Source: Glandiceps talaboti (taxonomy: Eukaryota; Hemichordata; Enteropneusta; Spengelidae). From it: a DNA stretch of 64,000 nucleotides. Below the pieces are notes generated by a model. The model was not told the origin of the DNA. It ran no database searches and was given only the letters and a program-made list of their open reading frames with translations. Shown in pieces: positions 1-64,000 of this stretch. How positions within the stretch are numbered: the first letter of the stretch is position 1; every line of letters begins with the position of its first letter. The stretch covers positions 31,738,455-31,802,454 of the forward strand of contig NC_135551.1 of NCBI RefSeq assembly GCF_964340395.1, read 5' to 3'. The position numbers and the translations under genes are program-made.

Positions 1-930
1 TAACAATGCCTATTTGACATTGAAGATGAAGGTCAAGATTAAAGGTCAGGGTGTCATTAGAAAGCTTGGTGTAGACACTAAAATAAAGTCTCTATCTACT
101 TACATGTAGCTTTCAATGTTACTTGGCAAAATGTTAATTTTGTCACAAATTACCTTGAAGATGAAAGTCAAGGTCAAAATGTTATTAGAAAACTTGTTAT
201 TGATAAGATGGGTGTAGACACTATCTACTAAGCTACCGATGTTACTTGGCAAAATGTGAATTTTTACAACAAAACTCGCTGCCATTTGGACATTATCACA
301 AGAGTAAAGAAATTAAATGACTTGCATATCCACAGGATAGTATTTGATATTTACTGAAAGTTTGGTTGAAATTGGCCAATGTATATATGAGACACAGGAG
401 TAAATAATGATTTTTAACTACAAATATGGCTGCCACTCAGTAAAAAGTGATATCAGAAACCAAAAATAATGTGTGTATAATTCTTTTCTTCAATGTTACA
501 TGTACTTGTAAACATGATTTAGAAGAAATTGGCAATGTGTAAATACTTGATAATTGACCCTGAAGGTCAAGGTCAAAGGTTAGGGTCTCAAAAGATAGCT
601 TGCATCTGATAATATGGGGGTAGACACTAAAATAGTGTCTATGTATTATAGTTTTTGAGTTATGCAATAAATATTGATTTTTAACAACAAATATGGCTGC
701 CATTTGGTTAAATTTGCATATATCAAAAAATAAATTGACGTGCATATGCACAGGATATTACATGTATTTGATGTTTACTGAAAGTTTGATTGAAATTGGC
801 CCAAGAGTATTTAATAAGATAGAGATGGACACAGACGGACACGGATGGATGGATGGACGAACACATGGGGCCCAAGGTACATGTACACATGTACATGTAC
901 TAGCCCCCTCGGCTTTGTGGGGGCTAATTA
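1..930. repeat. dispersed repeat cluster with hairpin-forming end
   Basis: No gene is supported here. Two blocks, at about 267-378 and 683-801, share the same order of words (GCTGCCATTTGG, then CACAGGATA, then TTTACTGAAAGTTTG and GAAATTGGCC). The phrase TAGACACTA recurs near 70, 209 and 622, so the region is built from diverged copies of a repeat. It closes with a GGATGGATGGACG run at 843-860 and a G/C-rich inverted stem at 902-926 (CCCCC-TCGGCTTTG-TGGGGG). Phrases of the same kind recur near 40.5, 53.9 and 54.8 kb, so this is probably an interspersed element of unknown class. Confidence 0.55.
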
Positions 931-1133
931 TTATCACATGGCAAGTTTGTGTCCTTCATTCATGGGACAAAATCTACATGTGCCTCAGGTCCAGAATGTC
1001 ACAGCTTCATAGCGAGTTGAGTTCATCCTTCGATAGACAACTCTACAATTTTCATTACTGGAATAAATTTCTCACTTGCTGTAACCGTGGTTCCCATAAC
1101 AAAACACTGCATGACTTAAAAGTCTCACAATAG

Positions 1134-1830
1134 AGTAGAGAAATTAAGCATGATGGACCCTATGTTACCATGGCAACAATCCCCTAATAAGTATTCTAGG
1201 CAGGTTTGTGACAGCTTGCATATATCCATTGATACATACACATTACAATGCATAATTCAAGCACACACATGAAAGACGTGTGTGTGTGTGCCTTGCATTC
1301 ATAGTCATTCACTAACAGTACACCATGCATACATAATTTAGGCATTGTACAGTTTGGTATTTTATAGCATGTTTTTTTGCTTTTTGTCAAACACCCCTTA
1401 TGCATGACTTACAATGTATAACTTACTTTTGTTTCTCAATGTACATATGCTTGAAAATGATTTTTGCTACAGACCTGTGGCCAAAGCACAGAACTAAATT
1501 ATTATTATTATGTAAGATTTATTAGAACTCCATGATTGTATACATGTACAGAGGAGTAAATATTTATTTTTCATAAATCATATTTCAGTGGAAAATAAAC
1601 CTGAACATTCCCAAACACTTTTCAAAAAAGTCTGGCTAAGAAACATTGTCACATTTAGAGTGTACAAGACACATAGGTAAAAGAGCTGTGAAAAATGAAT
1701 ATTTTCTGTTTGTTGTGGTTCTTAATTAATCTTCAAATTTTACTGCACAGATGATCATTAAACAAAATTTAGTAAAAACTGAGTAAAGGAATTACTAATA
1801 ACAAGTCTTCATCAAAGACACAAACCCAAA
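1134..1830. other. no gene seen
   Basis: This is AT-rich sequence with a short GTGTGTGTGTG run near 1280. Open frames are short, show no recognisable domain and have no supported splice sites. I see nothing functional here. Confidence 0.5.
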
Positions 1831-4686
1831 CCTATAGAGCCTAGGGTGAGTAAACTGCTGTCACTATAGTCTAGCCTTACAAGGGTTATAGAACCTAGGG
1901 TGAGTAAACTGCTGTCACTATAGTCTAGCCTTACAAAGGTTATAGAACCTAGGGTGAGTAAACTGCTGTCACCATGATCTAGCCTTACAAGGGTTATAGA
2001 ACCTAGGGTGAGTAAACTGCTGTCACTATAGTCTAGCCTTACAAGGGTTATAGAACCTAGGGTGAGTAAACTGCTGTCACCATGATCTAGCCTTACAAGG
2101 GTTATAGAACCTAGGGTGAGTAAACTGCTGTCACCATAGTCTAGCCTTACAAAGGTTATAGAACCTAGGGTGAGTAAACTGCTGTCACCATGATCTAGCC
2201 TTACAAGGGTTATAGAGCCTAGGGTAAGTAAACTGCTGTCACTATAGTCTAGCCTTACAAGGGTTATAGAACCTAGGGTGAGTAAACTGCTGTCACTATA
2301 GTCTAGCCTTACAAGGGTTATAGAACCTAGGGTGAGTAAACTGCTGTCACTATAGTCTAGCCTTACAAGGGTTATAGAACCTAGGGTGAGTAAACTGCTG
2401 TCACTATAGTCTAGCCTTACAAGGGTTATAGAACCTAGGGTGAGTAAACTGCTGTCACTATAGTCTAGCCTTACAAGGGTTATAGAACCTAGGGTGAGTA
2501 AACTGCTGTCACTATAGTCTAGCCTTACAAGGGTTATAGAACCTAGGGTGAGTAAACTGCTGTCACTATAGTCTAGCCTTACAAGGGTTATAGAACCTAG
2601 GGTGAGTAAACTGCTGTCACTATAGTCTAGCCTTACAAGGGTTATAAAACCTAGGGTGAGTAAACTGCTGTCACTATAGTCTAGCCTTACAAGGGTTATA
2701 GAACCTAGGGTGAGTAAACTGCTGTCACCATGATCTAGCCTTACAAAGGTTATAGAACCTAGGGTGAGTAAACTGCTGTCACTATAGTCTAGCCTTACAA
2801 GGGTTATAGAACCTAGGGTGAGTAAACTGCTGTCACTATAGTCTAGCCTTACAAGGGTTATAGAACCTAGGGTGAGTAAACTGCTGTCACCATAGTCTAG
2901 CCTTACAAGGGTTATAGAACCTAGGGTAAGTAAACTGCTGTCACTATAGTCTAGCCTTACAAGGGTTATAGAACCTAGGGTGAGTAAACTGCTGTCACTA
3001 TAGTCTAGCCTTACAAGGGTTATAGAACCTAGGGTGAGTAAACTGCTGTCACTATAGTCTAGCCTTACAAGGGTTATAGAACCTAGGGTAAGTAAACTGC
3101 TGTCACTATAGTCTAGCCTTACAAGGGTTATAGAACCTAGGGTAAGTAAACTGCTGTCACTATAGTCTAGCCTTACAAGGGTTATAGAACCTAGGGTGAG
3201 TAAACTGCTGTCACTATAGTCTAGCCTTACAAGGGTTATAGAACCTAGGGTGAGTAAACTGCTGTCACTATAGTCTAGCCTTACAAGGGTTATAGAACCT
3301 AGGGTGAGTAAACTGCTGTCACTATAGTCTAGCCTTACAAGGGTTATAGAACCTAGGGTGAGTAAACTGCTGTCACTATAGTCTAGCCTTACAAGGGTTA
3401 TAGAACCTAGGGTGAGTAAACTGCTGTCACTATAGTCTAGCCTTACAAGGGTTATAGAACCTAGGGTGAGTAAACTGCTGTCACTATAGTCTAGCCTTAC
3501 AAGGGTTATAGAACCTAGGGTGAGTAAACTGCTGTCACCATAGTCTAGCCTTACAAGGGTTATAGAACCTAGGGTGAGTAAACTGCTGTCACTATAGTCT
3601 AGCCTTACAAGGGTTATAGAACCTAGGGTGAGTAAACTGCTGTCACCATGATCTAGCCTTACAAGGGTTATAGAGCCTAGGGTGAGTAAACTGCTGTCAC
3701 TATAGTCTAGCCTTACAAGGGTTATAGAACCTAGGGTGAGTAAACTGCTGTCACTATAGTCTAGCCTTACAAGGGTTATAGAACCTAGGGTAAGTAAACT
3801 GCTGTCACTATAGTCTAGCCTTACAAGGGTTATAGAACCTAGGGTGAGTAAACTGCTGTCACTATAGTCTAGCCTTACAAGGGTTATAGAGCCTAGGGTG
3901 AGTAAACTGCTGTCACTATAGTCTAGCCTTACAAGGGTTATAGAACCTAGGGTGAGTAAACTGCTGTCACTATAGTCTAGCCTTACAAGGGTTATAGAAC
4001 CTAGGGTAAGTAAACTGCTGTCACTATAGTCTAGCCTTACAAGGGTTATAGAACCTAGGGTGAGTAAACTGCTGTCACTATAGTCTAGCCTTACAAGGGT
4101 TATAGAACCTAGGGTAAGTAAACTGCTGTCACTATAGTCTAGCCTTACAAGGGTTATAGAACCTAGGGTGAGTAAACTGCTGTCACTATAGTCTAGCCTT
4201 ACAAGGGTTATAGAACCTAGGGTGAGTAAACTGCTGTCACTATAGTCTAGCCTTACAAGGGTTATAGAACCTAGGGTGAGTAAACTGCTGTCACTATAGT
4301 CTAGCCTTACAAGGGTTATAGAACCTAGGGCGAGTAAACTGCTGTCACTATAGTCTAGCCTTACAAAGGTTATAGAACCTAGGGTGAGTAAACTGCTGTC
4401 ACTATAGTCTAGCCTTACAAAGGTTATAGAACCTAGGGTGAGTAAACTGCTGTCACCATAGTCTAGCCTTACAAGGGTTATAGAACCTAGGGTGAGTAAA
4501 CTGCTGTCACTATAGTCTAGCCTTACAAGGGTTATAGAACCTAGGGTGAGTAAACTGCTGTCACCATAGTCTAGCCTTACAAGGGTTATAGAACCTAGGG
4601 TGAGTAAACTGCTGTCACCATAGTCTAGCCTTACAAGGGTTATAGAACCTAGGGTGAGTAAACTGCTGTCACTATAGTCTAGCCTT
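1831..4686. repeat. 54-bp satellite array, about 53 copies
   Basis: A head-to-tail array of a 54-bp unit beginning CCTAGGGTGAGTAAACTGCT and ending in GGGTTATAGAA. Copies are nearly identical. Recurrent variants are CACCATGATCTAG versus CACTATAGTCTAG, AAAGGTTAT versus AAGGGTTAT, GTAAGT versus GTGAGT, and GAGCCT versus GAACCT. The variants are scattered along the array, which suggests ongoing unequal exchange or gene conversion. Each unit carries a splice-donor-like GGTGAGTAA on the plus strand. The 54-bp period is divisible by three, but stop codons interrupt all frames, so it is not coding. Confidence 0.97.
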
Positions 4687-4927
4687 GGATGGTAGGTGCA
4701 TTAGATGACTTGGCATCAGAAATACATGTATAACTGAAACTGAACTTAATCAGTTAACTACCTATAGAGGTATCAAGATTTGCGAGTAGTACATTTGTAT
4801 TGTATGGATACAAATATATTCTCCCTAGGCAATTTTCACAGCTAATTTTAATCAGGAACGTGGTCTTTAAAGATTACACAGTTTTCTGAAATTCTATCAT
4901 TTGACACCATATACTGGACCCAGGGGT

Positions 4928-5640
4928 ACATGTAGGTTATTTCACTTTTAACACAAAAAGACACAACCATATACATGTACATTTTTTGTAATGGGGGTAG
5001 GTTATTTCACAAACAGACACAACCACATAATGGGGTAGGTTATTTCACAAACAGACACAACCATGTAATGGGTTAGGTTATTTCACAAACAGACACAACC
5101 ATGTAATGGGGGTAGGTTATTTCATATTTAACACAAACAGACACAACCATGTAATGGGGTAGGTTATTTCACAAACAGACACAACCATGTAATGGGGGTA
5201 GGTTATTTCATATTTAACACAAGCAGACATAACCATATATATAGTAATGGGGTAGGTTATTTCACAAACAGACACAACCATATATATAGTAATGGGGTAG
5301 GTTACTTCACAAACAGACACAACCATGTAATGGGGTAGGTTACTTCACAAACAGACACAACCACATAATGGGGTAGTTTACTTCACAAGCAGACACAACC
5401 ATGTATATAGTAATGGGGTAGGTTACTTCACAAACAGACACAACCACATAATGGGGTAGTTTACTTCACAAGCAGACACAACCATGTATATAGTAATGGG
5501 GTAGGTTATTTCACAAACAGACACAACCACATAATGGGGTAGGTTACTTCACAAAAAGACACAATCATGTATATAGTAATGGGGTAGATTACTTCACAAA
5601 AAGACACAACCATGTATGGGGTAGGTTATTTCACAAACCT
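4928..5640. repeat. degenerate minisatellite, about 38 bp unit
   Basis: Repeats of a unit like AATGGGGTAGGTTATTTCAC followed by AAACAGACACAACCATGT. Some copies contain an extra TATATATAGT or CATATTTAACA insert, so the period varies from about 30 to 50 bp. Short minus-strand open frames across it merely reflect the repeat. It directly follows the low-copy gap after the 54-bp satellite. Confidence 0.9.
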
Positions 5641-5852
5641 TGTTTAATTATGGTTTTTCTCATATTTCTGTCTATGTCATTATTTCTGCTATTGTGGTTT
5701 TTCATCACCATACTCTCTCCATTCTCTGTCTCTACAATAATGACTCCTTTGGCATCATCCATGACTTCCTCCTTCACTTTGGTTTCCTTGGTAACTAACT
5801 CAGAGTCAATGACTTTGATAGCTTCATCTTCGGCGTGCCATGCACTCTCCAT
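5633..5852 (-). CDS. possible coding exon, acidic/lysine-rich, unrecognised
   Basis: On the minus strand a 74-codon open frame reads through a charged segment rich in Glu, Lys and Asp (ESAWHAEDEAIKVIDSEL, then KETKVKEEVMDDAKG). Codon use looks more gene-like than its surroundings. The upstream end has acceptor-like TTGTAG and TTTGAG sequences, but an in-frame TGA lies just before the first usable Met. The downstream end has a possible donor, ACAAG/GTTTGTG, near 5,636. No partner exon was found in the repeats on either side. It may be a lone exon, a pseudogene piece or a chance frame. Confidence 0.22.
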
Positions 5853-5889
5853 CACTCAAATCTACAAGACAAATATAGAACAAGTGTAA

Positions 5890-7530
5890 ATCTATTGTCA
5901 TTCAAGTATCATAAACCACATCTATCTAAATAGCTGCCACTGAAGCATTTTGGTCACCCACAATCTATCAATGATACCATGGCATTTGTCAATCAATAGC
6001 CCGAAACCATACTTATGGCATTTCAACACACTTCCTGTCTTTCCATGTACATGAGAAATGGATTCATCAACCATATTTTTTTTTGTCTTTTTTTTCAAAA
6101 TATCAAAATTTAAACAGGCAACACTCAAAAAGCAATACCTAGTATATTATTTCATAATAATGTTCGCATGAAGATTTATTAGCTGCCAGTATTACATGAG
6201 TATCCCAAAATGTTGAATTACATTGTCGTCAGATGACGAGACATCTCTAAGTGCACTCTACATACATGTACATGTACATTGTATGCCATCCCCTATTCCT
6301 TATTAAGCCTCTAGGGTTGGCTGTACAGCTGGGCTCAATGTAGGTCTCACAGCTGTTCAGTTGCTGCATGCATATATTGTAAATAAAGAGTAGCCATTGA
6401 GACTCCATTAAGTATGTTGAAGCCTGTCAAGTTGATGTCAGCTAGTACAAATCTCATAATGTGAAAATATCAAATTCAAAACACAATTACTGTTTTGATA
6501 ATTAATGATCTATGATTTAAATCAACACAAACAACTGTGGTAATTAATTACACATCTATCATAGTTTTGTTAACATTGGGAATCCTTGGTAACTGAAAAA
6601 TAGAAATCTGAGGTAAAATTAGATGTCTAGTTTCCGATAGAGTGGCTAATAATTTTGATCGGAGAACCCTGGTCAATGACTGAGGAATCTTAGTTTTAAC
6701 CTACGTGTATTTATATTTGTATCGTCCCCCATAAAAGCACCTATCTACAAGTACTAGTATACCCATACATATTGGTGATTTCATTATCATACAGCACACT
6801 ATGAAGGATGTATATTATAACTTATAAATATTTTAAATTTACATGCATTTATCCATTTCAGAGCTAGTTATGCAAATTAGCAGCGACAGCAAGCCAGTGG
6901 AAAATTTGGTTGAGAAACAAAATTGAAATATACTGGAGTCTGGAGATCAACAAGTACCAGCACTAAATGAAAATGTTCGATGTCACTCTTCACAGCTAAA
7001 TCAGTTAGTGACCTTTCACCTCTACAAATCTTAGACATTTGACAGTATAGTAATTGCTGTCAGATGTACACTAGTTTCAGGTCTCTCTAAACACATGAAT
7101 CTTGCACACATATATATGTTCTCACAGACATGTCTGTCAGGAATATTACAAATGTATGTGTGCAACATTTTTCCCACAAGGAAGGCTAAAGCCTAAGGGA
7201 CCAAATTGGTGCTCGAGGGTTATTTTTTGTTTAACTTGAAAGTTACCAACTTTATTGCATATTCACGAATATTTCGCTTAGACATATGTATAATATAATT
7301 CGTCAACAAGATGTTCAGGTAAGGAGTAAAGTCATTATGATGATAGTTTATCAAGCTAAATATATATACAATGTACACATGTAGGATTGGAATACATTAC
7401 ATTTACACAAAATGCAATAAAGCCATCATTAGCAGGCCATGTCAGTGAGTCAACTAGAAAGTATAACAAGGCCAATGTTAACATCAGCAAAATAACTGAA
7501 CATGACATTTGTATTGTTTTGTACATGATA
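5890..7530. other. no gene seen
   Basis: AT-rich sequence with scattered TACATGTA palindromes (for example 6,263-6,281). No domain, splice-supported exon or RNA gene was recognised. It separates two minisatellites. Confidence 0.45.
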
Positions 7531-7536
7531 GCATCA

Positions 7537-8086
7537 CCCATGCATTGCAGCACTCATCAACCTCATATACATGTACCCATGCATTGCAGCACTCATCAAC
7601 CTCATATACATGTACCCATGCATTGCAGCACTCATCAACCTCAAATACATGTACCCATGCATTGCAGCACTCATCAACCTCATATACATGTACCCATGCA
7701 TTGCAGCACTCATCAACCTCAAATACATGTACCCATGCATTGCAGCACTCATCAACCTCATATACATGTATCCATGCATTGCAGCACTCATCAACCTCAT
7801 ATACATGTACCCATGCATTGCAGCACTCATCAACCTCATATACATGTAACCATGCATTGCAGCACTCATCAACCTCATATACATGTACCCATGCATTGCA
7901 GCACTCATCAACCTTATATACATGTACCCATGCATTGCAGCACATATCAACCTCATATAGATGTACCCATGCATTGCAGCACATATCAACCTCATATACA
8001 TGTACCCATGCATTGCAGCACATATCAACCTCATATACATGTACCCATGCATTGCAGCACTCATCAACCTCATATACATGTACCCT
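7537..8086. repeat. 39-bp minisatellite, 14 copies, open in several frames
   Basis: Fourteen head-to-tail copies of a 39-bp unit (CATGCATTGCAGCACTCATC then AACCTCATATACATGTACC). Variants include CTCAAATAC, CACATATC and GTATCC. Because 39 is a multiple of three and the unit lacks stops in several frames, long frames run on both strands (a 13-residue repeat PMHCSTHQPHIHV on the plus strand, CCNAWVHVYEVDE on the minus). Open frames on both strands at once argue that this is repeat structure and not a protein gene. Confidence 0.95.
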
Positions 8087-8301
8087 GCAATCTTTGAATC
8101 CAATGGTCTTGGATTATAAAATAGAATCATTCTTCCTTGAAGACCAAATTCTTCTTCAGAACTGCCAGACAATTATTTTTCAGACTTAACTTTATTTGTA
8201 TCTGCCATTACTTTTTGAAGACTACAATTACTAGAAATACAAGTTGAACTTCCTCATCTCATTCATTCACTCTCATGTATTAATTCACCTATACATAGTA
8301 T

Positions 8302-8312
8302 ACCCACACCCA

Positions 8313-8374
<62 letters not shown>
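8302..8374. repeat. (CA)n microsatellite
   Basis: A CCCACA-rich lead-in followed by a nearly pure dinucleotide CA run of about 60 bp, immediately upstream of a 25-bp minisatellite. Confidence 0.97.
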
Positions 8375-8377
<3 letters not shown>

Positions 8378-8383
8378 CAGTAA

Positions 8384-8692
8384 CAAGTACAGTTTCACTG
8401 GTGAGTTACAAGTACAGTTTGACTGGTGAGTTACAAGTGCAGTTTCACTGGTGAGTTACAAGTGCAGTTTCACTGGTGAGTTACAAGTACATTTTCACTG
8501 GTGAGTTACAAGTACAGTTTCACTGGTGAGTTACAAGTGCAGTTTCACTGGTGAGTTACAAGTGCAGTTTCACTGGTGAGTTACAAGTAAAGTTTCACTG
8601 GTGAGTTACAAGTACATTTTCAATGGTGAGTTACAAGTACAGTTTCACTGGTGAGTTACAAGTGCAGTTTCACTGGTGAGTTACAAGTATGT
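8384..8692. repeat. 25-bp minisatellite, about 12 copies
   Basis: Tandem unit AAGTACAGTTTCACTGGTGAGTTAC, with AAGTGCAG, AAGTACATT and TTTGACTG variants. Every copy contains CTGGTGAGT, a near-perfect metazoan 5' splice site on the plus strand. No adjacent exon was found. Confidence 0.93.
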
Positions 8693-10630
8693 AGTTTCAC
8701 TCGACCAGAGCTCATGGCAAAGTGCATTGACCCTCAAGATATCCATTCGCATGGCTTTCCCAGACTAGTAGGGATGACAGCACCTTGCCCTCTGACCTGT
8801 TGCAACCAGTCTTGGAGGCTTGAAGGTGCCAGGAAGTGTCTGAAAATGGAATCTAGCTAGCCATCCCGAGGAATGAGATGCGTGCCACTTCCATGGCAAG
8901 ACACTGCCTCTTGGGACAATGGAAGTGACTAGCCAGTCCCAAGGATTAATAAATGCACCACTTGCCCCAAAGAATAGCCTGTCAAGCCTACGGGATGACA
9001 GGGGAGATTACAGCACCTCACCACCACCATCAGACTTTGATGTCTATTTGCAATGAAATCTGCAGACTTGGAGGCTAAGTACATAAAAATAACGTAAAAA
9101 TATCCAGTGCTCCAGTGCACGGGCAGTGACTGTTTGACCTCATGTGATGGCCTGTATGCATGTTGCCTAACACAATGAGCCCAGGCATTCAAATGCAGTC
9201 TTTCCTCTCTGATGATCACAGCCAAGTTGTTGGCAAACGACCTTTTTTTGTGTCCTAAAAGCTGTGTTGTTAAAAGATTGTGACGTCATTCAATTTCACG
9301 GCAATGATTGCCTCCTTATTGGAAAATCCATGCTTTCATCTCAGTCGTGCGATGTACCGTTGTATGATGTCAAACTTCCAACTAAAAGTGTTTTGTGAGT
9401 AAAATTGAACATAAAACTAATGATTGGATAACATCGCCACTTTACCTAAAGGTACATTAGTCTGTATTGACGACATTGTTAAAACTGTTTCTGTTGTTTA
9501 GGATGCAGTAAAAAGACAGTGTAGGTATCAGTCGTATCATTTAAGGCTGTACCTGTGAATGAGATTCTATTCTTACTCATTTTGTAGATCTTTATGTGGT
9601 GTCAGCATTCACAATTAACATGCGGTACAGAACATTCACAACTGGCATCGTTATGTAGAAGGGTTGTACCTGTGTGAAGCTTTGTCTATTGTTCTTTTCA
9701 GTCTTTGCATTGTTATTGACTGTCTTTGGAATAGACTCTGCGCAGTGAGAATGTAGCGCTGCCCACAGGTTTGGATAACTGACAATCAATTATCGGTAAA
9801 AGTGACCAGACAGTCGCTATGAGTTAGGGAAAATGATAGCACTGAATTGGATTGCTGGATGATTGATAGCATCACAGGAGTCAATGAAGGCGTTGCGGCC
9901 CATATATGACACTATTTTGGCCTGTGGAGAACCCTGAGGATATTCCTGAAGAAAAGTTCTATGATAGTAATAGAACAATAAATTCAAACATACTCTTTCT
10001 AATAGTATACAAAAATGTTTTGAGAACAACGCTAACATCTGAATACTGAAATCCTTGTTTCATTGAATAAATGCTATTTTAGTGCCACTGTGGCCAAGTA
10101 AAAAAAATAACCAGATCATGAATGCCACACACAAAATAATATTAATAGTACCACCTCTACATGTATACCTCACAATATGAACTGTCCTTTTAACAATTAG
10201 TATCCTTGAATGGGTCAAAACCTCAGAGCTATTCATATGTTGATTTATACCTAACTCAACTCACCATTACTAATTTCCGACCCTCTCTCCAGGCCACCAA
10301 ATATTTTATTTCAATGAATCACTTTTCCACTTATGGTAAAGGAGACTGTTTTTGCAAAGGTATTGGCTACCCCAGTAACAGAAACAGGAAGCTGGATGGT
10401 AAAATTGTTAGAATTCCCATGTACCACAATTTTGATGGTGAATCCATGTAAAATACTTTGGTAGATTTTACCTCCTTGCTGCCCTTAAGCAAAATACTGC
10501 AAGATTTATTTTCAATATAATGTGCACTATATATATATAGTTAGTCATCCATGCTGACTTGGTTACTTACAGTAAATGACAAGCACACCTTGTAGAAATC
10601 ATCAGTGTGATTTAATGTTGTAACTTGTAC
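8693..10630. other. intergenic, slightly GC-richer block; no secure gene
   Basis: From 8,700 to about 9,200 the sequence is more GC-rich, with internally similar phrases (TCCATGGCAAGACACTG, GACTAGCCAGTCCC). That could be an old mobile-element remnant. At about 9,823-9,954 on the minus strand a TTTTCTTCAG acceptor is followed by a 43-codon frame (EYPQGSPQAKIVSYMGRNAF and onward) ending in TAG. It looks like a possible terminal exon, but there is no partner exon and no family is recognised. The rest is AT-rich with no recognised features. Confidence 0.3.
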
Positions 10631-10633
10631 TAG

Positions 10634-11004
10634 GGCCTAATAAAATAAATTGTGTGGTTCTGGTTATGCTCAATTTTAGGTGGGGTAGGTAGATTTTTTA
10701 TTTTATTTTATTATATTTTCTGTGTGAGTGTCGAGTTCAGGTTTTCCATCGTTTTCAAAATGGTCTTTGTGTTGTTTATTTCTTCTTATCAGATGTACAG
10801 CTATTACAGATTGGAATAACAGTTTAGAGTGTCTTTTTTAAGTTGATGCCAGTTTCCACACCCACTATATCTTGTGACACATCATCATTTTTTGTGATTT
10901 TATTATTTTTTTCTTAAATACGTAAAAAAAGTTTTGAGTCGGCAGTGAAAAGCTAGGTGGGGTCAGGTTAAAACCGGAACCAAACAATTATTTTTTTTTA
11001 GGCC
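10634..11004. mobile_element. non-autonomous inverted-repeat element (MITE), about 370 bp
   Basis: The left end reads GGCCTAATAAAATAAATTGT then GTGGTTCTGGTT. The right end, read on the other strand, gives GGCCTAAAAAAAAATAATTG then TTTGGTTCCGGTT, so the termini are imperfect inverted repeats of about 33 bp. An AGGTGGGGT-AGG word appears just inside both ends in direct orientation. There is no coding capacity. I could not define the target-site duplication with confidence. Confidence 0.7.
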
Positions 11005-11980
11005 TTGTTATAAAATTTACATCCTGACTTCTCCTATTATTACTGATTAGTGGAGCTATAGGGATTAGATGCAATCATTCTGTGTTTGTCCATGAACAAC
11101 TTTCTACTGTTCTGCTATTAACTGTTTTTCTCACCTAACCTACAGTTTAGTTCTAATCTGAAATCATTATCACCCTAAAATTAATTTGCACTTGTGATGA
11201 GTATTAGTACTTGCAGGCTTTTTACAAGAATAGAAGTAATTGGGAATCTTTCAGGGGCAATCATACAAGATGTAGATACTGCCTCTCACCAAAGTCTATA
11301 CAATGAATAAATTGAAAAAAATATGAAGTAATGTATTTCTACATGTACATACATTACTTACGACATGTAAACCCATTGAATATCTGGAGTTTCAGGAATT
11401 CACAGGCAAATTAGTATTCAATTCAGGTCATGTCATAAGGCAAAAACAAATAAAAAATGTTTTATTTTCAAAAACGTGACATCAGAAAATAGGGTAGGTA
11501 CAATGTAGCTCAGCATTTTATTTTGTTTTACTATACATTTGATTTTTTTTTTAATTACTTCAATCCAAAGATACTCCTTACAATACTTCCATACTAACAA
11601 TTAATGAGGTGTAAAAGAAGTAAATGAAGACAATTATGTGATTCAGAAGTAGATAAACACAATATGCAGACTGTGCTTTTATAGGCTGAAATGACATCGT
11701 TTCTCTCTGAAATGTGATTTTTTTTTAACAAAGTAACCAAAAGATACTTAGACAAGAAAATCTACAGGGAAATGGACATAAATTGTCATAAATTCACCTT
11801 TTTGCAGTGATAAGCAATCATTCAAAATACTAAAAATTCAAATATATTTATCAAACTGGAAAAGATTATTCATTAGGTCAAATAAAAAAAAGTGTGTTCT
11901 GATAACTGAGTATTTGATGAGATACACAAAATTAAGAATTAAAACATTTACTTTTAATGTGTTGAATTTGTAAAGACTAT
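11005..11980. other. no gene seen
   Basis: Low-complexity AT-rich sequence with several poly-A/T runs. No exon-like frame with supported splice sites and no RNA gene was recognised. Confidence 0.45.
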
Positions 11981-11981
11981 G

Positions 11982-14325
11982 ATATTTATTTATTTATTTA
12001 TTTTCTGCATCCCTTTTATATCAGGGGCTCACTAAAAACATTAGGAGCAGCATTTACATAGAATCAAATACATACAAAAAAATTTAAATATCATGTTAAA
12101 ATAGCAAATAATATAACTTCAAAGAAATAATAAGAGATAAAGAAAGAGATAAAAAATTACAATTCTCCATCAGGTTAAACATGTTTTCCTATGTTCCATT
12201 GCACTACTTAGAAATTGCTGGATAAATTTGTCAATTTTTTTACTTAATGTACTGTCTCCTATAAAGAGGCTTAACAGTTCTTTGCCTTGTATAAAATCTT
12301 GATATAGGTTTGTCTCTGTATGGTTAAGTAAAAGATCTTTTGTGTTCTTCATTAGGATGTGACGATAGGTAGAAAGGCTTTCACACGAAAAGAGAAAGTG
12401 TTCAAATGTTTCATCTTCTTGCCCACAGCAGGGACAGGAGCAATCAAAGTTACAGTTTTCCCACTTTCTCTTTTCATATGAGAGTCCTAATGTATAGGAT
12501 CTTGCTTTAAATTTTAATTGTGGCCCTTTGAAGTCATTTACTGATTTAAGATACGGTTCCATTTCTAAAGATGTTTTGAACCTACGGTAGTGAATGAGAC
12601 TAGACTTTTTTTCCATATCTTTTTTCCATTTAGATTCATCATACTTGAAAATTATTTGCTTGATTTTATTGTCTGTGAGATTTTTTATTTCTTCTCTATG
12701 TGTTTTGAGATTTGTTAAGACGTAATTTATAGATTTAGGCCAATCCCAGCACAGGTTTATCGTGTTCATTTCAGAGTCTTGACTGATTGCAGTGAGTTTG
12801 TTGAATACAATCTTGGTCCAGCGTGTTTCTGGAAGATTACATAGTCTTTTTAAATATTTCAATTTCAACACATTAAATTTACTTATCATTGTGGTCCAAC
12901 CTAGGTCACCAAGTACTGCCTCATTTGCAGTGTAACGAGTTGCCTTTAAAATGAATTTCCCCACAGACCTTTGCATCTTTTCTAAACATTCCATGTCAGT
13001 TCGACTAAGTATTAGTATTTCACCTGCATATTCCAATACTGGACACACTATGTGATTCCATAGAGATGAGCCAAAATCGACCCTGTTGATGTTACCATGG
13101 TTACCAAGGGTACTTTTCATGATAGGGAATAAGCTGTCAAACTTCTTTGATAATTTTGCTAAGTGGGTATGGTCAGAAAGATTACGTGTGATCCAGTAAC
13201 CAAGGTACTTGTATTCATTTGACTCCTTTATGGTTAAATCACCAATTAACCAGTTTTTCTGTTTGTCTATTTTCTTATTTACAATCAGGATATTTGATTT
13301 TTCTTCATTAATTGACATTTTCCAGAGTTTGCAATATTTGTTTGTGATGTCTAACATTTGTTGAAGTTGGTGTTCATTTGGTGCTATGAGAGCTACGTCA
13401 TCAGCAAAAAATAAACCATTTACAGTTGTTTCATTTAAATGTACCCCAAGAAGTGATTGATTAAGTAATTTTTTAAGTTCATTGATATAAATAGAGAAAA
13501 GGATTGGAGCTAGCACACATCCTTGCCTCAGACCTTCATTTTGATCAAAATAATTTGTCTCAATATCTCCAAGAGAGACTTTGCTTTCAATGTTATCATA
13601 TGTGTGTTTAATAATTCGCCATAATTTACCCTTTATGCCATTTTTCCATAAAGCATACCACAGTCCTTCTCTCCACACACTATCGTATGCTTTTTTAAAA
13701 TCTAGAAATGCCAAATATGTATGCTCCTTTTTGTATTTGCGGATTGTAGCAATTCCTTTTAAAACAAATATTTGGTCAGTTGTGCGTCTGTTTCTTCTAA
13801 AACCCCCTTGTATTTCACCAAGGATATCTTTAGATTCAATTAAATTTGATACTTCCTTTTCAATAATTTTATTGTAGAGTTTACCAACAACTGAACTAAG
13901 TGAGATCCCTCTGTAGTTATTAAGATTTCTTGTGTCACCTTTTTTATGTAATGGGATAATTATATTTTTTCCCCAGTCTTTTGGTACAACTTCTAGTCTT
14001 GTGTATAAATTAAACATTGATAGCAAAGAGTCAATGATAATATTCCCACCTCCCTTAATGATTTCATGTGTTAGTTCGTCTGGACCAGGGGCCTTATTGT
14101 TCTGTAGATTTGAAACTAGATCATAAACACTATCTCTTGTAATTGTTATTGAATCTAAATTATTAGCTGACTCTTCTTCAAATCTTATCACAGAATTTAA
14201 CACTTCATTTTCAAATTCCTTTGCTTTTTCAGTGTAACTTTCATTTGGGTTGAAGTAATTCTTATGATTACGTTTACCTAGGTGTTGCCAATAATCAGCT
14301 ACTACCTTCTTAACTGATATCTAAG
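11982..14325 (-). mobile_element. 5'-truncated LINE (non-LTR retrotransposon)
   Basis: On the minus strand the element runs from about 14,325 to an (AAAT)n tail at 11,983-12,005, the usual kind of simple tail for a target-primed LINE. The reading frame can be followed upstream of the first Met (frame words VKKVVADYWQHLGKRNH and NPNESYTEKAKE) until an in-frame stop near 14,322. That marks the 5' truncation or junction. No apurinic-type endonuclease domain remains. The 3' UTR is about 190 bp. Confidence 0.85.
12170..14203 (-). CDS. LINE reverse transcriptase ORF (677 aa, intact, lacks endonuclease)
   Basis: The frame encodes the reverse transcriptase of a non-LTR retrotransposon, which copies element RNA at a nicked chromosomal site. 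Visible RT blocks in order are KAPGPDELTHEIIK (about residue 36), IIPLHKKGD and NNYRGISL, GGFRRNRRTTDQIF, FLDFKKAYDSV, EGLRQGCVLAPILF, the catalytic FADDVALI (about residue 268, near 13,400) and KYLGYWI. The C-terminus has a cysteine-rich knuckle (CSCPCCGQEDETFEHF, about residues 590-610), as in several LINE clades. No frameshift or internal stop breaks the 677 codons, so the copy is young or recently active. The N-terminal endonuclease region is absent because of 5' truncation. The clade was not determined; a Jockey/I/CR1-like lineage is plausible. Confidence 0.93.
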   Translation of the reverse strand: MLNSVIRFEEESANNLDSITITRDSVYDLVSNLQNNKAPGPDELTHEIIKGGGNIIIDSLLSMFNLYTRLEVVPKDWGKNIIIPLHKKGDTRNLNNYRGISLSSVVGKLYNKIIEKEVSNLIESKDILGEIQGGFRRNRRTTDQIFVLKGIATIRKYKKEHTYLAFLDFKKAYDSVWREGLWYALWKNGIKGKLWRIIKHTYDNIESKVSLGDIETNYFDQNEGLRQGCVLAPILFSIYINELKKLLNQSLLGVHLNETTVNGLFFADDVALIAPNEHQLQQMLDITNKYCKLWKMSINEEKSNILIVNKKIDKQKNWLIGDLTIKESNEYKYLGYWITRNLSDHTHLAKLSKKFDSLFPIMKSTLGNHGNINRVDFGSSLWNHIVCPVLEYAGEILILSRTDMECLEKMQRSVGKFILKATRYTANEAVLGDLGWTTMISKFNVLKLKYLKRLCNLPETRWTKIVFNKLTAISQDSEMNTINLCWDWPKSINYVLTNLKTHREEIKNLTDNKIKQIIFKYDESKWKKDMEKKSSLIHYRRFKTSLEMEPYLKSVNDFKGPQLKFKARSYTLGLSYEKRKWENCNFDCSCPCCGQEDETFEHFLFSCESLSTYRHILMKNTKDLLLNHTETNLYQDFIQGKELLSLFIGDSTLSKKIDKFIQQFLSSAMEHRKTCLT

Positions 14326-14868
14326 GGATTGGATGTTCATGGACTCTGGGTTCATTAATAAGTGTCCATTGTTGTACATCCCTTGATTACACTTTACAAC
14401 AGTGAACATTTGGGATTCCTTTCCAATCCTTATTTGGACTACGAGTAGAAAGTTTCATTTGATACTTTGAAATATAATATTGTTATTATTGTTACTATTT
14501 TATGAATTATTCACATCTTTATTGTTCAAACACTGTACGCCAATGGTTGAATACGGAACACAAATAGGATTTGGGTTATTTTCAAATATAATATATTGTA
14601 GTCCAACAATATATGTAGAGAATATATTCAAAGAAAATATGGGTTTGTAAAGAGTGCAAAATTACATGCTGTAACTTGCATTTACGCTTTGTAACTGTAA
14701 TGTAAATTGTATCAGATGAAGTTCCTTACACTTGCATAATATGACTGGCAATATTCATAAGTTCAGGTAATATCACCATTCACGGTGTGAAATCATAAGT
14801 GTACTTTCCTAATAAAACGCCGGGTTTTCACTGCTTATCTGTGAACAAACGGATTACGACCAGCCAAG
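14326..14868. other. no gene seen
   Basis: AT-rich flank of the LINE with no splice-supported frame or recognised repeat. Confidence 0.4.
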
Positions 14869-14952
14869 TCAATTGACAATTCCATCGCTGCCTGAGCCCA
14901 TTCCCAGCTTGGTAAACTTATACACAATATCGCTGGCGTGGGAAAAGTTCAT
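14869..14952 (-). CDS. possible terminal coding exon, unrecognised
   Basis: On the minus strand a good acceptor (TTGTTTTCAATCAG) is followed by 27 codons, ending in TGA at 14,869-14,871. The peptide includes NFSHASDIVYKFTKLGMGSG. The third-position composition and acceptor make it look coding, but no partner exon was established. The CpG-richer stretch at 15.0-15.6 kb lies upstream on this strand and could be a promoter region. The family is unknown. Confidence 0.25.
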   Translation of the reverse strand: MNFSHASDIVYKFTKLGMGSGSDGIVN

Positions 14953-14989
14953 CTGATTGAAAACAATTGAAAAGGTGACCACCACGCAT

Positions 14990-15650
14990 TTAATCACATT
15001 GACAATGCATAATATATTGTATGAAGGGAAAGAAAATATCGACCGCCCCTTTGAAACATTTCCGTGCACGATAGCACTCTCGTTCCTTCCGTTGTACGGT
15101 GCGTATCGTGTACAACATTTCACGATATCTGACATAAAAGCGAAGGCCATCAACCGAGAGTAAAAAGCGGATCGTGATTTTTTTATCGGGCAAGGCTAAG
15201 GAAAACCGACCCCGGCTCAGCGAGTGTGTGGCCTGGATAGCTCTGCAAACAATGTCTGCAATGCAGCCAATTTAAACGTGCATGCATGCATGCCCAGCAC
15301 GGAGCTCCAGGCACCACACACTGCAGACGCTGCGTTACTGCAAAGAAACTCTCGCTAAAAACTAAACCTGTATCAGTTGCTCACGAGTTTCAAGATAAAA
15401 ATCAGTAATTATGGATAGTACTTACTTTGTCGACGTACTCCTCTAGTGTTTACCACCATAATTTTTATGTAACTGTACGTTACGCTTTGAATACGCCAGC
15501 ACGGTGCAAACATCTGTACACAACGCTGCACACGACCTAAACCGGAAGTATTCGGTGCTCGTGCTTGTGACTCCCCAGCACACTCAAATAATACAGTATA
15601 CGAGACTCCTCGAGTGCGCACGTTTGGTTTACAGGTGTGCATTTCCAAAG
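14990..15650. promoter_or_regulatory. CpG-richer segment, possible promoter region
   Basis: This stretch is noticeably richer in CpG (for example CGACCGCCCC, GGTGCGTATCGTG, GACCCCGGCTCAGCGAG) than the surrounding AT-rich DNA and contains GCATGCATGCATGC at 15,280-15,294. Such patches often mark unmethylated promoters in invertebrates. No transcription start or gene can be assigned, so this is only a composition-based suggestion. Confidence 0.25.
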
Positions 15651-15699
15651 CACTGCAAGTCTTGCTATTTTATGTCAACTTGCAAATGATAGCACAGTT

Positions 15700-16048
15700 A
15701 TCAACCAAAACGTGGGTTTCCTTTCGCGTATAAAGATAGCAAGAAACTAATATACACAGAAAACGGAACACACGATAAAAAATAACAGGTTGATAGATGC
15801 ATAGTAACATATGCCAAGTGGTAGTACCTATAAGATGTTCTACAATTTGTTCAATTCACTTTGTTGCTCATACGAAAATCCACATGAAGTTGACTAATAC
15901 ATATAAAAAGAAAACAAGTATGGATTCCCATACATCTAAAAAAAAAAATAAAAATTAAATAACTATTATCAGAATTCAGTCTTATAGTACATAGGCTAAA
16001 TTCACTTGCCCGATAAGCTTTTAATGACTTGTTTGCTTCATTTTTTCG
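15700..16048. other. no gene seen
   Basis: AT-rich spacer with an A-run near 15,940 and no supported features. Confidence 0.4.
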
Positions 16049-16575
16049 TTAATTCGTATTCATATCATAGATAGCAATTTCATATTTTGAGTCATGTACA
16101 CAATTGAATCCATACAAAATTTCCCGAAGGGCATATGTTGCCATGGTCCTTGAAACTGTCACCAACCACGATGAGAGCATTTTAAGCATTTTAAGCGTAC
16201 CATTCGAATTATTGTTGAAAATATCAAATGCTATCAACTGAATTAAAATTTTTATGAAGAACCCGTCCGGAATTTTCTTTATGTTGAACAAGTAACTTTC
16301 GACATTCTAAAGCACTGTTTGAGACTCATTAAATATGCAACAATCGGCAAAAATGAATGATTAAAAAACCGAATAACAGGTGTTTTTGAAATAATATCAT
16401 ACCTGGTTTTACAACGTGTTTCAAGTTTGTTCAGTCTTTTTCTCAGCTGGTTACATGAGCTCAGATGAAGGAAAGACATTCGGAAATATCCATGTAGCAC
16501 AGCTCCGTATGACAGTTCTCCTTCTTGCATTATACTGGTAACATTATATATATAGTGTCCGTTTTCATATTTCAT
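16049..16575 (-). CDS. possible two-exon gene fragment, unrecognised
   Basis: On the minus strand a frame starting near 16,530 reads about 47 codons (MQEGELSYGAVLHGYFRMSF, then LRKRLNKLETRCKT) to a donor-like ACCAG/GTATGA near 16,402. About 130 bp further along, a TGCTTTAG acceptor near 16,304 opens an 87-codon frame that contains SWLVTVSRTMATYALREILY and ends at 16,049. Simple joining of the two places the second piece in a different frame (it then stops after RMSKVTCST), so the model is not consistent. It could be a broken gene or a chance pair. Confidence 0.18.
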
Positions 16576-16639
16576 ACAAATTATTTATTTATTGGTGTAA
16601 AAGTTTGATTAATTAATTAATTGATTCATTCATTCATTT

Positions 16640-16759
16640 ACACGCACACACACACACACACACACACATTACATTACATTACATTACATTACATTACATT
16701 ACATTACATTACATTACATTACATTACATTACATTACATTACATTACATTACATTACAT
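16640..16759. repeat. (CA)n then (ACATT)n microsatellite
   Basis: A CA run at about 16,640-16,668 passes directly into a pentanucleotide ACATT run of about 18 copies. A short ACATT run recurs at 30,434-30,457. Confidence 0.97.
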
Positions 16760-17560
16760 ACAAGCAAACACCACATCGCACTCTACTACCCCTGTGTTAG
16801 TTTTGTTCTTTTGCATACATATATTTAAATTTGTAATTTGATGGATCGTATTAAACCTCTAACCATTGTAGGAAAGTTGGGTGTTCGGTGTACGGAATAT
16901 TGTTTACACAATGTTGAAGGAAAAAGAAAGCTGATTTTCATTCTCCTTTCACAGATATGTACAAGTCTCTGGTGTTTTTTTTTACTCTTTATTGAAATAA
17001 ATGTTTCGTCAAAGCTATGTGATCTTTTCTATCAAATAGCGACCTGAGTGAGAGATTGCGAACAGTCCAAGTGGACACCTTAGGATAACTGGGAAAAAAG
17101 TTGACCACATTTTCCTTCACGACATTTTAAATCAACAACAAAGGGGGTGTCAGTCTAGAAGGTATGGTAAAAGAGTAAATCACTGAGTCAGTTATATAAA
17201 CTTACGATATGAGTCAAACTATTCAAGATTATATTTTCCTTCTGTATACGTAATCGTGCTAAACATCACAAGTACTCGCATGCATGCATGCAAGACTTTT
17301 TTCGACTGTCTCAAATTCCAAATTGTGCTGCACAATTTTATTTTTGGTCTGCACGAACGCAATCGTACTGTTTCTTTTGACTGATTTTCATAACGTCAAC
17401 CGTGCTGCATGATTAATTTTTCGGTCTGTACGCATGCACTTTGTGCTAAAAATGTCATTCATGCGGCTGACTTCCTTTTCCAAAAATACAACAATCATGT
17501 TATTCTGGTACTACTTAGAGTACGGCTATTTAGTCTGTCAGTCACCTATTTATGACAGAT
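16760..17560. other. no gene seen
   Basis: AT-rich sequence. Short inverted similarities include two GCATGCATGC tracts near 17,279. No exon or RNA gene was recognised. Confidence 0.4.
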
Positions 17561-17574
17561 TAGGTTAAACCTTA

Positions 17575-17720
17575 AGTCTTAGGCTGGGGTCAGAATTTAA
17601 GGCGGGGTGAGGGGGGGGGGGCGGCTGGGGATAAATTACTTTGGTCAACAATTTTTCGCAGCCCCCCCCCCCTTCGTGCTCTCAAAAATGTTCATGCCCC
17701 CCCCCCCCCCTGAATCCAAT
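17575..17720. mobile_element. diverged partial copy of the G/C-tract MITE
   Basis: The order GGTCAGAATTTAAGGCGGGG, a G-tract, GGCTGGGGATAAATTACTTT, then TTTTTCGCAGCCCC and CGTGCTCTCAAAAATGTTCA closely matches the first part of the inverted-repeat element at 43,908-44,630. A related fragment (G-tract, TTTGACCAAAATATTACT, C-tract) lies at about 18,340-18,415 beyond the GA repeat. Only one end is clear here, so this is a decayed or interrupted copy. Confidence 0.55.
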
Positions 17721-18023
17721 AATTTTCGTAGTATTCGTAGTGCCCTCCCCCTTTCCGGATACACATATTTAAATGTGTAATTATACAGTACCCCCCTCTC
17801 CGTTTCACTTCAGAGATCCACAGTACATTAAAACAACGATGGAAATCAACTTCAGCGTCCATACTGACCCGCGTACATAACAACGGGATATTTTTTTACA
17901 AATGTATGTGGGCTTTGCGAAAAAGGTCTCACATTGGGCTGTACTTAGAGATACTTAGTCAGCATGGTTTTATATTTCAATTCAATCTTGATTCTGGGCA
18001 GACACAGCATCCCCCATGATAGC

Positions 18024-18303
<280 letters not shown>

Positions 18304-18419
18304 TACTCGGTAAACGAACGCTCCTGAAATTTTGGCAGGAGCATGGGGGGGGGGGGGGGGGTGCAGAAAAGAATTTGACCAAAATATTACTCCTCGCTCC
18401 CCCCCCCCCCAATAAATTC

Positions 18420-20700
18420 ATTTTTTTCCCCTAGGCCTAATCATGTAAATTACCTTTACTTTATTCCAGAGAAACTTTCTCATTGTTTGCATGGTCACAC
18501 ACAATTTCTCAAAAGTATTTGTTCACACACTCCCTATTCCCACAAGATGAATAACTGTAAATAACCTGGGATATAACTGGCAACAGCTATTTTTATAAAA
18601 TCCATGGAAATGTTACTTACATTTCCAGTCTGTAAGACACGCCCTGATAGGGCGCCCTCAACGACGTCCTAGTCTTATTTTCATGTTGAAAATGTAAGGT
18701 CTCCTTTCCCGGGAAACTGCCAGAATATTTTGTGGGGTGATTGTATCATGAGAAACTTGCAGATAATTGCATTGGTCATCCACATACTGCCTATTCCCAT
18801 AAGATGAATAACTGCAAATTCAGAGTATAGCATAAAGAAGTGTACGCAAATAGGTGACATCCACAGAATTTGGCCACCTATATCTATCATGTACCACCTT
18901 CCTGAACACTTCAAGAACATGCAAACTTACACGTACACAAAATGACAAGCAACATTTTAAAACACCACAAATTCTATGAAATATGGTTTATTTTCGTAAT
19001 ACTAATACACAGAAACTTAGAATATGGTCTCCTTACAAAGAAATTCTGTTGAAAAGAATAGAAATTACCTCCCTTCTGGATCAATTACTTCTTATAAAAA
19101 TACTCATAAATATTGATATTTTTGTCTATGGCTGTAGTTGCCAGTGAAAAGAATACATTACAGTTCACTTCACTTACTGACAGTAGTATATGTGTAGTCC
19201 AGAATATTGTAAAGCAATCTATGAATTGCCACAAAAATATGGTGATACTTTTTTTTACCACACATTTCCTGTAAAAAGGGCAATTTGATACATACCAAAA
19301 GAAAAGCTTTTGAAATATTTCATTTGATTAACTTCTTTGAAGTTTAAGTTTGTCAACATGCATGCCTTTACATTTGTGATTGGCCTTCTGTGATGTAGGA
19401 AAGCTACCACTACCACGCTAGACTGGCTACCATTGGCCAATACTCACAGATTTATTATTTTGAATTCTATGTGTTTTGTGTTTCTGATGTAAATCAATTG
19501 GAGAAAAGCTTTGTGAAATTTATGTGGATATTGCTTGATGGCTTATGACCACAGACAACAAAGAGACATGACCCATCTCTTTGACGGTGGAAATGTGTAA
19601 CAGCACTACATTTTTTTAGTTTAGATTGGTCTCAAGTTTCTTTATTTGTGCTGCTGTGGGCATTCAAAATTTGCAAGGTGTATTGGGTTACATCTCTGTT
19701 GTCTCACCATCTCTTCTAGCAATGTACATGGATACAAGTCAGAACACCATTTCACAAGGCAACCATTCATAACAGGTTTTCTACACTTAAAAGTCGTATT
19801 TTGCTTGAAACTCAAATAGTTCTGACTTATTGTTTTCCTGTTTTCTGACAACTGCTGGTTCTAAATACAATATATATTTAACCCTACTGTTCAAAGAGCC
19901 TGTCTGTACATATGATTAAGTGTACAAGTCTATTACATCAGACCAAAATGCAGAACCATGCTTCTAATTTGCATACAGATCAGCTCATTTACATATTGAC
20001 TGAAGTCTATCTCAGACTAAAACAGAGACTCTTGCTTCTAATTTGCATATAGCTCAGATCAGATAAGCTATTTACATATTGACTGACTTAAATCATAGAT
20101 TACACTCATCTTGATAACTACCTTCATATGTGAAATTAAGCTACCTGAAGGGTTCCACTGCTTGGAATAATCACAAACAATAGTGGCAAAGGATCCTAAT
20201 CTTTTCCATTGCTTTCTAACAAATCCGTGTAAAGCTCTCTGAAAGTCTTCATGTTATTAACAGTAACTACATGTAACATGTACTTGAAATGAGTAGAAAG
20301 AAAATGAAGAATTTTACTCCAGCACACATTTCTGTAGGAAAGATTGATGTCATGTCATGTCATGTCGTGTCACTACAATGTATATTAAGTAGGAATAAGT
20401 AGACTATTGCATACATGAATGTGTAAGGTAACACAGACAGGATTCATGCAGTAACAACTTCTGACTCTTTTCTACAGTTGTATTTTGATGTGTGTGATTA
20501 ACCCCTCCTACACAATGATAACTTGTGTTTTTTGACAAGACTTAGCCCACATACTTCTCATATGATAAGGATTAACAAACTTGTACAAAGAAATATTCCC
20601 CCAGTTGACTGCAAGCATAGATAGCACTGTACATTTAAAATTCTACAAAACAATTGGAGTTCATGAAGGGATATATATTTCGCATTCTTAGGCCAGTGCA
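18420..20700. other. intergenic; small local duplications only
   Basis: No exon was recognised. CCTATTCCCACAAGATGAAT at about 18,533 is repeated as CCTATTCCCATAAGATGAAT at about 18,790. A roughly 70-bp block (CTTCTAATTTGCATA, then TTTACATATTGACTGA) is repeated at about 19,960-20,010 and 20,035-20,085. The distal part probably includes the 3' UTR of the minus-strand RBBP4 gene that ends at 20,838. AATAAA signals on the minus strand occur near 19,641 and 19,450, but the real polyadenylation site cannot be chosen. Confidence 0.4.
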
Positions 20701-20837
20701 CACCCTCTTCTGTATCTCCTAAAGGTCAAATGTCATCGGAATAATCATATTTAGAAATGGGTGAGTTCAAGAAGTTGTCTGGATGGCTAGGTTTAAGAAA
20801 TATCTGAGTGGTCCTCAAGAAGTAGTCACAGTTCACT

Positions 20838-33663
<12,826 letters not shown>

Positions 33664-33731
33664 TTTGGGGTATCCCTCTGAAACGTGCGCCTTGCTAGCA
33701 GCTGACTTCACCGTGTTTTGGAACAAAGGGG

Positions 33732-33756
33732 GCATGCGCGTAAATTCCCCGCCAAA
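33732..33756 (-). promoter_or_regulatory. RBBP4 promoter: NRF1-like and E2F-like sites
   Basis: About 70-95 bp upstream of the RBBP4 start codon are GCATGCGC (33,732-33,739), which matches the core of the NRF1 palindrome, and TTTGGCGGGGAA on the minus strand (33,745-33,756), which matches the E2F consensus. No TATA box is evident. Such sites fit a housekeeping, S-phase-expressed chromatin gene. This is motif matching only. Confidence 0.5.
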
Positions 33757-33829
33757 TTTCTAAATATCACTTTTAGAGGGCGCAATTTCTGACAACGCTT
33801 CCCTAAGTTTTTTTTTTCTGCTTTGCAGT

Positions 33830-34515
33830 GTTTTCCCCCAGACAATCGTTCATTCGGACGCACGGAAACGCAATGCACCCAAAGGGTCCTAAAAATAACG
33901 CTGTCAGTGTTCAAGTCTACAACAAATATTTAGTGGTTTCTAGTAATCAGCCTGAGGGACGTATAAGCACAAACAAGCTAGATATATTTCGCAAAGCACT
34001 CTCCAACATCTACCATGTCTATATACATCATTACATGAGAAAGCTGTTCTGTCGGGAATTGGGTGATTTTTAATATATCGACATTTTATAGCAATATTTC
34101 AATCCCAAGGGTAAACACTGAAATAGGTAAATTTGCAATGTCATACACAGGAGCTATACACTGGAACAACTTACCTCTTGATTCGTAACTCACTAAAATA
34201 TTTTCTTCACCTGATAATATGAATATACTGCAACTCATGTTGATGTACAATATATATATTTTCATAGATATTTAGGTTTTTTTTCACTGCCCTCTTTATA
34301 CTTTGTCATGTATTTATTAATAAATTTTATTTACAGTGTCTAAGGAGACAGACTTGATTAGCAAGTAGCTATTTTTCTGGTCTCCTTTTACCTACCTCAA
34401 AACATGTATTATTTTATTTTGTCTACAAATGTAAATTTAATAAGTAGGTAATAAAGAAGAAAAGGAGATATATATGTTTTGTATATGAATTATTTCAGTT
34501 GATTGAATTGCAACA
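33830..34515. other. intergenic, no gene seen
   Basis: AT-rich DNA between the divergent RBBP4 and SET-kinase genes. No exon or RNA gene was recognised. Confidence 0.4.
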
Positions 34516-34523
34516 CCCTCACT

Positions 34524-34644
34524 AAATGAATGAATGAATGAATGAATGAATGAATGAATGAATGAATGAATGAATGAATGAATGAATTCGAATCATATAG
34601 TGAGAGATGCTTAAAGGTCTAGTCATTCATTCATTCTAACTATA

Positions 34645-34735
<91 letters not shown>

Positions 34736-34760
34736 AATCTATCTATCTATCTATGTCTTT
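34524..34760. repeat. (ATGA)n and (ATCT)n microsatellites
   Basis: A tetranucleotide ATGA run at about 34,524-34,587 and a longer ATCT run at about 34,647-34,755, separated by a short unique spacer, then short C and CA tracts. Confidence 0.97.
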
Positions 34761-34839
34761 CTGTCGCACACATCCCCCCCCCACACACACACACTCTCTC
34801 TCCATGTATCATTTTTGTATGTATGTAATAATTATAATA

Positions 34840-35145
34840 ATGTTAATTTTAATATTTTTATATAGCGCTTTCCCACTCTGTGCTCAAATCTAGCACGGAT
34901 CTATATCAGCAAAACTGTGCACTTCCTCAACTCCCTGGGGAGCATACAATCCATTCAGCCTTTATAAGCGCATATGATTAAAACTCTATCGTACCAGGTC
35001 CCCAATTAGACAGCTAGGTGGACTGATGCACAGTCATGGGCAATGACTTTAGCCACACAAAAACAAACGGCAGCGATAGGGCTCGAATCTGCAACCTGCA
35101 TATTCCAAGTCGGCCACCCTAACCATTCGTCCATTATGACGCCAC
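34840..35145 (-). mobile_element. tRNA-derived SINE
   Basis: Read on the minus strand, the 5' part carries a tRNA-like pol III promoter: GGTTAGGGTGGCCGACTTGG as a box A region and GATTCGAGCCC as a box B. The body follows, and the end reads GAGTGGGAAAGCGCTATATA. A second partial tail copy (TATATAGCACTTTCCCACTC then TATGCTCAA on the plus strand) lies at about 35,163-35,193, next to a TATG microsatellite. The pattern fits a metazoan tRNA-derived SINE; the family name is not known to me. Confidence 0.75.
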
Positions 35146-35193
35146 ATTAAAAATGTTGGTGTTTATATAGCACTTTCCCACTCTATGCTCAAA

Positions 35194-35276
35194 TTATGTA
35201 TGTATGTATGTATGTATGTATGTATGTATGTATGTATGTATGTATGTATGTATGTATGTATGTATGTATGTATGTT
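35194..35276. repeat. (TATG)n microsatellite
   Basis: About 20 copies of the tetranucleotide TATG, abutting the partial SINE tail. Confidence 0.97.
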
Positions 35277-35599
35277 TGGACATCGCAATGAGAGGTGGCT
35301 CCAGCATATCGACACTTTCACTTGTTGGTGGAACCTTTTTTCTTGGTGGTGCATATATCCGGAGCCACTAAAGAATAAACCACATAAGGCCCTCTTTAGG
35401 CATAAATAGTTGATCCTGTGAGTTTCAGCTGGAGTCTACATTGACACTTTCCTACGGATTGCATACTGCGCGGGTGTATCTCAGGTAGAAAACTTGCCCA
35501 GAGACTATACACACGGTCGATCGCCACCCTGGGATGAAATGTTGCATAGGACGAGTGTATACATTCTGATTGGCTGTTGTTTAGCGCACGTCTGAAGAC

Positions 35600-37260
35600 C
35601 GCGTCCCGACTTTGGCTACAAAGTTACCATATCTAATTTGCATACAGACAGCAAATTAGTGCGTCGTCGCATGCGCAAACTCTTTGAAGTATTTTTCCCC
35701 ACTGCACAGTTGATGTGGATTTACATCAAGAAATCTAGAAAAAGGTTAGTTTTTCGAAAACTACACATGTTTCTACCATGTTCGCTTCATTAATTGTGTA
35801 TATTATATATGGTATGATGTGAAAGAGCGTATTGGTGTAGTTGGGAGAATAAAGGTTTGAGAAGTTCGAAATCTCAAATAGTTTTCCTCAAAATCACTGA
35901 TATGGGACCATAGGGGCTTGTAATATTTCTTAGATTGTTGTTTTCCTGGTCTATAGGCTAAATATAACAACACTTTGACTATATAGTCCTACCTGTATAT
36001 TTTTTGAAGTATACAGATTGATACAGTTGTAGCAGCAGGATTCGTACCATATTTTATTAATAATAAGACGACAATCTAAGCAATAATACACGCCCCTGTG
36101 CATCACATGCACAGTTGTTTCGTCGTTAATTACGAATGCATGATGATAATTTTTTCTTTAGGGTATTAGTGTATGAAAACAGAAATCATGTCACTTTATA
36201 CTTCCATTCTTTATGTATGTGTTGATCGAGCAGTGAGAGGGTGGGGGGGGGGGTGCGTTCAGTCACATGTATGATACACACATCATGGCGGAGAAGTTTT
36301 GAAAAGGTTTTAAATTAAAATCATGATTCACTGACTTGTGTAAATATCTCGACATTCTGCTTGATTGTCTTGCCAATATTTTTCTTCCTACATGAAGCAG
36401 ATTTGTCATGTACTTGTAACTTCTAAGGCTGACGTGAAGGGAAAGAAAGTTTTCTAGTCGATCGATCGTCTGAACTATCCCTGTCACGTCCCGTTGGTTA
36501 CCGTCCCATATATCTAATTTGCATAGATCTAGACAGTGAAATCTCAGTGCGTCATCAAACTCTTTGAAGTGTCTGGCGCCGTGACATGGAGGATTTTTCC
36601 CCCACTGCTGTTGGTGGAAGTTGGACGTGGATTTACATCTAGAAACATCCAAACGGTTAGTTTCTCGAAAACTACATTTGTTTCTACCATGTTCGCGTCA
36701 TTAATTTTGTATATTATGTATGATTGTGTATGGTATGATGTGAAAGAGCGTATGGATGTAATTGGGAGAATGAAGTGTTTGAGACGTTCGAAATCTCAGA
36801 TTGTTTTCACCGAAATCACTGATAGGGACTCGGCATCACACAGTTGTTTCATCATTAAGTACGAATGCAAGATGACAAGTATTTTCTTTAGGGTATTGGC
36901 GTATGCAACCAGAAATCATGTCACTTTATACTTCCATGCTTTATGTACAAATGTAAGTGGTGGAGTCGAGCAGTGAGAGATGTGGAAATGCGTTAGTAAC
37001 TTTATAAACTAATATTATAAATCACAGTCACGTGTAAACAAACATCATGGCGGAGAAGTTTTGATAAGGTTTTAAAACCACGATTCACTGACTCGTTGTC
37101 ATTATACATCTCAACATTCAGTTTTATTGTCTTTGGCAATGTTTTTCGTCCTACATGAAGCAGACTTTTCATTTACAAAAATGTACTCGTAACGTCTGAG
37201 ACTGATGTGAAGGGGGGGGGGGGGTCTAGTCGATCGTCTGAACTCTCTCGCGGTCCCGTT
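35600..37260. repeat. tandem duplication of a promoter-like segment, two copies
   Basis: Copy A (about 35,602-36,486) and copy B (about 36,487-37,252) share, in the same order: GTCCCG, CTAATTTGCATA, CAAACTCTTTGAAGT, GTGGATTTACATC, a donor-like GTTAGTTT at 35,745 and 36,656, ATGTTTCTACCATGTTCGC, GATGTGAAAGAGCGTAT, AGAAATCATGTCACTTTATA, CATCATGGCGGAGAAGTTTT and CTACATGAAGCAGA. A third GTCCCG word closes the duplication. Spacing differs because of indels. Both copies contain the octamer ATTTGCAT; copy A also has the NRF1-like GCATGCGCA (35,671). It lies 1.2-2.9 kb upstream of the first recognised coding exon of the plus-strand gene. Confidence 0.75.
35630..36660 (+). promoter_or_regulatory. candidate alternative first exons for the SET-kinase gene
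   Basis: In each copy of the duplication a GTGGATTTACATC segment leads to a donor-like site: AAAAAG/GTTAGT at 35,744/35,745 and CAAACG/GTTAGT at 36,655/36,656. These could be alternative non-coding first exons that splice to the acceptor at 38,450 (CTGTCACTAG), which precedes the ATG-containing exon. This is inferred from position and motif; there is no transcript evidence. Confidence 0.3.
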
Positions 37261-37261
37261 T

Positions 37262-38450
37262 CGATCACAGTCTCAAGTTCACCGTCGCGTCGTGTAACAA
37301 CTGCAGTCAGTTTGTTCATACAGTTCAGTCTCAAATTTTCTGACCTTTGCTAGATTTTGACCAAAATATCGTATATGTGGCAAGTTACAAGGTTAAACCC
37401 TCGCACACCAAAAATGTTGCTCGGTTCATAATATCGCGCCGGACTCAAATATATTTGAATTTCATCCCTATATATGGCTAATCTTCAAATCAGATATTGT
37501 CACATGACATAAAACAATAATTTCACAACTTACAGTATTGTTTTCAAAGGTTGTGCATAAGTTTTGGTAACGTTAAAGTTTGTGTTAGAAATGTCTCAGG
37601 ACACTTCATATTTTGTGTCTAAGATGTACATTGTTTGATATTGGATGACACAACTCAAGTAACTGCTATTGCAATTTACTCTATATGTCACAGAGTGTGA
37701 CACACTATGACTGCATCCATATATTGGCATACTGTATCAATTTTGGTTTCAACATGCTGGCTGACCATCAACCAGGTTTTACTTGCATCATGCCTTGATA
37801 CTGTCATACATGAACTGATGTAATTGCTTGACAAACTACATAGTGGTGCAAAAAGACTTTCATAGACATGCAGATTCCTATACATCTACAATTTATATTC
37901 CTATACACCTGATTGGCAGACAGAGCCACAATGTGTTGTAATGTTTAGATTTGGTCAACCATAACTCAAATCTTGTTTTTATTGAATGCTGTCAAAAACA
38001 TCTGAGAGACTGAGATGGCATGTACACTACAATTTGATATGTCAGCTGTTATCTGTTTAAATTTATCTGTATGGTAATAGCATGTCCCACCCTTTCAAAA
38101 TTTTGGCATATTTTGAAATCAGTGTTGGTAAAGTGAAGTACAAACTTGAATTTTTGCTTTAAGCCAGTCATCTGCTAAGTTTCTACATTTAGTAGGCTTC
38201 CGCCTTTTGATTTCCCAGTCAAAAAGTTGTCAAAGCTTGGGGGTCATTGCAGTTCAGTCATGGAAAATCCTGTTCTATCAACACTATCTTAGAATGAAAG
38301 CCTATCAGCTTCATGAGGCAAACTTAATTTGATTGGACAATCATTGAACATATGCTGGTCAATATAGAAGCTTAGATTGCAGAGTTCTTTTAATAGTTGA
38401 GATTATTGATATTAATGATTTCCTCTCTCTTTTCCATGATCTGTCACTAG
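37262..38450. other. upstream intron or intergenic DNA, no feature recognised
   Basis: AT-rich sequence between the duplicated promoter-like segment and the first recognised coding exon of the plus-strand gene. No conserved coding frame was seen. Confidence 0.4.
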
Positions 38451-38463
38451 TATCAGAGCAGAA

Positions 38464-41400
38464 ATGTCTGTCAAGTCATTTATAATGGTAAGTAGTTTTC
38501 TCTTAGTGATTGTGAAACATTTACAATTTGCAACAACTTTCCTGCCAAAATTTTTCCAACAAAGTTCTTGTTAATTTGTATTATTTGGACATATATCAAC
38601 TTTATTTTAGACTGGAATGAAAGAAATGTTATTTACTAATGAAGAGTCTTACACGTACATTTGCGAAAAACATTCATGAATTAAAGTTAATTCTGTGTAT
38701 AATTTGTCTGTAGTAACAAAAGGAATACAGTATATGATTATTTTCTCTTTGTTGTCCTGTAAATCATTGGTATTTTTATAGTACACCTTGGTGTACATTA
38801 GGCTCAAGTATCAAGCTTGTAAACACAACCTATGTATTAGATACATTGTTGTGTATAAGTGACTGGTCGATACACAATCAACTGTTTTCCCAACTCATAT
38901 CAGCTATATGACAAGAATTTCCATTCTGGTTCATGTCTAACGGTTTAAGGGGGATAATCAACTGTAACTTTGTCTCCACCCTTTTGGTCCCCATAGTGTG
39001 TGGAAAAAAGGTCAGATAGATACCTAAATAAATGTATGTGATGTGTGTACAATCTCATTCTGCACAAATTATATAAGTATGTGACTAAATGCAGCACCAG
39101 TCAGACAAAAATGGGATACTCTGTTATGTTTTTCAAATATCTTAATTTCACAGTGTAATTCATGTACTTTTAAAAATAATTCACAGACAAGGCAGAGGAG
39201 AGGGTCTCCTGCAATCTCTCCCAGAGAAGTAGCAAAGAAATGTGTTACAGAAGGTATTGATATACCTAAGGAAGGCCGGTTTGAGATACGCTTTATCAAC
39301 AGTTTTAAAGGTGAGACAACTGTAAACTTTTTAAATTAATGAAAACCAAAAAATATGGGAGCATAGGAGGTGTGTTTCTGCCATATGTACTTACATGTGA
39401 GCATTACTTCAGAGTTTACATATCTGTATAACCAGATTCAGAAGTATACTGTTTACATAAATTTGTATTAAATGTATGTTAAAGGTTGGCGGTCGTCTAA
39501 TGCGCATGTGTGAGTTTTCGCAATGTTCGAGTGTTTACAAACAAGTTGAATTGTTCCCTCTCCAGTCTGCAATGAGGTGTCCTTCAGCATTCAAAGTTTC
39601 TGTCAGTGTTATAAACCATTTCCCATTTCGTCTGTTGCACATCTGAGGGACCCACCGCCACACATGTGCTACAGATGACCACCAACATTTAAGATGATGT
39701 ACAAGATGTACACTATGTTAAATAGTATGAAAGGACTTTTCTCATTTTAGTAAATTATTGAACTTCCATGGAAAGGAACAGTCTCTGACATACTATTGAA
39801 TACATTGTCCATCAGTTGCCCTTGTATGCATCTGCACTTTTCTCTGTATTAAAGTGTTTTTACTAATATTTTATTTGAATGATTGGGATTTGGAGTGGTA
39901 AATAAATTATTATTATTTTGTATTATCTTCATGCAGTGGTGTTTAAAGTCATCATATGTAATAAGTATCCCCCTTCCTACCCCTACCCCACCCCCATGAC
40001 AATACATGTCAAGTTAGGGATCATTATGCAGTGTCATGTTATAATGTAGAGATTGAAACTGTGGGAGCCTTCAGTAATTGCAAGGAGGGGCAGAGCAAAT
40101 CACCCTTGGTTTGTCACAAGCACTGACCCCTCCCAAAATTCTCCACTTTTAAAACCTGACCCTCTCCTTGTTTCCTTTAGTTAAAAATGACCCCCCCCCC
40201 TCCCCAAGCCACTGCATGGGTACAAGATTTACAGCTACTGAATATCTTTTCATGAAATGTTAGTGACCAAATTGTTCTGATTTTTTATTTTTGTGGGGGG
40301 GGGGGGGGGGGGGGCACAAAAAAAACCTAAATGGAATGTCGGGATGAACAAGTGCCAGATATGTAAAATAAAATATATAAGCAAAATGGTACACATTCTT
40401 GACTTTGTGCACAATAGCCTTCAGAAGGTTTGTTAGCATTATGGCTCGATGACAAAGCAGTGCAGTTATTATTAGTTCCTGTCGGACATAATCCGGGACG
40501 GGGATTTATAGATTGGGCTCAGTGTGTCCGTGCATCCAGAGTCATTTCTCAGACATAACTGAACCTATTTCTCTCAAACTTGGCACAAGGACAACACACT
40601 ATGGGGTGCATATATGCACGTGATTTTCTTTTGAAAATGATTACATCAGAGATGGAGATTTTGGGTCAAAAAATGTGATTTTTGGTTTTAAAAAAAGCTT
40701 AACTCCAAAACTACTGGGTAGATTGGCATGACATTTGGTGGGAACATTCTTAGGGGTGAGGGTATTGGGATTTATTTATGACATGATGAGATTTCCCCAA
40801 TAATATGCAAAATAGGGCTAAAAATGTGTCTTTTTGGTCAAAAATGTATAATTCCAAAACTACTCATCATATTATGACTGAAATTTGGGTGGAACATTCT
40901 TCAGGGGGTTAATACTAAGAGTTGTTCATGGTATGATGGTCCCATCAGTGATATGCAAATTATGGCTAAAAATGTGTCTTTTTGGTAAAAAATCTACAAT
41001 TCCAAAACCACGGAACAGATTGGACTGAAATTTAATGGGCATGCATCTAGGGATGTATGGACGAAGAAATAGTAAGCATACAACAATACCATTAGTGATA
41101 TGCAAATTAGGTGTGAAAATGTTCATTTTTGGTAAAAACTTACATCTCCAAAAGTACTTGGTCAGTAAGTCTTAGTCTGAAACTTGGCGAGATGTTTCTG
41201 AAAGTGTTATTCTGCAGATTTTCTTCAAATAATTTGGCAAAATTGGCCCTAGCAACCATGAGACACCCTTAGCAACAAACAAATGGCAGTATATTTTGGT
41301 CAAATAATAACATCATCTGGTGGGCAATTCAATAAACATTCAAAAAATGTATGCAAATACCATATCAACCATGGCCACACCCATAGCAACAGCCAAACAG

Positions 41401-44181
41401 TGCTGTATTTCACAAAGATAATGGGGATTCTTAGACAAGTGAACAATCATTCCAAAAGCAACCATGACCACGGCCTTAGCAGCAAGAAAACGGGAGTACA
41501 TTCTTGTCAAATAATGCTTTCTTTTGTGATGCAGTCTAAGATGGTTACCAGGCAGCCATTTTGTTATGATCTTAATTACATGTACAAAGTTATTACACAG
41601 ATACAGCAGCTATTGTGTTACAAAAACTCATGTTGGAACCCAATTGGTAGACATGAATTACCAGTAGCATGTCATTTGTCAATTTGTGATTGCACCTATC
41701 CCAGATGAAAACTGATACAATCAAAATGGTAACCAACACCACCACAAGAGTGGGGACTGTGTTATCTATGATGACTTGTTCACTTAAATCTTTTCCATAG
41801 GTAGTGGATAGAACACATAAGTTGACAAGCTTATTATATTTCCTAAAAATCCAGCAGAAACCTACTGCAATGATCATGATCAAAGTCTGACTAGAGACCA
41901 TCTGACTTAGCGAGCTAGGCACTGTGCTGAAAGATGCTCTAAAGTCAAACTCAATCATACAAATTTCACTTCCTAACTGACAATAAAGGGAACCAGAGTC
42001 CAAAATTTAAGGAACAAATTATTGATAACTTTATGATTTTATCAAAACTACAATGACTTGTATAAAAGTTAAAACAATAAGGGGTCATACCAAACAATGC
42101 CCAGTGCACTGAAGGACAGGTAGATGCAAAATCCACAATTTGGTGTATTGTACAGAAGTAAAGGCAAGATCAACCACAACTCAATTTTGCCCATGTACCT
42201 GCCCCTCAGCCCATCAGTTTAGTACATTCTCTTGGAATATTCCAGAAGGGTTTATTTTGCATAGAGATAATATGAATACTATAATACAGGAAGGGTCTTA
42301 ATCCTTATCTTATGTGTCTTATATAGCACATAACGATGTGATCAATCACTGCAAATTACTCCTAAAGTTATGGATTTGTTGACACACAGAAAGTTTTCCC
42401 AACAGTGCAATTTTGCATTTATTTTTCAATCCCACGATTCATAAGTGACATATATATTTACTTGTTCAGCTAATTAAATATGTCAGTAATGGCATGAAAA
42501 AAGATAATGAAAATTGTAGCCAAACAAGTATTCTGTTCTATTCTGTCAGCCCATTTAACTTTGTGTTAATTGGTGATTTTATGAATGTACACGGTCAACA
42601 ACTTTGTGCACAGGTAGAACTCTGTAGTAATTAATATGGAATACGTTTACAGCAACTGTTGGCTTTTCTATGTGTTGTTGTATCTGTGTTTCATCTGTGT
42701 ATGTATCTGTGGGGTGCAGGGGGTCTAAGAAAAAAAAGAAATCATAGGGGTGCCAGATAATTTATATAAGGTTTAGTTGGGGGGGGGGGGGGGGGGGCAA
42801 ATAAAAAAACATCGCTTGATTAGAAATCCCCCCCCCCCCCCACCACCACGAATTAAACAACACAATTAATGTACACTCCCTAAGTGGTACACTGGTTCAG
42901 ATGTCATGAGGCCATATAATCTCTGGAGCCAATGTTTGACAGATATGTATGGGCAGATAGCATTCAGTTAGCATCATAATGTCAATTGTCAATTTGTAAT
43001 ATTACATCCATTCCATACAAGAAGTAGTACCATTTAAATGGGACTGAACACTTCCCCAATGGGTTGTTACATGTATGATTACTTGTTCATATCATGATGT
43101 GTAATGCTGTCATTATTAAAATGGTCCTTCAATTTACTAGTCTGATCTATAATATGGTTCTTCTCTACAGGCAAAGGTGTGTTTGCGGCAAAAGAGTATA
43201 CAAAAGGGGACTATTTAATGTGGTACGAAGGTGAAAGACTTTCAGGAAAAGAGGCATCTGAAAAGGAAAATGAATATGATGAAACAGGAGATGGGTCTTA
43301 TATTTTCTTTTTTAAAGACAAGGGTAAACCTGTGGCGTAAGTAGGGATATTCTTTTATTATTTTTAAGAGTCTCTTAATTTGTCTGTGCTCTCATTTTTT
43401 AGCACAACTGAACTGGTTCAGTAGTGCTATAGGCATTACAAAGTATGTCTGTCTGTGTGTATGTATGTGTGTAAACAACTTAAAGTCAAAAAACTGTGGG
43501 ACCGATTGCTTTGATATTTGGTGGTTATGTTACCTGTGGTGTATAGTTGAGAAATTGTTCAAATGAAAATGATCACATCAACAAACTTAAATTCCAAAAC
43601 TACCGGGTAGATTGGCCTGAAATTTGGTGGGAACATGCTTAGGGGTGAGTAAATGAAGATATGTTCATGACATAATAATTTCCCCCAAAATATGCAAATT
43701 AGGTCTATAAATGTGTCTTTTTGGTCAGTAATGTATAATTCCAAAACCACTCAGCAGATTAGCCTGAAATTTGGGTGGAACATTCTTCATGGTGTTTATC
43801 CTGAGAAATGTCCATGATATAATGGTCCCATCAGTGACATGCAAATTAGGTGGATAAATGTTAATTTTTGGTCAAAAATGTATCTCTAAATAGTAGTGGG
43901 TCAATTAGGGACCGGTCAGAATTTACGGAGGGGGGGGGGGGGGGGGGGCTGGGGAGAAATTATTTTGGTCCAAAAAAATTTTGCAGCCCCCCTTCGCGCT
44001 CTCAAAAAATTTCATGGCCCCCCTAAATGAACCCATATAACTTTTAATTCAGAGATAATTTGGCAGACACACGCTTTCTTGGCTATTGACTGCCTCATAA
44101 TTAAACGAGAAAGAGTGAGAGAGATACAGAGAGACAGAGAGATAGACAGATACAGAGACAGAGACAGACAGAGAGAGAGAG

Positions 44182-44216
<35 letters not shown>

Positions 44217-47200
44217 TAGACAGCGACATGTAGTCAGAGACCGAGACCGGGAGAGACAGAAGTGACAGAGACTGAGACAAGAGAGAAATATATATACATA
44301 CAGACAGATAGCGACAGAAAGACAGAAGAAGACAAACACAAATACATTCGCCTGGCTGTCACAAACTCATCATTGAATATAGGTATTAGAGGTTATTGCG
44401 GCAAAGCCGCAAGAAATTTTTAAATTTACATGGTAAACGACGCTACTGAGGTTTAATTTGGTACATATTATGAGCAAAATATTTCATGGCCCCCCCCCCC
44501 CCCCCCCTTCAGACCATCGGAATTTTCATGGGCCCCCCCCCCCCCTTCAAGCCTCCAATTTTTTTCATGCCCCCCCCCCCCCAATTTCTCCCCAGGGCCC
44601 CCCCCCCTGCCGTAAATACTGACCGGTCCCTTATACTGAAACTTGGTGAGATGTTTCTGAAAGTGTTTTTGTACAAATTTTCTTCAAAACTTATGACAAA
44701 ATTGGCCCTAGCAACCATGACCACGCCCTTAGCATCAACCAAATTGCAGTATATTTCAGCGAAATAACAATATCATCTGGTAGGCAAGTGAGTAAACATT
44801 CAAAAAAAATATTCAAATACCCTAGCAACCATGACCACGCCCATGGCAGGGATCACTTTGGGGCGCGATAACGTGATATTTACGATGTCAAAATGGACAT
44901 GTCGCGTCCAGAAAACTCAATTGGGAAAAAAAATTGCACTGTCGACACTAACAGTGCCTCAGTGATAAACGCGATCTAAAAACAATCCTCTAAAATAAAA
45001 GCTTTTGTATAGTGACTAAATACAAGTGGTTTCTAAGTACCAGTAGTTCAAACGACTATTAAAACTGATCTGATCTGATCAAATTTGCCATATTGTTTTC
45101 AATATGAATAAATGCGTAAACCCGCTAATGCTAGTAATGGAATGCATGATAGTAATACTAATAGTTACCGGTGTGATTCGCACTATGGTATAAACTTCCA
45201 GTAAATCAATGGCAAAACCACCGTGAAAAAGAGTTTACCTGACTAATATACCTTTTGAAAAAGTGATGATGTTATCTCTGATTATCGGTTTCATATTCAA
45301 TTTTACTCTGAAAATATCGTTTAGTTTGTAGTTTTTCGTTGTCTGATCGTCGACTCGCAACATCACACGACGAATGCATGGATACTAAATATGACAGCCA
45401 TTACGTCATATACTATAGCGAGTTTTCAGTAAGTCTCGTGTATCATGAGTTTTCGGACTACACGATGTGTAGCTAGCCTACATACAACTATTTGGTGTTT
45501 CAAAAGTCTAATTTATCTTTGGACATTTAGCTTTTTAGCTCCGCTGTCAGCGAAAGCTGAAAGCGTAGCTTTAGGTATAGGTGGGTATTGAGGTATAGAG
45601 AGTAGAGTGAATCATAGGTGTCCGTCAAACTTTTATATTTTTACTATCTAATCCGAAATTGACAGTCGGAATTCTTCGATATTTGGTGTGCATGTTCCCT
45701 GGGGGGAGGCTATTCAGATTTGTTCATGCCAAGTTGATCTGTGCCATTTTCAATTTTTTATGATTTTTTTTCATAAAATGTCATTTTCATCAACTCCTTG
45801 AAAACCTCTTATTAGATTGCTTTGATATCTGGCATGTTGATGCGCAGGGGGTAGCTTACTCAGATTTGTTAATTTCAAGTCAGCACATCCTCATTTTTAT
45901 TTTTTATGATTTTTTTTTTGTAAATTGAAAAAAAAATGAATATGTTAATGAGCATAATGACCGACGCCATATTGGAAATCAGTCGACGAGACTTTAAGTA
46001 TACTGCCACTTTTCAAAAGACACTATTGACGTCAAACAAGCAATGTAATATGTGCTATAGTCATAATTCTACGCATTGGGCGCCCAAATGAGAAGCGTTT
46101 GTTCGAAACAGGGTTGTAAACTTCAAATCCAATTCTGCACCCTTCTACATAATCAGCCAGTCCGCAACATCCTCATTTGCATACTCTATCCTGATTCGAC
46201 TAGAAGCTGAAGGTGACCTCATTTGACCGAGCGATTTTCCACAGCAAGTATCTTGAGTATCAACACAGGACGTTCTTGGTACTCACTAAAATCACACTTC
46301 AGACCCACTATAAAAGTGTGATGTTTTCAGATAACATGTAACTTGTGGTTAATTCTATATTGTCGTGCAATTTGGAATGACAGTGAACCAGAATTCAGAC
46401 AACTTGCGTAAGGAAGGGCATGCCAGGCATGCGGTTGAAGTTATGGCCGACAGTTCACATGTAAAGTTAAACGACATGAACGTGTCTTGCCTTTCCAAAA
46501 TGCAAATATTTGCCAAGTAAAAATCATTAAAATAATTACAACTTTAATTTGGCTTCAGACTTTGCATTATGTTTTGCGTACATGTTTTTTGTATCTTTCC
46601 CCGTTTTACATGTAAATCCGAAAAGGTTCTCTCTCATCATGTCATCAGTGTCAGTGATCATACCGCGCGGGGCTGCTTTGAGTACGAGCGAAGTGAGACA
46701 TGTTGAGGTATTTTGTTGAGAATTATAAATATTGCGAAATGTCAAGTACAAGGTTTAAATACAATGGAATGATAAAAAAAATGGCAGAGTCTGCTGACAG
46801 GCGCCGGTCACAAGAAACACTGTGAATTAAAATATCAGACGATGTATGTATTAATCGCCGACAATCCACCCGTATGCACAAGGGACTAACCCGGAAGCAA
46901 GTCGTTGTCAGCCATACGTTACAGTGGTAACGTCGTCCGAGAAATAGCTGCGTTCAGAGTGTCATTATTCACAGAATTGTTGTTTTCGAGTGAAAACCCG
47001 TCTTGAATTGTATAACTCTAACAAATGAAGACATGTCAAGTTATATTTTGAAAGTTGTATCGCTAGTTTGAGACGATTTTCTCACGTACTATAGTACTAT
47101 CGAGGCTTACTTGGAAGTAGTCCTGCTTGAATACGGAGGAATTCGGGACTCGATTCTGACAATTGTCCCTCCCCCTCCGTCCTGCGAAGAGCCAGCCGTG

Positions 47201-50200
47201 AAATACGGACTTACTAAAAATGCTGGTAACTATGAATAAAATCGCCCAGTGGTCAAATATTAGCAATAAATCTATTATTTAGTCTGTTTACCTCATTTTG
47301 ACTGCAAAAGTCCTATAGCGGATGACCAAAACTATCAAAATCGGAACTTTTCAAATTCTATCGTAAATTTAATCACTTCTCCTTACGTACGTCGGCGCAA
47401 GTGTCTCTGGGTAATTATTCATCTCACTCAACGATATCAAATGTGGCGGTGTTACGAGGGTTTTTGAATGTTGCAGTTCGCACTTGAAAAGGTCTGATTT
47501 CGACGCTTTTTGTGATCTGAGCAGGGAATACTACCGTCAGTGGAATGGAAATGGCATAGATATTCGATCGGTTGCTAATATTTGATCGGTCGGTAGGTAA
47601 TTCTTTTGCAATTGGCGCGAGTACATTTTGCTTGCGGTGTTGTAATAGGCAAACTCTATTGCTCTTTGCATGACGGTGTTTAGAGTCAAGTCAGTAATAC
47701 AGACTCGTGCACCGTCATGTAAGCAGGACTAACTTGGAAGTAGTAGGACCTTACTCCAGTTCATCGGGAAGTTTAGCCAGTCCGATAATTCTTTCTGGTT
47801 TAGTTTACAACACTTTTGATCACGCAGATTTTGTTGTTGTGATGAAAAGAAATAAAAAAAAGATCATTTCAACCATTTCTTTGTGTTTTCTTTGTGAAAG
47901 GTAACCGAACATGAACGAGTGTTACCACTGTAACGTATGGCTGAGAATGACTCTCTTCCGGGTACTTGAGATTGTCGCCGTACGGAAACTAAGATGGCGA
48001 TTAATACATTTCTTCCCTATATATATCTACCACAGCTAGTACAAGTTGAATGTTGTTGACTTTGTAAATTTGTTAGAAAATTCAAATTCAAATTGCCTCA
48101 AAATTATTTTAGATCCCTAGTTTATTTCATTCATCATTAAAATTTTCCAGGGTTACAGCTGTAAGACACTGGAATTATTTATAGCCAACCTCAAAATCCT
48201 CTTTTTTTCTTTTTCTTGTGTGCATTTCCCAGTCATTTTTTTCTGAGATTTTGTGCAATTTTTCATAACAGTAGATTTTTGTTATAAAATGGTGACTATG
48301 GTATAAAAGTACAATACATTACCAACTTCTGTGTAAAATGTGTTTTATAGTGAGACATCATATGAAACCACTAACCACTTTATTGCATCGCTAAAACAAA
48401 ACTGCATAGTGAAGAGCTGAAGACCTGAACCACTTCTACATGTCACCAAAATAAAAAATTAAATTTAAAAAAAAAAAACAGCGGAGCTATTCTGACCGAT
48501 AGGTCGCTTGTCTAAGAAAAATAATTAAAAAACTCGTTTTAAAAATCAATAACTCAACTTGTGATTTTGTTATTGGTTTCAACTCGTTTTTATTTCTTTA
48601 CCAAGTTATGTATAGTCCAAGTTATTTTATAAGTCACAATATGTCGGGGGTCAGACTAGACTAACTGTTGCTATTTCTTGATCCCCATTTACTCATCTCA
48701 TTGTTTTTGTTTATTTTTGTTACAATGGTTTTGTAATCATTTATATGTTTGGATAAATAAAACAATTATTAAGTTAATCACAGCATGCCTTTACATGTAG
48801 GAAGCTGGAATGACATCTATAAACTACTTCCAGTACCAACACATTTTATGCATATCGTTATGCAAATGATATGTAAATATATATGCAAATTAGCCACCTG
48901 CCATATTTTGACTTCCGTCCCACACAGTTTTCAAATTCTCTCACTCGTTTTCGTCATATGGGATTTTATCTCATGCAGTTCTTGCGCCAGGGTAATCCCT
49001 GCCATGGCAACAGCCAAATGGCAGTGTATTTCACAAAGTTAACAACAGGGATTCTTAGATACATGTACATGTAATTGAATAAATATTTTAAAAAAATATG
49101 TAAATATGCATAGCAACAAGGCCATGCCCATAGCTCGTGATTCATATATAACAACAGGGATCAATAGATAAACGAATAAACATTTAAAAGGAGTGTAAAT
49201 ATACCTAGGAACACGACCACACCCATAGTAACATGCAAATGACCACATATACTACAAAGCTGACATTGGGGGTTCAAAGATGAGTGAACGAACAACAAAA
49301 AGTGTATGCAAATATATCCAGCAACATGACCGTGTGAATAGCAAATATTGCAAAGATAACAACAGGGTTGGATACGCAACTAGATATGCATTCAGCAAAT
49401 TAGTACTTATACTTAGCATGGATAATATGGGTTATCATTTTTATAAACTGTAAAGTTGTGCTACAATGCCATTGGCGGTATTTTTGTATTTTCCTGTCAT
49501 ATCTCGATATCGGTGAATGTAGGCGCTAGATGTTACAGATGATGAGACAGGGTAGTTGGGGAATATGTGTACTTCAATCAGTAGCCATGATCAGAATGAT
49601 AGAGTATATGATCAAATACAGATTCTGACAAGTATTAATTACTATAAAGTTATCTGCTTGCATAATGTGATGGCACTGTTCATACAGCAATGGTACGGAT
49701 ATGTGACTGCTTTTTCTTTCAAACCTTGTATGCAGGTACATAATATACCATATACAGAGTCTTGCATATACTTGTTGATTTGATGTAATATTTTAGGCAG
49801 TCATAATGTTTTAAACTTTACATTCCCTTATCAGCCATATAAGAATGCCTCTGCATGTACCATATATATTCTGAAATTTTTGTTTTCTCAGAGATTCCAC
49901 TTCCCAAATTTGATGTTATTTTGATGAAGTTTTACACAAAGACTGTATATATGTACACCATGGTTTACATTTTTAGTTCAAGTACTTCCAAAACATGATC
50001 TAAACCCAACCCCCCTTCTGCCAGCTGATACCTGTAAATAAATGATTACCAGCAGGGACTGTATGATATCCTGATTCTTCCATTGTAGGTGATCTGCGAA
50101 TGAAATGGTAACCTGAAAGGTAAAATAGCTCATCAAATGTATTCTGTGTTGGACCTAGATGAAACATTAACACAATGTATATATCTCTGTTGGGCTCTTT

Positions 50201-53200
50201 CATTTTCAGTATTGATGCCACCAGAATAGAGACAATTGCCAAATATGTCAATGATGACCACGTCAAGCCAAACAGCACGATGAAAAAAGTTGTTGATCAA
50301 TCTGGAACCAATCATCTCTGTTTATTTGCTATAAGAGACATCGCTGTCAATGAAGAAATACTATACAACTATGGAGAAGGGTTAGACTTGCCATGGAGAA
50401 AGGTATATAATTTCATACATACACAGTGACCAATTTCATGTGATTTCATACTCTCAACTCGCCAATTTGTCGATCCTTTGTAAAATGATTATTACTTATC
50501 AGCATACGTAGGATTACTGCGACACAACTGACAACATATATCATTCTCAGCATCGTATTAAAGGAAAGGTCCAACTTTTCCCACTGGTCTTTAAAAATGT
50601 CTCAATCTTTCCTGATTATTTCTGGTTATTTACTTCATTTTTAGTGTTCAATCATGGATAAACAGGGTGCAAAGGAAAAGCGACTCAGATGCAACTTTTG
50701 TGACAAAGAATGTACTGATGAAGGTGAAAAAGAAATATGTCGGCAGTGGCATTTACAAGGTATGTGATATTAATAATTGTTTAATCAGAACTTTGGGGTT
50801 TGCTATTCAAACTAAAATTTAGTCTAGTGTATGTATTCTGAATAAATTATCCATGTATATAAAAATATAAAGATTTTTAAATGGTTAAAAACAATGCATG
50901 TAGGAAACATTGCTATACACAGGGAATGGTAACATGATGTGAAAATGTCATCATAAGAATACTAGAAATGATCAATGTTATGGAATTGTCAACCTGATGA
51001 TGCAAGTCCGTGCAACAGTTGATTGGGTAATGACGCTTAATTACTATATGAATGGAAGATTGAAAAGCGTATAATTTTGAAAATGAGGTCCTATACAATT
51101 GTCAATAAGCTTTTGGTAGGAGAGAAACGATAATACCAAACGCTTGTGGATAGGCTAAGTATTCACTTAAATTTACATAGAAATATCACACAAAAATTTG
51201 TGTGCTGAAAATATCTTCTTATTTTACCCCCGAAAATGTCCTTTATATGTTTCACTTTGCCGATCAAACTTGCATGCTATTTGAAAATCTGCCATAATAA
51301 CATCACAAGTTTGTCACCCAACTCAAATGACATGTAATAGCATAGGGCTGACTTCATCAACTGGATACCTTGAAGTCATCCAGTTTAAACTACATGCAAT
51401 AACATCGATCTCAGTACTCTTATCAACTTGGATACCTTGAAGTCATCCAGCTTTTAAAAACTACATGTACATGCAAAAGTTGCATAAATCTGACTCTATC
51501 AACATGGATACCTTGAAGTCATCCAATGCAATAGATGCCTTGAAGTCATAAAGTTCAAAACACATGCAATAGCTGCATAGATCTGATTTTATCAGCGTGG
51601 AAACCTTGAAGTCATCCAACTCAAACTACAGGCAATAGTTGCATGGATCTAACTTTATCAGCTTTGATACCTTGAAGTCATCCAACTCCAACTACAACAA
51701 CATACAATTATAGAATAGATCTGACTTTATGAACTTGGATAGCTTGATGTCATCCAATGCAATGGATGGCTAGCTTGAAGTAATCCAGTTCAAACTACAT
51801 GTAATAGTTGTATAGATTTAACTTTATCAAAACATCTAGTGGACTGAGCAATGGATGCCTTGACTCATCCAGTTCAAACTTCATGTTACAGTAAAAGTTG
51901 CATAGGTCTGACTTTATCAACTTGGATACCTTGAAGTCATCCAATGCAATGGATGCGCCTTGAAGAAGTCCAGTTCAAACTTCATGTTACAGTAAAAGTT
52001 GCAATGACCTGACTTTATCAACTTGGATACCTTGAAGTCATCCAGTTCAAACTATGTGCAATATGTAGTTGTATTGATCTGACTTTATAAGCTTGGATAC
52101 CTTGAAGTCATCCAATGAAATGGATGCCTTGAAGTCATCCAGTTCAAACTATATGCAATATTTGCACTGAACTGACCTTATCGAAACCATGTTAGACAAT
52201 AGGATTTTAAACGTACAGTACCGTATCCATACCGTACTGTAGCATAGTGTACAGTACTTCAACCATACTGCACAGTGTCAGTACATTACTGTTTCATTTT
52301 TGTGGCTTGTACTGTATAACCTCTCAATTTCAAACATCATGATTTAAATGCATGAGTTTAATAGTTACGTACTTGACAGGAGACACTTTAGTACTTAGCG
52401 ACTTTCCCCATAGGGTCCTGATGTGTGTAAGCTATACCTTAAAAATGGTAGTAATACTAGGTACTGATCACACACCATATTTCAAAGTAGTAATTTTATT
52501 ACCTTAGTTGCTAAAAGCAAAGTAGCTGTATATGTAGTATGTACAACAAATATTATACTTCACCATTTAAATAGATTTCAGAGTGGAAAGGTAATGCTAT
52601 GTCTTCCAAAATGCTTCATAAAGAATCTTTAGTTTGTTTGGCATGTGCATGTATAGTTATATATAACATTATTTGTTTTCATTTTATTAGGTTATCACAT
52701 TTTGCCTAGCGGGCCATACCCTGTGAAGGTAAGTTCTCTCTGACAATTTGAAGTTTTCTATACTGTAATACTCAAACATGGGTAATTGCTGGCTTTATCA
52801 TGAATTATGTAATAGTCCAGGCTTTTTCCCCACACATTATCATATAGAACTATGAATTAAGTAGTAAATTTTGAGTGATATAAATACTTCACTTACTATA
52901 AAATCTTCGAAATTTTCTTGAACATTTGATAATGTATTGTGGGTATGATTTCTTTTTTTCTGACTAGTTTTATGTTTGAAAGACTTAAAAGGTGTCAGGA
53001 GTTGAACTAGGGTTTTGTCACTGTTTGGGAAGTTAATGTATCAAAGCAATATTTTAGGGAGGTAATTCAACCTGTCACATGGCAGATCTTAAATAATAGT
53101 AAATATTGATTACAAAGTAGATATGACAGCTAGTATGTCCTTATATATTAATGTATCTATAGATTTGTAGACCATTAGAAAATGATTAATTAAATTTATG

Positions 53201-56200
53201 TAGGCTTTAACTTCATTTGGCACAGAATACATAATAATAAGGTGTTCAATAGCTACCCTGCATCCACACACTTAATGGCTGGGTATTCACCTACTGTGGT
53301 GTTTGCAATATTTAGCACATAATCAATTAACAGTGAAATCAACCATGATATATCACATGGTACATGACATTTTGTGGTCCTTTAAAACTGTGTTTTCTTC
53401 TTTTGATTTATTGCAGGGTGGAAGATGGAGTGAAAAAATCACATTTCTTCGAAAAGTTTCAAGTTTGAAAGAAGTAAATACAATTAAATATTGCAAAAGC
53501 AGTCTCATTGCAGCTGGAAGGGCAAAAGTCTTCCTGGGATTATACAAAAATGAACATGCAGTGGCCATCAAACGAATTGAGAGTGATGTAGTTCAATGTG
53601 ATGAATTGGCAATTTTCAGACTGTTATCTGACAAAAGTGTACCTGCTCTTGACAATGTTTTGCCACAGATTCATGTAGAAGAAGATGATGATTTCACTTA
53701 TCTAATTACTCCATTGTGTGAAGGCAATGTGTGCGAGTTAATAGAGAAGAAATTTTCAAGTGACTTGCCAATCACTGATCTGACCACAGTCAAATGTCTA
53801 TCATTATGTAAGGACTTCTTGACTGGTTTGAATGAGCTGCACAGAATTGGAATTATACACAGAGATATAAAACCAGAGAATCTTCTAATAGGTGAGTAAA
53901 AAGCTGTCCTAGCTATGCTAGTTATCAGAAGCCACAAAGTGACTTGGTAGACTTATAGATTGGGCTCTGTCCGTCCATCCGTGTGTGCGTGTGTCTGTGC
54001 GTCTGGTGTCATTTCTCAGACATGACTGAACTGATTCATCTCAAACTTGACACAAGAACAATACACTGCGGCTTACACTTGCATAACAAATAATTTCATG
54101 ATACGATCCAATATGGCCACCAGTCGGCTATTTTGTCATGATTTTTTCATGTACACTGCAGAGGCAGCATTTGGATATGAGTGGACTGATTTCTTTCAAA
54201 CTTGTGCCATTGATTTAATGCAGTTTTTTAGTGACACGTTTGTATACTTGTCTAGTACCATCATATACAATACCATAAAGTGTTAAACTTAGCAGTTTTT
54301 GATTTTCAATATTATTGTAAAGTTTACACTCATTGGTCTGCAAGGTTGTTTTCAAATGATGGGACAGTATTTATAATTGTACATTGTCACATTAATGTTT
54401 GCCACAGTAAGAGTACAAAATAATGGTTGTAGTTTCTTACAGCTAACTGTTTTTCAAAATGTTTTGTCTCTGTAGATATTTCTGGGAAGTTAAATATCAG
54501 TGATTTTGGTATAAGCAAACGTCTTAACTTTGGGAGAACAACACTGACAACATGCATTGCAGGTACATGTGCATGGATGGCTTCTGAAACATGTTTATCA
54601 TTCCTCTCTGGATGCGCCTTTCAATACAGGAAATCAACCGATATCCAGGTAATACATATTCATGTTTGAATACAATTCTTAAATGTGATGTACAACATTT
54701 TTTAATTTCCACCAGACTTGATGTACTGGTAGACTGGAACCCAGGCATATATGTATCAATTTGGTGCTGAAATTTTGTTAGTCCACGCCAGACAAAGTCC
54801 GGAATTCAGACTTATGGATTGGGTTCCATCCATCCATCCGTCTGTCTGTGCATGCATGTGTTTGTCCAGAGCCATAAATTTCTCAGACATGCCTGGAATG
54901 ATTTGTTTCAAATTTGGTACAAGGATAACCCACAATGGCATACATATGTAGTCACTTAGTTTCGTTGAACATTTATATATTCCATATTGTATCGATCAAT
55001 ACATTTTCTTCTTCTAGTTGAGTAAGTATATCTTCAAACAAGAGTATTTTTAGTTCTCAGCATAAAATGGTATGATTATTACTTAAATCAAGCTAATTAA
55101 GTTCACATCTCTGTCAGGTTGCTGGCTGTGTGTTGTACTACATTATGACCAGAGGACATCACCCTTTCCAGTCGACTTCCCCTTATAGTGAAGATTTAAA
55201 TGGCCTCAGAGAAAACATCATAAAAGGCTGCTACAACATTGAACGTGTTTGTGCATTTCCAGAGTTCAAGGTATTGATTGATAAAATGCTTGCTGCTGAC
55301 CCAAAAGAAAGACCTCTGAGTGGAGAGTGCCTTCAAAACTTCCTTCATATTCAATCATTATATGAACACACAGCAACAGTGGTGAGTCACAGAAATTTTA
55401 GCATTTTCATGTCTTTTCAAATCAAATCAAATGGATAGTTTATTTGAAATGATTTGCCTAGGGGAAAATAATTTGCACTGAACTGGTTTTAGTGAAGCCT
55501 GTTATAAGCTTTTCTATATTTAGGGTATTTAAAGGGCATCTAGGACGTGACTTAAGTATGATCTGAATCTTGGTCAGATATAAGTTTCAAAGTGTTTATA
55601 TGTTAATGCTTGAAAGAGTAGTCATGTGATGTTTATCAGATCTGTCTGAATGGGTTGTGTGTAAAAGTTTTTTGTAAGGCATTTGATATTCACTGCAAAT
55701 TAGGTTGGTACTATGAATGGAAAATCAGAAAAGTTCTTAAAATATCATTTTTCTGAAACATGGCATCACCTTGCCATCTTGGCACTAATTACATGACTTG
55801 TGTGCATTGTACGTTTTGATGGGGGGGGGGGGGGGGTAAGTACTGTGTGCGAGGATTCTAGGACAATTGCACAACTGCCCCCAGACAATTGCCCCTATGA
55901 AAAAAACACTTCAATGCATATAGAAAAATGTGACAGCAAGTATTATAGATTAACCGAGTTTGTCGTATCATTCTGTTTCACTTAGACATAGTCATCATAA
56001 ATCAACTTGGTTTTTCTTCTCTCGCTTTGAACAAACTCAATAATGACTGACAAGACGATGCAGAACACTCTGACCATGTTGGTGACTGGCAAGCAATATA
56101 TATCATTTAGGTGTGAAAAACTAAAAAAGTATGTGAATTATGGCGGTAAGTTAAATCATCATGCCGGCTTTTATAATTGTCGTAACAATAATCACAGACA

Positions 56201-59200
56201 ATAGAGTAGAACGTGTTAATGTGAGTATAAAGTATGTGAATTACGGCAGTAAGTTAAAGCATCATGCCGACTTTTATAATTGTCATAACAAGTATCACAG
56301 ATGACAATAGAGTAAAACATGTGAATGTAGTGAGTATAATCATAGACAATCCTTTGTCTATGGTATAATGTACGCAAATTGCGGCGGTAAGTTGTTGACT
56401 GTGACTTTTATGAATGACAAACTCGGTTAATCTGTAATGCTTGCTGTCACATATTTCTAAATGTATTTAGAAGTTTTTTTCATTCGGGGGCAGTGGTATG
56501 GGGGCAGTTGTCCTGTTACCATGCACAAGGAAATGGAAACAAATATTTGTGTGTGTGTGCAATTCCAATGGTTTACTTGATGAGTGACCCTTTACAGACA
56601 GTGCTGTAGCTTAAAAAGATAATTCTTCATTGACTTTGAATCTTTTTCAGAACACTTGTGATGTAGTGGGTGATTCAGGCCTTGACACAGCTAGTTGTAC
56701 CACTGGTATTATAACAGAATGTAATGAAGACAGGAAAAATGATGCCTTGGCTGCCTTAGAAATGTCCAATACTGTTAAGGAACGTCTTGATATTACTGAA
56801 GATGCTGTCTGTTCAGAAGAATTAACATATTCTCCTCCTGAAAGCAGTTCATCAAATCCTGACAATTCTCTACTTTCATCATTCTGTGACTCGTCAAAGA
56901 GTGGATCACCAGTGGGAGAAGCCCAGTTCTGTGGCAAAAATATGACAGTGACTTTCTCTGGAAAAGAGCTTACAGATGAGCTAGCTGATCCAGAATGTGT
57001 AACCATGGATTCAAATGAGAGGGAAAATGCTGTCACTGTGGAAATGGATACCTATATACAGAGCACATCAGTTATCCCCCATAATTCTAGGAAGACAAAC
57101 CATGGTACCATTACTGAAGCAGTCTCTTCTGTGTTTCAAAAAGACAGACTGAATATAGAAGATCCAGTTCATCCACTACCACAATCAAACAGCTCAGAAA
57201 TTGAATCACAGTTGAGGGAAATGGTGACTACCTGTAGCAACGAAGTCACTGGTATAGTGCCAGCTGATACAGAATGTGTAACCATGGATTCAAATAAGAA
57301 TGAAAATGCTATGGAGATACTAAAGTGCCTGTCTGTGGGGGTAGTTCATCCCTATGATGATGCCACTAATTGTGATGAAAACCTGGTGAATTCAGTGATA
57401 TTGAGCAGCGATGGTGACACAAACCTGGTGAATTCAGTGATATTGAGCAGTGATGGTGACACTGGTACTGTTCACAATAGCCTGTATCCTAGCGTTATTG
57501 TAGCCAATGATATCTACAGTGATGGTGATCACATCTTCAGTGACCATGATGGTGATGACAGTGTCAATGACCCAGATTATCATCCACCTCAATCAGATTC
57601 AGAAGACATAGTGAGTGACTCTTCAGAATCACTGCAAGATCAGATGTCCACACCAGCCTTAAAGAATATAATTGATCAAGTTTGCAGTAAGTTGGATGGT
57701 GACAGTGTCGGTGACCCAGATTATCATCCATCTACATCAGAAGGAAATATGCAGAGTGACCGTTCAGAATCATTGCAAGGAGAATTATTCACACCAAGTG
57801 TAAAAAGGAAAAACGAAGGGACTCGCAGTGCATTGACAGTAAAGCATGCCAAAGCTAAAACAATGTCAGGAAAGAGAATATGGGACAGAAAGCACTTTTG
57901 CGTGTACTGCCATAAGGAAATGGGAAATCTTTATCGCCACTTTACACGCATACATTCTAAGGAAACTGATGTGGCCCATGCTCTGAGTTTTCCTTGTGAT
58001 TCCTTTGAGCGTGTGAAAATGTTGAGAAAACTCAAATATAAAGGTAACTTTCACCATAACTACCAAGTGGCAAAATCTGGAAGAGGGGAAGTGGTGCCAT
58101 TCAAAAGACCATCCCAAAACTCTAAAAAAAACGGCACAGACTACTTACCTTGTAAAGCATGTCTTGGATATTATTCAAAAAAAGTGATAGGAAAACACTG
58201 GCAAAACTGTGAGTTTGCCAAAGAAAAGACCAATGAAATGGTAGGGAGAAAAAGGTTCCAGAAAGCAGCATCATACTTACTTCCTGTAGCAGACAGTGCA
58301 AGTAAACTAATGCTTGAAAATGTTTTGCCCAACATGAGACAAGATGATGTCACTTTGGTTGCCAGAAATGACCGGTTGATTATGGATTTTGCTACAAGGA
58401 CATATGAACGAAATGCTCATCTGAAGAAGAACAAGACATTTGTGTCTGAACGAATCAGAACATTAGGCCGACTATTAATCAAGATGCGGCAGATAGATAG
58501 CAGTATTTTGCAGTTGGATGACTGCATACATCCAGCAAAGTTTCAAACAGTTGTACAAGCAGTACGATCTATGGCTGGTTATGACGAAGAGGCAGCAACA
58601 TATACCACACCCTCCCTTGGGTTAAAAGTTGGATATTACCTTAAAGATTGTGCCCAGATTGTTATAAGTCATTCAATCCAAAGTGAGTCCAAATCAGATG
58701 AAGACAGGGCCACCAGATTCATGGATCTCTATCGGCTTGAGTGGGAAAACAAAGTCTCGAGCCATGCTGGACATACCCTTCAAGCAAGGAGAGCAAACAA
58801 CACTAAACTGTTACCATTGACAGAAGATATTGTGAAACTCACGAATCGGTTACAGGACATTATGCAAAACACTGCCAAAAATCTGAGAGAGAAAACCTTG
58901 GTTGAGGGATCATGGTCGTCGTTGTGCAAGGCAACCCTGGCACAAGTGATCTTGTTCAACAGACGTCGTGAAGGGGAGGTCTCACGGATGCTATTGACCA
59001 CATATGTAAAGAACAAAAATCAGTCAGCTGGTGAAGATGAGGAAATAACTGCAAGTCTGTCTCCACTAGAGAGGAAACTATTGAATCATTTCACCAGGAT
59101 AGAAATTCCAGGGAAAAGAGGTCGAAATGTGCCAGTTTTGTTAACTCCTGAGATTAAAACCTGTGTTGACCTGCTTTGTCAAACAAGGTCTGAAGCAGGT

Positions 59201-60165
59201 GTACACCCAAACAACCCATATCTGTTTGCAAGGCAGTACGATTCCCTCGAGTGTCACAGAGGAAGTCATTGTCTTCGACTTTATGCATTTAGTTGTGGTG
59301 CCAGAAGTCCAGAGAGATTGACCTCAACTAATCTTCGAAAACATGTGGCCACAATCTCACAATTCCTTAATCTAAATGACACTGAATTGGAAATTCTTGC
59401 TGGCTTTCTTGGACATCGTATAGGTGTCCATAGAGAATACTACCGCCTACCTCAAGCAACGCTACAGGTGTGTAAAATCAGCAGACTCCTTCTGTCACTG
59501 GAACAAGGAGATCAGAACATATTTAAAGGAAAAACACTAGATGAAATAGGAACAGATGGTAAGCTGATGTTGATTTCATTGCAGTTACTGGACATGTTTA
59601 ATTAACCTTTAAAATTTACTAAATATGTACTTAGACTGTTTACTTCAGACACACACACACACACACACAATGTTGATTTTGCTGCTGTAGTGGGCTTCAT
59701 GAGTAATACAAGTCAGTTGCAATAATTGTTTTAGATTTTTTTGTGTTGCTTTGTTTCTGTACACAGAAACTATATTTGGCGAACTCAGTGTAGGGATTTA
59801 AAAATCTCAATCTCATCACTGGAAATTAATGTTATATTTGGGATTCCCAGGTGGCATTGCATGCATGACTTTAACCTTCAAAATTAACACTTTCAGGAGT
59901 AAAAACCTTCCCACCAAAATTTCTTGAACGAATTTGTTGTGTTCTCACAGTTTTAATGGATTGGAAACTCTAGTTAGCCTAAAATAAATGATTTTTTTGT
60001 GTCTGTTTCTTCTGTTGACATCTACTTATACTTATTTCATATATCAATTCTTATTTACAGTTGTGTTGAATGAAAATGAACTAGGTGAAGCTTCTCAACA
60101 GGAAAGCATGACTGAGAATGACCCACCAGTGCTGATGGACAACAATTATGCAAAGCCACATGCAT
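38464..60165 (+). CDS. SET domain - zinc finger - IRE1-like kinase - tyrosine-recombinase fusion gene (11 exons, 3' partial)
   Basis: Exons 38464-38487, 39187-39310, 43171-43336, 50210-50402, 50645-50759, 52691-52728, 53417-53891, 54476-54648, 55118-55381, 56651-59558 and 60061-60165 all have GT-AG borders, and every junction preserves one reading frame (intron phases 0,1,2,0,1,0,1,0,0,1). The start ATG (38,464) is the first in a small exon after the acceptor at 38,450. Predicted order: SET domain (about residues 40-168), C2H2-like finger (185-209), protein kinase (235-515), acidic serine-rich linker (525-935), zinc-finger-like motifs (about 940-960 and 1025-1045) and tyrosine recombinase (about 1250-1470). 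Reading exon 10 through to its own TAA at 59,603 gives 1,508 aa. Using the donor at 59,558 continues into exon 11, whose donor (GCAT/GTAAGT, 60,166) implies further exons past the satellite. The likely role is nuclear, combining chromatin or DNA recognition with phosphorylation; this is inferred. An alternative is two genes split between exons 9 and 10, but no start codon or promoter separates them. Confidence 0.8.
40480..41660. repeat. interspersed repeat family, copy 1, in intron 2
   Basis: Contains phrases shared with 43.4-44.9 kb: AAATGTGTCTTTTTGGTCAA, AATTCCAAAACTACT, ATATGCAAATTAGGTG, GAAACTTGGCGAGATGTTTC, AATTGGCCCTAGCAACCATG. The start (ATTTATAGATTGGGCTC, then TCAGACATAACTGAAC) matches 53.94-54.06 kb and 54.80-54.93 kb. 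Several short in-frame runs here are not coding. The class of the element is unknown. Confidence 0.7.
42775..42842. repeat. G-tract / C-tract inverted pair
   Basis: A G-tract of about 19 at 42,779-42,797 and a C-tract of about 14 at 42,828-42,841 flank a 30-bp spacer, so the segment can form a hairpin. It may be a small relative of the G/C-tract MITE family. Confidence 0.6.
43390..44850. repeat. interspersed repeat family, copy 2, interrupted by a MITE, in intron 3
   Basis: Shares phrases with the copy at 40.5-41.7 kb: TTCCAAAACTACCGGGTAGA, AAATTTGGTGGGAACAT, ATATGCAAATTAGGTC, AATGTGTCTTTTTGGTCAG, GAAACTTGGTGAGATGTTTC, AATTGGCCCTAGCAACCATG. The copy is split at 43,907/44,631 by an inverted-repeat element. 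A shorter related tail (TTTCACAAAGTTAACAACAG, CATAGCAACA) is present at about 48,990-49,400. Confidence 0.75.
43908..44630. mobile_element. MITE with 27-bp inverted termini and TTA target duplication
   Basis: The left terminus is GGGACCGGTCAGAATTTACG and the right terminus read in reverse complement is GGGACCGGTCAGTATTTACG, followed by G-tracts on both sides. TTA flanks the element at 43,905-43,907 and 44,631-44,633. The inner part holds a GACAGA-rich simple repeat (44,105-44,345) and no transposase. Comparison with the related uninterrupted repeat copy near 41,170 supports a clean insertion at TTA. Confidence 0.88.
45535..48495. mobile_element. larger inverted-terminus element in intron 3, with nested inverted repeats
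   Basis: The outer ends are TAGCTCCGCTGT (about 45,537) and ACAGCGGAGCTA (about 48,479), a 12-bp perfect inverted repeat. Inside, about 86 bp at 46,846-46,931 (ATGTATTAATCGCC through CCATACGTTACAGTGGTAAC) is repeated in inverted orientation at 47,921-48,010. The internal DNA has no clear transposase frame. The boundaries of the outer element are approximate and could belong to two separate insertions. Confidence 0.5.
50645..52728 (+). other. zinc-finger exons 5-6
   Basis: Exon 5 encodes KRLRCNFCDKECTDEGEKEI, then CRQWHLQ, and exon 6 adds GYHILPSGPYPVK. Cys pairs CNFC and KEC, with the His residues of WHLQGYH, could form a C2H2 or C2HC zinc site spanning the junction. It links the SET fold to the kinase. 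The intron between these exons contains a degenerate tandem array. Confidence 0.6.
51340..52185. repeat. degenerate tandem array in intron 5
   Basis: About ten diverged copies of a unit of roughly 70-90 bp, built from CTGACTTTATCAACTTGGAT, ACCTTGAAGTCATCCAGTTC and AAACTACATGCAATAGTTGC. Many copies carry an extra CAATGGATGCCTTGAAGTCA. Length and order vary, so it is older than the near-perfect arrays elsewhere in the window. Confidence 0.9.
53940..54250. repeat. interspersed repeat fragment, intron 7
   Basis: Starts ACTTATAGATTGGGCTCTGT, CCGTCCATCCG, then TTTCTCAGACATGACTGAAC and TCAAACTTGACACAAG. It matches 40,500-40,600 and 54,800-54,930, so it is part of a dispersed family inserted in introns of this gene. 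Confidence 0.65.
54765..54965. repeat. interspersed repeat fragment, intron 8
   Basis: GGATTGGGTTCCATCCATCC, GTCTGTCTGTGCATGC, AAATTTCTCAGACATGCCTG and AAATTTGGTACAAGGATAAC match the family seen at 40.5 and 53.9 kb. Confidence 0.65.
55855..56515. mobile_element. fold-back MITE between kinase and recombinase exons (intron 9)
   Basis: About 110 bp at 55,858-55,970 (AGGACAATTGCACAACTGCC, GAAAAAAACACTT, GTGACAGCAAGTATTATAGA, TTAACCGAGTTTGTC) is inverted at 56,412-56,511 (GACAAACTCGGTTAATCTGT, AATGCTTGCTGTCACA, GGGGGCAGTTGTCCT). The interior contains two direct copies of a block of about 105 bp (TATGTGAATTATGGCGGTAA at about 56,130 and TATGTGAATTACGGCAGTAA at about 56,235) plus a third partial copy. 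There is no coding capacity, and the target duplication was not resolved. Confidence 0.8.
56651..59605 (+). other. tyrosine-recombinase-like (Crypton/integrase) exon 10 with acidic linker and zinc fingers
   Basis: One 2.9-kb exon follows the acceptor CTTTTTCAG (56,650). Its first 400 codons are acidic and Ser-rich with internal repeats (NLVNSVILSSDGDT twice in tandem; ECVTMDSN twice; DPDYHP twice). Then come a C2H2 motif FCVYCHKEMGNLYRHFTRIH (C-X2-C-X9-H-X4-H) and a C2HC motif CKACLGYYSKKVIGKHWQNC. The C-terminal domain shows tyrosine-recombinase boxes: FNRRREGEVSRML (Arg I), GKRGRNVPVLLTPEI (probable beta-strand Lys), STNLRKHVAT (Arg II; the usual upstream His is Ser/Thr), FLGHRIGVHREYYRLP (His III and the nucleophile Tyr at about residue 1455). 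It resembles integrase-like proteins derived from Cryptons or related recombinase transposons. It may be a domesticated DNA-binding domain; activity is unproven. Protein end: TAA at 59,603, or splicing at 59,558. Confidence 0.85.
59648..59668. repeat. short (CA)n tract
   Basis: About ten CA dinucleotides just after the exon 10 read-through stop, within the intron that leads to exon 11. Confidence 0.9.
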
Positions 60166-60454
60166 GTAAGTTATATCAGTTCAGTCGTTATTTTTCTACA
60201 TTAAAGCTCAGTGGTTATCTGTTATGCAGTTTGCCAGTTTTCCACATGTTTAAAACAAGTATATAACTTATAATCAGCAACTTAACCATTTCTCTCTCTC
60301 CATTGTTCATTCCGTCTCATTTTTTCCACTTGCATGCTGCAGATATTTGAGGTAGATATTTTGGTCCATTTTAGTTCATCCCAAAATTCTACATTTGAAA
60401 CCAACATTATGGTGGTAGTCCAATCTGTTACATTCATTGTACTGTGTCCACAAC

Positions 60455-63400
60455 CATGGTAGTTTTGACAAATACAACCCCTGTGTAGCGTGTGGTAGTT
60501 TTGACAAATACAACCACTGGGATGTGTAGTGTGTGATAGTTTTGACAAATACAACCACTGTGTAGTGTGTGGTAGTTTTGACAAATACAACCACTGTGTA
60601 GCGTGTGATAGTTTTAACAAATACAACCACTGTGTAGTGTGTGATAGTTTTAACAAATACAACCACTGTGTAGTGTGTGATAGTTTTAACAAATACAACC
60701 ACTGTGTAGCATGTGATAGTTTTAACAAATACAACCACTGTGTAGCGTGTGGTAGTTTTGACAAATACAACCACTGTGTAGTGTGTGGTAGTTTTAACAA
60801 ATACAACCGGTGTAGCATGTGATAGTTTTAACAAATACAACCACTGTGTAGTGTGTGGTAGTTTTGACAAATACAACCACTGTGTAGTGTGTGGTAGTTT
60901 TAACAAATACAACCGGTGTAGCGTGCGTTAGTTTTGACAAATACAACCACTGTGTAGTGTGTGGTAGTTTTGACAAATGCAACCACTGTCTAGCGTGTGA
61001 TAGTTTTGACAAATACAACCACTGTGTAGTGTGTGGTAGTTTTAACAAATACAACCGGTGTAGCATGTGGTAGTTTTAACAAATACAACCACTGTGTAGC
61101 GTGTGGTAGTTTTGACATATACAACCACTGTGTAGTGTGTGGTAGTTTTAACAAATAAAACCGGTGTAGCGTGTGGTAGTTTTGACAAATACAACCACTG
61201 TGTAGTGTGTGGTAGTTTTGACAAATACAACCACTGTGTAGCGTGTGGTAGTTTTGACAAATACAACCACTGTGTAGTGTGTGGTAGTTTTAACAAATAC
61301 AACCACTGTGTAGTGTGTGGTAGTTTTGACAAAGCCACTGTGTAGTGTGTGATAGTTTTGACAAATACAACCACTGTGTACCGTGTGGTAGTTTTGACAA
61401 ATACAACCACTGTGTAGTGTGTGGTAGTTTTGACAAATACAACCACTGTGTAGTGTGTGGTAGTTTTGACAAATAAAGCCACTGTGTAGCGTGTGGTAGT
61501 TTTGACAAATACAACCACTGTGTAGCGTGTGATAGTTTTGACAAATACAACCACTGTGTAGTGTGTGGTAGTTTTGACAAATACAACCACTGTGTAGTGT
61601 ATGATAGTTTTAACAAATACAACCACTGTGTAGTGTGTGATAGTTTTGACAAATAAAGCCACTGTGTAGTGTGTGATAGTTTTGACAAATACAACCATTG
61701 TGTAGTGTATGGTAGTTTTAACAAATACAACCGGTGTAGCGTGTGGTAGTTTTGACAAATACAACCACTGTGTAGTGTGTGATAGTTTTGACAAATACAA
61801 CCACTGTGTAGTGTGTGGTAGTTTTGAACAATACAACCACTGTGTAGTATGTGGTAGTTTTGACAAATACAACCACTGTGTAGTGTGTGGTAGTTTTAAC
61901 AAATACAACCGGTGTAGCATGTGGTAGTTTTGACAAATATAACCACTGTGTAGCGTGTGGTAGTTTTGACAAATACAACCACTGTGTAGTGTGTGGTAGT
62001 TTTGACAAATACAACCACTGTGTAGTGTGTGGTAGTTTTAACAAATACAACCGGTGTAGCGTGTGGTAGTTTTGACAAATACAACCACTGTGTAGCGTGT
62101 GGTAGTTTTGACAAATACAACCACTGTGTAGTGTGTGGTAGTTTTGACAAATACAACCACTGTGTAGTGTGTGGTAGTTTTGACAAATACAACCACTGTG
62201 TAGTGTGTGGTAGTTTTAACAAATACAACCGGTGTAGCGTGCGTTAGTTTTGACAAATACAACCACTGTGTAGTGTGTGGTAGTTTTGACAAATGCAACC
62301 ACTGTCTAGCGTGTGATAGTTTTGACAAATACAACCACTGTGTAGTGTGTGGTAGTTTTAACAAATACAACCGGTGTAGCATGTGGTAGTTTTAACAAAT
62401 ACAACCACTGTGTAGCGTGTGGTAGTTTTGACATATACAACCACTGTGTAGTGTGTGGTAGTTTTAACAAATAAAACCGGTGTAGTGTGTGGTAGTTTTG
62501 ACAAATACAACCACTGTGTAGTGTGTGGTAGTTTTGACAAATACAACCACTGTGTAGCGTGTGGTAGTTTTGACAAATACAACCACTGTGTAGTGTGTGG
62601 TAGTTTTAACAAATACAACCACTGTGTAGTGTGTGGTAGTTTTGACAAAGCCACTGTGTAGTGTGTGATAGTTTTGACAAATACAACCACTGTGTACCGT
62701 GTGGTAGTTTTGACAAATACAACCACTGTGTAGTGTGTGGTAGTTTTGACAAATACAACCACTGTGTAGTGTGTGGTAGTTTTGACAAATAAAGCCACTG
62801 TGTAGCGTGTGGTAGTTTTGACAAATACAACCACTGTGTAGCGTGTGATAGTTTTGACAAATACAACCACTGTGTAGTGTGTGGTAGTTTTGACAAATAC
62901 AACCACTGTGTAGTGTATGATAGTTTTAACAAATACAACCACTGTGTAGTGTGTGATAGTTTTGACAAATAAAGCCACTGTGTAGTGTGTGATAGTTTTG
63001 ACAAATACAACCATTGTGTAGTGTATGGTAGTTTTAACAAATACAACCGGTGTAGCGTGTGGTAGTTTTGACAAATACAACCACTGTGTAGTGTGTGATA
63101 GTTTTGACAAATACAACCACTGTGTAGTGTGTGGTAGTTTTAACAAATACAACCGGTGTAGCGTGCGTTAGTTTTGACAAATACAACCACTGTGTAGTGT
63201 GTGGTAGTTTTGACAAATGCAACCACTGTCTAGCGTGTGATAGTTTTGACAAATACAACCACTGTGTAGTGTGTGGTAGTTTTAACAAATACAACCGGTG
63301 TAGCATGTGGTAGTTTTAACAAATACAACCACTGTGTAGCGTGTGGTAGTTTTGACATATACAACCACTGTGTAGTGTGTGGTAGTTTTAACAAATACAA

Positions 63401-64000
63401 CCACTGTGTAGTGTGTGGTAGTTTTGACAAAGCCACTGTGTAGTGTGTGATAGTTTTGACAAATACAACCACTGTGTACCGTGTGGTAGTTTTGACAAAT
63501 ACAACCACTGTGTAGTGTGTGGTAGTTTTGACAAATACAACCACTGTGTAGTGTGTGGTAGTTTTGACAAATAAAGCCACTGTGTAGCGTGTGGTAGTTT
63601 TGACAAATACAACCACTGTGTAGCGTGTGATAGTTTTGACAAATACAACCACTGTGTAGTGTGTGGTAGTTTTGACAAATACAACCACTGTGTAGTGTAT
63701 GATAGTTTTAACAAATACAACCACTGTGTAGTGTGTGATAGTTTTGACAAATAAAGCCACTGTGTAGTGTGTGATAGTTTTGACAAATACAACCATTGTG
63801 TAGTGTATGGTAGTTTTAACAAATACAACCGGTGTAGCGTGTGGTAGTTTTGACAAATACAACCACTGTGTAGTGTGTGATAGTTTTGACAAATACAACC
63901 ACTGTGTAGTGTGTGGTAGTTTTGAACAATACAACCACTGTGTAGTATGTGGTAGTTTTGACAAATACAACCACTGTGTAGTGTGTGGTAGTTTTAACAA
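60455..64000. repeat. 36-bp satellite array with higher-order repeats, runs off the window
   Basis: About 98 copies of AGTTTTGACAAATACAACCA then CTGTGTAGTGTGTGGT. Marker variants (ACCGGTGTAG with 2 nt missing, GTGCGTTAG, AATGCAACCACTGTCTAG, GACATATAC, GACAAAGCC, GAACAATAC) recur in the same order, showing blocks duplicated with offsets of about 1,316 bp (60,915 to 62,231) and about 924 bp (62,231 to 63,155). Because 36 is divisible by three, long frames appear on both strands (plus-strand 12-mer CGSFDKYNHCVV). The 2-nt deletions break them periodically, so it is not a coding exon. It lies downstream of exon 11 of the fusion gene and may be in its next intron. Confidence 0.96.

What the first reader, a model, noticed from the sequence alone, without database searches (positions are those of the whole stretch)
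38464..60165. A single gene appears to fuse a SET domain, zinc fingers, an IRE1-like kinase and a tyrosine recombinase
Eleven exons with GT-AG borders join in one frame with no stop and matching phases at all ten junctions. The chance of this from unrelated exons is small. SET plus protein kinase plus recombinase fold in one polypeptide is not an architecture I can name from well-studied animals. It suggests a chromatin or DNA-targeted kinase built partly from a transposon-derived recombinase. The exon chain is seen in the sequence; the function is inference.
Basis: partly seen in the sequence, partly recalled or inferred. Interest (0 to 1): 0.92.

Follow-up and report, generated by a model that had tools for sequence, protein, structure and literature searches.

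The report
Giant jumping gene with fused enzymes
The odd acorn-worm gene is real: it joins a histone-methylase-like domain, a kinase and a DNA recombinase in one protein, and it sits inside a 35-46 kb element whose near-identical copies lie in TATG repeats elsewhere in the genome, so it looks like the engine of a giant animal transposon rather than an ordinary gene.

Summary
The exon chain is real: 11 GT-AG exons, one frame, 1528 aa. A twelfth exon outside the window (77708-77946) completes a 1607-aa protein that differs by 6 residues from NCBI's LOC144433636 of the acorn worm Glandiceps talaboti. Domains: KMT5A-like SET, a finger, IRE1-like kinase without KEN, two fingers, tyrosine recombinase (YR), conserved tail.

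Its YR exon lies in nine places at 98.7-99.8% DNA identity, with intron flanks. Comparing copies gives a unit from window 35275 to 80877, beyond the window. All 8 left ends that could be read (of 10 places) are ...TATG|TTTGGACATCGC; all 8 right ends read are ...CTAAGCTCG|TATG; both lie in (TATG)n microsatellites. Seven copies with both ends measure 34.9-45.6 kb.

Best reading: a giant, microsatellite-targeting YR transposon in an animal, whose one recognised gene is its recombinase, fused to a SET domain and a kinase. Transposition and enzyme activities are inferred, not shown.

The parts
35195..35274 (.). (TATG)n microsatellite, left flank; presumed target site
   Evidence: TRF: 35195-35275, period 4, 20.2 copies, 100%. 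8 of 8 readable left ends in the genome end in TATG before the element.
35275..64000 (+). Giant element, left end TTTGGACATCGC...; continues beyond the window to 80877 (...CTAAGCTCG), where (TATG)n resumes
   Evidence: Homology of the other copies starts in the left microsatellite and stops at or within about 30 bases of the right one. Length 45,603 here.
38464..38487 (+). exon 1 (start codon)
   Evidence: identical with splice donor in 9 of 9 other copies held
39187..39310 (+). exon 2 (SET N-flank)
   Evidence: identical with both splice sites in 9 of 9 other copies held
43171..43336 (+). exon 3 (SET)
50210..50402 (+). exon 4 (SET C-half, VNDDH, YNYG, PWRK)
   Evidence: this stretch scores 36.6-37.5 bits in nine genome places
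50645..50759 (+). exon 5 (C-x2-C...C-x3-H finger between SET and kinase)
   Evidence: the finger and the motif GPYP-x-x-GGRWS are also in P0121 and P0231 (sequences, compared by eye)
52691..52728 (+). exon 6 (linker GPYPVK)
53417..53891 (+). exon 7 (kinase N-lobe to HRDIKPEN)
   Evidence: 567 of 567 bases including splice sites identical in the C9 copy
54476..54648 (+). exon 8 (kinase, DFG)
55118..55381 (+). exon 9 (kinase C-lobe)
56651..59558 (+). exon 10 (Ser/Asp-rich linker 525-930, two zinc fingers, YR about residues 1095-1460). Presumed catalytic: R1297 58967-58969, K1346 59114-59116, T1417 59327-59329 in place of His, R1420 59336-59338, H1446 59414-59416, Y1455 59441-59443
   Evidence: fold match to XerH/XerD/Cre; pN/pS 0.45 in the finger+YR part and 2.2 in the linker among 8 copies
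60061..60165 (+). exon 11; exon 12 at 77708-77946 lies beyond the window
60457..64000 (.). 36/142-bp tandem array in intron 11; runs on beyond the window
   Evidence: exon 10 to exon 12 is 18.2 kb here and about 9.9 kb in the C9 copy (coordinates)

Best explanation
The sequence is one copy of a giant DNA transposon of Glandiceps talaboti, 34.9-45.6 kb. The one gene recognised in it is a 12-exon transposase. Shown here: near-identical copies with introns at scattered sites, fixed ends, microsatellites at both ends, an open reading frame, and a recombinase-like fold with most catalytic residues. Inferred: the YR excises the element as DNA, joins its ends over a TATG core, and integrates by strand exchange at one TATG unit of a (TATG)n array, so that both flanks keep the array and no inverted repeats are needed. 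The fingers, the YR N-domain and the C-terminal tail bind the ends and the target. The KMT5A-like SET domain and the IRE1-like kinase act on histones or on the recombinase complex at target or donor, or gate transposition by cell cycle or stress. Which of these they do is not shown.
For: Nine YR-exon copies, pairwise DNA identity 98.7-99.8% (36 pairs, L009-L017); a tenth place, on C27, shows the left end only. The SET exon is in the same nine places. Introns are kept where read, so movement is DNA-based. Left ends 8 of 8 TATG|TTTGG, right ends 8 of 8 CTCG|TATG. The flanking 300 bp hold 13-66 TATG against 1.35 per 300 bp in window 1-34000. In the rows listed, no copy matches the window's left flank upstream of the microsatellite, and matches on the right stop at or within about 30 bases of the array. 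The C17 copy alone carries the variant TATTAATG, and does so on both sides, as expected if a pre-existing array was split. Exon 10 is frame-intact in 8 of 9 copies. Finger+YR pN/pS is 0.45. R, K, R, H, Y columns are 33, 34, 33, 34, 34 of 34. Foldseek ranks 1-8 are XerH, XerA, XerD; best viral match is a phage integrase (2.4e-3).
Confidence: 0.85

Rival explanations
1. A domesticated host gene (SETMAR-like fusion) that spread by segmental duplication.
For: The architecture recalls SETMAR (SET plus transposase; recalled). P. flava and fish carry related fusions.
Against: Eight left and eight right ends fall at the same base, each in its own (TATG)n array; segmental duplications would carry flanking DNA. 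Copies lie on eight contigs, and C27 as a ninth.
Confidence: 0.06
2. A passive passenger: the unit moves through another enzyme or through recombination between (TATG)n arrays, and its YR is not used.
For: Microsatellites recombine; catalytic His replaced by Thr; no activity data.
Against: The ends are unique sequence next to the array with fixed phase, and the finger+YR part shows constraint (pN/pS 0.45). Six non-satellite ORFs of 100 aa or more lying outside the kinase and YR frames, all in the window part of the element, hit no Pfam family at E<=0.1; a split gene could be missed.
Confidence: 0.08
3. The (TATG)n arrays belong to the element as terminal direct repeats and are not the target.
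For: Every end that could be read has them.
Against: Array length and interruptions differ from copy to copy, and the one private variant noticed (C17) is on both sides.
Confidence: 0.1
4. The fusion is an artefact: neighbouring SET-kinase and YR genes are joined only on paper.
For: No RNA seen. Ptychodera's SET-kinase (P0121) and kinase-tail-YR (P0002) models lie on contigs of different length.
Against: One frame through 12 exons. Models of P. flava, Melanotaenia, Nothobranchius and Xiphophorus join kinase sequence to YR, and P0121 and P0231 join SET to kinase.
Confidence: 0.07

Closest known systems
Cryptons (YR-only DNA transposons; PMC3212892, passages read)
   Same: YR as the recombinase of a DNA element; CryptonS elements have 5-6-bp terminal direct repeats and mostly TATGG termini
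   Different: Our family has Thr for the His of the R-H-R-Y tetrad, no DUF3504 hit, 35-46 kb, SET and kinase fused in; 'SET domain' and 'kinase' occur 0 times in that paper's main text
Starships of Pezizomycotina fungi (PMC12289983 and PMC10175614, passages read; PMC12134995, search listing)
   Same: Giant element mobilised by a YR 'captain', site preference, few copies
   Different: Fungal; captain with DUF3435 plus cargo genes; here an animal element, one gene recognised, no DUF3435 hit
Endogenous nimaviruses with telomere-repeat YRs (PMC10871703, abstract and passages read)
   Same: Large elements in animals whose YR targets a simple repeat, (TAACC/GGTTA)n
   Different: Those carry viral gene sets; here no viral gene was recognised and the target is (TATG)n. 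The two YR families were not compared
SETMAR (PMC8994322, PMC8704517, search listing only)
   Same: SET methyltransferase fused to a transposon enzyme
   Different: Mariner transposase in a primate host gene; here an apparently mobile YR element, and a kinase
Uncharacterised SET-YR proteins of fish, echinoderms, oysters (P0019, P0102, P0027 and others)
   Same: Same YR and finger family, with SET; 25 of 31 SETs score 78-108 bits against the window's SET, KMT5A 71 with a longer query; the other six score 27-64
   Different: No kinase found; mobility not tested here

Membership tests
Tyrosine recombinase superfamily | YR catalytic fold | tested here: met
Tyrosine recombinase superfamily | R-K-R-(H/W)-Y active site | tested here: met
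   Columns R364 33/34, K413 34/34, R487 33/34, H513 34/34, Y522 34/34; positions assigned by motif, recalled
Crypton | R-H-R-Y tetrad | tested here: not met
   HxxR His is Thr in 34 of 34; tetrad as given in PMC3212892
Crypton | No terminal inverted repeats (recalled) | tested here: met
   60-bp ends printed and compared by eye
Crypton | Sequence relation to Crypton/DUF3504 | tested here: inconclusive
Starship | DUF3435 captain | tested here: not met
   No such hit for the window protein at E<=1
Starship | Multi-gene cargo | tested here: inconclusive
   Six non-satellite ORFs of 100 aa or more outside the kinase and YR frames in the window part hit no Pfam family at E<=0.1; split genes and the part beyond the window were not examined in this way
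DIRS/Ngaro YR retrotransposons | Reverse transcriptase in the element | tested here: inconclusive
   None among the ORFs scanned or recognised in the list; the RVT_1 ORF at 12170-14320 is outside the element
KMT5A/SETD8 | SET of this class with NHS SAM motif (motif recalled) | tested here: inconclusive
   Best PDB SET match is KMT5A (5.2e-19), but the motif is ND in 35 of 37 aligned rows, the window and P0001 both counted
IRE1 | Kinase plus KEN RNase | tested here: not met
   Kinase best match IRE1 (1.6e-26); no PF06479 in the window protein

The most novel reading that the evidence does not exclude
Animals have their own giant YR transposons, analogous to fungal Starships. A bilaterian-wide family of 'uncharacterised' SET-YR and kinase-YR genes are their recombinases. 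These carry swappable histone-modifying and signalling modules that license or direct insertion into simple-repeat safe havens; in this species the target is (TATG)n.
Probability: 0.5. Interest if true: 0.93.

Novelty: new variant of a known kind. Interest (0 to 1): 0.88.

Why it matters
It would give animals a giant, near-intact, apparently recently mobile tyrosine-recombinase transposon with base-precise ends and a defined target, whose recombinase bears a histone-methyltransferase-like domain and a kinase. That makes the role of captured chromatin enzymes in transposition directly testable, and recasts many 'uncharacterised' SET-YR genes of fish and invertebrates as possible mobile elements. 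An integrase that aims at simple repeats could also be a useful tool.

Tried and rejected
Single-copy domesticated gene: my first reading, because only one Glandiceps cluster appeared among the 120 listed proteins (it stands for 16 member sequences). It was overturned when the genome search answered. The six residue differences to P0001 were first taken for allelic variation; P0001 is the C5 copy.

Papers: ten searches showed, in the rows listed, no paper on a SET/kinase/YR fusion or on an animal giant YR transposon. Several lists were cut (for example 20 of 272), and the library holds only CC-licensed PMC papers; Repbase was not searched.

Kinase origin: in the kinase tree hemichordate and fish YR-linked kinases form one clade (100/96, midpoint root, long branches). 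In the YR tree kinase presence needs at least 2 changes, with P0002 counted as kinase-bearing by eye. This leaves open ancestral linkage with losses versus module exchange.

A first alignment of the nine copies mixed strands and is void; it was redone. PDB sequence search with the YR found nothing at E<=1. Stretches fetched missed the right ends, and exon 11 was not inside the two stretches tested for it.

Not achieved: kinase copy count and end-pattern counts over the genome (tool unreachable), the right ends of the C11:4.09 Mb and C27 copies, the left ends of C5 and C11:4.07 Mb (runs of N), and element ends of the other SET-YR families.

Full report
Observation. The eleven exons were recovered exactly as described, with GT-AG borders, compatible phases and 1528 codons without a stop. 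A public NCBI model, LOC144433636 of the acorn worm Glandiceps talaboti, has the same residues with 6 substitutions and 79 more at the C-terminus. Those 79 residues are encoded by a twelfth exon at window coordinate 77708-77946, beyond the window; with it the window copy encodes 1607 aa and ends in a stop. The model is of the C5 copy (contig length; 0 differences over exon 10). No RNA evidence was available.

Relatives. The YR search gave 800 proteins at E<=1e-3, 120 listed. Of the 344 proteins listed by three searches, phmmer with the window's domains finds SET+YR in 31, kinase+YR in 3, SET+kinase in 3 (one a fungal Set1-like protein, P0144) and SET+kinase+YR in one, P0001. P0002 begins with a kinase tail seen by eye but not by phmmer. 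The three fish kinase-YR proteins are from Melanotaenia, Xiphophorus and Nothobranchius; in the last two only a C-terminal part of the kinase is matched. Of the 31 SETs in SET-YR proteins 25 score 78-108 bits against the window's SET and six 27-64; KMT5A scored 71 with the longer query. Kinase tree: hemichordate and fish YR-linked kinases group together (100/96), away from fish ankyrin-kinase-KEN proteins; long branches and midpoint root are cautions. YR tree: the window's YR with Ptychodera (100/100), fish kinase-YR with Danio SET-YR (100/100), so at least two changes of kinase state.

The gene is on a multi-copy element. A genome search with the SET family gave nine near-equal hits to exon 4. 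The YR exon has nine copies of 99-100% protein identity on C4 (this window), C5, C6, C9, C11 (two), C14, C17 and C18, 98.7-99.8% in DNA with intron flanks (36 pairs). Eight of nine exon-10 frames are intact; the C11:4.09 Mb copy has a shifted frame in exon 10, though its YR stretch has no stop. The window's upstream 6 kb matches nine further places (one of them C27): seven from query position 1696-1731 on, while C5 and C11:4.07 Mb start later at runs of N. There the sequence reads (TATG)n|TTTGGACATCGC in 8 of 8 readable places, the window included. Beyond the array the flanks differ in the printed stretches; in two copies the array filled the stretch. On the right, matches stop at or just past the next (TATG)n, and 8 of 8 right ends read (seven fetched, plus the window's) are CTAAGCTCG|TATG. 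Seven copies with both ends measure 34,886, 36,466, 37,594, 37,786, 39,149, 41,033 and 45,603 bases. Exons 1 and 2 with splice sites are identical in 9 of 9 other copies held. Exon 7 with flanks is identical over 567 bases in the C9 copy. Exon 12 is open in the two further copies read, C9 (one substitution) and C18. The flanking 300 bp contain 13-66 TATG against 1.35 in window 1-34000. Only the C17 copy has the variant TATTAATG, on both sides, as expected for one array split in two. Among eight intact copies pN/pS is 0.45 for fingers+YR and 2.2 for the linker (28 pairs, few changes).

Mechanism. Shown: multiplication as intron-bearing DNA, fixed ends, (TATG)n at each readable end, signs of constraint on the YR. 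Inferred: site-specific integration by the YR at a TATG core, without inverted repeats; end and target recognition by fingers and the conserved C-terminal tail, which has no Pfam hit; local action of SET and kinase on chromatin or on the protein itself. The linker's many Ser could be kinase substrates; this is a guess.

Comparison. It works like a Crypton or a Starship captain, but misses a tested feature of each (Thr for His; no DUF3435). Repeat-directed YR insertion in animals is known for endogenous nimaviruses (PMC10871703, abstract and passages), with other genes and another target. Starship passages were read in PMC12289983 and PMC10175614. In the rows listed by ten paper searches nothing matching was seen, so I call it a new variant of a known kind.

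Noticed in passing
G000:C4:19373211 and C22:4400579 (L018, L019); C8:11568975, C6:13754472, C11:3739457, C11:17034828 (L028-L031): Further multi-copy YR families (42% to ours) with SET hits about 7-17 kb away; probably more giant SET-YR elements. Ends not mapped.
   Followed up: partly
G000, 12 places scoring 35.8 bits (e.g. C1:16925486, C13:3228145): A SET-like exon of 108-aa open frame in 12 equal-scoring copies, with no YR hit within 100 kb in the list; may be another mobile SET family.
   Followed up: no
window 12170-14320, minus strand: LINE-type reverse transcriptase ORF of 716 aa (RVT_1 2.4e-38).
   Followed up: yes
window 24779-25024, minus strand: Exon coding for an RBBP4/RBBP7-like WD40 stretch (6e-25 to RBBP4).
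   Followed up: partly
window about 34091-34475: Dispersed repeat of about 385 bp, 30 other places listed at 84-95% identity.
   Followed up: no
L040 about 7441-7590 (window coordinate 81441 on): Open frame with a weak EH-domain match (E 0.015, below cut-off) some 0.5 kb right of the insertion; possibly a host gene's first exon.
   Followed up: partly
window 1812-4700: Repetitive 962-aa open frame on the minus strand, apparently a tandem array.
   Followed up: no
P0125 (Ptychodera flava): The SET nearest to ours outside P0001 (270 bits) is joined to BRCT domains instead of kinase/YR; other YR relatives carry FHA, THAP, PDZ or MYM domains: modular swapping.
   Followed up: partly
window 53417-53891: Kinase glycine loop AAG-RAKV is one residue shorter than in P. 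flava (AAGSRGKV); kinase may be weak.
   Followed up: no
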